DNA of 64,000 nucleotides, from the NCBI GenBank assembly GCA_026419785.1, contig JAODTK010005643.1, positions 1 to 64,000 on the forward strand, read 5' to 3'. Under the pieces are notes generated by a model. It was not told the origin of the DNA. It did no database searches and saw nothing but the letters and a program-made list of their open reading frames with translations. The translations under genes and the position numbers were made by a program. The stretch is from Sclerodactyla briareus. Taxonomy: Eukaryota; Echinodermata; Holothuroidea; Dendrochirotida; Sclerodactylidae. This document shows, one piece after another, positions 1 to 64,000 of this stretch; positions within the stretch are counted from its first letter, which is position 1; the number at the start of each line of letters is the position of its first letter.

Positions 1-1960
1 GAAAATGTGGTCGTATGACAGACCCCCAGATCGCGGAGAGCGACCTTCGTGCGTTTACAGGCAGTAACTGACATCCAAAAAATTGGGGATTAATGGACCA
101 CATGTTTTTTTTTTCATTTCGCGACAAACAATATTCGCACCCAAGGTAAATAAGAGTAAAAACTGAATATAATAGATAAAACTGGAAAATGTTATATAAG
201 GCCCTACAAAAATAAGAATAGCACATACGTATAGTAGGAGGCCCGAACATAGGACCATTGAGGGATTGCGAAAAAAAATACGTAATGACAAAAAAATCAG
301 TTGAAACATACAAAATGAATGGGTGATGTGTGCCCGCAGTAACGTGACGAAGGTGTTCTTTGCTAAAACCATAATCAGGGTATCAACATCTAGTACCAAA
401 TCTCCAGCAAAGGAAAGTTGCTCACGGGAATCTCAATTGCCAGTAGACTGGAGCATTAGGCGTCATTCAGTCGAATAAACATTGACGGTACCAGTTACCG
501 CTATTGTCGGACCAACAGACAACGTCAGGAATTTGCTAGCAGGGGTTCCTATCTCCATGTTATGATGTGGTGGGAGGACTGTGTTAGCCGACGATCTTCA
601 ATTACGTTTTGCAATTCAGAGAGTGGGTTCAGATGTTACGTTACATCGAACCATAGACAATATATTGTGAACACCTGACCAGCAGGCAAGTTAAAATGAA
701 AAAAAAAAAAACAATCAATGAGATGTCGGGACTGCCGGGACTCGAGTACGTAACATATCTGAACGCAGTGTGGGCATGCTGCGCTACTCTCAGTGGGACA
801 ACAAAAAGTTGTGTACCCGTTACTGTCCACTTTAGTAGCAGAGTAATATGAGCTTGAATATTAATCCGCCGAAAAGGTTATCCGTCAAAAAATAGTCCAT
901 TAATATTTATTGGGGGTACATCTGTGATTTGTGGGAAGAAATACGGATTTGCTTGTGGCTCGATCTGAAGGGGTTTATTCAAGTACAAACGCCGAAAATT
1001 TCAGGGAATTGGTCCTCTTTTGGCCCCGGTTTGTAAAAATATGGACTAAAATAGGCCTCGTCGAGGGTGTGTCGGAAAATTGAGTCGAAAACACAACACT
1101 ACAAAAGACACCCTGGCAATTACTAGCTCAAAAATCTGCCGCCGGTCATGGTAAAACAAAAATTTTTTTCGAATTGCAAAGTCGTTGGAATCGATAGACT
1201 CTCCGCTTACAGCAGTGTATGGCCGATATTCATAGGTAAAAACTTCTGGGAAACTGATGGCTGAGAATGGACCTCATTTAGTGTGTAATGTCAATGGGGA
1301 GATTAATGGTGCGTTGCCACCTCTAGGCCTATCGACTCCGGCAGCCCACAGATGCTCACTAACATTGTGAGAGTCAAAGAAGACTTCCCGTGAAAGCGGT
1401 CATAGTTCTTCCCCGTGATTACCCAGCCAATAGTCAGACAGTGCTACGATGGTCGAGAGTGAGTCTATCACGGGCTAAATCGCGGGGGGGTGCGGGGGAT
1501 GTTCCCCCCCCTTTTCGAGGTGGGGGGGGGTGCCTGTACAAACCAATCCCCCCCCCCCCAGTTTTGTAGTCCCAATCATTATTTTTGACAAGATATTCAT
1601 TCATAATTAACCAAATTTCCTCCCCTTTTATTAACAACGTAAATATTTGTGAGGTGAGGCGACCAACTGAGATGCTGAGCTCAGTCAACGGCAGTTACCC
1701 AACACCATGAAACTGTCATTTTTTACCTGACCGTCCAAACGTACTCCCTAATCTGTTCGGGGGTCTGTTTCCGAAGGTAAAGGCTCTACTCTAGCTTCTG
1801 CTCGTGTGCCCGTTGTCGTCCAGTGAATGTGAGGGCAGTTTTTCAACGCCCTGAAAGCTGAAAACAATGGTTTTGAGGAGTATCATGGTCAGAGGCGCTT
1901 AAACGCATTTGCTGTGTGTACCGTGGCACCACAACCTACTAGACGGGGGTTACAAACTAA
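1..1960. other. Unassigned noncoding stretch
   Basis: No gene, conserved domain or recognisable element was seen. Open frames are short and of poor composition. The one notable structure is a cluster of G and C runs at about 1482-1560, where alternating runs of 7 to 12 G or C could fold back on each other. Confidence 0.5.
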
Positions 1961-1964
1961 CCCT

Positions 1965-2397
1965 ACAACACAATCACGTTTCAAAAAACATTTTCACAAA
2001 TGTTTTGAAAATGTTTTTGTTGAATAACATGATTTCGGAAATGTTTAAACGTTTTACAAACGTTTTTAATAAAACGTTTTTGGAACTTCTAATTTTTTTT
2101 TAAAAATTGCTCCATAAACCTTTAGCGACAAAACATTTACTCCAAACAGGTTAGGTTGAGCTCGTGATGTCGAAGTTTTGTTTGATTATCGCTTCGCTTC
2201 CTTGTCCGCTGTTACTCATAAATATCAAATAAAACAAAATGTTACTAAAAAAACATTTTCTCAAAACGTTTTGTAAACCGTTTCATAAACCTTTTTTGCA
2301 AACATCATTTACTCAACAAAAAACCGTTTTTCAGAAACATTGGCGAAACATTTCATAATGTTTTGTAAACGTTTTAAAACGTTTGGTGATTGCTGGG
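1965..2397. mobile_element. MITE-like element rich in AAACGTTTT/AAACATTTT
   Basis: The segment is packed with short inverted words such as AACGTTTT, AAACATTT and GTTTTGTAAACG, and its right end reads GGTGATTGCTGGGAATT. The same word set and a CTGGG-type end occur at 8492-8768 and 62930-63067, so this is a dispersed non-autonomous family. No coding capacity. The left edge is approximate because no clear terminal inverted repeat was found there. Confidence 0.55.
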
Positions 2398-3920
2398 AAT
2401 TCGAACTGGCCGAAACATTTAGATCGGGCTCGGAGACGAGACGAAATGTATTTGAACGATTTTAAAACTGGAGCTCCATCACACGGCCCATAAGCGCCCA
2501 GTAACTACTACTTGATCGTCCTATCACTTTATTGGTATGTAATTTGGCTGTAGACTGACTGTCGGTGAGTCTGCTTGCCCTCATTAACATAACGGTTTAT
2601 GTTGTCTTATACAATATTAGTTCTTGCGTCATTTTAACTGATCTAATGTTATACTGTTATATATGGCTTTCAAAGATGCAACAATTCTCTTTAACAATCC
2701 ACAAATCGTAGGTAATATATTCATTCTTGAAAGTATAAAACACAGCTGAAAAAACCCTCAAGTGCCGGTTCCGGGCGGCTGGGAGTTGTGGAAAAGGAAA
2801 AATTATTGTACGCTCCGCGCCAACCTATGGGTTTCGCCCGCTTAGATATCATCTAGCAATCATCCCCCCCCACTTCAAAACAAAAATCTACGACGGCCCC
2901 TGGATCTATGAATGCGTTCCTGTGGAAAGCGCCATTTTCTTCTTTCGCGGGTTGCTCAGACTCGGAACGCGGTATCAGTCGAAGCCGGGGGCATATTGAC
3001 GGTGCTGGCCCTATTCTATCTACGCGGCTTTTCACAGGGAATTCCCTCATGGCGACTGTTCACCATGCAGTCATGTGTAGAATATGTACCATATTAGTCC
3101 GTTCGCGACATACGAGTCATTTTTTCCATAAAAACAAAAGCCAACAAGATGTTCAGCTAAGGTCGCATATTTATATTGCTACAGTATATGACTTATAATT
3201 TTTTTTTTACAGTTTTGCCGCATACATTGGCTTAACAACACTGATCTGTCCACACGCTAGTGAAAAATTGTGACACTTATCGTGATGAGAGATCCGCGGT
3301 GGTATGCTACACTCCTTTTCCAGCAGAAGTACTCAGATTTTACGGTTCACATGTTCTCGTGGGATAAACCACCGGGTTGTTAATCAGTAGAATTATTACA
3401 AATAAGTCTACACCTCCGACACCAATCCGGTGGATCGAAGTCGATCGCGATATGTTGCCGTTGCATCGTCATATTAATACCGAATTAAGTCATCTACAAC
3501 GCTGGTTTTAAAAATGATTTTGAGTTACCCAATTGGCAGGTTAACCAGCAATGGCGCAGCTGCATGCTCAGGCAGTGACCAATGTCTGTGTGAATACGGT
3601 CACCCTATATATAAACACTGACAGCAAATCTGTTGAGAAGGCCGTTGAAATGGAGTAGCGGAAATTTGTTGTTCGTCTGTTTATTCTTTATTGCTTCCAT
3701 GACATTGTCAGGCTGTCCCAATCAAAAAAGGGAGGAGAGTGATACGTCACATAGAAAGATTAAAGTAGAGGAAAACGGAACATGGGCCTAATTAGGATGG
3801 TACTATGGGTGGCTTAGAGAGGTTTTTGAGAGTGGTGATTTTCCCAATTGGACATAAGGCCTAGATACATTTTTGAAGGTTTTGAAACAGTAGCAGCCCT
3901 ACGTGGGGAAGCCTGCACAT
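2398..3920. other. Unassigned noncoding stretch
   Basis: No gene or repeat family recognised. Short open frames at 2853-3198 overlap on both strands and have no domain-like content. Confidence 0.45.
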
Positions 3921-3923
3921 AGT

Positions 3924-3975
3924 GGAGGCGGGAGGGGGGGGGGTGGCGGGGGGCGGGGGGGGGGGGTGGTTTCAT
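3924..3975 (+). repeat. G-rich tract, quadruplex-capable
   Basis: More than four runs of at least four G occur within about 50 bases, separated by single A, C or T-containing spacers. This pattern can form G-quadruplexes. It lies just outside the left edge of the large inverted duplication. No function is implied. Confidence 0.6.
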
Positions 3976-4154
3976 GCCGCTTTTTTTTACACTACCGCAA
4001 ACTTACCCCAACTAGGTTGTGAATTTCAATGATGATAGTAATGTTTGCCATCTTCCCCCGCCACTCTCACTAAAATGTTAAGACGCTGCCCCTGCCAACT
4101 GGGTGTTATATCTAAGCACGGGTTGTAGACGTAATCGCCCCAGCTTACCCGGCA

Positions 4155-4215
4155 CTCGGTGTTGTGTGTGTTGTGTGTGTGCATGTGTGTGTAGGTGTGT
4201 GCGTGGTGTGGCGTC
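4155..4215 (+). repeat. (TG)n microsatellite
   Basis: Imperfect TG/GTGT tract followed by GCGTGGTGTGGCGTCAAATT. It resembles the TG-plus-CTCTCGTTAG repeat seen at 38190 and 63860, but the conserved CTCTCGTTAG part is not present here, so membership of that family is uncertain. Confidence 0.5.
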
Positions 4216-5070
4216 AAATTAGTTTCTAAAATCAGTGTGCGATTGATCAACTGTTGAGGAGGAAATGTATCCCTACCCCCTACCCCCTCTCAGGATTGTC
4301 CTCCCATGGGCATATTTGATCAGTGCATTTCAAGTCAAGTGAAAGTTAGGGGAAGTTTTCTGTAGTTCATTTCACAGCGCATTTTGGATAAAAAGGAAAA
4401 CAGCCATGGGGACCCTAAAAGCCTTGTAATATCAAATAGGTCAGTAATATTGCCCATAAAGTTCAACTGGACTTCCTGGAAGTTCAAGTAAGTTGAACCA
4501 AGTTGAAACCAAGTTTTCATCCCTTGGGAATTTCATTTGGGACACTGTTTTCCTCAGACGGGTGTGGGGGGGGGGGGGGGGGTCTGGTTAATTAAATGAA
4601 AAGGGTCGCTACATAGAGAGATAGATCCTGTATGATAAAGAGTGGCGCGCCTAGCTGGAGGCAATCATTTGAAGAAGGCAATGAATTAATATGGTAACTG
4701 CTTCTTCCCGCCCCCTCACCCTTCGCGCTCCTTTTACCCCCTGCCTATACGTCAGTTCAGTATTTTAGAGCAGGGTCGTACATTCTCCATAGTGGTATAA
4801 CTCTCGAAGAAGATGGGAGAGCGATTAGAGGTGGGGAACGAAAAGCGGGGTGAGGAAGTTTCAGTGCTATAAGCTATTGAGGTAGCATATGACGATATGG
4901 TAATCCTAACACCGTAATTACTGGTTGGTGTCAATGACGTCACTAGGCCAGGACGTTCTAGCAGGCTCGGACAGTTGCCTTGACAGCCAAATCTACCAAA
5001 TGAAAATTAAACAATATAACATGCTGAAGGGATTTCGTCATCAATAGATAACTAGTGTTCGGGAATATTA

Positions 5071-5316
5071 ATGGTTTGGGGCTATGTCCGCCGGCTTCGC
5101 CGCCGCTGCTGCCTTCTCCAACGCCGAGAAACTTTAGGCGTTAGCGCAAAAAACTCTTCAACGCTTTATCCGCATGGCCGATCTGAAACTTGCTACACAT
5201 GTCCGACACTAGTGAAATCTTGGAAGTTGGTCGAAAGTGGGCATGTCTGCTGCCCGACCTTTGCAAGTGATGCAAAAACACAAAGTTCGTCCTATTTACA
5301 CGAAACTTGGGAGTGA
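5071..5316 (+). repeat. Dispersed noncoding repeat with a CACTAGTG...GAAACTTGCTACACATG core
   Basis: The segment is open on the plus strand for 81 codons, but its counterpart in the right arm (about 19430-19665, opposite strand) and a third related stretch at 16290-16440 do not keep one frame. The shared words (ACTAGTG, a GGACCATGTGTA-like block, CCGCCGGCTTCGCCGCC) point to a repeat family rather than a gene. Confidence 0.5.
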
Positions 5317-7299
5317 GGACATAAGGGAAAAAAAAGACGGTGATTCCGAGGTAATCAGAGGTTAAATTGTGTATGTTTTTTTTTTTTTTTTTTTTTTTTT
5401 CACAGACTTAGCCCGAATTACGTGAAGCTTATAGTGGGACAAACGTTGGTCCTAAAAAACTTATGAAGGTCATTCAAGGTCCACAGGAGGTAATTCGCCA
5501 ATCTCATTTTTAAACTTCGAGAACAAAATGGAACTCAGAAAACTAAGTGTGGGAAAGAGAGTGGGTCCTAAACAACAGAAATGTGATTTCAAACTCAGCA
5601 AGGTAAAGATGAAAATGATAATGTGCCTTCTCGGAACGAGGTACACAAAGGTAAATTCTGCGGGGTATACACGTCGGCCGTTTACCCGCTGCACAGTCTT
5701 GTTCAATATGGGTCCTTTCACGCCATCATTGTCTGGATGGGGATATAGATTATAAGTCTTAGAGCAAAACACGACAATCTCCGCCGGCCTGTAGATATCA
5801 GTAGACTTTACTTACCCGTACCGTCCATGCATGTGGGAGACAGGGGAATGTACTCGTGGTAGCATGCCCGGAATCCTCGCCACTAATGAAACCTGCAGTT
5901 ACTAAAACACAATCATGAACCTTTCACTCGATCAATTCCGAACCAACCATGCATGGTTGGGACGAACGAATTTCAGTGGAACTTGTTCCTACTGTAACCC
6001 GTGCTTTTATATGTCAACAAGGACGCAAGTATGCGTAGTGATGCATTGTCATTTCATGAGTAATAATCATCTTATGTGACAAAAGGAGACTTCAAAATCA
6101 CCTAATCAGCAAGTATAGCAGAATAATTAACTTTCCAACACCCAATGTCAGGTGTAGTCAGAATCATTGACCCAATTGTAGAAAAAATTGATCAAATTCT
6201 GTTTTCCAATTGCTAGCGAATATCATTCGTGGTTGGATAGTATGCAGAAGATTTCGGGATGCACACTGAACAACAGAGCACAGCACAAAGACATAAGAGG
6301 ACACTTAGTGAAGGAATCTACAGTTGCCAACCTAATCTTGATAATGTTACATTTTGACAACCGACAAAGAAAACAATCATCAATGAAAGCATGCGATGAC
6401 ACACAAATACAGAGCGAGGGGCAGGTTTCAAAGGAGATGGAGAGGGAGCAAAGTGCCGACAGGCGAACATATTCTCTCCCCATCTCATTTTGCTTTCTTC
6501 CAAGATTCTATTGAGGATTTTCTGAACTATTACAACCGTAAGCTACCCGATCAGGTTTGCAACCAAATTCAAACAAATTAATTGTCAGTGGTGGGGAGGG
6601 GGATTTGTTGAATTGAAGTGGGGGATTGGCTTCATTGATGCTCCCTCCTCCGTCTAGGCTCCTACCACCTTCCAATTAGTATGGGACGTTGTACACGAAG
6701 GTTTGGCAGTGATGCAGCTGGTGTCACAACCAAGTTAATAGGACTAAGTGGTGTGGCTATAGGTTACAGCCCCGACCATATGGGGCAATGTTTCCTAAAT
6801 CGGCAGTCAGTGCGGAAATACCTTGTTCAGTTCCTACTTTACTTCGGTTCCTTCCATATATATTTAAACGAAAGATCTTCTGCATTTCTCTTTTCAAGGT
6901 AGAAGCACAGCTACTGTCTGTACCATACCCCCCCCCCCCAAAAAAAAAAAAAATCTGCTGGAAGACATTTGCTAAACATACTAAGTCGAATTAACGATAG
7001 GGGTCTGCGGGTACATGCAAAGAGATGTGCACCAAAGTGTTATTATAAATACGATCATAATCTATTCATCTCAGCAAATAACATTCAAGCACGTGATCAC
7101 ACAAATCTTATAATAAAACGATTCTCGTACATCGCCACCAAAAAGTGGAATAAATGGATAAGGAGTATATTCAAGAATGACAGGAAATATGTACCATTTT
7201 GATTAATCACTCTCGGAATTATCTGAAGGATTTTCTATTGAAATCATACAAGTTACTGATTATTTAATTTACCTATTAGAAAATAAATTGCACTTTTAA

Positions 7300-7725
7300 T
7301 GTGTCGAAAAGTTGGGACCGAAGATGACGGTGATTCAAAGTCACCGGAGGTCAATTTGTGTTTTGCAAAATACAGAGCTAGCCAATTCACACAAAACTTG
7401 GTGGTTGAGAAGAAAAGTTTGTGCCGAAAAACAATGACGGTTGATTTAATGTGCTAAATTTGTATATCGTTTTTCAGATTTTTCAACTGTGTCGGATTTG
7501 AACGAACTTGGTGGATGTGGACTGTTGTCAATCCCAAACACCATGACGATCAGTTCAATGGCACGGGAGGTCGAATTTGCATTTTTTTTTAAAAAAAATG
7601 TATGCACTTTTCTAACTCTAATTTAATCTAACTTGGAGAATGTGGACATTGGTCCTGAACAACAGGTAGAGAATTCGAAGTACACCGGAGTTCAAGGATT
7701 ATAATTTAATTTGCTTTATTTTTAT
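7300..7725. repeat. Degenerate ~110-130 bp tandem repeats with AACTTGGTGG and CACCGGAGGTCAA words
   Basis: Several successive units share the order: ACTTGGTGG, a few bases, TGTGGAC or equivalent, a GACGGTGATT-like block, then CACCGGAGGTCAA. The same words appear in the right arm at 16000-16260 and 19200-19460, in the left arm at 5260-5470, and singly near 31360-31440. Sequences with this ACTTGGTGG style are common as noncoding repeats in marine invertebrate genomes. No reading frame is conserved. Confidence 0.55.
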
Positions 7726-8491
7726 GTAAATGGACAGAGGTCCACAAAGGTCATTCTGCGGGGATACCCGGTTTACCCGCCTACAATCTAAGTGATGGAG
7801 AGACAAATGCCGAAAAACCAACGGGTGGGGGCATCGATGCCAACATCCGTATGAAGGTTCACGTGATTGACGTTTGGAACTACATATAGTGTGGAGGCGG
7901 GACAAAAACAATTCAGACACAAAACAAAACACGGAAACAGGAAACAATCGTGAAAATGACCACAGTTTATGATCACTCACGCCGATCCATTTTTAATCAA
8001 AACGCATGAAAAATGCACACATTCTCCGCGACAGTGATGTTCAAGCAAATTCCCTAGATGCGGGCAACCTCTTACCCAACTGGAAGGGTAATTATGGGCA
8101 GCGGAATCACCTCTAAAAATTAGAGGTTATGGTAGGAATGAAGGAAAAGGGGAGAAATTGTAAGGAATAAACATGATCAGTTTTTGGAATTTATTGTCAA
8201 TTCAGTGGTGTTGCTCATCTGCCAATAGCCCGAGAAGTGCCGTGACCTGCGATTTTTTTTTTTTTTTATGGGGAGGGGGGTCTGCGAACGAAAACTTTTC
8301 TTCAATGCTACGCTTGCGTCAGCTTAGATGGTATAAACACATATGCCCCCCCTACCCAATATTAACACAAGTCGCCGCCCCTGTATTGACGACGATGTCA
8401 CAGTTTTAGCAAATCAGTGCGGTGTACTATGATTTCAAAATACGGACCAAGGTAGTGAAATTAGGCCAAGGGGCTGATGGAACATGTAATT

Positions 8492-8768
8492 CCCAGGCAA
8501 ACACAAATTAACTTTGTTGAAACGTTTGCAAAAATGTTTCGTCTAATGTTTCCAAAACATTATTTTGTGGGGTAATAATTATGTTATAAGACAATTTTTG
8601 GCAACAATTTATCGTTATAACAATATTATAACATTATTTAAACGTTGAAAAAAAGATGTTTCGAACATTGAGAATGTATACAAAGTTCACTAACACCAAT
8701 TAAAGTTATGAAAACATTTTTGGAAAGCCAGTTTCAAAATGTTAGGAAAACGTTTTGCGTTTACTGGG
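8492..8768. mobile_element. MITE inserted in the left arm (277 bp)
   Basis: Left end CCCAGGCAAACACAAA and right end TTTTGCGTTTACTGGG form imperfect terminal inverted repeats. The interior is rich in AAACGTTT and AAACATT words, as in the copies at 1965-2397 and 62930-63067. The matching place in the right arm, near 15111-15118 on the opposite strand, lacks the element: flanks ACATGTAATT and TTGCGATATAAATGG join there as ACATGTAACTGCGATTATAAATGG-like sequence. That empty site shows the element is a discrete insertion and came after the arms arose. Superfamily not determined. Confidence 0.8.
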
Positions 8769-9417
8769 TTGCGATATAAATGGCTAAATATGCGAACTTG
8801 GAATGAATGAAGAAGGCAGATGGAATGAATGAAAGGTGACTACATGGTAGATGTATGTATAAAATGTCTCTAGATTGATTATTTTTCTCATCAAATTAGA
8901 AATTGCGTGACATTGGATACATAGTCGAAGCCGGTTGAAGCAGCTCAAAAAAACACGGCAGTGCCTTTTCCGGCCATCTGGAGGTGATCTTAAAATGTTA
9001 ACAAAAGGTACGATACGCGCACCAATGGTGGCGCTCCGCTCAGTCATAGAAGATCGTATCACAACCCCCCAAAAGCGCGAAAAAAATATACGCCACTGGA
9101 TGGGGGGGGGGGGAGGATGCCACACGAAAAAACCCGCCTGTCGTCAGAGGTAATCGGTAGGGGGGGGGGGGACACTCGCATTGTCTCAGAAAGTGAGACA
9201 CTTCATGAAGACGTATGTGTTAATGTGTCCCCAAAATATATACGGACATGGTTTCAATGAATTTATATAGATCTCTGCAAAAATAATTTGAAGGTTCATA
9301 TTTGAAAGCGGGACTCGCGTCTCGCAGACTCGCGGCCTTCTTTACGTCGCAGAGTCCGTGCTGTCTGTTCAATGAAAGTCAGCCTTCATGAATGATGTGC
9401 AATGTGTATGCACAGAG

Positions 9418-9480
9418 CCTTATGGAATTATGTTGGTTTTTTAGTTAGGGCGCCTACAAGTTGTGGATAATTATAATAAT
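9418..9480 (+). repeat. Inner inverted repeat, left copy
   Basis: The stretch with TTAGGGCGCCTAC and TTGTGGATAATTATAAT recurs in reverse complement at about 13090-13155. The pair brackets the spacer of the large inverted duplication and ends in TA-rich DNA on both sides. Confidence 0.75.
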
Positions 9481-9699
9481 AATATAATAATGTATTGCGC
9501 CCACTTGGTTATATATATTACCTATAAGTTCAATGTTGCAAACTGTATGTTGTTATATTGGTGTGAAACCCACCGCAATTTGACACTAGGATACACGAAA
9601 AACCTACAAAGGGACAAAAGCCTCGAAATTTACAAGCAATCAATAGTTCCCCACTTTGCAAAGCCAGTGCACCCCCCATTGCTTCGTAAATAGATTCTG

Positions 9700-11105
9700 C
9701 TCCCACCTAAATGCAACTTAGACTTAAAGAAAGCCTTCACATTATTTTTCAAAAAACACAGTTGAATAAGCCAAATCGAGTTCCCTATTGAAACCTCTTC
9801 GCTGATCGATTGCCACTTTGCTGTCAGTTGGTCAGTGCGTAATCCGTTCAGCTTCGCTAATTCCGCCGCTAGTCGGCAGTTAGGTATTTTTTCATTACTA
9901 TCGTACACCTGAAGATGGGAAGCCAGATGTGCCTGTCGAAACGGTGTGTTGTTTTGTAATATAGTAGCATTGGAACTTTGTTGTTAAATACATATTATGC
10001 AAGATTGAACAACTGTCGTATACTTGTGTTATTGCTCACTCAATTCGTCGGAAAAGACTTTCGGAAATATATTAGTAATATCCGAAAGGTTCTTTGCCGC
10101 CTTCACATCATTTCTCAAAAACCCAGTTTAAATAAGCAAACCGAGTTCCCTATGAAACTTTCAGCTGATCGATTTCCACTTTGTTGTCCGTTGGTCAGTG
10201 CGTAATCCGTTCTGCTTCGCTAATTCCGCCGCTAGTCGGCAGTTAGGTATTTTTTCATTACTATCGTACACCTGAAGATGGGAAGCCAGATGTGCCTGTC
10301 GAAACGGTGTGTTGTTTTGTAATATAGTAGCATTGGAACTTTGTTGTTAAATACATATTATGCAAGATTGAACAACTGTCGTATACTTGTGTTATTGCTC
10401 ACTCAATTCGTCGGAAAAGACTTTCGGAAATATATTAGTAATATCCGAAAGGTTCTTTGCCGCCTTCACATCATTTCTCAAAAACCCAGTTTAAATAAGC
10501 AAACCGAGTTCCCTATGAAACTTTCAGCTGATCGATTTCCACTTTGTTGTCCGTTGGTCAGTGCGTAATCCGTTCTGCTTCAGTAATCCGCCGCTATCGG
10601 CAGTTAAGTAGATTGTCATACTATCGTACACTGAAGATGGAGCTGTGCCTTCGAAACGTTGTGGTGTTTGTAATATAGTAGATTGGAACGTGTTGTAAAA
10701 ATACATATTATGCTAAGATTGAAAACTGTCGTATACGTTTTGTTATTGCTGCACTCACTTCGGCGGAAAAGCCCTTCGGAAATAGATATATATCCGAAGG
10801 TCCTTGTCCGATCAATCATTCTCCAAAACCCAGTTTAAATAAGCAAATCGAGTTTCCCACCTATTGGAAACTTTAAGCTGATCGTTTCCACTTTGCTGTC
10901 CGTTGGTCAGTGCGTAATCATGTTTGCTTCGCTAATCCGCCGCTGCGGCAGTTAGTATAGTTGGCATTACTTCGACACCTGAAGATGGAAGCTGTGCCTT
11001 TCGACACGTTGTGTTGTTTTGTAATTTTTTTTTAACTAGTAGCATGGGAACTTGTTGTAAAACATATTATGTAAGATCGAAAACTGTCGTATATTTGTGT
11101 TATGC
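9700..11105 (+). repeat. Tandem array of ~360 bp units, retrozyme- or pLTR-like
   Basis: The word CATATTATG recurs at 9991, 10354, 10704 and 11063, giving periods of 363, 350 and 359 bases. Units 1 and 2 are almost identical over a full period, while units 3 and 4 carry many small gaps. Each unit holds CCTGAAGATGG followed about 20 bases later by a TCGAAACG-type block, and a TTCCTATTGAAAC / CTGATCG / GTTGGTCAGTGCGTAATC block. Such short tandem units next to a Penelope-like element resemble Penelope pseudo-LTRs or metazoan retrozymes, which carry hammerhead ribozymes. Open frames of 75 codons at 9978 and 10341 are only the repeat read twice and are not genes. Confidence 0.7.
9890..9960 (+). 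ncRNA. Possible degenerate hammerhead core in unit 1 of the array
   Basis: CTGAAGA at 9909-9915 matches the CUGANGA half of the hammerhead core and GAAA at 9938-9941 the other half. TACTAT before and ATAGTA after could form a six-pair stem I. Stem II is weak in this copy; in units 3 and 4 (CTGAAGA at 10631 and 10979) GAAG or GGAG opposite CUUC is possible. Unit 2 repeats the motif at 10272. The cleavage site and stem III are not convincing, so activity is doubtful. Confidence 0.3.
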
Positions 11106-11222
11106 ATATATATATATAATATATATATTATATATAGCTATATAGATTATATAGATATTTATATATATATATAATATATATATATTAGATATATAAGGAT
11201 ATATATATATTATATATATTAA
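11106..11222. repeat. TA-rich microsatellite
   Basis: Almost pure A and T with ATATATAT runs. It joins the end of the ~360 bp array to the 3' side of the Penelope-like element. A similar block lies at 12952-13085 on the other side of that element. Confidence 0.85.
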
Positions 11223-11350
11223 TAGCCGAGAGGCAAAAAACAACGTAAAAAACAATGCTACCTAAATAATGGCTGGATCTCGAATGAGATGCGAAATAGC
11301 GATTGAGTAGGAAAAATGTGAGGTACAACAGCCGATATGTTTTGGATGCA

Positions 11351-11380
11351 GAGCTTCGGACAATACTAGTCCTTCGTCAG
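11351..11380 (-). ncRNA. Hammerhead-like core at the Penelope 3' region
   Basis: On the minus strand CTGACGA fits CUGANGA, then A, then GGAC with a seven-base loop and GTCC form a perfect four-pair stem II, followed by GAAG where GAAA is expected. Penelope-like elements often carry hammerhead ribozymes in their pseudo-LTRs. The last core base is altered and stems I and III were not resolved, so it is probably an inactive copy. Confidence 0.45.
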
Positions 11381-11624
11381 TGCAGTGACACAGAAGTAAT
11401 AACTCGAAAGGAGAAGACGGCTGCGACTTTATAGGCATAGGAACAATGGTTGGGGTGAGGCTAATTAGTGGTTCGCTGATTGACAGGGATAAATCCCTTG
11501 GGGATTATGTCCCGGGAGAGGCCAATTCGCGCCGCCTCAGGATTGGGTCGCGTGGTCGATGCAATCCATCTCAGGGTTTTCAATGAGTGGACTGACCATG
11601 TTGAAATGATTAGCAACCGGCTGC

Positions 11625-11936
11625 TCATTTTTGGGTCTTGATGGCTGATCGGTGTTGGGTCATTCGCTCACTTAAGTGTGTTTTTGTTTCCCCGATGTAC
11701 TGAACTCCGCGGAGATTACTGTAAAGTAGGTAGACCAGGTTCTCGAGACGCAACATATCCCTGTTGAATCGGAAAATGAGGGATGTCTGGAAACTTTTGA
11801 AACAAGTTGTGCGATCTACAAGTTTGCACGTTTTGCGGTTGGATGGGCAGGGGCGTTTGTTTGCGGCTCGGCTTTGCTCCGAAAATTTGGCGTTACTAGA
11901 TGTCACGCAGATTCCGAGGTCTGTGTAGGCAACCAA
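11625..11936 (-). pseudogene. GIY-YIG endonuclease remnant of the Penelope-like element
   Basis: A 103-codon minus-strand frame contains LVYLLYSNLRGVQYIGET followed by LSERMTQHRSAI. This fits the GIY-YIG nuclease core: the VYLLY stretch stands for GIY, QYIGET for YIG plus the following Glu-Thr, and the Arg-His spacing matches. In Penelope-like elements this domain follows the RT and nicks target DNA. The usual cysteines before the YIG are replaced by Ser and Arg. The frame ends soon after SAIKTQK, so the C-terminal part of the nuclease is lost or shifted. Confidence 0.85.
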
Positions 11937-12009
11937 CCGGGGGTTCCGGGAACACGGCTTTTAGGCTTCCGGACTTTGAGGATGGGCAAATGCTTGTAAA
12001 TGAGAGTGG

Positions 12010-12950
12010 CTAATGGATGGGAGGGCGGATGTATTCACAGACGAGTGGTACTCTGGAGTTGGATTGACGAGTTTTGTACGTCAGGTTCATTCGCGGAGTC
12101 TTTCGAGCCTTTTCAATGCCCTCTTCAATGGAACTACGGAAATACTGACCTCTTTGGAGGATGTTTTGAAGTGCGTTGGCACGGGACTCGAAATCAGCAT
12201 CGAGGAGCCAATGCGTTTCAGACAAGGCTTGACCTGTAGGGAATGTCTTCGTGCAGTGGGGTGGGTGACAATGCTAGGGAGTAGGAAATTGTGCTTGTCC
12301 GTTGGTTTTGTGAACAAGTTGTTTTGAGGACCCGGTCCAACGGCACATGGTGCAAGGAGTGGATCTGTCGCTTGAAAATTCTGCAGTGATTTGATAGAGG
12401 GTGGAATGGTTGATTTGTTAGATGAACGAGGTAAGTTTTATGCACCGTGGGTCAAATGCAGAAGATGTCATCAATATAACGACCAAACAAGTGGCCTCAG
12501 GGCCTGTCCAGAGAAGAATTTCTCTTCAAGTTTTCCATGAAGAGTTGCGAAACGAAGGAGCCATTTAGTGCCATTGCTGTGGCCGGGACCTGCAGGTAAG
12601 GTTGAGCACCAAAAACAAAATTGTTGCAAAGTTAGGAAATGAGGTTGCAATTAGTCCGCCAAGATCGGCTTGGCTGGGGTCTGGCCCAGGAGTTGGTTCG
12701 AAGCCGAAGTACAGGCTTTCTATAACTTCCGCTGGAGGGGATATTGGTATACAGAGAAGAAGGTCAGGTTGCCAGCAAGTGCCAGGGGGGAGATCTTGAT
12801 CTTCGATTTATTGATGAAGCTGTGGTGTCCTGACGGAGACGGGAGGGGACGGACGAGGGGCTGAATCAGGAGGTCCACGAATTTGGAAATTTTCTTAGCA
12901 GTGCCGTGGCCAGAAATGATGGGTCTGCCAGGGTTGCATCCTTGTGACAT
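12010..12950 (-). pseudogene. Penelope-type reverse transcriptase fragments
   Basis: Minus-strand pieces in three frames carry known Penelope RT signatures: NPGRPIISGHG with KISKFVD and QPLV at 12950-12850; SLYTNIP near 12720; TKWLLRF/KMAPSFRNS near 12560; YIDDIF, the catalytic Tyr-x-Asp-Asp, at about 12450-12470; LFTKPTDKHNFLLP at about 12320-12280; and a DFESRANALQNILQRG segment near 12190-12150. Penelope RTs are related to telomerase and copy element RNA at the target nick. The catalytic aspartates are still readable, but frameshifts and stops separate the blocks. Over 200 residues expected before the first block are absent. Confidence 0.88.
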
Positions 12951-12951
12951 A

Positions 12952-13085
12952 AATATATACTATATAGTATATATAGATATAATATATTATATATAATATT
13001 ATATATATATATATAATATATAATATATATATATATCTAATAATAGATTAGAGCTAATATATATATATATATATAAGTTATATAT
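12952..13085. repeat. TA-rich microsatellite
   Basis: Mixed ATATAT and TAATAT tracts that start directly upstream of the truncated Penelope RT and run into the inner inverted repeat at about 13090. Partner of the block at 11106-11222. Confidence 0.85.
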
Positions 13086-13159
13086 TATATATAATTATTA
13101 TAATTTATCCACAATTAGTAGGCGCCCTAACCAAAAGAAATTCCATAAGGCCTGGCAAT

Positions 13160-14480
13160 ATAAAATAAAATGCGATAAAAGGACAGAAATTACAGGTCGA
13201 ACGCTTAATTAAATGCAGACTACGTGTTAACAGAGTGCAGCACAGTTTTTACCCGTTGCAGACGATTATGAGCGTATTTGGCAAACCAGAATGTGAAGTA
13301 TTACCATAGTCCAAACGTGATGTCATTATCGACTGGACCAACAATCGACAAGCATCATCGGGGAATTAAATTCCCAATTTACCAAGTGTTGCGAAAATGA
13401 TAATTATGACAGGGAATTTAACTACAGCCACACACTGATCCTGCCATAGTGAGCTGGGGCATAAAAAATTGATTGCCAAATTAATGACCTCAATTCCCAC
13501 CACTGTATACCACTGCTAACCCAAAATATACGCAAGCTTGCATGCGGGGACAAATAATATAGGTGAAGCAACCGAAATACAACGGCCCCAGTATGTGCGA
13601 GTGTATTAAAACACGAGGAGTGCAACAGCCTCTCAACAAGGGTTTGAGGGACATTTTCTTGTCCAGGATAGATAGGAGCTAGGCTGATGCCAAAAAGTTG
13701 CATGTTATATATGCATTGCATGTAGACAAACAAGTTACAAGAACATGACGTATTATATGGTTTCAATATTCTACCTCCCAGCGTCCACGTCAGTATGGGG
13801 GCGCTATCATTAGATTCCCGGGCCGCGAGTTTCTTGTCCTAAGAACCCTAGGGCAAATGTGGACAAATAACCAAGAAGCAGAATATATCTTGAACTCAGC
13901 CTCAGTTTCTTAAGCTCCGCCTCTGTAGAATTCAAGCTGATAGATGATTTCTCTGCTGGTGCATGATTCGGGGATTCCTGCTTTATCTGTATGAGTACAC
14001 AATGATGACTTGGTAACTGTTTGCGATAACTGGAGGGCTATAAAACCGACTTCAAGAGACTACGAACTATGTAACACTACAATGTGATACAGTGTTGGAT
14101 AAAGGGACGAATAGCTTGGAATAAGACGTTGGGATTGTATAATCATTTCATTTTGCTGTGGTCACACCAGTTTAAAAGTGATATTCATTGGAACTAAGAA
14201 AGCAGAGGTGTAATCTGTGGTCAAATTTCAAATACTGAAAAAATTGTGTGGCTTCTCGCAATGAGTACATGTACAACACTATTATTGTATGAGGTTTTAT
14301 GAAGCCAACAGGTTAATAGAGCTGAACACTACGAAATTCTGAAACCCAGAAAATGTTACAGCATGGGGGCATTACAACCCACCTTCGATTGGGGGAAATG
14401 TTTTGGGGCCTTTCGTTTTTTTTTCATTTTGAACCCGTGGCAGAATTGCATGATGCGCTTTACTTCCTTTCTACATCAGG
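13160..14480. other. Right-arm segment without left-arm partner
   Basis: Left arm passes from the GATGTGCAATG block at about 9400 to the inner inverted repeat at 9418, whereas the right arm has about 1.3 kb between the equivalent points. No domain, terminal repeat or known family was recognised. It may be an insertion here or a deletion on the left. Confidence 0.55.
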
Positions 14481-16261
14481 CACAAAGCAAAATGGCACAT
14501 CATTCATTGAAGCTGACTTTCATGACAGAACCAGCACTGACTCTGTGAAGTAGAACGAGAGGCCGCGATGGCTGCGAGACGATGTCACGCTCTCAAATAT
14601 GACCTCAATTATTTGCAGAGATCTATAATAAATTTCATTTAAAAACCATGGTCCGTATATATTAGTTGGGGACACATAACATTACGTCTTCATGACGTGT
14701 CTTCACGTTTGAGACAATGCGGTTTCACCCTACAGACTCTGACGACAGGCAGGGTTTTTCGTGTTCAACTCCCCCCCCCCCAATCCAGTGGCGTATATTG
14801 ATTCGCGGTTTGGGGGGGGGGCGGTTACTGATACGAACACTATCTAAGCGGAGCGCCACCATGGTTTGCGCGTAGCGTTACCTTTTTAAGACATTGCAAG
14901 GACACCAGATGGCCGGAAAAGCACGGCCGTGTGTGTTGACGCTCATTCAACCCGGCTTCGAAATATGTATCTCATGTCAGCAATTTCTCGATTTGATGAG
15001 AAAATCAATAATCAATCTATAGAATTTTTAATACAACATCTACCAGTATGCCTGTTCACATTCCATCGCCTTATCATTCATTCCAAATCCATATTAAGCC
15101 ATTTATAATCGCAGTTACATGTGTCCATCAGCACATGGCTTAACATTTCAACAACTTGTCTCGTAATTTGAAAGCATAGTACACCGCAATGATTTGCTAA
15201 AACTGTGACCTCGTCGTCAATACAGGGGCGGCGATTTGTGTTGAAATTTGGGGAGGGGGGCAGATGTGTTAGTACCATCTAAGCTGAGCGCCAGGCGTGC
15301 ATTGAAGAGGAAGTTCGTTTCGCGACAACCCTACCATAAAAGAAAAAAAAAACGAGGCAAGGCACTTTTGGCCGGGAGCAACATCACGGAAATTGACAAT
15401 AAATTTCAAAAAAATGATCAAGTTTATTCCTTACCATTCTGCATCTTTGCCTTCATTCCTACCATATACCTCTAATTTTTGAGGTATTCCTGCGGCCCAT
15501 AGAGGACCCTTCCAGTTGGTAAAGGTTGCATCTAGGAATTTGTTGAACATCACTGTCGCGGAGACGTGTGCATTTTTTCAGGAGTTTGATTACAAAGGGA
15601 TCGAGTGAGTGAGCAGAAAATGTGGGTCATTTTCACATTTGTTTCCGTGTTTTTGGTTGGTTTTGTGTCTTCATTGTCCTTTCCCGCCTCCACACTATAT
15701 GTAGTGCCATAACGGAAATCACGTGAACCTTCCAGACTGTGTGCACGAGCCCCCACCCAGTTGTTTTTTCGGCGTATTGCTTCCATCAATTAGATGTTGG
15801 GCGGGTAATCGGTATCCCCGCAGAAATGCCCTTTGGTGGACCTTGTTTAGAGAAAGCAAATTAAATTATATCCATTTGAACTCTGGTGACATTGAAATGC
15901 TCTACTTGTTTGTTCAGGACCAATGTCCACATTCTCCAATTAGTTAAATTTGATTTAGAACAGTGCATGCATTATGCAAATTCACCGTCCCGTGATCCAG
16001 GAAATGAATCTTCTGGTGTTTGGGATTGACAACCAAAGTCCACATCCACAAGTTTCGTTCAAATCCGAACACAGTTGGAAAAATCGTGGGGGAGAACGAT
16101 ACAATTTTAGCCTACTAAAATCACCGTCATTTTTCGCACAAACTTTTCTTTCAACCACCAAGTTTTGTGTGAATCGGTCTAGCTCTGTATTTTCAAAACA
16201 AAATTGACCTCCGGTGACTTGAATCACCGTCATCTTCGGACCGACTTTGTCGCCCCCACCG

Positions 16262-17385
16262 AGTTTTCGTATAAAATCCTTTGAATACGAGGGCAGCAGA
16301 CTTAAGTAAAGCCCATTTCCGAACTCCTCGATATTTCACTAGTACGGACCTGTGTACCAAATTTCGTGTCATCGCTAGAGTGTGGAGAGTTTACTTGCCG
16401 CTAACAGCTATTTCCGTAGGCGGTGCCGGAGACGGAGACTTGCCGCGGCTACATTCCCAAAAACCTTCTATCCCGACACTTGCCCTGTTGCAGGGATATA
16501 ATTAAGAGCAGCAGCACGTCAGGATGTAAAGCAGTCTGTTGTAAACAATAAGGTTTAGAAGTAAATAACTCTAGCCAATTGTTATGTGCAATGTTAGGAA
16601 AATGCCAGTTGGATCCAGCATTGGGTGAGGGGGGGGGCCAGCATTGTATCGTGTCTCCAAACCGAAATCTCCCTTTTAGGGCTTGCCATTTGTTTCACCG
16701 CGCACTTGTTATTGATCAAGAAGCATATTTTGCTGACGAAGGTATGTGGCATAGGGCTACTATATTAACACATGTAACGGAAAAACAGAAAACAGCGCGC
16801 GCAGCGCGAAATTTTTCGCATTTTTTCTCCTCAACATAAAATTTAGGCAATCGGATTAGAATATGTGATAATCCTTTGTGTTATGACTGTGCTGTACCTT
16901 TATAGCTTACCCTCATTTTATTCATTTATCTTGGGAGATCATGCCTAATCATTGGAGGGGGGGGGGGGGGGGAGGGGGGAAGATCACATAGGCCATCCCC
17001 CAACATCAAACATTGGGGGGATGTATCCTGCCTGCGCGTATACGTCAATGCCCCCATCCCACGGAGAACCACACCATTGAGAACGACCCCAAGGGCCGCC
17101 AACCCAGAGCTGAAGGTCAGGGGTCCCGACCCCAACCTTGATGTGGACCCCAACTTCACCAAAAAAGTGATCGCTAAATGCAACGGAAAACATGCCCTAA
17201 TACTTCGAGAGGCAAATGCCGAATGCGTCCTTAGGGAATTACATATCTCCCAAGACCCCCCACCCATGCTGTTGCTGACTGTTGGACCCCTCCCCAAAAC
17301 TTTCAATCGCGTGGTTGCGCCCTTGAAGGACTAAGGTAAGGATTAAGACCATCTTGTGATACAGTCCTTTCTCCATTACACGACA
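16262..17385. other. Right-arm segment of ~1.1 kb without left-arm partner
   Basis: Homology to the left arm stops after CATCTTCGGACCGACTT (16245) and resumes near GTGTCAATTTATTTC (17410), where the left arm continues without a gap at 7310-7290. The segment holds a 16290-16440 block like that at 5150-5230, a G-run at 16953-16980, and an open frame at 17077-17334 that looks like low-complexity chance coding. No terminal inverted repeat was established. Confidence 0.55.
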
Positions 17386-20054
17386 GACTTTAACGACAAC
17401 GATTGACAGTGTCAATTTATTTCTATATGGGATAATTAAATACATCAAGTAAAGCTGTATGATTTTAATATGAAAATGCATCAGATAATATCAAAGAGTG
17501 ATTTTTTCAAAATGGTTAATCTTTCCTGTCATCTGATATAGCTCTCTTATCCCGTTTATTATATTCCAATTTTTTTTGTGGCGATTTACGAGATATACGA
17601 TTTTAAAAGAATTGTGGCCATCAACAGTGACCTGAATGTTATTTGCTGAAGAGGAAATTAGATTATGAACGTGGGGATATATATATATATACTTGGTGAA
17701 CATCTCTGTGCATGTACGCCGCAGGTCCCATATCGTATCGATTAGTAAGTATGGTTATCAAATGTCTTCCAGCTAATTTTTTTTTTTTGGGGGGGGGGGT
17801 ATGGTACAAGACAGAGCTGTGCTTCTACCTGAAAAAGAGGAAATGCAGAAGATATTTACGTTTACATATATATGGAAGGAAACCCGAAGTAAAGTAGGAA
17901 ATAACACGGGTATGTCCGAACGGACTGCCGATTTAGGCAAACATGCCCCATATGGTCTGGATGTAACCTAACCACACTCAATTGTCTATGAATTGTGTGA
18001 AAAACATCTGCTCACCCAGCACCTTAGGGTACAAACTTCCAATTACAAGTGGAAAGGATGGTAGAGTTAGACGGAGGGGAAAAAAATGATAATGAAGCTA
18101 AATCCCCCAACTTCACACAAATCCCACTCTCCACCTACAATTCATTTGTCTGATTTTGTTGAAGAGCCTGATCGGGTATGCTTTTAAGTGTGAAATATTC
18201 AGAAAATCCTCAACTAGAAAATATGAGAGAAAAATAAGATGGGAGAGGAAGGATTCGCCTGTCGGGCACTTTGCTCCCTCCCACCTCAGGTGAAAAACCG
18301 CCCTCATCTGTTGGTGTGTGTGATCATCGTGATATCATTGATGAATTGTTCTTTGTCGGTTGCCAAACTGTGCCAACATTAGCAAGATTAAGTGGAAAAA
18401 CTGTAGATTCTCTCACTAAAGTGTCTCGTAGGTCTCTGTGTGCTTTGGTGTTAGGGATCTCTGAAATCTTCCGCCAATACTATCAAAACCACAAAGGATA
18501 TTGCTAGCATTTGAAAACAAGAAGGATATCTTTTCTTACATTGGGTCAATGGATATCTACACATGACATGGTGGGTGGCAAGTTAATTATTCTGCTATAC
18601 TTGCTGATTATCCAGATTTTAGGTGAATTTGAAAGCCTCTGGTGTTACATAAGATGGATATTACTCATGAAATGACAATGATAACGACCGATAATTGCGT
18701 CTTGTGACATATAAAAGCAGCCGGGGGTTACAAGTAGGACAAGTCCACATGAAGAATCGTCCAACCATGCATGGGTGGTCGAATGATCGAGTGAAAGGTT
18801 CATATTGTGTTTAGTACTGCATTCTTATTGGGCGAGGGATTCACGGGGAATGCTCCCTAAGAGAGTAGCATCCCGGTCTCCCACAGGCATGACTGTACGG
18901 GTAAGGAAAGTCTACTGATATCTACCATGAACGGCGGAGATTGTCGTGTTTTGGCCGCTAAGACTTATATCTATATCATCCCAGGCAATGATGGCGTGAA
19001 AGGACCCCTATTGAACAAGGCCATGATGCAAGCGGGGGGTAAAACGCCGACGTGTATACCCGCAGGATTACCTTGTGTACTCGTTCCGAGAAGGCACATT
19101 AATCGTGTTCACTTACCTTTGCTGATTTTGAAATCACATTTCTGTTGTTTAGGACCAACTCTAGTCACACTTTTAGTTTTCTGAGTTTCCATTTTTTCTC
19201 GAAGTTAGAAAAATGAATGAATGGGCGAATTTGACCTCCTGTGGACCTCGAAAATGGACCTTCATGTTTTTAGGGACCAACGGTTTTCCCACATAAAGCT
19301 TCAAGTAATTCGGCTAACTCTGTGAAAAAAAAACGAAGAAGAAAAAAAAACAACGCAAATTTAACCTCTGATTACCTCGGAATCACCGTCATTTTTGTTC
19401 CCTTAAGGTCCTCACTCTCACCAATTTTTCGTGTCAATAGGACGAACTTTTTGTGTTTTTGCAATAAAACTTGCAAAAAGGGCTGGCCAGCAGACATGCC
19501 CACTTTCGAACACTTCCAAGATTCACTAGTGCGGACCATGTGTAGCAAGTTTCAGATCGCCATTCGGGATAAAGCCGTTGAAGAGTTTTTTGGCGCTACG
19601 CCTCAGTTTCCGGCGTTTGGAGAAGGCAGCACACGGCGGCGAAGCCGGCGGACATAGTCCCAAACCAGATATATTCCCGAACATAGTTATAATTAGGGAT
19701 GAAAGGAATACCTTCAGGCATGGGATTTATTGTTAATTATTCAGTGGTAGAGTTGAAGCTGTCAGGCAACTGTCGAGCCTGCTATAATGTCTGACTAGTG
19801 GACGTCATGACACACAGAACAGTAATTACTGTGTTAGGATGTGACCAATAGCGTCCATATGATACCCCTCAATAGCTTATAGCACTGAAACTTCTCCCCC
19901 CGCTTTTCGTTCCCCACCTCTAATCGTCTCCCATTTATTCGAGGAGTTATACATATGGAGATGTACGACCCTGCTCTAAAATACTGAATGACGTAGCATG
20001 GGGGGTAATAAGGAGCGAGAAGGGAGGGGGCGGGAGACGCAGTTACTACAAAGT

Positions 20055-20205
20055 GGAGGGGGGGGGGGCGGAGAAGAGCAGTACACATCGTGGAGGGGGG
20101 GGGCGGGAGAAGCAGTACACATGTGGAGGGGTGGGGGGGGGGCGGAGAAGCAGTACACAGTGTGGAGGGGGGGGGGGCGGAGAAAGAGAAGCAGTACATA
20201 TGCAA
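20055..20205 (+). repeat. G-rich ~40 bp minisatellite, right arm only
   Basis: About four units of GGAGAAGCAGTACACA plus GTGGAGGGGGGGGG. The flanks GCAGTTAC and ATATGCAATTATT are continuous in the left arm near 4690, so the array grew or was inserted in the right arm alone. The unit resembles the neighbouring arm sequence GCGGGAGACGCAGTTACTAC, which suggests local amplification. Runs of 9 to 12 G make it quadruplex-capable and also prone to sequencing error. Open frames across it are repeat artefacts. Confidence 0.8.
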
Positions 20206-20640
20206 TTATTCATCCGTCACATATTGCCTCAGGAGTCATCTTTATTTCATGCAGATCGTATCTGCATATGTTCCGCAGGCGACCGTAACTATATCTTAAT
20301 AACAGATTCCTCCCCCACCATGTGAGAAAAAGTTTTGTCCCAAATGGGAATTCCCAACTGGCTGAACTGGTTTTTCAACTGTTTTTCTATCAGCGATGCC
20401 ATCATAACGATTCCAGAGAAGTCCAGTTGAACTGTTCAGTTGATGGCATATTACTGATTCATTTGCCATATTACAAGGCATTAGGGTCCCCCTTGCTAGT
20501 TTCATCTTCATATCAACATTCATGCGGTTTAAATGACTAAATAAATTCCCAAACTTTCACTGACTTGAAATGCCACTGATCAAATATGCCCATGGGAGGA
20601 CAATCCTGAGAGGGGAAAGGGGGTAGGGGAGGTTGGGATT

Positions 20641-20955
20641 TGTTCCCCGCGTACCTCGTTGTTAATGGGTAATGAGGTAAGTAGAACTCAATTAGGGAAG
20701 GCTAAAATGAAGCTTTCCTAAGGTGTGCTGGAAAAAACTTGATTGTTTTGCACATTTTCTTAGGGGAAGTGTTTTGACAGGGTGGACTTTTTTTCTTACC
20801 CCGACATGATTTTTTTTTCACCCCGAAAATCGTCAACTATCGTGGTGGAAAAAAATCACCCCTTTTCTGGAATTTCTCCTTAACTTTTTATGATTAAAAT
20901 TTGAATCACGGCTTTTCCGAAGGTATTCCCATTTGTCTACTGACAATACTAGAAT
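20641..20955. other. Unassigned noncoding stretch
   Basis: No gene or repeat recognised between the outer end of the right arm and the next MITE copy. T-rich with short poly-T runs near 20790-20820. Confidence 0.4.
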
Positions 20956-20959
20956 ATAG

Positions 20960-21557
20960 CTTCAATCATCTACCTGACGAGTTTTAGGTTGAAAGCAGGA
21001 TGAATTATAGGGAGGCTGAAATATTAGCTGTAGAACCTGAATGAGTCATTGCAACTTTCGTTCATACGACTTTCCGTTACGGAGTTACAGTCCTTGAAGT
21101 ATGGACATGTGTATTGCGCAAGATCGAAAAGCATCCCATCATGCAATAATAAATCATGTCATTCGTGGCACATCCCTGCAAACAATTTCATTTTCCATTG
21201 AAATTCACACATTATTTTCACTTCGAAAAACATTAGTCTATGGGAGGAGAGGATTGCTGTAGTGGGTGGTAGGCGTTAATGGTTACTTCGGTGAGAGAAA
21301 GACAACAGAACCTCTGCGAAATATTGACTTATTCAACGAATTGAAACAATGAATACATGACATAACTTCTAGGGTTGTCAAGCGTATTGCGCAATGGGAT
21401 TCTCCCCAATTTCCCTGCATATTGGACCAAACTTTGAAGGCCAATAACTCCACATAGGAATCTCGTATTGAAATGGGGTTTGGACCTTTAGATACAGTTC
21501 CCATCCTCAACGATATAACCTTTGTTGTATCCAAGCCTGCAGTTGTTCTTTGAGGAA
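20960..21557 (+). mobile_element. Dispersed ~600 bp element, copy 1 (MITE-like)
   Basis: Collinear over its length with 54938-55525. Shared landmarks in order: TTCCGTTACGGAGTTA, ATCGAAAAGCATCCCATCAT, ACATCCCTGCAAACA, TTAGTCTATGGGA, TTGCTGTAGTGG, AGAAAGACAACAGAAC, ATTGACTTATTCAAC, and a TATACAGTT block near the right end. The right end GCTTGGATACAACAAAGG (minus) with CTGCAG and CTCAAAGAACA matches the left end of the second copy, so the family has terminal inverted repeats. No conserved coding frame. Confidence 0.75.
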
Positions 21558-21559
21558 AC

Positions 21560-23120
21560 AGTTCTTGCGAGCGATGAAATCGCTTGCATAGGAGTCGGTC
21601 TCAGAATTTGTGTAGTCTTGTGAAGTTGCAATGGCCATGTTACAATCGGCAAATCTAAGATACGAATTCTTCGGTATTCAACTCGAGAAGGAATACGTGA
21701 TTAGTTGAATGTACACTGTTTTGAATAAATTATCATGAGAAGCAGTTTTCGTTCAAATTAGGATCAGGTTTGTTAGAAACGCCTCCGTTGAGAAACTGAG
21801 GTGAAAACCCGGAAATTATCATTTAGTGTGGGTGAATGTAACCTTCAATATGAATTTATATTGCGCCGAAGAAGCAGCATTGTTTCGTTGTAAATACTTG
21901 CTAGACTCCAATTCCAAACTTCGCGTTTCCTCGGTAATACATGCTCACTCGCTAGTGAATTTGTTTCTCGCATTAAATGGTAACGATTTCGGAACATTTC
22001 TTCCTACAGTTTGGGCGATAATGTATTTTTTAACTGCAACGACGTTGCGCAATTTTTTTTTATAGGTATGATATGATCTTTTTCTTTTCCATAACTGAAG
22101 TGACAGTGTCGTATTCCCGTTGACGACTGCAACGAAATTAGACCTGTGTTTTCCTCAGTACTGAATAAAAAGCTATTAAACTAGCATTCTTCAACTGTTT
22201 ATTCCATATCTCGTGACTGTTCTCTCCTCCAATATGAGGTTTCAATTGGTCTACGTGTTTATTTCATGAATTTTTTTTTTTTTTTATGCAATCTTGATGC
22301 CTCACATCTGTTTTATGGATAGAATATACTTGACAGGCAGTTACGTCGCCACTCTCATTTTGCCACTTTGAAAAGTTGTCAGCTCAGTTAAGTGGCTTTG
22401 ATGTTTATGTAGACAGGAAAATAATGACAAATCTCTAATATCTCCCTATGTTCCGAACGATGTCGCCGCATCTGGACCCCATGACCCATTGACTCAGTGG
22501 GAACACTCTGTGCTGGTGCTGGGAAATCACACAATTTCCAATCATTTCGGTTTCCATTACGGACTAATGTATTCCATTATCATATTCTAATATGGTCCGC
22601 ATGAACTTCTAGCATCCCCCTGGTTTGTCGGTGAAGCCTTAAACGGTGACCACGGCAGAACACTAGTCCTAGTTTATCCACCTTAGATGCAATTTATGGA
22701 TGAGGGGAAATCAGATTTCCAGAATGTTGGAACATAGAAACATGTACGGTTTTCGAAACATTTGCTAACAAATAACCAAAATGCTATGTGATAGATCGAC
22801 CTACATTAGAGTGATACAGTGATTGAGAAAGTTTTACCCAGGGACATATGGTGCTTCACCTCAGATCTGACCTTCAGCATTTGAAGGAATCAGCTGCTCT
22901 TAGTCAGTAATGGTGGCCAATTGTTGAGAGAACCAGTTTCATGTCCAATCAATATGGCACCATATCATGCTCTTCAGGAAGGTACTGACATCACAATTGT
23001 CTACTTTTTTGATTGGAGTTCCTGTATGCATGTTATTTAACCTTGTCATCATTATCAATCGCATTTTCAGTTTTTATTTATCTATATGTCTATCCATCCA
23101 TGTCTATCTACGTATCTATA
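21560..23120. other. Unassigned noncoding stretch
   Basis: No domain-bearing frame or repeat family was recognised. A T-rich region near 23060-23126 ends in TATATCAG and could act as polypyrimidine tract and acceptor for the coiled-coil array that follows. Confidence 0.4.
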
Positions 23121-23126
23121 TCAGGC

Positions 23127-23797
23127 TCACAACGAAACTAAGGAGAAGCTGGCCACCACCAGTCAGCAGCTAAGAGCAACCAACCAATCCCTGCAGGAAT
23201 CCAGGAGGGCCACAACAAAACTGAGGAGAAGTGGCCACCAGCCAGTTCAGCAGATAAGAACAAACAACCAATTTCTGCAGGAATCAGGAGGCCACAACAA
23301 AACGAGGAGAGCTGGCACCACAAGCAGCGCCTAGAAAACCAACCATTTCTGCAGGAATCCAGGAGGGCCCAACCCACAAACAAAAATGAGAGAGTGGCCA
23401 ACCACCAGTCATAGCTAAGAACAACCAACAATTTCTGCGGACTCCAGGAGGGCCCACACGAAACTAAGAGAAGCTGGTCCCCACCAGTCAGCAGCTAGAA
23501 AACCAACCAATCTTCTGCAGGGAATCAGGAGGGCCCACAAACAAAAACTGCTGAAGAAGCTGGACCACCACCAGTCACAGAAGCTAGGCACACAACCAAT
23601 TATGCAGAAATTCAGGGGGCCCACAACGAAAATAAGGGGAAGCTGGCCACACCAGTCAGCAGATAAGAATACCAAACCAGTTACTGCGGGGTCAGAGGAG
23701 AACCCAAGCCACCACCGTCAGCAGTTAGAAACAGCCCCTGGCTGAGGAATCAGAGAGCTCAGAGAACAACTGAAAACTACCAGTCAGTCTTGCAGGT
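23127..23797 (+). pseudogene. 84 bp tandem array encoding 28-residue coiled-coil repeats
   Basis: The first unit begins right after TATATCAG and reads AHNETKEKLATTSQQL, then RATNQSLQESRR: 28 residues, exactly four heptads, rich in Glu, Lys, Gln and spaced Leu, as expected for a coiled coil. Further units start near 23209, 23290, 23366, 23451, 23532 and 23617, with a partial last unit. From the second unit on, one- and two-base gaps break the frame, so as written it is not translatable throughout. It ends with ELREQLKTTSQS-like codons and TTGCAG|GTGTGG, a possible donor. It may be an exon of the ZU5 gene downstream, a separate coiled-coil gene, or an exon damaged by sequencing error in a repeat. 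Protein family unknown. Confidence 0.55.
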
Positions 23798-23799
23798 GT

Positions 23800-24090
23800 G
23801 GTAATACTTAACAATTATGGTGTCTACTCCCTCCTCAACTCTATATTACACTATTTAGCCTATTAGTTCCACATTCTGGCGAATACTACCTCTCTCATAT
23901 CGGACACCCAATTCGCCCTCTCTCGCCAGAAGTAGAGCATTACAGTCGCATTTCGTGGCAAAAGTTAACTATTTGAACGATTGCCACGAAAAAAATCCTA
24001 TACTCCTGTTACTAACGACGAGGTGAGCAGAACATCGCAAGAAGATATCCGCTAACGAGGATTGTGGTAATATTTAACAATTATGGTGTA
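23800..24090 (+). repeat. Short direct repeats GTGGTAATA..AACAATTATGGTGT
   Basis: The ~27-base word occurs just after the coiled-coil array (about 23799) and again at about 24063. The DNA between has no recognised content. Could be a small duplication or the footprint of an insertion. Confidence 0.4.
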
Positions 24091-24181
24091 TTTTGCCAGC
24101 CACACAGAACCTCATACCTGGGGCAAATACACCCCATTGGTAATATTTCACTATCCGGTGGGCGCACAAGTGCGACGTGAG

Positions 24182-25520
24182 CCCAGCTCTGCCGGTGACA
24201 GGCCCGAATTCATAAGGTTCTATATTCATAAAGGCTCATTGTTCTAAGAGGTCATTATCCATAAGGTTCGTTATTATAAGGTTCGTTATTCATAATGAGC
24301 AAAAGGTTCATTGTATAAGGTTCGTTTCTTCATAATGGCGAAGAAGGTTCAGCATCATAATAAAGCAAAAAGGTCGTAACCATAATATTAGAAAAGGATC
24401 GTAATTCATAATATTAAAAGGCCGAATATTCAAATAGGATAAAAGGTCGATATTCATATGGAAACGAAAGCGTTTTCGATATTCATAATGGAAAAAAAGG
24501 TTGCCTATCATAATGGAAACAAAGGTTCGCTATTCAGATAGGAAAAAAGGTTCGATATTAATGATAGGAAAAAAGGTCGCTATTCATGATAGGAAAAAAG
24601 GTTCGATATTCATAAAGTAAAAATGTTCGATATTCATAATAGAAAAAGGGGTTCGTAATTCATAATCGACAAAAAGGTTCGATATTCTAATAGGACATAT
24701 GTTCGATATCCATAATAAATCAAGACCGGCGCGTACCGAGAGATTTGTCCCGTGGGGAGGTGTGAGGTCGTAACCCAGGGAAGTGACCTCACCCTCCCTA
24801 TTGGGATACCAAATAAGTACAATTTTGGGCCCCTAGACAATGCTGCGTAATTTGCTAAATAAAGCTGCAAAACCTCTACTGAAACTCAGAAAAAGAAACA
24901 AGTGGGGTGTAAAAAATCTATCGATCACTTGGTCCTGGGGAGTCCTGACCCCCTCGCCAGTGGGTAAGCCCCTGTAAAAACTTCAAATAATTTCCCCACG
25001 GCCACCTACGCACTTGATTATTATGCATATCGAACCTTCATCCTATTATGAATAACGATCCGTTTTTGCCCAATATGGATACGAACCTTTTTTTTCTATA
25101 GAATAACGACCCTTTTTTGCCCATATGGATATCGAAACACACTTCTTTTATATTATGAATATCGAACCTGTGTGTCAGTTATGAATATCGAACCTTTTTT
25201 TCTATTATGAATATCGAACCTTTTTTTTCTATTATGAATATCGAACCTTTTTTCTATTATGAATATCGAACCTTTTTTCTATTATGAATATCGAACCTTT
25301 TTTCTATTATGAATATCGAACCTTTTTTTCTATTATGAATATCGAACCTTATGGATTATGACCCCCTTTATTATGAATATCGAACCTTTTTTCTATTATG
25401 AATACGAACCTTTTTTCGAAAATTTGCACGTTATGAATTACGAACCTTATGAATAATGACCCTTATGGATTCGAACTCATGGATACGACAGACCCCGCTC
25501 TGACTATGAGAGGCACTGGG
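24182..25520. mobile_element. Foldback-like element with arms made of ~25 bp repeats
   Basis: From about 24210 to 24720 the plus strand carries some 20 degenerate units of the type GGTTCGATATTCATAAT plus an A-rich run. From about 25045 to 25470 the same unit appears in reverse complement (ATTATGAATATCGAACC plus T-run), several copies being exact. The outer edges also pair: GCCCAG..GACAGGCCCGAATTCATAAGG on the left with a CCCAGTGCC-ended equivalent on the right. A 325 bp centre without coding capacity separates the arms. Long inverted arms built of short tandem repeats are typical of foldback elements. Open frames inside are repeat artefacts. Confidence 0.7.
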
Positions 25521-25524
25521 AATC

Positions 25525-25930
25525 CCTGTGGACAGGCCTCGCCATGAAGTAACCCTATTCACTCTCCAACCGATTCCCAGCTGAGTTGCCCGAGAAATTG
25601 GGAAGCGTGAGCATTCTGTGACTTTCCGGTTGAATAGAGCAACGTGTGAGCTGACATTCTCAGGGTAAAGGCAACACGAAAACCCAGAATAACAGTCAAA
25701 AGTTAATTTTTCAAAGATTAAGCTTCCATCAGTTGAAATCGCCTTCCATACATTTCATGACATGGTTATTTTGCAAACATAGCCTAACATCCCCAGTTTC
25801 CCTTCGATTGTCCAATTGTTCACGGATATTTCACTTACAGTAGAATAGAAGAACAAGTACCCATTAGATTTAATTTTTATACAGGATTATTTTAGATACT
25901 AAATATGCAGAACCATTTGTATTTGCTTTC
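25525..25930. other. Unassigned noncoding stretch
   Basis: No gene or repeat recognised between the foldback-like element and the small candidate exon at 25938. Confidence 0.35.
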
Positions 25931-25937
25931 TCTACAG

Positions 25938-25980
25938 GAGCGTCTAGATGAGGAGGCTGACCAGAGTCCTGAAAACTGAG
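25938..25980 (+). CDS. Possible 43-base exon, coiled-coil-like
   Basis: TTTCTCTACAG precedes GAGCGTCTAGATGAGGAG, which reads ERLDEEADQSPEN before a TGA at the very end; GTGTGT follows. The acidic Leu-spaced composition fits the coiled-coil array upstream. The stop codon just before the donor, the short length and the weak donor make this a low-confidence call. Confidence 0.2.
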
Positions 25981-26284
25981 GTGTGTAAATTAGAAGACTT
26001 GACTCCCAACACGAATCATATGCTGGATACAAACCAGAAACCGTCAGGGCTCACAGGAGTAAATTAGAAGTAGGAACTTCAGCGAACTCCGTAACATCCG
26101 GCAGATGAGGAGCTGATAGTCCTGGACATCAAGGGAAGGTGGATTCCAAGTACTCAGGAGATGAGTAAATTAACCAGAGCTAAAACTCAGACAGGACGGT
26201 CAATCAAGATTTTTTTTTTTTCCCTTTACTCTTAAAATATAAAACTCTTACTGAACAAACTTCAGAGAGAAATCTAAGTGATGT

Positions 26285-26340
26285 GTGTGTGTCACGCTTT
26301 CTCGTTAGGAGGATTTTTTTGAACCGGCAAAAACCTGAGC
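26285..26340 (+). repeat. (TG)n plus CTTTCTCGTTAGGAGGAT repeat, short copy
   Basis: TGTGTGTGTGTCACGC is followed by TTTCTCGTTAGGAGGAT and GAACCGGCAAAAACC. The same order is seen at 38190-38345 and 63860-64000, marking a dispersed repeat family. Confidence 0.6.
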
Positions 26341-26344
26341 TATG

Positions 26345-26980
26345 TCACTATTTCACTCATTCACTTATACCTTGCTGGACTCACTGTGGCTTTGTAGCAG
26401 TATATATATCTGGTTGGTGAAGATTTTAGTTTTGAACCCATTTTCTGCGCTGTCATACGGTTGCGTTGAGTGCCGCAGCGATGCCTCGTATGGACCATCC
26501 TGTATGCAAACTAATGCAACTTGTCAATTATAATCCCTTACAATAATCCCTTAACATGGAGGGGGGGTTGCCTCGATGTGCCGAAAAAAATGTGTCTCAC
26601 ATGTCAGAGTTGTGTGGAAGTTGGCAAGTGGTTGCATGGCATCTGATGGGCCCCGCATCAAGCTGAGAACTTTTGCTAGTGGTTCTTAGCAAGGGTTTCT
26701 GTCAATACTGGGAATATGTTGGTGCAGCATCGCGGGTATGTCAGCGAGTTGGGGGATGGGCCTGGCCTGGTCGTTCCCCGGAGGAGGCGGGTGATTGGCA
26801 GCATCAGATGGATGCAGCTTGGTGCCTTTCAGGAATATAAGTGAGTGAGTGGAAAGTTGCTTTTTCACCAGGATATACAGTTTAGCAGGGATGTTAGCTA
26901 ATATAGTGCCCACTATAACAGTACTTAGCCAGGGGGTTGGCAACGAAAGGTGCACATGCCCTATACCGGGTCTTTAGACT
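26345..26980. other. Unassigned stretch with an 89-codon minus frame
   Basis: The minus frame at 26686-26955 ends in a Pro-rich tail (NHPPPPGNDQARPIPQLADIP). Its composition is protein-like, but no family was recognised and no splice context stands out. It could be a remnant of a mobile element ORF. Confidence 0.25.
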
Positions 26981-26984
26981 CAAC

Positions 26985-27140
26985 GGGGGGGTTATTTATA
27001 TTATTATTATAATATATATTATATAATTTATTTTATAGGTTTAGGGGTAATAGGGTCGGGTATTTATATTTATATTTATATAATATTAGGTATTATATAT
27101 TAATTAAGGTATATATATTTATATATTATATATTATAGTG
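26985..27140. repeat. TA-rich low-complexity block
   Basis: Composed nearly wholly of TATTA, TTATAT and ATATTT words with a small G-containing section in the middle. No other content. Confidence 0.8.
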
Positions 27141-28300
27141 TTTTGTGTATTGTATTATTACCAATGCACACGCCCAGTTAAAAGAGGGTACAGGACAGGA
27201 CAGTCACCTACTTCAAAGATTGTGGAGATATACTGACAGTTGGTGGTTCCTGCCTGTATGTGACTATAATGCATATCTTGTCGGCTCCATAATGCGGAAG
27301 AGTCCTTCAGTTCAAATCGTCATTTCGATGAGGTAAATTCAGAAGAAAAAAAAAAAGATCTTGGTGTGTGGCCTGGAGGGCTGGTTTTTGCAGCTGCTTG
27401 ATTAATCATATTTTCGTCTTTTCTCGCTAAGACATTGTTGTCAGGCTGTTAATTAAGCAGTCGGTATGACCTCACCTGGAGTATTCTGTGCAGAAGATGA
27501 CTATTTACTGGACGCATTTTTAGCTCGCCGTGAAGTTTGTAAGCTTTGTTCAACTACAAGTCTTAAGGCAGCCAGGAAAAAATCGGTTTCAATTCAGTCG
27601 GTTCAAGGGAGAGTATATTAAAGCATGTTGCAACCGTCAGTTGTTTTTATCACTTGAGCCGTTAAAGTGCAATGGTCACGAAATGTTTTGTTCTTTCAAT
27701 TGACCGACTTCACTGTTTAATTCCAACTAAAAAAAGTTTGATTCATGATTCGGACTGCAATTTATTGGCAAAAGTAGTTTACAAATAATACACTGGCCAG
27801 AATACCACACTGTGATATTTCTAGTGGGGCAACAAAAGACCGCTAGTGTGTTTCCTACATTCAGTGCAATAACAAACGCCATGCCAAAATCTGGCTTTAG
27901 AGACCAGATGCAAAAGTGTCCACCGTTTTTGTACGATTCTCCGCACAATCACATTAACGCGCATGCAAAATGGAAACGCTCTTACTCTCCGCGTCAGTTT
28001 TGTGTTTTCAGTTCAGGCATGCCATGTTTAGTCACTTTTTGGTGTCATGCACATGTTATTTAGAAGAGTTTCACAGCCTAATCTAGCAGAAAAATCCCTC
28101 GCGACATCATGAGGGTGCTTTTGCACAAGTACAAAAATCAAATTTGTGTCGTAATTGAAGTCGTTCTTGGCAAATTCAAAGGCCATTCGCATTTTTTGAT
28201 AACATTTCCAAGAAACTTTGAAAAGTTGCTTTTTCATGACCATTGTACTTTAAGTTGGCAGTTGCATTTTGTTATTAAAGCACAATGAAATACAATATAC
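27141..28300. other. Unassigned noncoding stretch
   Basis: Short overlapping open frames on both strands only. No domain, repeat or RNA gene recognised. Confidence 0.35.
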
Positions 28301-28312
28301 TATCAATTTCAG

Positions 28313-28480
28313 TTATCAGGTGAACTTCGCGAGGCTGAAGAACTCCTCAAGGCACAAATATGACCCTGCGCCAGACACACTGGAACTTTCGCGTCCCAGT
28401 CACAAGATGGAGAGTACTAAGGCATCCAAGTCTCTGACGGAGGGCTTTCTTGAACAATTGAAAAAAAGGAAAGGGATAAG
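28313..28480 (+). CDS. Candidate exon, 168 bases, phase 2-2
   Basis: ACTATCAATTTCAG precedes the exon and AAG|GTAATC follows. One frame is open throughout and reads YQVNFARLKNSSRHKYDPAP at the start and ESTKASKSLTEGFLEQLKKR near the end: charged, Lys- and Glu-rich, coil-prone at its C-terminal side. The exon starts with one leftover base and ends with two, so its splice phase (2 to 2) matches the candidate exons at 30792 and 39357. The protein was not recognised. It may belong to the ZU5 gene downstream or be chance. Confidence 0.35.
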
Positions 28481-28484
28481 GTAA

Positions 28485-29085
28485 TCTTTTGTATATGGAG
28501 CACTTTAGGGTCCCGCTGATGCCTATGATTTGCTCACAGGCAGGAGGCCTTTTTGGCAAAACTAGTTTCGTGAAAATGGCAACTACGTTGTCACTATCTA
28601 GCGGAGCGGCACCAGGTATTGAGGCGGAGCGTAATGAACATTTTTCGTCCCGAACCCCAGATTGCAGGAAACTGCATCTCCTAGCCTTAAAGAAGTAGTA
28701 CCAACGTCCTAAATTACCTAATCCAGAATTTTCATTTTCAAGAAACCCGATCAATGTTAGTCTTTCGGACTATCGTGGAAAGCCCTCCCTACTGCAATGT
28801 CATCAACAATGTTCTTATCACAACATTCTTCTGCAGCATGATTAGACCAATATATAGATTTTGGAATCCTCTGATGTTGTGGATCATACCAGAACCGATT
28901 CGCATACCGGTTGAATGTTCGAAACGGATTTGGAGCACCGAGTGGGCCCTGCCAGGCGTCCATGAGGTGGACAAATATGATGCAGCATTCGGTCCTGTCC
29001 TGCAAAAAGGAAGAAAGGAAAGGGAAACAAGAGAAGAGGAGAGTATGAAAAGAGAGGAAAAGAGGAAAGAGGGTAAGGGAAGTAA
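28485..29085. other. Unassigned stretch
   Basis: Frames on both strands of 70 to 135 codons overlap each other without domain-like content. A purine-rich AGAGGAAAAG tract lies near 29010-29080. Confidence 0.3.
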
Positions 29086-29086
29086 G

Positions 29087-29305
29087 TGAGTTGCAGAGAA
29101 GAAATGGAATGTAAAGTGGAATAGCAAGAAAAACCGGAAGTCAGACTTTATTATCTTCTTATTTCGACTTTTGGCTCTCATCTAATTAAGGGGGGAGTAA
29201 GGAGTGAAGAGGAAAAAAGGAATGGAAAGTGGCATAGAAAGAAAAAACGGAAGCTAGACTTTATTAATCGGCTATTTCGAACTTTTGGCTCTCCATCTAA
29301 TTGGC
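29087..29305 (+). repeat. Tandem duplication, two ~112 bp copies
   Basis: Copy A (about 29087-29190) and copy B (about 29199-29303) share GGAATGTAAAGTGG / GGAATGGAAAGTGG, GAAAAAACGGAAG, AGACTTTATTA and CTTTTGGCTCTC..CATCTAATT in order. Moderately diverged. No coding role evident. Confidence 0.7.
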
Positions 29306-30785
29306 CCATTCAGCCGTCGGCAAGAGGATGGCCCGTCGGAGAAAATTAGATAATGTGACGGCCCGTCGCCGTCGGTGTATTGGGACGAGTGACCCGATTC
29401 TGTCGGCAATTCGGCAAAAGGGAAATAACGTAGCGTTTGAACATTTTTTTTCATGAGTTTGACATTCTTTGACAAGTTTTGTTTCTGGTCCTATATTCCA
29501 GAGATTTTTCAGCCATTTTGCTGAGAACAATTAAGAAAGAATTTTCCGAAACCTAAGTCATACGAAGCAGCCTAGCATAGGTGCGAGGTATAGATGAAGG
29601 CACTCCCCCATTTTGTTGTTTTAAATCGAAAATTCCGGGCAGGAAACTACAAAACTTTGGCACAGACTACGTTAAAAATCTGGTTAGAGATATCCTGATG
29701 CAAAAGTGGAAGATTGTCTGAATTTTTGTACTAAATGGCCGAAATGTGATCAATTGCCCAATTGAAGTGGGGGGTCAAATTTTTGCGCGCAGTGTGTGTT
29801 GATGTCTGCTCGGCATTGTTTCGGATTCGGGCAGAATTTTTCCGCGTTCCAAATTGAAAGGGGGCCCGCATACGTGGTGAGTCGTGGGTCGAGTACTTAC
29901 AGAACGCCCCAATTTTACGAAAAATGTTGCAACCAGATTGTCATCATGGATTTTTTCAATTTCAAAATTTTCAATGGGGAGGTGAACCCCATTATTCGTT
30001 TCTAAAGAAAGTTTATCAGTGTGAATGTAAACATGTAACCATCATGCGTGTTTATAAAACAGTTATTCGTGGAATCAGTACATGTATACTGTATTTTCAT
30101 TTCAGCTTATTCTTCAATGCGTGATGTACCGAACCAAATAAATTGGAGCATGACTTTCCTTTCGGAAACATATAAAGGGAAATGCATCCATGCAATTGAA
30201 GTTCAATATTAGGGTTGTGATTGTGATATAAGACAAACTTTTCAACCAAAAAATATTTCCACTGTCTCTTATTTTGACCACAGATATCAATATAAGTTGG
30301 GTAACGTGCAGGTGTGCTTCTTATAGCCATGACCCTCTATTAGAACAACATGATGCAAACATCTCCTCAGAGAGAATCCTGCCCTCCTTGACCTAATGAC
30401 GTAGCTGGTGTCATGAGATCCATGTCGCTTGTTTAACGAACCGACAACCCGCTGGGAGTGAAAAACAAGATCATTGGTGGTTGAGACTCTTTCTTGCGAC
30501 CTCTGGTCCGAAGATTTTAAAACCTTTGTAGAAACTGGGTCACTAGCGGCAGTGGAGTTTTGGAATTTTAATTCAACCACACTTTTTTCCAAAAATGTGG
30601 TGGAGTTGGAGCAGTCGCTCTCGGGACGTATGATCGTAAAGGATTCTTTTTTATCCTCCGTCACATCCATTTATTCATATAATAACTGTGCTTCCTTGAC
30701 CTCTTCTTGTTAGTGTGGTTACTTTTCACCTCATTTATGATTTGTTGTCAATACCATTAATTGTATTATTTTTGTATCTATGTTT
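29306..30785. other. Unassigned noncoding stretch
   Basis: A small G/C-rich palindromic section with GGCCCGTCG words lies at 29320-29385. Otherwise no gene or repeat was recognised. Confidence 0.35.
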
Positions 30786-30791
30786 CATCAG

Positions 30792-30866
30792 GAATCACCA
30801 AAGAATGGTGAACGTTCCAGCAAACAAGCCAGAGGGCCACGCCATTACTGAAGATCCAGTTTGCAG
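30792..30866 (+). CDS. Candidate exon, 75 bases, phase 2-2
   Basis: A T-rich tract ending TTTCATCAG precedes it and TTTGCAG|GTATCA follows. The open frame reads NHQRMVNVPANKPEGHAITE then DPVCR. It begins with one leftover base and ends with two, like the candidate exons at 28313-28480 and 39357-39512, so the three could be spliced without breaking frame. The sequence matches no family I know. Length and splice signals are reasonable, but a 75-base frame alone is weak evidence. Confidence 0.35.
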
Positions 30867-30929
30867 GTATCACCTGACATTTGAATCGTGTTTCAATACT
30901 CCTATAAGGATGAAAGTGCTGATTTAGGT

Positions 30930-33900
30930 CCAATTAATTCTCTGATCATGAAGAACATTGGAATTGCAATAATGTTCCTATCTGCCAGAAAGATTGCAGA
31001 ATAAGGACGGATATAAAATATTCAAATATGATACCCCAAAGAACATAAACCTGTGAGTATTGCGATGAAACTGCTCCCTATTGAGCACTTCAAAAACTCT
31101 CATTGAATCCATGTCATTTCAAAGAAAATGAACAAAGCCCTTGCCTCAACTGAAATTAAGAATGAAATAATTAAGCCTGACACGGAAAATACCGTCCAAC
31201 CGTCCAAGGCCTTTTTCTTATTCTGCGTGTACAATAGAGCATGGTATACACAAGTAAACTGGCATGTGCAGGCGGGAAACCGCCGACGTGTGTGTCCTCA
31301 CATAAATGACCTATGTGGACCCTTGTTTGGAGAAAGAAACCACTTTGAAATGACCTTATACTGTTTGTTCAGGACTAACAACCCATATCCACGAGTTTCG
31401 CTCAATCCGACAAAGTCGCGAAAAAACACAAAGTTGACCTCTGGGAGGTATATGGCTCAGAGCTAACATACACCTGTTCTAGAGGCCTCTCACAACATAC
31501 CTCCTGTGGAGGTATGTGGCTCAGAGCTAACAAAAAACCGTCTATGCTTCAAAGGAAGGAGCAAAAAGCCTCATTCGAAGTCTTTTTTATTCAAAGTTCA
31601 CTATCCACAATATTCCTTTTGCAGCAACAAGATTATGAGTCTTAGCTTGACTGGTGTGACTGGACCATAAACAGTAATTGATGAACATGTTGAAAGACAT
31701 CAGATCCATAATAAATTAATATGCATGAATGAATTTTTGTTGTCAAATGAAATTGGATTGTGAATGCACATAGAAACCTATAAAAGACTCAAATTTAAAG
31801 TCATTCGGGTATTAGGCATTCACATTAGAAATTTGTGAAGGCAATTGAGTACATGTTCATTATACAGTACTAATCTAACCTTTGGAATTCATCAGTCTAT
31901 TCCACAGTTTAATCTCCTGCATAACCATGCAGTCATGATGGTGCTAATGGCTTTCCCTGTTACATTACGGCCCATGTTGAAAGGTGATATATTCACACAC
32001 TTTCTCCTTTAAACCTTCTCAGCTGGATATGGGAGACTAGTTCGTGGATGTAGGTTACGATCTCACTCTGGACGACTTGTCTGAAGTTGGCGATGTTGTT
32101 CAACCTATCACCAGCACAGGTTTTTTTGATCTGCTGAACGAGTTTCATTCGTTAAAACCCAGGGATTCAGCTTCTGGACCGCCTGAAAGAACAGAACACA
32201 TCATCAATGTGTTTGATTTACAAAATCTTCAGAAGCCCTGGCTTCGTACATTTGGTCTCAGAAACACGATGAAAAGCTCTTACACCATACCAGAAATCTG
32301 TTGATCAGCCCAGTATGAGCAAACAGAACAGTTGAATGGTTGGACTGGCCATGTAAATAGAGTGTCCTCAGAAGACCATGAACAGTTCATTGGTAGTTGG
32401 TGCCACACCAGATGTCTGTGCATGAGCGGGGACAGTAATGAAAAGAATTAGAACAGAATAACTATTAGACTGGCCGGGTGAGTGTAGGATATTTTTATAT
32501 TGGAGAAAGCTGAATTATCTAGAGGTCCGACCATTCTTTCATATTCTACAGACCTGTGCATTTTTTGCCACCATTTTTCATTTGAGACCTCTGTTTGCCA
32601 TTGCCCCTCTATTTTCACTTCTGGAACTTGATCAAGGCTTTACTGAATTATGGATGATGAAAAACTGTCAGTCTATTTCTCTATTAGATGAAAGATAGTA
32701 TAGATTGCATCAGGTCTTGATCTGCCCGACATCAACGCTATTTTCGATAGTCTTCTTTCTCTGTAGATTTCTATAATTGTGCAACGTAAAATTACAGTAA
32801 AATACTGTTCTTCTAAATCTTCACATTCATATAGTCATCAGCCGCTGGTCAGCCAGACATGGAGCCATATTGTAAATGAATTTTCCCTATTATGGTGCCT
32901 ACAGTAACGTAATTACTACTTCAAAATCTTCACATTCTTAGTCCTCTGTATTTAGATATACTATAGCCATCCTGCCTTTTACCTTGAACGATGTACTTGT
33001 TTCTTTTCATCTGATGCTTCCAGCACTGAAAGAAGATCAGGTATGGCTTCTTCTCTCTCTTTGTTTTTAATACTCATTCGTGTAAAATTTTCTCTGAGCC
33101 CTTCCAGAACTATTATTTCCTAATTTTTGTATCTCACTCCATTAATCTGGCGATTTATACATCTATCTTTTTTTCGGCATCTTGGTCTCTTTGTGTCTGT
33201 TCTCTCTCCTGCTGTTGTTCAGTAATCATTACAACAATGTTTTGTTGTTCTTGGTCACCATAGACAACAAATGAGGAGTGTATCTGTTTGGCCCTCCCTA
33301 TTTCTGGTTCTCCCGCTATTCAGAAATCCGTCCGTTCATACCTAAACGTAGACACAGCTGGTAATAAAATATTGTCATATTCGTCTCAAATGGAGCTCAG
33401 GATGAGTATGTCTAACTACTGCCCACATCAGGATGCTTTGCTTACCGGCTAGTTCGGGTCAAACCGCAGGAGGGTGTTCATAAGTTTTGACATAGCAGAT
33501 ATGACGTCAGGCAGCCAGTAGCCCCCGACCATCACCACAATCCTTACATCGAGCAGATCCTCGCCTTGAGGGAGGGACCATCAAACCATCGCAGGTACAT
33601 CTCTGTCCATCCTGCTAGGTGTCTGGATGACAATCGGTGATTGGAGTCGAGGTAATCCGAGATCCTGACATGTACCTTCCAGGCAATGATGGCAGGAGAA
33701 GGATAACGCCGCTGATAAAAACAATTGGGCAAGATGATTGTAAGCTGAACAGGCCCTGTCTGTGTCACCAATCCCACTAAGCAGTTATTCCTGAGCCTGA
33801 CCGACATGAGGTTACCACCTACACTGGTCCGAGGAGTAATGAGGAGGACAAAGGTTAATTGACAGTTGTAGGTTTCTGGTAGTGAATGCAGTACGTAGCG

Positions 33901-36385
33901 TAGTAGTAGTATATAAGAATGGAGTAATGCACTCTCACTGAAAAAGTGTGCAGGCATTTGGCGCTGGTATCTGAACAAATGAGTCTATGCCTTTGGCAGC
34001 TGATATCTGAACAAATTAGTAATGCTAAATCCAAGGCATCCAAAGATAAAGCTCCTGCTACTGTTATTGATGCGCTGTGGAAGAATATGGAGATGAACAA
34101 TATGTCATGTTTATGTGATTCGCTATGTCTGGTTATGTGCAAGCATTTGCAACCAACTTACAGCATCAGCACCTACTATGAGCCTGGAAGGGACCTGTGC
34201 CCAACCCCTGCTGGAAGGTGATTGCACTCCTCACTTTGATTACCCACTTCCTCACATTACTGGCGCATTTTCAATCCATTGTTGCTCTATATACCTGGGG
34301 ATTGTCTCTGCAGCTAAGGAAAGTTGTAATAGTTACAGGCTTGCCATTTTGCCTTCCAGTAATTATTTGATGTGCCCCGCCTGTTCCAAATTTGATAAGA
34401 TGTATCGAGAGGGAAATGTACACTCTCAGGCTACCACCAAACCATGAAGTTACATGCATTTAATGATTATTGAGAGGCAAACTTTCATTAATATTTGGGA
34501 TGTTTCTGTTTGTCATGCTTCTGGTGATAATAATTAATTCGAATATTAAAACTTACAAGATCATCAATGGAGAGAAATGAGGTGGGTCAAAATGTTGAGA
34601 ATATGCATTGTTTGAAAGATGGCAGCATACATACTCACATACACACGATCATGATTGCTTTTATATTCTAATTAATCCTTTCTCTGACAACTGTCCATTG
34701 TACATTTTGTAACCTTACCATTGTTTCAGGTGAAGTCATCCACCTGGAAGGAAGATAACATGATATAAGAGCTGCTTGCCAGTGAGACAGTTACTGTCCA
34801 TAACCAATCGTCTTGGCTATCTGCTGGTAAACCTGGTCAGTGATGAGACAGAGCAGAACACATTGTCAGAGTTGTAACCGTTTTGTAGAACGGATTTGCA
34901 GGCTTAGGATGATAATCGTTCTAACCGTTTTACTTCTGAAATACACCGATGAGGACTATAATGTAAGTTTGCCTTATACGTTAAGTAGAATACATCATCA
35001 TCACCTATAACTGAAAACTTTCTATCAGTCTTCAGTGACATGAATGTGAAGAGGCCGACCCATTATTGTATCGTATATTGTAAGAATGTTTTAATGTGAG
35101 GATGCCTCGTATCGCGGAAGTCAAATGTATTTTCTTCATTTCATTTATTAACATCACTGGCCTTGCAACATGGAAACTGGAAAGTTATGAGTTATGGTTT
35201 ATTAAACTTACTCCCACGCTATTCGGCGGTCAAAAACGAAACTGAATAACCAATGGATAACTATTCAGTGTAGTTTCACATAATCCAAGTTACTCTTTTC
35301 TCCGGAACAATCGGTCCCCGGAAAGATCACAACTTGAACTTGAACCTGGAACGGATACCGTCCAAACACTCTGTGGGAGAAAAACCGACCAGGAATGGGT
35401 TTTGGCCATATCAACTCCATAGTTATTCTCTTCTGTTTTTGGAGTACTTCTCGCCCCAATAAGAATATCTTGTACCAGCATCTCTAAATATGCGACCTGC
35501 ACTCACTCCCATCCTTGTCTACGTGTTTTTCAATAGCCATTCCTACAAGATATATTGATTGTTAAATTGTTGATTCAAGCTAGACGTTGAGGAGGTCACC
35601 TTCAGTCTACATATCGTTCAAGTCGCATACTTTCAAAACCTGTCATTTTAATACCTACTCCACAACACATTAAACAATATCTAACTGGAAAATTATGACA
35701 TGATAGAAACAAAATACATGGATGTATTACCATGAGATTTACAGCTATTTCATGATTGGACAATTTGGCAGCTAATACGTCTATAATTCTCCCTTGTTCC
35801 AATAATTCTTTCTTGCAGTCAGTTAATTATGGAGTACAGAAGACTAAAATCCGACTCCTGTGGATTATATCACATTCCAAAATCAGTCGCTTTATACTGC
35901 TGCGTCACAACTCAGCTGAGCTGAAGTCCCAGAAGATGATGCCCATACACGTTGATCGGTGAATCATCTGCCAAGGTTTGTTGATGTGTTTTGTTAACAC
36001 AGAACACATTACAAGCTTTTTTCACTTTGGACTACACAGAAAGAGCAGACTTCACTTGCAATAGAGGATGGACTATACATAGATGCAACTGGCCATATCA
36101 GTCAACTATTTTCAAAACTGAAAACGTGTGCCCATTTTGATATCCGGCATGAGGAAATACCCGCCCCGTGATCCATCCCTTTTTATATGCCATAATATTC
36201 CACAGAACCGGGCATACTAAAAATAACACCTATACTTTAGGTTTAGCTACAACCCCAGCCATATGGCTGGGGCGAGCTATTGTGCTCGTGCGCGTCATCT
36301 ATCTTTTAGTCCTGGTTCATCAACTGATCAAATTGCTACTGCCTCCTGCATTGGTGTGGTGGATCATGGATGAAACTTGGTCACA
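30930..36385. other. Long stretch without a supported gene
   Basis: Contains several open frames of 80 to 144 codons (32044-32304 plus, 33544-33978 minus, 34115-34447 plus) with no recognised domain. A short duplicated word GAGGTAT(G)TGGCTCAGAGCTAACA sits at 31446 and 31507. A single unit of the ACTTGG-type degenerate repeat is at 31360-31440. Acceptor-like tracts occur at 32022, 34731 and 35818, but no phase-consistent exon could be defended. Confidence 0.35.
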
Positions 36386-36389
36386 ATGA

Positions 36390-37545
36390 TTACTGGGTGA
36401 AGGGGCATCTGGGGATGTTCAGGACGTTTTTGAGGTCAAAAGGTCACTAGGGTGCTAACTTCGGCCATTTTTTGCGAAAAACTGAAAAAATGCTTCCCTA
36501 CAGTTCAATCATCAGATGTTCAGGAAACTTAGTCAGTTTGTGCCAGTAACTAATGGTGCACACGATGTTGGTCAATATTAAGGGCAAATGTCATCTAAGG
36601 TAAATTTTGGCGAAAAGGTCATTTTTGGGTGGGTCCAACGTGTGTCAAACGCTGCTTCTCCCACAGATTGAATTGGAATGATCCGTGATGGAGTGTGGTC
36701 CAACAGGGTGTTCAGGAAGTTGAGCCAAAGTTATCTCGGGATCAATTTCGGACCTTTTGTTGCGAAAAACTGCAAAATGCTTTTCTCCTCTTATGAGTTT
36801 CAAATCGGATGTTTTCATGAAGCTGTCATATTTATCAGTGACCAATGGTCTATGGGATGTACACCAATTAGAGGTCAAAGGTCCTCTGGCTAGGGGTCAT
36901 TTTGGCCAAAAGAAGGTCCATTTTTTGGGGTCCAACAGTCAAACGCCTCTTCTCCCACAGATTGAATTGGAGTGATCATGTATTTGGTTCATACCGGGTG
37001 TTGAGGAAGCTGTGGTCAAAGTTATCTAGGGATAATTCGGACATTTGCGAAAAACTGCAAAATGCTTCTCCTCTTATAGTTCAAATCGGATTGTTCATTG
37101 AAAGCTTGTCAGTATATCAGGAACCAATGGGTCATATGGGAGGTACACCAATTAGAGGTGTCAAAGGCATCTAGGGGGTCCATTTTGGCCAAAAAGGTCA
37201 TTTTGGGGGTCCAACAGTTCAAAACCGCTCTTCCCCACAGATTGAATTGGACTTATAAGGATAGTTGGTCATACAGGATGTTCAGGAAAATTGAGGACGC
37301 CGAAGGTCATCTATGATCAATTCCGGCCATTTTGCGAAAAAAACTGCAAAATGTTTTCCTCCTACAATTCAAATCGGATTTTCAATGAATTTTTGTCACA
37401 TTACCAGTGAACCAATGGTACAGACACATGATGTTTCAGGAATTTTGAAGTCGAAGGAATCTAGGTGTTTATTTTGGCCCACAATGGTCCTTTTAGGATC
37501 GAACCCAGTCTTCTCCCACAGATTGAATCGTATGAATGATAATAA
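36390..37545 (+). repeat. ~287 bp tandem repeat, about four copies
   Basis: The block TTGCGAAAAACTGCAAAATGCTT-like recurs near 36470, 36752, 37043 and 37331, giving periods of about 285-290 bases. Other markers in each unit are CCACAGATTGAATTGG, CAGGATGTTCAGGAAG, ACCAATGG and TTTTGGCCAAAAAGGTCA. Units are diverged by substitutions and small gaps, and frames are not conserved, so this is noncoding satellite-like DNA in an intergenic or intronic position. Open frames of 70 to 90 codons inside are repeat artefacts. Confidence 0.85.
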
Positions 37546-38015
37546 TTAATAATATTTAGGACTTGATAGAGCACCTAATGCCCAAAAGCCTCTATGCCTT
37601 TACAAGCAAATAAAACAGAGCATAAAAAGAAAAAATAATCAGTACACAAAAACAGGAAGAAACACACAACAAAGACGAACATAGAATCATCCGACAGAAG
37701 TGCGAGTGCAGAGAACGTTTTAAGAGAAGGACGAGAATGAAAGTAGTTACAGTCCGGATCCAGGCGGACAGAGCGGAATGGTAATTCACAAAGGGAGGCG
37801 CAGCAGAAGCGAATGAACGGTCACCGTAGAACTTGGTGGATGAGCGAACCGTGACTTTAAGCTGTTGCTTGGAAAATTACCTTAGGGATCTGAAGGAACT
37901 GCAGCTATATAAGCTCTGAGATGAACTAGGAGCCATGCAGTTGATTGCTTTATATTGAGTAGAAGATCTTAAAAGCAAATTCTCTCCTTACTGGGAAGCC
38001 AGTGAACCTGTATAT
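37545..38015 (-). mobile_element. 5'-truncated LINE 3' end (L2/CR1-like group)
   Basis: On the minus strand, codons near 37980-37890 read an AINCMAPSYLRAYI-like block, and 37860-37700 read KFYGDRSFASAAP followed by a frame-shifted WNSLP/VR-DPDCNYF-like tail. The order MAPxYL, then YGDRSFaxAAPxLWNxLP, then a Phe/Leu-rich end is typical of the C-terminus of APE-type LINEs of the L2/CR1 kind. It ends at 37545 in ATTATTAATTATTATC, matching the ATT-type simple-repeat tail of these LINEs. Only the last part of ORF2 remains. Confidence 0.7.
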
Positions 38016-38189
38016 CAGTGGAGTGGAATGGTCCAACAAGAGCAAATTATTTGAACATGCCTACATCAATTAATAATGGAAATGAATCCTGTGGTGTCTT
38101 ATTGTAAGCTGACATTGACTATGCTATATGGAGACAGGGTTAATGTTTTTTCTCCGCTGACAAAGTCAGGACGATACTTACGATCACTG

Positions 38190-38345
38190 GTAGTGTTTGT
38201 GTGTATGTATGTGTGTGTGTTTGTGTTTGTGTGTGGTGTGCGTGTGGCGTGAGTGGGGTGTGTGTGTCCCCCTTTCTCGTTAGCAAGACTTCTCCAAAAC
38301 GGTTAAGGCCGATTTTAATAACAATTGGAATTAGTATTAGGGTTG
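38190..38345 (+). repeat. (TG)n plus CTCGTTAGC dispersed repeat
   Basis: TG-rich tract, then CCCCCTTTCTCGTTAGCAAG, then AAAACGGTTAAGGCCGATTTTAATAACAATTGGAA and GGGTTGGGTGCAAC. The same series appears at 63860-64000 with TCACACTCTCTCGTTAGCAG and CCGATTATGACGAAATTTTG, and in part at 26285-26340. Confidence 0.7.
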
Positions 38346-38569
38346 GGTGCAACACATCTGATTAGATTTTCGATGCAAAAGTCACTCAACTAACTAGGTT
38401 AATTAGCCCTATTTTATGTATATTTGTTGTTTAGCGCGCGTGGCGAGATCACGGATGAACCGTAGGTGCTATAGTGACTTTGGTTTAGCACATCCGGTGC
38501 ACGAGTATAATGTAGATCCCTGCTTGGATTTTCATTTCAGCATAAAATAATTTAAATAGTTTGTCTAAT

Positions 38570-39080
38570 TTGCTAATTTATGCGAAATCTTGAATTTGGT
38601 TGGATTTTCATGAAACCTGGTGGGTAAGGTTCACCTTGAGTTCCAAATTTCTATATCATGGATTCAGTTTCACTGGAGGTCATTCAACTGTTCTAATTTG
38701 CATGATTTATGCATATTTTCAAAGATTCTAGTGATGAAACTCTTTGTAGGTTTGGCTTACCTTCACTCTCCAATACTTTAAACTGGACTGGCGGATCAGT
38801 GTGTATTATGGTGCCATAGGCAATTCCAACTCAAAGTTTGTTAGAATTTGTATGCAGCTTGATGGGTATGGTCTACCATTCAGTCCCGAATATTTTAACA
38901 TTGCCTCGAGCCACTGGGGGTTATTCAGTGTGTATTACATGCTTCATTCATGCAAATATTGAAGTTTGTTGATTCCCATGAAATGCATAGGCAATTTCAG
39001 TCATATTTCCACAAAAATTATACGCCTTTGGTAGACTTGGTCAATAATGAGTCCTTATGAATTTGAAATTGGTCAATGAA
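38570..39080 (+). repeat. Degenerate ~125 bp tandem repeats
   Basis: Four units at roughly 38615, 38740, 38865 and 38985 share a TTCATGAAA.CTTGGTGGGTA.GGTTCACC-like start, an AGTCC(A)AAT.TTT middle and a GCATA/ATGCAAAT end. They directly follow the TG/CTCGTTAGC repeat, so the two may form one composite dispersed element. No coding frame. Confidence 0.5.
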
Positions 39081-39356
39081 TAGTGAGCTGTTTCTGTTAA
39101 ATGCTAATACAAAAATCTGAAAGCAACACATGGAATGCCTTGTAATTGTTTTGCATGGTGATTATAGAAGAAACCACGGATCACAGCAACCAGGGCCCCG
39201 GGGAAAAATGGAAAAACACTGGGGTGATCGCCTTGTTTAAAGCATTCTGGAAGACAGAGATGTGGGTGCTAAGCCTTCTGAAAAAAGAGTAATTTTGTCA
39301 GACATACCTGCAAACAACATCTAACATCGATGATGTTCTTTTTTGTTTTGCAACAG

Positions 39357-39512
39357 ACTGATATTGACCATGTGTGTAAGGCCCAGCAGGGTGCAATATG
39401 CCTTCAGACTTCGCAGGAACCGAGAGACGTTGGTGGACACTGCAGTAGTAGACGCCAAACTAACAGTTCAACAGGATGGAATCCCCACTGAGGAAACACC
39501 CTTGAAAACAAG
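39357..39512 (+). CDS. Candidate exon, 156 bases, phase 2-2
   Basis: TTTTGTTTTGCAACAG precedes and AAAACAAG|GTGAGG follows, both good splice matches. One frame is open across the whole exon and reads LILTMCVRPSRVQYAFRLRR, then NRETLVDTAVVDAKLTVQQD and a short PTEETPLKTR end. Other frames have stops. Base composition is more coding-like than its surroundings. The phase matches the exons at 28313 and 30792, but the next confident exon (40816) starts in phase 0, so a missing exon or another transcript is implied. No domain recognised. Confidence 0.5.
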
Positions 39513-39639
39513 GTGAGGTCTCAATGATCCATGAACTGACATATTGATCATGTGTATAAGGGAATGATGAAAGTGCAGTGAGTATAGTAAGGCATATTAA
39601 CAGATTGATAGAAAACTAAGGTGATATTAGATCATGCTG

Positions 39640-40045
39640 AACAGCTACTCACAGAAAATTTTTGAAAGTAGGGAAGCTTTCGGTGGCTATCCAGCAGCAC
39701 CTTCTTCAGCTGGGGTTGGACTGGTCACATGACCTGACAGGTGGTAGGTCCTGTAAATTGGAGCGAATGCGCATGGCCTCTTGTACTTCTTTCTCAAAAC
39801 CATATGAGTTGGGTTCCCGATCCATGATCTTAGTCTTTTCCTTTTCGAGAGTTGGTGTTTGATTCAGTATTCAGCTTCGGGAGAAGGTCTTGTTTTTTCT
39901 TCGATTCCTGACCCCCAATGCTCAGGAAAGTTTCCTATATAATCTGCATCACAGTCATTGCAGCTGAGTGAGTAAACTACTCCTCAAGTGGTGAGCTTGT
40001 ATCTGGGATGGTAACAAGGTTCTCCTACCAGAGAGTGAGTGTGAG
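39640..40045 (-). pseudogene. Second Penelope-type GIY-YIG relic
   Basis: Minus-strand codons at about 39983-39930 read VVYSLSCNDCDADYIGNF, a good GIY-YIG start with the paired cysteines kept; further on (about 39830-39760) KIMDREPNSYGFEKEVQEAM matches the conserved C-terminal part (DRE.N....R.VKEAI.I) of the same nuclease type. Frame breaks separate the two. No RT was found upstream on the same strand, so the element is 5'-truncated. The nuclease is followed, as in Penelope-like elements, by a noncoding tail with a hammerhead-like core at 39709-39676. It lies in the intron before the 40816 exon, opposite to the gene. The plus-strand open frame here is a shadow. Confidence 0.75.
39676..39709 (-). 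ncRNA. Hammerhead-like core with strong stem II
   Basis: On the minus strand CTGAAGA is followed by A, then GGTG (CT) GCT, a GGAT loop, AGC CACC, then GAAAGC. This gives CUGANGA, a seven-pair stem II with a two-base bulge, and GAAA: all conserved core positions of a hammerhead ribozyme. Stems I and III and the cleavage site would need flanking bases that I could not pair with confidence, so a partial or minimal ribozyme is the reading. Confidence 0.5.
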
Positions 40046-40815
40046 GTCAGGTATTGGAGATGAGTTTATTGTATTTTATACCTATAAACTGAAATATATG
40101 TGAGATAGGCTCACATGAACCTTAAATAGTAAATACTGCGATTTCGCTCCTTGATTACAGGAAACAGGGAATAGATATGAACATAGAAATGAATAAGATT
40201 ATTCTTCAACATTTTGTGAACATTCGATTTGTTACAGGGTTTTGAGAGTAATGTGTTGCATTGCCTCCGTATAACATGAACACCAGTGATCTCACATGAG
40301 GAATTATTGGCGGAATCTGATCAGCTAAAGATTGATCTGGGGGTTCAACTCCCGTAATGTAATAAATAGAAATGACCGGAAGTCATTAAAGGCACAAGTG
40401 AAGTAATGTGTGAAAGATTATTGCAAAAATATATTTCTTCCTGAATAAGATGGTTTCATTATACCTGGTTAGTGCTATTATTGTATATATATTGTTATTC
40501 GTGTTCAGAATCATTCAACATAGGATAGTGCCCATTTTGAATCAGTGGCTCGCTCATGCTTTAACCACTTTTCCAAGGGGTGAGACCTGTATCACTGGTC
40601 TAAGTCACATTGTTTAGGGGCCGTCAACTGGGCAGTATTTCCCACAAATTGACCGAAACTAACCTTTAGATAACCTTTGATTCCTCCAAAATATGAGAAG
40701 ATACTCTACCGTTGAAGTGTTTTGGTTGCCAATCTTTGTCAGATTAAGTGGTATCTAAATATTTCTTCTCCTACATCAAAGTCTTTTAACACTGCGGGTT
40801 ATTCTTTATCTACAG

Positions 40816-40876
40816 GTTACCAATCTTTTTGTTTCTGCCGAGAGTCAACGATACCTTGAACAGTTAACTGAACCAG
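40816..40876 (+). CDS. ZU5-UPA gene, exon upstream of the ZU5 part
   Basis: TTTATCTACAG precedes and AACCAG|GTGAGG follows. The frame starting at the first base reads VTNLFVSAESQRYLEQLTEP and leaves one base, G. The next exon (45195) starts with TA, completing a Val codon in the frame that continues to the ZU5 exon, so the splice phase fits. The intron between the two holds the 2.2 kb hAT-like element. The Gln/Glu/Leu-rich sequence could end a helical or coiled-coil region. Where the gene begins upstream is not established. Confidence 0.6.
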
Positions 40877-40929
40877 GTGAGGAGTCATTTAGACACTCGT
40901 CCAAACCACATAGCATGTTTAGGCTGTTA

Positions 40930-41160
40930 CAGTGTTACTGATTCCCTCACAAAGTCAGAGGAATGTGTGGGTGTATGTGGTGTGGATGGATGAAGCTCAT
41001 ATTTGGTATGTATGTGAACCCTATTGTCTTGAGGTCGATTCAGGGTTAACCTGAGGTCAGCAGAGGTCAAAGTCCGGAAACCATGTGAATTTGATAAGTA
41101 AAAAATGCTTAGCTTGATCAAATTGAATTTTGGTGTGTAGCTTCCTTATCAAGAGTAATT
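40930..41160 (+). repeat. Diverged TG-type dispersed repeat
   Basis: CCTCACAAAGTCAGAGGAATGTG, a GTGTATGTGGTGTGG tract, CATATTTGGTATGTA, and a GACCTCTGCTGACCTCAGGTTAACC-like block on the minus strand, followed by AATTTTGGTGTGTAG. It resembles the TG/CTCGTTAGC family but is too diverged to be certain. Confidence 0.35.
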
Positions 41161-42371
41161 AACCCTATTGTTTTGTCAAGACGGTGCAACATGGGCAACT
41201 GTGAGACATATCAGTTACTTATAATGAGCTAGAACAATTCCATCTCTTCCTGTACCCCTGGACACTCAGCAATGAGTCAAGATATCACTGAACCTTTCGG
41301 CTTTCTGCATATTCAAGATGAGCTGGCTAGTATCTTATCCCTTGCTCTGTATCTGTTCATAGGTTATCCGAAATGATTCAAGGAAGCCACAAAGCTTTTT
41401 GATTTTGTGATTTCGTTTGGCATTGTAGTTAAATTCCAATACGTATGCAGGCATTTTATTCGTATCAGATCTATGAATACATTAACATACACATCTGTTA
41501 ATGTGCCATTATCCTGACCATACCTAAAACCAACTCTCTGCAGTAAGGCATCTATCAGCTATTCGTTTGTGTTCTATCAAACACATCCTCATCATGGAAA
41601 TAGACTGTCCCATGCAGCCTACTTGTGCATATATTCCAATTGATAGATGCATACCATCACATACACATTTGTGTTTATATCTTCATGTTTTTTAAGAGTA
41701 ATGGATCTTGATGAGTCTTCTCTTTATACTATGGCAAGTTCATTGAGAAGATTTCCAAGGCTAAATATTTCACCATCCTTGTAACAAGTCCACTCCCATC
41801 CTGGCTACCCGTCCCATCATAATCACACACACACTATTCTCACATCGTTTATCCAAGGTCCATACGGTGCACTGAATGAAGCAGGGGGCATCAATCTCAA
41901 CAAGCTACAACTTGGAAGCTAGCAAGTGCTTAGATCTATAACACCTGCTGATATGGAGAGAGTTCTAGAAGATAGGGACCCAGGTCAGAGGTTAATGAGA
42001 TACTCGATGAGAGGGAATTGATCATGCCAACAAATGAAATTTACATACCAAGGACTGAAAGAGCCTCCCACCCTCGACAAGGTTGCCAAGGATGATACTC
42101 TCATACATGGAGTCGTCTGATGAAATCCATGAAGTAGCAAAGAGGTATGTAGGAGCTTGTAGATATCTTCAATCACAGTAATCCTGAAGGGTGAACGGTT
42201 ATAGGACTCTGTATTCCCTGGGTGCAAAAGCTTCAAAAAATGTCATGTAGGATGAAGCGCCTGCGATTAGCAAATTAAGTGTGTAATGATCACTAGAATA
42301 TATCCTACCAACATGGCATATTAGACTTACAGCTGAGAGTTGATACTAAACCAACAATGGGTATTCCAAGA
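41161..42371. other. Intron sequence, nothing recognised
   Basis: Part of the intron between the exons at 40876 and 45195. No domain, RNA or clear repeat was seen before the hAT-like element. Confidence 0.4.
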
Positions 42372-42378
42372 CTAGTCA

Positions 42379-44560
42379 CAGTGTTGTAGTCGAGACGGCA
42401 AACCGAGACCGATACCGAGACCAGAGGGTGTCGAGACCGATACGGACCAGGACACAATTCGAGACCGAGCCCGGACCACAGCAAGTTCGAACCGAGATCG
42501 AGACTCGAGACCGAATGTATATAGTATACAGGGCAACAATTTTCGAAGTCCGAACTGTATGGTAGGCCTATTATTATTTACGCCACCATACCTCCTACTT
42601 TTGACAATGACAGACAACCTCTGCTCATCGAACACATTTGTGCTCTTTCGACATCTGCAATCACTCAACACTTCTTCTTCCCTCCCGATCATTCTCCACA
42701 ATTGACGAGGATAGTCCAACCACTGAGCATAATCAGGGCGTTGCCAATGTGAGCATGCATGCCCCCGCCCGATTCCCGACTAAAGAGCAAAAGGCACCCC
42801 CCCCCCCTTCCCCCCAGTTCGCCAAATTTATCGGTGAAGCCATGAACCACAAGACACAACCCCTCATGGGCCTCATCACATTGCATAAAGTAAAAATAAG
42901 ATTGTGAAGACCCTGCCAGGATGCAGACTGACCCTATGTAATTCAACACTACTGGATTATGGCACCGATAACAACAGTCAATTGGCCACTGCGACTCCAT
43001 GGATGAGCCCTCCCATCTCCCACTCTTCCCCTTGGTCACCTCTTTTCCATTTGGCCTGGGAGCATTCTTCTCTGCATCCTTCATGGCAAGCATTCAGAAT
43101 ACTCTGGCTTCCTAAACCAGGAATTATGATCATCTCTCTAAGAGTCTCTGTCTTCCCAATTAGCTTCTTATGTCGTAATGCCTGCCCCCCCTCCCCCCAC
43201 CCCCCCAACAGGACATCCCTCTTCCTTCTGTCCAGATGAAGGCGCTATTGGTGTCTCCTCAAGCCCCATCCCTAGATCCAAAATCAAACCATAACTTGGC
43301 CCCTTCAAATGCATTACCAGTAGCTTTTTCCTATGATTGGATGACCAATTTCATATACAATGTCCTGTCACGTTACGCCTCACTGTCAAAATGAGAATTC
43401 AGTGTTTAGGCCAGGTTTCTACTTGTGTACCTTTTCACACATACCATTACAGTTTAAGGTGGTCATTTCTCAACTAATCAACAGCTATATAGCAAATACC
43501 TCCTGGACAAACGATGCCCCACTGGGGCTAGGCCTAGTACTACTATCATGGGGCGAATTGCCATAATGCTCTTAAAAAATACTCTATTGATTGACATGGG
43601 CATGACCGATACATCATGAACAAAGTAGCCAATAGAGCATCCAGGTACATGTAAATAAGTGTACTGAGAACAATTCCGCATTCAAGGACGTGCAGGGCCA
43701 ATGTCAGATCAACTTCCTTCCGCGAACTGGTACACAATTTCATAAAGGGCCAACCACAACTGGAAAATCACAGTTCATAACATTGATAACTGATAGTCGT
43801 TTGGGCTACAACAGTGACTAGCATGATTTAATTACCAATACTGCTTCCCTCCTCCCCACTAAATTAGTGACTGAAGCACTAAAGATGCACCCTCCTTCTC
43901 TTCTGTCCAGTATCAGGGTTTAGTGCCTGTTTGAGTTTTGTATCGGGGTGACATACGAATGGGGTTCCTATGTTTATAGGCCCGGGTTCTTTTTTATACA
44001 TTCATTTTTTTTCATGGTTGGGGTTCAATATATTGGGGTTGGATAAGAATGAGGTTGAATAGGCCTAACAATACTGCTTTGAAAATCGTGGAAGATAGGA
44101 TACTATTCAGGATTGAATAGACACATAACAATTTTTGGAGCAATTTGATTGGCTAATGGCCTAAAAATCCAGTCAAATACAGGCATTCTTAAAGTGAAGC
44201 AACAGTGTACTGTGACCTACCTGTGTGTGACGGCCAAACAAGTTGAAGCTAGCACCAATACTGGTCCCTGGGCAGTTTCCCACATTGACCAAGTACTTAA
44301 AGGCCCACTCCACTTGCTAGTTCCTAGCAAAGCTCAACACATGAATTGCAGGATGATTTTTGGCTTAACTAGAAATTATTATTCCGAAGAAAAAAGACGA
44401 CACCAATATTTTTGCGGGTCTCGAGCGGAGACCGGAAGAAATTTCCTAGACCGAAGGGTTCGCGACGAGAGCGAGACCGAGACCAGCAAAAAACTGGTCT
44501 CAAGACCGGGTATCGAGAGGGGGGGCAACGCGAGACCGGGTTCGAGGACACTACAACACT
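42379..44560. mobile_element. hAT-like non-autonomous DNA transposon (~2.18 kb)
   Basis: The left end AGTGTTGTAGTCGAGAC and the right end, read in reverse, AGTGTTGTAGTGTCCTCGA are terminal inverted repeats. CTAGTCA lies directly outside at 42372-42378 and again at 44561-44567, an apparent target-site duplication of 7 bases plus a mismatched eighth. A ~8-base duplication and CAGTG-type ends fit the hAT superfamily. Both subterminal regions are rich in GAGACCG words in opposite orientation. The inside (to 134 codons on the minus strand) shows no transposase. It sits in an intron of the ZU5-UPA gene. Confidence 0.8.
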
Positions 44561-44569
44561 CTAGTCATG

Positions 44570-45190
44570 TAGTATCTCAGGTAGGCATTAAATAGCATAT
44601 ACTGTAATGAGTGGAGCCAGAGAGTTGCTGAAGTGAACATTACAAATGAGCATAAATCTTGAAGGACGATACTCTCTACATGAACTCATCCGATGAGTGG
44701 AGTCATGTAGTGATAGTATATAGCATATAACAGGGCTGAGAAATGGAGATGACACCTTTTTAGGTGGAGTTAAGTAGAACGGGATGTAGGGATGAATAAA
44801 GTAAGCATTAACTGGCATATAATGGCTGAGTGAAGAGTCCAGTGGCTGATATTCTATTACATTGGAAGAGTTGGGTTCAGAGGCTGATGCTCTTTTACAT
44901 GTCTTTTATGTCATGACAGGAAACAGGAAGGGTGGATCCTATCATGTTCATAATAGACCACGCTTTGTGGCAAATAACTGAAATAGGCAATCAAGCAAGT
45001 TGTTGAACTGAAAATGAGTATTCCATTGTTTCGATAGACCTTGTTTTGTGATATATAAAGTTTGGCTAATAACTTGAATGGGTAATTAAGCAAGTGTTAG
45101 TTTTGGTTTGTTGAACTGAAAATGAGTATTTCTTTGTCTTTAAAGAATGCTAACCTCAGCTAACTGGAGGTGTGAAGGACCATAGCTACC
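44570..45190. other. Intron sequence, nothing recognised
   Basis: Between the hAT-like element and the next exon. Repeated short words (GGCATTAA.TAGCATAT, GAACTGAAAATGAGTATT) occur twice each, suggesting small duplications. Confidence 0.4.
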
Positions 45191-45194
45191 CCAG

Positions 45195-45329
45195 TAGAGA
45201 GTGATGGAGAACTAGGATTTCTCCTGAATGAAGGATTCACCAAACCAGATTCTGTTATGGCACTGAGGCTGTCATCAAGGCAGCTTGGTCTCGCAAGGCA
45301 AATCCTACAGCTCAAGTATAGACACAGAG
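45195..45329 (+). CDS. ZU5-UPA gene, exon just before the ZU5 domain
   Basis: The acceptor is most likely CTACCCCAG|TA; the donor ACAGAG|GTAAGT is an almost perfect consensus. The frame reads ESDGELGFLLNEGFTKPDSV then MALRLSSRQLGLARQILQLK and YRHR, leaving one base G. The ZU5 exon begins AG, giving Glu, so the frame continues directly. The Leu-rich helical stretch with SSRQLGLARQIL was not assigned to a domain. The phase match on both sides supports it as a real exon. The 5' edge could lie a few bases away because other AG dinucleotides are nearby. Confidence 0.75.
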
Positions 45330-45703
45330 GTAAGTAAAAAATATTGAGATATCTGCACTGGATATAATACGAGCAAGATGAATTTATGTATTGTTGAATC
45401 CTTGACGTCAGTCAAGTAATTTATGCAGTCATGTCAGTATGTGTGCTTGTGGCAGAATCCTGAGGCGAGATTGAAATTATAGAATCAGCATGCCCGGTTG
45501 GATAAGGAGTCAACCTGGTGTTTGTGTTCTCCATAACCTGCTGTTGACTTCACCTCAAGGATGTGGCTGGGTAGATTGGAGAAGGATAACGAATGTCATT
45601 CACAAACCTGAATATAGCATCATACTCACTGCTGTGTCTTTCATGATAAAAGATGAAACAGAATTTATTTTATGATTATGTTAATGTATGTTTTTGCTTG
45701 CAG

Positions 45704-46032
45704 AGACAGTTCTTCCTAGTCCGCAGTATTATTTACACAACGAGGAGTGCCTTTCATCCCATGGGGGAATCATTCATCTCAAAGACACAGGCATTCAGTT
45801 GTCAGTACCAGCAGAGGCACTGAGTAGTGACAGGATTATCAGTCTTGGGATTGCTGATGTTCCAGATGCTGAGGGACTATTGGCAGGACGTACGCCACGC
45901 CTGTGTCCGATTGTGAGATGCGAGCCAGACGGCCTTGAGTTACACAGACCTTGTATCCTGAGAGTCCCTCACTGTGCGTTTGTGAGAACTGCTGAACAAC
46001 AGAAGTTGATGTTTACTATGGTCAATTTGAAG
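45704..46032 (+). CDS. ZU5 domain exon
   Basis: Preceded by TTTTTGCTTGCAG and followed by TTGAAG|GTGATA. The frame holds the hallmark ZU5 pattern: GGIIHLKDTGIQLSVPAEAL, then ISLGIADVP, then LCPIVRCEPDGLELHRPCIL and RVPHCAF. ZU5 domains occur in ankyrins, UNC5 netrin receptors, PIDD1, ZO-1 and related proteins, usually next to a UPA domain, and mediate intramolecular or protein-protein contacts. The exon is 329 bases, starts after one carried base and ends in phase 0. No transmembrane segment was seen in the surrounding exons, so an intracellular adaptor or signalling protein is likelier than a receptor. Which subfamily it belongs to cannot be decided here. Confidence 0.92.
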
Positions 46033-46170
46033 GTGATATTTTGTGATGTTTTGTGAATATATCGATGCCTCAAAGTCTCCTTATTCTTGCTTGACTGCAT
46101 ATTTTTTCGCGCCAGTATGTTTATTTTATTCTATGAATTAACCCTATTAAGAGTAATATCAATACTGAAG

Positions 46171-46224
46171 ACCTGGACACAACATCCTTCAGGCACTAAA
46201 AAAGGAGTAATGAGTAGGGAATGG
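46171..46224 (+). CDS. Possible 54-base exon following ZU5
   Basis: AATACTGAAG precedes and GAATGG|GTGAGT follows, the donor being a strong match. The frame TWTQHPSGTKKGVMSREW is 18 codons, phase 0 to 0, which fits the phase 0 end of the ZU5 exon. ZU5 domains usually have a further strand with a Trp beyond the PHC motif, so a continuation here is plausible. The acceptor lacks a good pyrimidine tract. Confidence 0.35.
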
Positions 46225-46647
46225 GTGAGTCCCCAAGGTTTGAATGAGGTGAGCATGACAGTAGTTAAATGGAAGGAATTGTTATGAAAATAGCCATAAG
46301 TGAATAAAACACTGCTGATCGAAAGGCCTGTACAGATATTAGAGGAAACATTATTATTTATAACAATAATTAGAGGAAGGCAATCAGAGAGATCTCATCA
46401 TTATACCTTCAAATAGAGTTTGGACAGGTACATTGACCTTGTAGTGCAAAATTATTCTTGATATTTAGGAATAATGTGATGGGTATTATTGCTGCACTGT
46501 TATTAGAGACTGTTTTCTACAAATAACATTTCAAAATTCATTTGTGGCAGTCCACGAATTATCATAAAACTGATGTGCCAATAATATGTTGTCTTATCGA
46601 GCTAGACTTATTTCCCTGGGATTTGATACTGCCACAGCTCTGGAAAG

Positions 46648-46893
46648 CGTATTTCACTGGCAGGTGGTAGTATCCGATGGAACAAAGCTCCTTCTGGTGC
46701 CAGAACTGCTATGAAGAACACTCACTTTGAAGTGGTCTTGAAGAAGATGGGTCTGGTTGGACTCCATGTTGCAGAGCATCCTGATATGAAGAAGCGTCTA
46801 CGAGTTGTCCCATTCATCAGCAGAATCACTGATAACACAGACACGTTAACTGTGAGCTTCTGGTTCTTCAATGATGACGACGCAGAACATAAT
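46648..46893 (+). CDS. UPA-like exon of the ZU5 gene
   Basis: The frame contains SIRWNKAPSGARTAMKNTHF, then FEVVLKKMGLVGLHVAEHPD, RLRVVPFISR, and TLTVSFWFFNDDDAEHN. The Trp followed by a His-Phe-xx-Val block, then a basic Arg-Val-Val-x-Phe strand and a Phe-Phe-Asn-Asp-Asp turn fits the end of ZU5 and the beginning of UPA, as in UNC5 and PIDD proteins. The 5' edge is uncertain: AG dinucleotides at 46637, 46647 and 46663 are all possible, only 46647 giving phase 0. A donor may be ACATAAT|GTAATG at 46893. The rest of the UPA domain should lie further on but was not found between 46.9 and 49.2 kb. Confidence 0.75.
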
Positions 46894-46914
46894 GTAATGG
46901 ACAAAATGAACTGA

Positions 46915-47465
46915 TACTTCAGTGGTGCGGGACTGACCAAACCCTGGTACGTTGACAGAGAGAGAGACTTGTATAATATGATACTTCATGGTGTGAGACT
47001 GACCAAACCCTGGTACGTTGAGAGAGGGGGAGAGAGACTTGGGTAATCTGATACTCCAGTGGTCTGAGACTGACCAAACCCTGGTACGTTGAAAGAGAGA
47101 GAGAGACTTGCATAATCTGATACTCCAGTGGTTTGATACTGACCAAGCCCTGGTACTTTGAGAGAGAGAAAAAGAGACTTGCATAATCTGATACTCCAGT
47201 GGTTTGAGACTGACCAAACCCTGGTACGTTGAGAGAGAGAGACTTGCATAATCTGATACTCCAGTGGTTTGAGACTGACCAAACCCTGGTACGTTGAGAG
47301 AGAGGGAGAGAGACTTGCATAATCTGATACTCCAGTGGTGTGAGACTGACCAAACCCTGGTACGTTGAGAGAGAGAGAGAGAGAGACTTACATAATCTGA
47401 TACTCCAGTGGTTTGAGACTGACCAACCCTGGTACGTTGAGAGAGAAGAGAGACATGGGTAATCT
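46915..47465 (+). repeat. Minisatellite of ~62-75 bp units, eight copies
   Basis: Each unit reads GTTTGAGACTGACCAAACCC, TGGTACGTTG, a GA-rich run (GAGAGAGAGA), then ACTTGCATAATCTGATACTCC. Units begin near 46925, 46985, 47060, 47130, 47200, 47265, 47335 and 47405; length varies mainly through the GA run. It starts only about 30 bases after the UPA-like exon, within the following intron. Minus-strand open frames of 98 to 144 codons here are artefacts of the repeat. Confidence 0.9.
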
Positions 47466-47469
47466 TATC

Positions 47470-48355
47470 ACTATAGTAGCTATCCCTGTGAAGTCAAGAA
47501 TATGAATTTTCTAGTTGTGGGATCTGATCATGTCACATGCTATGAGTTATGACTGTCATATCGATGTTACACAATCATCAGAAACAGGTGTCATGAACAG
47601 ATCTGATAATGTAGCAGATCATTATGGAAACCTATAAATCAGAGATCAAATCTGACAGAATCAATCAGTTAACATGAGAGGATCGATCTTGTTACAGATC
47701 CTGTGGACAACCTTGCCATATCAAAGCTGACACAATCTATCAATGAAATGGGTATCATGCTTAAGATAGAATTGTTATCTTAACAGGGAGGCATAGCTAG
47801 GCTGAATTTCAATATGAGTGCATGAGTGCATGACACAGGCTCAATGTTCCAGATTACGGAAACTACAATTGAGTTCCAGGTTTTCCCTCTGTCTGTGATA
47901 CACTCACCACACTGAGCCCTGTATTCATCTGGACTTGCTCAAGTTCTGCCGTAGATTCTTATAAATCACAATATCATTTGACTAATAGGGATACAGTCAA
48001 GTCGCCTTGGATTGGATTGTCTTGTAATAGTCCCTCTTCTAGTCAGCCCAACACTTCACAAACAATCCATTTCAAAAGATTGCAACTGACTGACTATTAT
48101 CAATGCAGCAGATCTAGAGTTACCCTCTGATCAAACTATTTTACAGATGTTGATGAACAATGAGTCACCTGTTCTGGCAAACTACTGCTTCCACCACCGT
48201 TGAGTCATTCAGCTAGAAGGGATGAAGACTCATGTTTCTTGATGTCAGGAGCACTAATATCCACTCTACCCTGCAAGAAGGAGAGAAGAGAATAGTACGT
48301 ACTGTGAAACATACCACAGCATTTACAGGGCCCTATTGTGGGCCAATTCAGTCAC
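47470..48355. other. Intron sequence, missing exon expected
   Basis: The exon at 46893 ends in phase 0 and that at 49189 needs a phase 1 donor, so at least one exon should lie between them. No convincing candidate was seen here. No repeat recognised. Confidence 0.35.
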
Positions 48356-48359
48356 CGGT

Positions 48360-48625
48360 CTAAATCTGGAACCGAGTGGTCGGCACAGTCGGTGGAGCGT
48401 CTTTCACCCCGGCCTCCCACCCAGTAGACCGAGGTCGATTTCTGGTTTGGTCATACCAAAGACTTTGAAAATGGTACCTGTTTTCCTTCTCGCTGGACGC
48501 TCAGCACAAGGGATTGGAGCAGGGACAAACAAGGGGTAGGCAATTTGATCACCCCCACTCCCACATTAAGGTACTGTCAAAGAGGCATTTCCTTATTCCG
48601 TGTACCTGGTGAGGATCGCAGCTAC
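48360..48625 (+). mobile_element. tRNA-derived SINE
   Basis: CCGAGTGGTCGGCACAGTCGG and TGGAGCGTC match a tRNA A-box region, and AGACCGAGGTCGATTTCTGG is a degenerate B-box about 50 bases on. A conserved-looking body with GGTCATACCAAAGACTTTGA and CGCTGGACGCTCAGCACAAG follows, typical of SINEs with shared central domains in marine animals. The tail is not clear. It lies in an intron of the ZU5-UPA gene, same strand. Confidence 0.65.
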
Positions 48626-48629
48626 ACTA

Positions 48630-49185
48630 TAGACACAGTTTCCCGGTCTGCATCCTTGCCTTTGGTCTTGAAATAGCTTCGATCCTCTGCTCGCCAAGTA
48701 TACCATAAAAAAAGTGTGATTTGACAGACATAGCTAAACCATACCATAGGTGTATGAGCAGCCTCCCAACAAGAATACTTATTCTCTCTCCAATGACCAA
48801 TATCCTCTGATTCTCAACTATGGGAGACATCTATGGGCATCTTGCACACCCATTGTGTACTTTTGGCCTCTTGATAAGTCATTAGCTGTTTAGAATACAG
48901 CAAGCTGAGCCCACATATTGACTGGAAATTAGGTTGTTTGACCAGTCACTGACTACTAGTTCATGGAATATTATTAGCCCTGGCCTGTGGGATAGCTTAG
49001 CTCACAGACTGTGGTCTGGTTTGGTTAACATTTTTACCACTTGTAGGGCGTTAGATTGTTCGTCATACACTGATGCTTATGTGCAACCCCAAGCAAAACG
49101 ACCTTGGAATCTAGTCCAAGTTTTTTGCATGACCCGACATCAGAATTGATCTCCAGAGTGTACTGATTGTCTACATTCACCTTTT
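48630..49185. other. Intron sequence, nothing recognised
   Basis: Between the SINE and the 49189 exon. Short frames only, no domain or repeat family identified. Confidence 0.4.
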
Positions 49186-49188
49186 CAG

Positions 49189-49337
49189 GAAATCAACCAG
49201 ATGCTTTGTGCTGCAGGGCAGGTACAGGATTGATAGCCCATCGGGATCACAGATTTGACTGACGAGGTTGGCCTGGACATTTCGTCATTGTACTGGTGAC
49301 AAGAACCAACCACTTCCACTTTAAGATCAACAAGAAG
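49189..49337 (+). CDS. ZU5-UPA gene, likely exon with one in-frame stop
   Basis: TTCACCTTTTCAG precedes and AAGAAG|GTAAAC follows. After two carried bases the frame reads NQPDALCCRAGTGLIAHRDH, RFD, a TGA, then RGWPGHFVIVLVTRTNHFHF and KINKK, ending in phase 0, which fits the exon at 49955. The HFVIVLV..NHFHFKI strand pattern would suit the end of a UPA-type beta fold. The single TGA could be a sequencing error, a real disabling mutation, or a sign that the acceptor lies inside. The other frames have more stops. Confidence 0.5.
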
Positions 49338-49954
49338 GTAAACCTACTCATTTACTGGTGTGAAAACACTTGATTGATTTATAGCAACAGAGGCTATGAG
49401 GGCATTGTGGAGGCTTCTAAATCACTTTATAGTTGGGTCATCTGCCTGTTGATTCTAATCTTTGGGAAAAAACCAACTTTCAGTATATCTAGTCAACCGA
49501 AGGGCCATTTTACTGAGACAATGATAATACGAATAGATTATAAATATATGATATAACACGCCAACAGACATAGATATGTACATTAGGAACTGTGGTGGAC
49601 TCATACCATTAGGCCTGATACATTATCGATGGTATGGAAGGATGGAGTGAATTTTGTCTGTGCTGTGGGGATATCGTGAAGCCTGAATGATTTTGTACTT
49701 TCTAACAAGTTAGAAGTGACAAAACATAGGCTCCCCATGAAATTGTATAAAAGAAATCCTTTAGAAATATACCTCATAATTTTGTCAGTGATTTTCATTG
49801 ATTTCCACAATCATTTGTCAATATTCCGCGATGGAAATGGAGGAATGCTGTCAGAGCTTTGGGACTGTCATGTTTTATGGGATTGCCCAATTGTTATTGA
49901 TTCCTATACTGATTATGTTTGTGACTATACAATCTAATTGTTTAATTTTGACAG

Positions 49955-50024
49955 GTGAAGGAGTTGCGCGAAGAGAGCGTTTCGCTGACTACACCTACTC
50001 CAGTTGGATCTTCTCCACATCAAG
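49955..50024 (+). CDS. ZU5-UPA gene, short penultimate exon
   Basis: TTAATTTTGACAG precedes and CATCAAG|GTATTT follows. Seventy bases, frame VKELREESVSLTTPTPVGSS then PHQ, with one base G left. It joins in phase 0 to the previous exon and gives Asp with the AC that starts the exon at 51399. Ser/Thr/Pro-rich, so probably a flexible tail after the folded domains. Confidence 0.55.
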
Positions 50025-51395
50025 GTATTTGTAGATGTCTATGTCATCATTCACTTGGACCAAAATGTCCAGTTGGGTACTGACATTCTTAAAATTCCAC
50101 ATGAATGCTCGGGCGAGTGTGAAAGTGACACACTAGAGAACTGAGGAGATAATGTTATTGAATATTGTTCAATGACTAGTAATGATTACCTCCTATGTTG
50201 ACAATCCCAAAGATTTGTACTAGACTGTCAGTAATTTCAGGGGAACTGGTATTCGCGCCATAGTTACCAACTCTAATGGTTGCCATGACAGTCATAAACA
50301 TTTGTTACATGCTACAAGATAGAAGGAAAGTTAACTCTTGGCAAATGGTCATAGTGTATTACCCTGAGTCAGATTTACCTGAGGTATCTTCACGTAGAAT
50401 ATTGACAATGTTTTCTACCTTGTTGTGATTAAACCTCAGCTACTTGAAACGACTTGTTTGCAGTTATTGCACAGAGAATCCTGGGAGTCTTTATGGAACA
50501 TATTTCTCACTCAGTATTGTTTTTGGCAATGTTTGTTTTTTGTGACATAATAAATGACTCCAGCCTTCTGGGTTTGGTAGCATCATGCAAACAATAAGAG
50601 GTAAAGCACAAACATCAATGCCGCTTACATCACGCAGAATAGGTCCCCATGCAGAGCAACTGCTCCAACCCCACCACACTTTTTTGAAAAAAAAGTGCTG
50701 TAATAAAATCCCAACCCACTGCTGGCCGTGACCACAGTTTTTACGTGGGTCATAAAATTTTCGGACCAGAGTGGCAAGAGTTTCAACCACCAAGGACAAT
50801 CTTGTTAACTCCCAGCATGTTGTCTGTCATAAACAGCTTTATAGGCGGGACTACCCCCTCAGCTGATTTGTTCACTGTTATAATGCTGACAGGCAGAACT
50901 TGATCAGGGCAGCTAAACTTCCGAAAATTTATCGCAGCAGCAAGCTGTAATCGTGGTCGGTGATAAACCTGGCGGGGCTTTTCAATTGAGTATGATCATT
51001 TGATCATCTTGGGGACTCCGGGGGGGGGGCGGGGGGAGGGGGTGGAAGGGCAGATTCTCTCTGGGCGACTTTTGTCTCATGTAGATTGCTGGAGATTCAC
51101 ATTGTGCAATGACTGGTCTTTTCTATTCTTTCCCATTCAGCCATGTTAAAAGGTTCAACTTCAGATAAACTAGTTATTATTTTCCTGCAGACCTGTGTGA
51201 CACAGATAGTTGCTAGAACATTTGCCTTTTTCCAAAATTATACTTGTACTGTACACGGTGCTTCTCTAGGTGGATTGATGAGATTATTATTCTCCTACTG
51301 ACTTGTCATCATTGTAACTCTCTGGGAGGGAGTCAGTATTTCTCACAAAGCTTCATTGATTCATTGTGTAATGTCTCGTTCATGTCCTCTCTTTT
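50025..51395. other. Intron sequence, nothing recognised
   Basis: No domain or repeat family recognised. A G-rich run with GGGGGGGGGCGGGGGGAGGG sits at 51018-51040. Confidence 0.4.
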
Positions 51396-51398
51396 CAG

Positions 51399-51454
51399 AC
51401 ATGGTTACTGCTTTTCCAGGACCTACGACTAATCCCCAGATAATTCACTGTTGA
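51399..51454 (+). CDS. ZU5-UPA gene, possible last coding exon
   Basis: TCCTCTCTTTTCAG precedes, a strong acceptor. After AC completes the split codon, the frame reads MVTAFPGPTTNPQIIHC and stops at TGA 51452-51454. If correct, the protein ends shortly after the UPA-like region with no death domain. No polyadenylation signal was pinned down. Confidence 0.4.
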
Positions 51455-51459
51455 CACAG

Positions 51460-52265
51460 CTGAACACTTATCAAGAATGATGGGTCTATCAGAGAAGACA
51501 ACATCAGAAATAAGGCACAGTAGAGACTCAGCCAGCTTACTGCTGGATACACTGATTGAGGGCTCTTTCATTTCAATGACACACCTCTCACCCACTGGAG
51601 GCTGCGCTGGTTGAAAATGGTAAACTTTGAAGCTGCCACCCTTGTACAGAATTCAGGAAAACTAACCGAACGAGTTCCCTTGGGAATGTGTTAATGTATA
51701 GGTGTTGCATAGGTGATGCTATACAGGAATCATATCATGGAACTCCTATTCTTCATCAAGTACATATGATGCACACTGTGGACATGTGTGCAGTTAGTTG
51801 AGAATTGTAACTTTGACGCCTTATTCTTTGTACAGTAGTGTAGGAAGTAACCAAAGAAGTTTCCTCGGTATGCTAAGTCGTATCTGGGTCGAGTCACACA
51901 GTATTTCAAGAATCCAGCATGCTTGTTCTGCTCGATGCTTGCTGACCAAAGATTTTATGGAGGGTTAGTGGCCGGGAGGGTTGGAAGGTTGGAAAGGGAA
52001 TGTGTGGCCGTATAATTGTGGTTTGAAAACTGTACCACATATTTGCTGCCATCGCCTTTTCTGCAAACCCTCGAATCCCGGGTTATTCATAGACCTTTTC
52101 ATATCTACCTATAAAGGGTATTAGTGGTACTGGTACAGTACCTCAAATGATCAATCCTCCATTCACCTATACACTACCGTCCATGTTGTTCATAACCTTT
52201 AATAACAATTGGCAAAATAACAAAGCTACATAATGCCAACCTTTAACAATAACTGAGTAGACACG
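51460..52265. other. Unassigned noncoding stretch
   Basis: Likely 3' untranslated and intergenic sequence. No gene or repeat recognised before the LINE. Confidence 0.35.
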
Positions 52266-52269
52266 CATC

Positions 52270-54510
52270 CAGTATGTACCACTGTATCACCTCAATGTAC
52301 AACCTGTCAAGTTCCATGACAGTCAATGCTGATCAACTTTTGGATGTTCTTGCGCCAAAACGATCCCGGAAAAGCAGCAACCGACCACCGGCACCGTGGC
52401 TATCAGACGAGGTGGTTAAGGAACGGAAGGAACGCCGACGGCTTGAGAGGCAGTATCGGAAGACTAAGCTGACAGACAGTTTTTTCCTTTCCCGCGATGG
52501 CCTACCACCTACAATGTAGGAAGGTGGCGTCGCTCATCTACCACTCGCGGAAAATCCTACTACAGCAACAAGATAATAGAGAATGGCAAGGATTCCCGGT
52601 CCCTTTCCGCTGTTGTGAGAGAGCTTACTGGTGAAGTACCCACCTCTGGAACATATCCAGACAACTCACCTGTGATCCAACTGCCAGACCATTCGCCAAC
52701 TATTTCGTTTGTAAGGTTGACCAGATTCGTGTCAGCATTCCGACGACGGAGGTCGCACCTACGGTATCCACCGGTCAAGTACAGCATGCCGACCATTACT
52801 CAGTTTTTAATAATCTCTCTCTTGAGGAAGTATGGAACATTGTTTCCTCGTGCGCCTCGAAGCATTGTAGCCTTGACCCCGCACCAACCTGGTTGATCAA
52901 GAACTGCAGGCAAGTACTGGGACATATTTTTGTGGCGGATTGTCAATGCTTCCTTAATCGCTAGTACGTTTCCAGAATGTTGTAAACGTGCGATTGTAAA
53001 ACGGTACTGAAGAAGGAAGGCTTAGATAACAATGACTTGCGGAATTTTCGCCCGGTGTCCAATCTCCCGTCTGTTGCCAAAGTCATCGAAAGAGCAGTAT
53101 TGGAACAATTTTCTACGCATATCGACAATGGAAATCTACTCGACAAATACCAATCGGCTTATCGTCCCGGCTTTAGTACGGAGTCGGCTTTGCTTCGGGT
53201 GAGATGTCCATCCGTGTGCGGTGGATCAGAGAAAATGTGTACTCATGGTCATGCTGACCTCTCCGCCGCCTTCGACACGGTAGATCACCCCTCTTCTACT
53301 CTCCAAATTGGAAAATCGTAATTTCGGTTTGGAGGTAGTCTTAAAATGGTTGACGTCATACCTTACCAATCGTTTTCAGTGCGTACAAGTTTCTAATTTC
53401 ACGTCTAAGATCAGTTTTAAATTGCCGGTGTCCACAAGGTCGATTCTGTGTCCCACCCTCTTCTCATTATACACAACATCACTTGGAGAACTCATCAGGT
53501 CACATTGTATTGACTATATGATGTATGGCCGACGATACGCCTTGTACCTGTCATTTCATCCATGGATATTAACACAGCTCGAATGGAAGTTTGTATTGGT
53601 GCACTGAAGGATTGGATGGGTCGCCATTTTCTCAGGGCAAATGATGACAAAACTGAATTGATTGTCTTCAGAAGCAGGTTTACTGATAATGCTGGTCTTG
53701 ATGACATTGCCCTCACTATTGGTGATCGAACGATTCATCCTGTATCCTCTGTGCGTATCTTGTGGCACATTTGATCAATTCCTTAAATGGACCACAGTTC
53801 TGCTATCTGTAAAACGCCCCATGTACCAAGTTAAGACTTATTAGCAAATTAGGAAATTACATTCTGGACAAAGCGACAATTGAAAAACTTGTTCATGCCA
53901 CTATCTCCAGCCGAATTGACTATGCCAACTCCCTGCTTTGGTGTACATCTTCCCATATATCAAAACTACAAAAAACAAAGATTGCTGCAGAATCATCATC
54001 CAGGGCTGACACGTACCTCAATTGGGAAAACCCCCCTGATTCGCGAGAGCTTCATGGGGCTAAACCGTCATGCCCGCATAGATTATAAAATCCTCCTCAT
54101 TCTTGTTTCCGTGCCATCAAGTTCGGCAAACCAGCATACCTTCTCGATGTCCTGGAGCTCACACTAGTAACCAGGCCCTTACGATCATCACAGCAACCAG
54201 AGCGCCTTCAACCCCCAGTAACAAGTTTGACATCACTTGGCGACCGCCGTTTCCGGTACATCCGCCCACCCCCCCCCCCCCCCCCCCCCCCCCCCTTCGT
54301 GGAACGCTTCTCCCGCAAGTCTCAGTGCATATGCGCTCTTTTTCGACTCTTTCAAGCGTGGACTCACGACTCATTTGTTTTTTGTATCTACTATCTACTA
54401 AGCTTTTGTCTGTTGTATGTATTTGTTTCCTTGTCACCCGTAAAGCGCTTTGGTCGCCTTGGGTTGGATTCCGCGCTATATACACGGTATATTATATTAT
54501 TATTAGTACT
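52270..54510 (+). mobile_element. LINE (L2/CR1-like), 5'-truncated, plus strand
   Basis: ORF2 from just after the endonuclease to the 3' end. The order is: RPPAPWLSDEVVKERKERRR linker at 52390-52460; NNDLRNFRPVSNLPSVAKVI at 53030-53100; YQSAYRPGFSTESALLRV at 53145-53200; DLSAAFDTVDH at 53260; WLTSYLTNRFQCVQVS at 53350; PTLFSLY near 53455; the YADD site near 53525; a KTEL.VF block at 53650; ISSRIDYANSLLW at 53910; and a 3' end with AAAGCGCTTTGGTCGCC, GCGCTATATACACGGTAT and an ATT microsatellite at 54480-54505. It is inactive through frameshifts, and the endonuclease is missing. Confidence 0.88.
52590..53775 (+). pseudogene. LINE reverse transcriptase, plus-strand copy
   Basis: The RT fingers and palm are spread over several frames. 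The first catalytic region DLSAAFDTVDH is intact. The GVPQGS motif is degraded to STRSILCPTLFSLY. The catalytic YADD is hidden by one extra G in TATGGCCGACGAT near 53523. An LRANDDKTELIVF thumb-side block follows. LINE RTs copy their RNA at a nicked target site. A C-run of about 30 bases at 54268-54297 interrupts the tail region and is probably an expansion. Confidence 0.85.
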
Positions 54511-54511
54511 C

Positions 54512-54930
54512 TCCTAAATGCCTCGTGAAGTGGAGGTATTGAACATGGGAGGCTTTTGGGCGGTATTTTCGCTCAGTAATCTCTTGTGTCACAATTGGTT
54601 AGTGTTAACATGCATCAAGCTTTTGCAGGCAATATATGAAGTATTACCCCGGTTTTTTCTTCCCCCCATAAGGTTGAACTTGCGAATCCTCCGACTCTTT
54701 CTTCAAGGTTGTGAACGTGTTATGCGCTAAGAATTCCTCACTCCCATTGTTCATGACGATAACATGCTGGTAGGCCCCAGTTTAAGAGGTCTCAGTATAA
54801 TATAGATTCCCATATCGCCGCCCTCGCCCATTCGATTCTCAACCTGACCATTTCAGCTGGAATGATGCCTAGGTGACCTTTCACCTAAATCCATGCTTGC
54901 GGTACACATCAATCATTTACTGACCGACCT
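54512..54930. other. Unassigned noncoding stretch
   Basis: Between the LINE tail and the next MITE copy; nothing recognised. Confidence 0.35.
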
Positions 54931-54937
54931 ATTCTTC

Positions 54938-55525
54938 AAAGGAACACTGCAGATGAATTTAAAACAGGCTGCTATAATAGCTTGGATACAACGGAATGCG
55001 TCAGTTCAAACCGGAAGTTCACTACGACTGTCCGTTACGAAGTTATGGTTTTTTGAAGTTTTGGTATTGTGAACTTTGTTTTGCCTCACGATCGAAAGGC
55101 ATCCCATCATTCAATAATGAATTGTCATACTTGCACATCCTTGCAAACATTATATTCGTTTTCCTATGGAATGCAAACATTAATTTCAATTCGGAAAGCA
55201 TTTAGTCTATGGGAGAGGATTAATTGCTGTAGTGGTTAGTAGATGTTGATGGTTACTTTGGTGAGAGAAGGACAACGGAACTTCTGCTGAATGTTGACTT
55301 ATTCAACAAAATGAAACAATGAAATACATAACATATTTCTTGTGTTGTCCAGGTATGACGCATGCATTAATTGCTCATTGGATTTCTGCCATTTCTTTGC
55401 TAATGGTCCCAAACTTTGAAGTCTAATACTCCACATAGGACACATCGTATGAAATGGGTTTGACCTATGTATACAGTTTCCCATTCTCTATAACTTTAAG
55501 CCTGAGTTGTCCTCCAAGGGGGATG
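54938..55525 (+). mobile_element. Dispersed ~600 bp element, copy 2 (MITE-like)
   Basis: Collinear with 20960-21557. The left end TTCAAAGGAACACTGCAG and the following GCTTGGATACAAC match the reverse complement of the right end of copy 1, which defines terminal inverted repeats. A more diverged partial copy may lie at 63080-63440. No transposase. Confidence 0.75.
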
Positions 55526-55925
55526 GTTCCACCAATTGGAATCGTTGTAAATTCTCAGTATATCAATATAACGTACGTCCAGTCCATGACCACTCCAGTT
55601 TCAGCTCATTCTACTATGGAAATGTCACGAATCAAGACACACCTAGATTAATAAGATTCCCGGTACAAGAGATTACAAACGAACTCCTTCCAGCTTTACC
55701 CAGCCTGACCCAGACCCTGCAACAGAGTCAGTATGTCTGAGGGTAAATAACATCAAGCCACAATTAAGCATCGTGCCAAATAACTGAAGGCAATCTTATG
55801 CTCATACAGTCATCACATCACTGATTGATTATATATTGCCTGCAACAAACAATACATGTCTCAGATTGTTTTTTTGTATTTCCATTCCCCAGCCACAGAC
55901 TTTCACATAAAGAAAACAAATGAGA
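55526..55925. other. Unassigned noncoding stretch
   Basis: Nothing recognised; open frames are short. Confidence 0.35.
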
Positions 55926-55929
55926 AATG

Positions 55930-56170
55930 AGGGACAAAAGAGATGAGGGATTACAAGGGGTATATTCTACATTTCCCAGCCAGCAGTGGGAACCTTAAAG
56001 AGACAAGCACTGAGAGAATGGCGTTTGTATATGCGGGAGATGAAGGGGTTACTGTAGACATATCCTACATTCCACACCCATCACGGGAAACTTTACAGAG
56101 ATAAAACAACGAAAGATACTGTCTCCTCAATGAGAAGACAAGGAGTACTGTAGGGCATTCTTCACATTTT
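55930..56170 (+). repeat. Degenerate ~100 bp tandem repeat, two to three units
   Basis: GGAGATGAAGGGGTTAC, TATCCTACATTCCACACCC, GGGAAACTTTACAGAGA at 56035-56105 correspond to AGAGATGAGGGATTAC, TATTCTACATTTCCCAGCC, GGGAACCTTAAAGAGA at 55940-56000; a weaker third begins near 56135. Confidence 0.5.
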
Positions 56171-56174
56171 AGGT

Positions 56175-56895
56175 ATGATGGAGTCAAAAGTCACTCGGCA
56201 GTTCTGCAATTGTCAGTTTGGGGATAGAAGGAAACGTCTCGCTGTTTCCAACGGGTTGATGCGCACTATATTGTAGTTTGATCACCAACCATATTGTCAA
56301 TAGTTAAAAACAAATGGGGAGATTAGGGGTCATCGGCACCTAGAGTTCGGTTCCGCCTTTGTGGGGGTGGGGTTTGAACCAGTTTGGTAGATTCACACTT
56401 GTTAAGGTCGATAGAGAGACGACCTGTCCTGCTTTTACACAAGCATGTGCCTGTCATGTGATATGTAGCCAAATCCTTTAATTGTTGTCCCTACACCTGT
56501 TGGCCTGTTCAGATTTCCTCGCCGGCTAGTTGATCATATTCCGCCGATATGTGATATATATTTCATCCTTTACATACACTGTCCGTTACTGATCCTCATT
56601 CCTATTCACCTCACCACTCACCCACTCTCCTCGGGCACAATGCCCTGGAGGCATCTAGGCTCATCTAAGCGATATACCCCACTAGCGATAATATCCAGTT
56701 TTGAATTGCACAAGAGCCAATACAAGAATTTATAGCTGATACCCGATTAATAACCTACCAGTTTAGCTCTTTTAGAATAGGGTATAGGTATGAGTTTCTA
56801 AAATGAAACTCTGCGACTACTCGCGCAGCAGTGTTCCGGATTCTCAGCGCAGAGATAAATTCCCCAACAGTAGGGAGTCGACTCGAGATACGCAT
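56175..56895. other. Unassigned noncoding stretch
   Basis: No gene or repeat recognised up to the poly(T) that marks the end of the minus-strand LINE. Confidence 0.4.
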
Positions 56896-57849
56896 CAGTT
56901 TTTTTTTTTTTTTTATCTTTTTAATATTTAGCCGTTTAAAAGCGTAAAACCCGTTAGCCAGAACGCTGCTCTTACACGAGGCCCTTACTATAACTACAAA
57001 ACGGTATTAAAAACAAAATGCATATAGAATGAAATGACTTAAAAAGTTAAACAATTGGTCAAGAGTCCCCGAGACATGAAGAAATTAGTTAATATATATA
57101 ATAATAATATAATTAAGTTAACAACTGGAAATATGTAACACCCATTTTAAACGTGAGGACTATACAAACCACTAGCTAATGCATTCATAAAATAAGAAGT
57201 ATCATTCATTCTATAACTTCGATGTTTTTCAACCTTTTTAAACCCCTTTAAACGTTGAAGGAAAATATGAAAATTATATGTATAATGCATTTATAAAATA
57301 GGAAGTATCTTTTTCATTCCATACATCAATCACTTAGTAAAATTCACTCGTTCATTCAGCATGTTTTTAAAACGAGTTGCCGAAGTGTCATAGATGTTGC
57401 CCTTTTGGCATTTTGCTGGAGGTCATACCATTCCCTATCAGCAATATACACAAGTCCCCTTTTATGGTAGTTTGTTTTTTCCCCCAGTTACATATCTATT
57501 GCTAGTGGAGGCCGATCTGAGGGAGTGATTGTTTATTTCAGCAGTGTACTTGAACATGCTTGTTAAATACTGCGGTGTTTGGCCGCTCAATGCCGCTAGC
57601 ATACACATCGTTAATTATTCCGTAATAGCATATGTATCGATTTCCATTTTAAACCGTTTGAAATAAATCGGTCGAGTTTTTCATCAAAAGAAGCATTCAA
57701 TATTATTCTTGCCGCATTTTTTTTGAAGCGAAATAATCTGTGGAGCATACTTTCTTACATGTCCCCCAATGATATGCATGATCTAAAATTGGAAGAATAT
57801 ATCCATTATATAAATATTCTCGTATTAATATCAAAATATGGTCTTATAC

Positions 57850-58964
57850 GTCTGAGATGGGGCAATCTACTATTATTATTTTAGCAAATTGTTCCATCTG
57901 GCTATTCACATGACAAGTTGCTGTCAATCATTATTCCCAATAGCTCAAACTCACACGATACATTTTCACGACAGCTTTCGTCAACGGTTACTGTTTAAAG
58001 GAGATATCGTCATTTAGGGTATAAATCTTTTGTTGCGATCCAACCAGCATAGATTTAGTCTTCTTTGGGTTAAGACCATTTTGTTTTTTTACACCACGTA
58101 CTTACACAGTCATGTCGGTTTGCAATTTTTCATTCCTTTCCATAATAGTCTCAAACCCCTTGTATAAAAAGTAGTATCATCTGCATACATATCGGCAGAA
58201 CAATTGAGCAAGAGAAGGTCCTTAGTTTATATATATTAAGAAATAAGAGTGGTCCAAGAATGGATCCTCGGGGAACTCCGCATGGGATGTCCCTGGGGGA
58301 CAGCACACCGTTCACGTAAGTACCGTACTTTGTTGTACGAGTAGTCTGACGAGAACATTGAATTGCATTTTCACATGAAACATAAACACGGAGGTAGTTT
58401 TTTCATTAGAATGTCATGGTTAACAAGTCGAAGATTTCCGTAGATCTAAAATACTGTTCCTATGCAGTAACCCTGATCTATAGCTTCCATCGCAGTTGTC
58501 TACGATCCTTATCAAATCGTTTCACATGAGTGATTTTCTTTAAATCCGATGTGCAGAGCAAGAGGTCGCCCCTTATAAGTATCCTGTACAAAGCGGAATG
58601 AACATGTTTTTCCAACAGTTCAGATAAAACTGGCAAAATTGAAATTGGACGGTAATTAGATACATCAAGCTTTGAGTCACATTTATGAGTCGGAATTACT
58701 TTGGCATGTAGCCAGCTGGAAGGAATATATTACTCTTACTTTCTTCCAATACTGTTGTTAAGTATGTGTTGTAATACTCCCAGTATTCTCATGTGCACAT
58801 ATCTTCGATAGATGTCCACTAATACCACCAAGGCCAGTGGCTTTACTCGAGTCCAAATTCTTCAAATATTTAAATACAAATTCCTCTGAATCCGCTGGAG
58901 TGTGGAAGGTTGCATCGTCTGGAAGACACAAACTGTAACACGTCATTTGCGTCATACTCATCAT
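57850..58964 (-). pseudogene. LINE reverse transcriptase, minus-strand copy
   Basis: Minus-strand blocks in order: LPDDATFHTPADSEEFVFKY and LDSSKATGLGGISGHLSKIC at 58930-58790; a DLRK..D.VNHDIL-like block near 58440; CGVPRGSILGPLLFL at 58290-58245; MYADDTTFYT with an intact catalytic YADD at 58190-58170; LNPKKTKSMLVGSQQ at about 58075-58030. These are the palm and thumb signatures of non-LTR RTs. Frameshifts between blocks show it is a dead copy. A LTPQYLTSMFKY..NNHSLRS tail at 57590-57490 is the usual LINE C-terminus. Confidence 0.85.
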
Positions 58965-59599
58965 CTGATTTTTTTTAGTATATTTACTGTCGACGGAAGT
59001 AAAAAAGAATTGAAAGCTTCAACTATACCTACAGGATCCGAAGTATCAGTGTCGTGCATGACCAATACATTTGGACTATTATAATTTTGTATACCTGTGT
59101 CGTTTGACTTAACATTGCAAAAAAAAATTGCCATAGTGTCTTGTATTACCGTTGTTCATGGCAATTGCTCGATGACAAATATATTTTTTTTTTGGCTGCG
59201 TGAATCATCGATGTCACCTTATTTCTCCACTATCGATAGGTGTCTGAATTGTGTCCCCCCTTTTTTACTCTATTACGCATATTAATTGCTCCACGTATAT
59301 CATTGGTTAACAATCTTGTTTGTTGTTTCCTTTTTTATTACCTCTTTTTCCTCTCATCATTGTGCATGGCTATTTACAACATTCCTGAAAACATTCGTCA
59401 CACGGTTCCTGTTGGTAGTATAAAACAAGGTCTATTAATGTAGCAGACTTTCCTGTCTCTCCCGTGTCACTTCCGTTTTACCCATTTGTACCAGAGTTAT
59501 AATAAATATCAGTCTTGTTGCCACCCGAGTTTCTAAAACTATTTAGGAGGTTTATGTTAAAATACCTACTAATAAAATGTCAGTAAAAGAATTATAAGG

Positions 59600-59885
59600 T
59601 TTGGACATCATTTCATGAAACTGATTAAACCTGAATCGCTGCCGAATCAGGGGGACGGTACCACTAATATTAAACATTTTCGAAAGATGGTGAACTATTT
59701 CATTCACCTCGAATTCAGAACGTCATATAAAAGAGGTACCGTTCTTTATATAGGCAGCTACCCCTCCGCCATGTTTACCTTGCCTATCTTTACGGTTTAT
59801 GGTATAGCCTGGGAGGGACAACCTGGTCGGTGATGGAGTCATTTAGAAACGTTTCGTTGATACCAAATATGTTAAAATCTCTTCT
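59600..59885 (-). pseudogene. LINE AP-endonuclease fragment
   Basis: Minus codons read FNIFGINETFLNDSITDQVV, then in shifted frames a GYTINRKDRQGKHGGG-like block and an AYIKNGTSF-like block, followed by a segment with a Glu-Val-Asn/Ile-Val pattern. The Asn-Glu-Thr-Phe-Leu (NET/ET.L) motif, the DR...GGGV glycine turn and the YIKN strand are the conserved middle of LINE endonucleases, which nick target DNA. Confidence 0.75.
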
Positions 59886-60483
59886 ACCTTCTGCAGCATA
59901 AAGCGATGCAATTGGTCAACCTTAGGATACAGGTGATTAATATTAAAAAATCCAATTTCAAGTTTTTTTTAGTGCACGAATTTGTATGATTCAATCCAGT
60001 GGACATTTTCGATTGAATGAGTAAATTTTCGTTTATATCGCTGCAATTAAAAACATCATTTATGATATTATCATCGCTGTAATTATTGCACGAAGATTAA
60101 TTAAAATTCGTTACCTCAATGTCCTGAGCGTCTTTTTGTATGCATTCATCGTCACTACGGTACATTTGTTGAATGATTTGTAAGCATTTTCGGCACTATC
60201 AAGGTCCGGGCCGTCACCTATTTCGAGATCGGGGGGGCAGAGTACCGAGTCTTATGACGGTGACAGTTGTGACATCTAATTGGTTCTCGATGTCTGCAGG
60301 TGTTTTCATTGTGGTTGCGCTCACCACACTTTTAGCATCCTCGTGCTTTCTCGGTAGCGTGCCAGTCAAAAGATTTTGAAGGCGGCCCACAATATGATAC
60401 ATCACATAATTGCATAGCATATTGATTTGGTAGTGATCCATAGTAAAGGGAATGTCCATGTAGGCCCAATTGGACATTCAATT

Positions 60484-60720
60484 GATGATATAATCAATTC
60501 ATTTAGTGATGCCGCCAACGAAGCCAATTATTGATATTAGCAATTGATTTGTTGAAATCTATTCAGACATATCGTCGAATGAAGTGATGATTACATTAAA
60601 TGATTTGATGGTATCACCAATTGTATAGAAGATATGTCTGAATCAATGATATCACCAATTCATTCTGTGATATTACCGATTCATTGATGATATCACTAAT
60701 TCGACTGCGGGAACGTTTTT
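60484..60720. repeat. Short AT-rich repeats with an internal palindrome
   Basis: TTGATGATATCACCAATTCATT-like words recur four or five times. Inside, ATTCAGACATATCGTC at about 60562 pairs with GATATGTCTGAAT at about 60634, making a local inverted repeat of about 15 bases. Confidence 0.6.
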
Positions 60721-62925
60721 TGGCCTATACATAGAAATAAATAGAACTATTCGAGCATAGGCCTATATATGTACTGTACTAACCAGGCTGCACTATGTGT
60801 ACATAGCTGAATGGTTCCCCAAGAATCATTCGTTGTATAGTTAGTGCACTTCAAAGTCGTGAGTTAGGGTTCTCATGTGCAGTACCCGATATCACAAGAA
60901 ATAATATGCGTGAAATAATTGATGAAGCAGTGCCAATCAATCTATGCAATCCCTCATGTATTCTATTGTTTCATATGTTTGGGAAGAAAACTTGACCTTG
61001 CTTAAGCTCTTCACATGCCTTTTCTTCACGAGCAGTGGCGCGCCACTGGGGAGGGGCATGGGGGTTCGCCTTCCTTCACACTTCGATCTCCCCCTCCCGT
61101 CCCCGTGAATAGAGAGAAAATCGCGTAGCTTCCGGGGGAGGATTCGTCCCAGGTTCTCCACCGAAGCTCTGCACCTGGTCCCACAGGTCCAGGACCCTAA
61201 GGCATGCCTCTTGACCCCAGGTGAAGTGGGCGATCGCTTCGGCGATCGCGCAGATGCCTACGGTATCCGATAGTGTTGTTACTTTGATCTGTTCACCCCG
61301 AAAACTTGCCAATGCTGGCGCCGCCACCGGTTCACGGGATAATTATCAACTCAACATAGTGAACTTACTTGAAACCGATTGATTCTTAAAGGCGGAATTA
61401 ACATAACACAGAAAATTGTACTTCTACCGTGATGACACTTTTTGTTGCCCAATATTGCAGTGATCACACCTGTGAGGAAGTTATACAGGTATATAGCTCA
61501 AATTCTACTAAAGCAAATTGTCTGTGTCTTCTGATCTAAGGTAAGCAAACAGTTTTCTATGTATATACAAAAGAAATAGTTCAACCTCGTACATACATGT
61601 TCAACCAACCATACAGTCATCGGAATTACGGTACACGTCCACTAGGAGCATTCAAGCATAATGTATAGCATGAACTGAATTACTCCATGTCGAAGATACA
61701 CCTATGTGGCAAAACTGATCCCTCTGTGTTGAGGGGGGAAACGGACCTCAGCCAAATATTATAAGTACTCCTTTGTATAGGCATATGCATTTTCTATCGC
61801 GCTGTGATTTTTTAATTATGGTATTTCGTAGGAGAGAAAATCCAACGTAATTAACGTAAGCAGACCCCGTAGTGACGCGGGAGGGGTAGGGTTGGCTCAG
61901 GAGAATAAATGTCACCGATCCTGGGGTATTGACTGATTGGGAGTGCCCCTATATTTTGAAAAATGCCCATCGGCTCCGTTTTTTTCCATAGTCCATTGGA
62001 GGGGTCATGTTCTTTTCCATATTCGAACTGTGAACATTTGCCTAGCACATGGATCATGTATTGCTCAGTGCCGGTGTAATGGCTGAGTAGTTTGTAGAGC
62101 TCTTCGCAACATAAATTGGTTGCGTCTCCGATTAATATAAATATGACAAAACTGAACATCTATGATATTCAACTTTGGTGCAGTTTCTAGTGAATAAACT
62201 AATTCAATCCATTTTGATAAGAAAACTTCAGCATTATATTTCTATATCACAGATATTACCTATATAATAGCAATATCTCCGCAATTCCGACAGCAAAATT
62301 ATTGGAGGTTCAATTGTCTCATCAGTAATCGTACTGGTGCTGCCAATTTTTCTTCCTTCAGCATGGTCATCAGGTCTTTGAATAGAAATGAGAATATTTC
62401 CACCAGTACCAGAAATCGGCTACATTTCACTTATATTTCAAGACTCCGCCCTGTCAGTCGTGTTAAGATAGAATTGCTATGCATATTTCCATAAATTCCC
62501 TGATTAGTTTGGATTTTTTTAAATGGTATCTTGAAAAATTCTTACTGGCGATAAACTATGCGGTTCTTGTTTCCATGAAATGAATGCATCAGTTGTCATT
62601 GAAAATATGAAATTGAAGGTCCGGACTCTCTCCTGGCATACTGTTTATAATTATCCGAATGTCAAAACAATTTCCAGTAAAAATTAGTTTGATAGTGAGA
62701 GACACTGATTTGTTAATTATTGGACTAGACCCACCATTTCTTACCACCTGGATAAATTTAAGCAAAGAAATTAAAACGAGAAAATCAAATAGAATTGTAA
62801 GGAATTGAAAGCTAAATAAAATAAATGAAATTATTTGGAAATAAATGAAACGCTGTTTATGTTAGTGTTGTCAAAGTATATTATATTATCGTTTTGTTAC
62901 CTAGGTTTGCTGTAATTAACTCCTA
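60721..62925. other. Unassigned stretch with one GC-rich minus frame
   Basis: The minus frame 61327-61076 (83 codons, e.g. EAIAHFTWGQEACLRVLDLW) has coding-like composition in a locally GC-rich patch but matches no family I recognise and lacks defended splice sites. CAGTGGCGCGCCACTG at 61033 is a perfect 16-base palindrome. Nothing else was recognised. Confidence 0.3.
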
Positions 62926-62929
62926 AATT

Positions 62930-63067
62930 TGAAGTAAAATGAAAAATGGTTCTAAAATATTTTTTGAAATGGTATGGAAACGTTTCTGTAACATAATGGT
63001 ACCTCAACAAAAACACATTTCAAAAACATATAACAAACAGTTTCGAAAACGTTACGTGTTTGCTGGG
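62930..63067. mobile_element. Partial copy of the AAACGTTT MITE family
   Basis: ATGGAAACGTTTCTG, ACATTTCAAAAACATA and CGAAAACGTTACGTGTTTGCTGGGG match the interior and right end of the element at 8492-8768. The left end is missing or too diverged. Confidence 0.55.
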
Positions 63068-63079
63068 GAAACAATAAAC

Positions 63080-63440
63080 GTATAGGCCCGAACACTGTTC
63101 GACGAGTGTCGGCATGGGTATGCGCAAATTCGAAAAGCATCCTGCACAACCGTGCGTATATTCTTTGTTTTCTAATGAAGTTTGAATGTTGATTCTGCTC
63201 TAAGAAAATCTTGTGGAAAACAGATAGTAGAATTCCTGTTCGGAATGTTGATCTATTCAGCACAACAAATAAATAAATAAAATACCTGTGGTTCTCTCTA
63301 TATTGTCCAACTGTGACGTCACACATTTTTGCGCGAGGGTCACCTAGGAGCATAGTCTTTAAAGCGATTTGGGTATGCAACATATGGTTCCCATTCCCCA
63401 AGTAATACCTCAGCTATACCAAATCCTGCAGTTCCCGTTG
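63080..63440 (+). mobile_element. Diverged partial copy of the ~600 bp MITE-like family
   Basis: ATTCGAAAAGCATCC, GAATGTTGATCTATTCAGCACAA, AATACCTGTGGTT..TATTGTCCAA follow the order of landmarks in 20960-21557 and 54938-55525, but with much greater divergence and a different right half. Confidence 0.4.
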
Positions 63441-63861
63441 TGTCTCCACCGCATGCTGGATTCCTCTTTCGGGTTGAGTAAAAAATATGACCCTGGATTT
63501 CAGGATTCCCCTAACGCAGGTTTTGTTCACTGCTGGGAATACAATGGGTTTTCATATCGAACTCTGACCAATCATCGTTGTTGACAAGGTGTATCCTTCA
63601 CCATGTTTAACAAGTTCCTATATTGTACACACTAAATATTCTGCCGTTGCAACCATGTTATTGCGCAGTCAACATCCAGCTTTTGTTAACTGAAGAATAG
63701 AATTGAACATACCTTCGACTGACTGTACTAGTGAGTACTGGGACGCATGTAGCTAGGCGTGACGATTTCGGGAAGCACTAAGTATATTATCAACCGAGCA
63801 GTGGTCTCATTTTTATATCGCCTGAATGAAATTCAGGAAGAGACTTAGTGGTCACTATGGC

Positions 63862-63897
<36 letters not shown>

Positions 63898-64000
63898 GTG
63901 TGGTGTCACACTCTCTCGTTAGCAGGATTCTCACAAACCGTGAGGGGCCGATTATGACGAAATTTTGTGTGTAGCATCGGGGTTAGGTGTGAACACGATT
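63862..64000 (+). repeat. (TG)n plus CTCTCGTTAGCAGG dispersed repeat, runs off the window
   Basis: About 20 TG units, then TCACACTCTCTCGTTAGCAG, CAAACCGTGAGGGGCCGATT and GACGAAATTTTGTGTGTAGC. Same series as 38190-38345. It continues past the window end. Confidence 0.75.

Follow-up and report, generated by a model that had tools for sequence, protein, structure and literature searches.

The first 64,000 bases (the window) of a 155,859-base contig, C2886, in the 319-Mb, 3171-contig genome of Sclerodactyla briareus hold two long inverted arms that differ, at face value, by about 20%, and the question is whether this difference records great age, sequencing error or a fault of assembly. The first-pass annotation had offered three origins: an old inverted duplication, a giant foldback-type element or a chimeric assembly of two diverged copies. 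We consider it probable that the palindrome is a young inverted segmental duplication whose sequence, at this contig end, was left uncorrected. Read in this way, the duplication is of an ordinary kind, and the great age it seems to have is an artefact.

The inverted arrangement itself is plain. Self-BLAST resolves it into five colinear blocks, the left arm corresponding to the reverse complement of the right (Table 1), and because the control, the right arm reversed without complementing, gave no match at E 1e-5, the inverted match is far beyond chance. The annotated picture of imperfect arms around a 3.6-kb spacer is borne out, and the outer edges placed at 4268 and 20640 are correct to within about 12 bases. 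The spacer as a whole is non-palindromic and the outer flanks are unrelated, positions 1-4267 matching the remainder of the window in one simple repeat only, and this left flank has no other full copy among the 40 scored of 911 genome candidates. With 4268-8268 of the left arm as the query, the two arms themselves were the only lengthy matches among the 40 scored of 3074 genome candidates, the others listed being shorter than 1 kb with 68-92% identity (the one at 92% spanning 36 bases). The arm segment thus appears to be low-copy in the genome; it is repeat-rich and apparently non-coding. The earlier remark that the arms hold no gene for mobility agrees with the 10 arm open reading frames scanned, in which no Pfam family rose above its cut-off and two weak matches both fell below theirs, in sequence whose noise breaks the frames.

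Table 1. Features of the inverted arms, the spacer and the contig start, in window coordinates.
Feature	Position	Strand	Basis and remarks
Contig start; tested pieces read like uncorrected long reads	1..20640	.	noise comparison
Left arm, 5.2 kb	4271..9495	+	uncorrected sequence; without 1.1 kb and 1.35 kb of the right arm; holds the 0.28-kb TIR element
Inverted block 1	4271-4481/20628-20411		self-BLAST; 81.4% identity
Inverted block 2	4694-7312/20046-17387		self-BLAST; 80.9% identity
Inverted block 3	7305-8489/16252-15115		self-BLAST; 81.4% identity
Inverted block 4	8770-9403/15113-14492		self-BLAST; 79.8% identity
Inverted block 5, short	9439-9495/13136-13080		self-BLAST; 87.9% identity
TIR element, MITE-like, ends CCCAG...CTGGG	8491..8768	.	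left arm only
Spacer separating the arms, 3.6 kb	9495..13080	.	self-BLAST
363-bp tandem array	9733..11103	.	TRF; exact-repeat comparison
Retroelement fragment, multi-copy	11232..12949	-	Pfam; AT repeats flank both sides; frames broken
Right arm, 7.5 kb, longer version	13080..20628	-	dispersed 2.25-kb element in full; array of 38-bp units near 20022-20200
Right-arm-only block, 1.35 kb	13136..14492	.	self-BLAST
Dispersed non-coding repeat, full length	14782..17028	-	right arm; comparison with other loci
Right-arm-only block, 1.1 kb	16252..17387	.	self-BLAST and comparison with other repeat loci

The nature of the small differences between the arms carries most of the argument. Across 4403 aligned positions we counted 357 substitutions, 94 of them transitions and 263 transversions (ti/tv 0.36), and 419 indel events, 323 of a single base, such that indels outnumber substitutions. 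Transitions make up 26%, fewer than the one third expected under random substitution (binomial p 0.005). Four clean copies (L004-L007), on other contigs, of a repeat found in both arms, when compared among themselves, gave ti/tv of 1.05-1.89 and indel-to-substitution ratios of 0.28-0.52, with 23-32 indels per pair, ranges from which a further copy, L008, noisier itself, is excluded. The same four copies showed 54-69 indels against the left arm and 46-56 against the right; with counts higher against either arm, both arms therefore carry extra indels. In a six-row alignment of the arms and these copies, changes common to both arms numbered 25 transitions to 24 transversions and those private to one of the four outside copies 155 to 151, while changes private to one arm, summed over both arms, came to 70 and 137; the last exceed the pairwise count (66 substitutions) and include alignment noise, and only their spectrum was used. 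The arm-to-arm ratio of 94:263 departs from the 155:151 of the outside copies (Fisher p 1.6e-10, the counts coming from different alignment methods) and from the 27:28 of a dispersed repeat pair inside the window (p 0.0012). Dispersed repeats with a similar or higher level of substitution (L004-L007, the pairs 21110/55077 and 30443/50653, and the right flank) show ti/tv close to 1 or higher, a level that certain tandem arrays of the window fail to reach. Because the ti/tv and indel spectrum departs in this manner from clean repeat copies, the arm difference is mostly uncorrected read error. With a transition fraction of 0.20 for error (the lowest between retroelement copies, ti/tv 0.25) and 0.51 for real change, the real divergence of the arms is about 1.7%, and it is zero if error is random; judged by the substitution spectrum, the true divergence is probably 0-2% and the identity of the arms about 98-100%.

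The noise is not confined to the arms. It stops no more than about 370 bases past the right arm edge, since 20995-21551 and 21562-22443 are clean (ti/tv 1.08 and 1.07; indel/substitution 0.31 and 0.41), and farther right the dispersed repeats 21110/55077 and 30443/50653 and an array at 46.9-47.5 kb look natural; one tandem-rich piece to the right of the palindrome, 24496-25457, is noisy (ti/tv 0.62, indel/substitution 0.72). Left of the palindrome, three pieces within 1957-3603, each with one comparator, gave indel/substitution ratios of 0.81-1.14, and at 1-703 the window copy has 7.5 indels per 100 against 5.3 among nine copies of its family. Near-identity of the arms is therefore not the whole reason for the noise. 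The nine copies of the 1-703 repeat and seven copies of the spacer retroelement are noisy among themselves as well, so the noise in those families is no peculiarity of this contig end and these two comparisons carry little weight; retroelement pairs involving one copy, L010, have ti/tv near 1. The overall pattern would fit an assembly of clean contigs with gaps filled and ends extended by raw long reads. The contig begins within a high-copy dispersed repeat (1-703), and such repeats are the usual break points for contigs.

The large differences between the arms tell another part of the history. Besides the blocks of 1.1 and 1.35 kb found in the right arm only, self-BLAST gives 0.28 kb (8489-8770) confined to the left arm. 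A tandem repeat of 38 bp runs to several units on the right (TRF 4.4 copies), with a single unit seen on the left. The left-arm counterpart of the full-length dispersed repeat is shortened by the probable 1.1-kb deletion and interrupted by the TIR element. We compared nine other loci of this repeat (L004-L008 and L027-L030). Seven of them (L004-L008, L028 and L029) match all or part of 16252-17028, the inner 0.78 kb missing from the left arm; two stop short of the TIR insertion site, and in all seven that cross it along the right arm (L004, L005, L006, L008, L027, L028 and L029) the site is empty. Because the other repeat loci follow the right-arm state, it is the left arm that, on this comparison, gained the TIR element and that probably lost the 1.1 kb. 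The 1.35-kb block has 18 short matches elsewhere with 68-80% identity and is otherwise unique; here, too, loss from the left arm is likely. The TIR family is dispersed, with at least 39 other matches among the 40 scored of 109 candidates. The best copy (L051) shows the inverted ends of the family, CCCAGCAAACAC...GTGTTTGCTGGG, clearly. Of eight copies inspected out of 13 other loci, three (L051, L053 and L062) have both ends as in the window, four have one end or altered ends and one (L055) has neither; no clear target-site duplication emerged for the element. By these features the arms are two distinct DNA sequences.

Taken together, a segment would have been duplicated in inverted orientation through template switching or fold-back of an ordinary sort, and the left arm would later have acquired the TIR element, lost 1.1 kb and probably also lost 1.35 kb. 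The contig start, about 1-20.7 kb, would be long-read sequence left uncorrected, and correction may have failed in the arms owing to their near-identity. No function would be required to account for the inverted duplication. The locus is like other inverted segmental duplications in having two nearby inverted copies of a segment that later acquired indels and insertions and whose outer flanks are unrelated; it is unlike them in that its sequence is uncorrected. Against a young duplication stand the several structural differences, a lot for arms with near-zero base divergence, and the likely seam in the spacer, a sign of software stitching there.

This seam gives the main rival its footing. The assembler may have run together, head-to-head through the repeat-filled spacer, a pair of near-identical dispersed copies of one segment or its two haplotypes; we hold this to be rather unlikely. 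If two facing copies were chimerically joined, they would be near-identical and not, as the annotation had proposed, diverged. Within the 363-bp array, 9851-10218 recurs exactly as 10214-10581, a 368-bp direct repeat inside noisy sequence whose neighbouring array copies differ; simple repeats aside, no other exact direct repeat in the window is longer than 81 bases. The stretch 9851-10581 is probably an assembly seam at which the same read sequence was used twice at a stitch, judging by the exactness of this repeat. The array, it suggests, is one unit too long, and the continuity of the spacer seems to rest on software, perhaps on one read. A false join is favoured as well by a spacer made largely of repeats (the 363-bp array and AT tracts), by a retroelement present at many loci and by the position at a contig start that reads as uncorrected. 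On the other hand, both exact 368-bp copies share oddities that are missing from array copies c3 and c4 and from the copy on contig C1327, a hint that a single read supplied both sides of the seam, so that the local continuity may be real. The absence of any further full-length left flank among the candidates scored also speaks against a false join, and a haplotype join would lead one to expect outer flanks that match each other, which within the window they do not.

The retroelement beside the array has many genomic copies among the 40 scored of 2176 candidates, and its copy on C1327 has AT tracts on both sides too. It holds a partial GIY-YIG domain (PF01541, E 1e-4, 22.9 bits against a cut-off of 22.6, 32 of 78 profile positions) and, by eye only, reverse-transcriptase-like words. 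We take it to be Penelope-like: the partial GIY-YIG domain, the many dispersed copies and the adjoining AT repeats resemble Penelope-like retroelements with a GIY-YIG endonuclease, whereas the frames are broken here and those tested matched no reverse-transcriptase Pfam family. The six reading frames of other copies gave no Pfam match. Hammerhead ribozymes are common in Penelope-like elements and retrozymes; one was sought in the 363-bp unit by running Rfam on the spacer, with no match up to E 1, and at two other loci Rfam gave six matches, all below gathering scores and none of them a hammerhead. One further locus (L032, C2333:10500-20499), on a 25-kb contig, carries three tandem copies of the retroelement and part of a fourth at a spacing of about 3.2 kb.

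A more eventful history is a duplication that is very young, possibly still polymorphic, with gene conversion keeping the arms near-identical while large indels accumulate in one of them and with the Penelope-like retroelement and the tandem array at its centre; we give this a small chance.

Quite improbable, in our judgement, is a single molecule read twice in opposite directions, through a missed adapter or an amplification fold-back, with no genomic duplication at all. A missed adapter is one route by which a molecule comes to be read in both directions. Palindromic chimeras are on record for PacBio reads from whole-genome-amplified DNA (PMC6218980), and the present arms resemble them in an inverted self-match whose differences show the raw-read error spectrum; they differ from them in the inserted dispersed element, the kilobase indels, the 3.6-kb spacer and the unmirrored flanks. 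The private TIR element, missing from the right arm, the differences of 1.1 and 1.35 kb, the spacer that is not palindromic overall and the unmirrored flanks together disfavour one molecule read twice. The annotation's statement that the palindrome is not simply such a molecule therefore survives on the strength of the private insertion and of outer flanks that do not match; most of the base changes to which it also appealed are read error and do not bear it out.

Very improbable, too, is an old inverted duplication with arms truly 20% diverged. The raw BLAST identity of four of the five blocks invites it; the deficit of transitions below random, the excess of indels over substitutions and the contrast with equally or more substituted dispersed repeats contradict it, and the proposal gives way to the low real divergence estimated above. 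More generally, near-identical duplicates in a lightly corrected assembly can seem 20% diverged and hence ancient, and ti/tv and single-base indel counts, set beside those of the genome's own repeat copies, help to separate read error from age without recourse to the reads.

The idea of a giant foldback-type element, whose inverted ends would run to kilobases, has the shape in its favour and is barely credible otherwise, as no further full copy of the left arm turned up among the 40 scored of 3074 candidates, no Pfam family passed its cut-off in the 10 arm reading frames scanned and no target-site duplication above chance was found at the outer edges (the longest word shared by the edges, five bases, was matched by 84% of 500 random pairs, though noise could hide a short one).

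Other features of the window deserve mention. At 24208-25476, two inverted arrays of 25-bp units surround a middle of about 0.3 kb, with matches on contigs C2145 and C2472, a smaller feature that looks more foldback-like than the 16-kb palindrome. The tandem arrays at 23124-23688 and 36604-37418 show read-error-like differences and are possibly gap fills. A reading frame at 45685-46056 encodes a ZU5 domain (PF00791, E 4.6e-14), which, like the repeat content, points to animal DNA; this frame and the GIY-YIG fragment give the only Pfam matches above cut-off among the 18 window reading frames tested.
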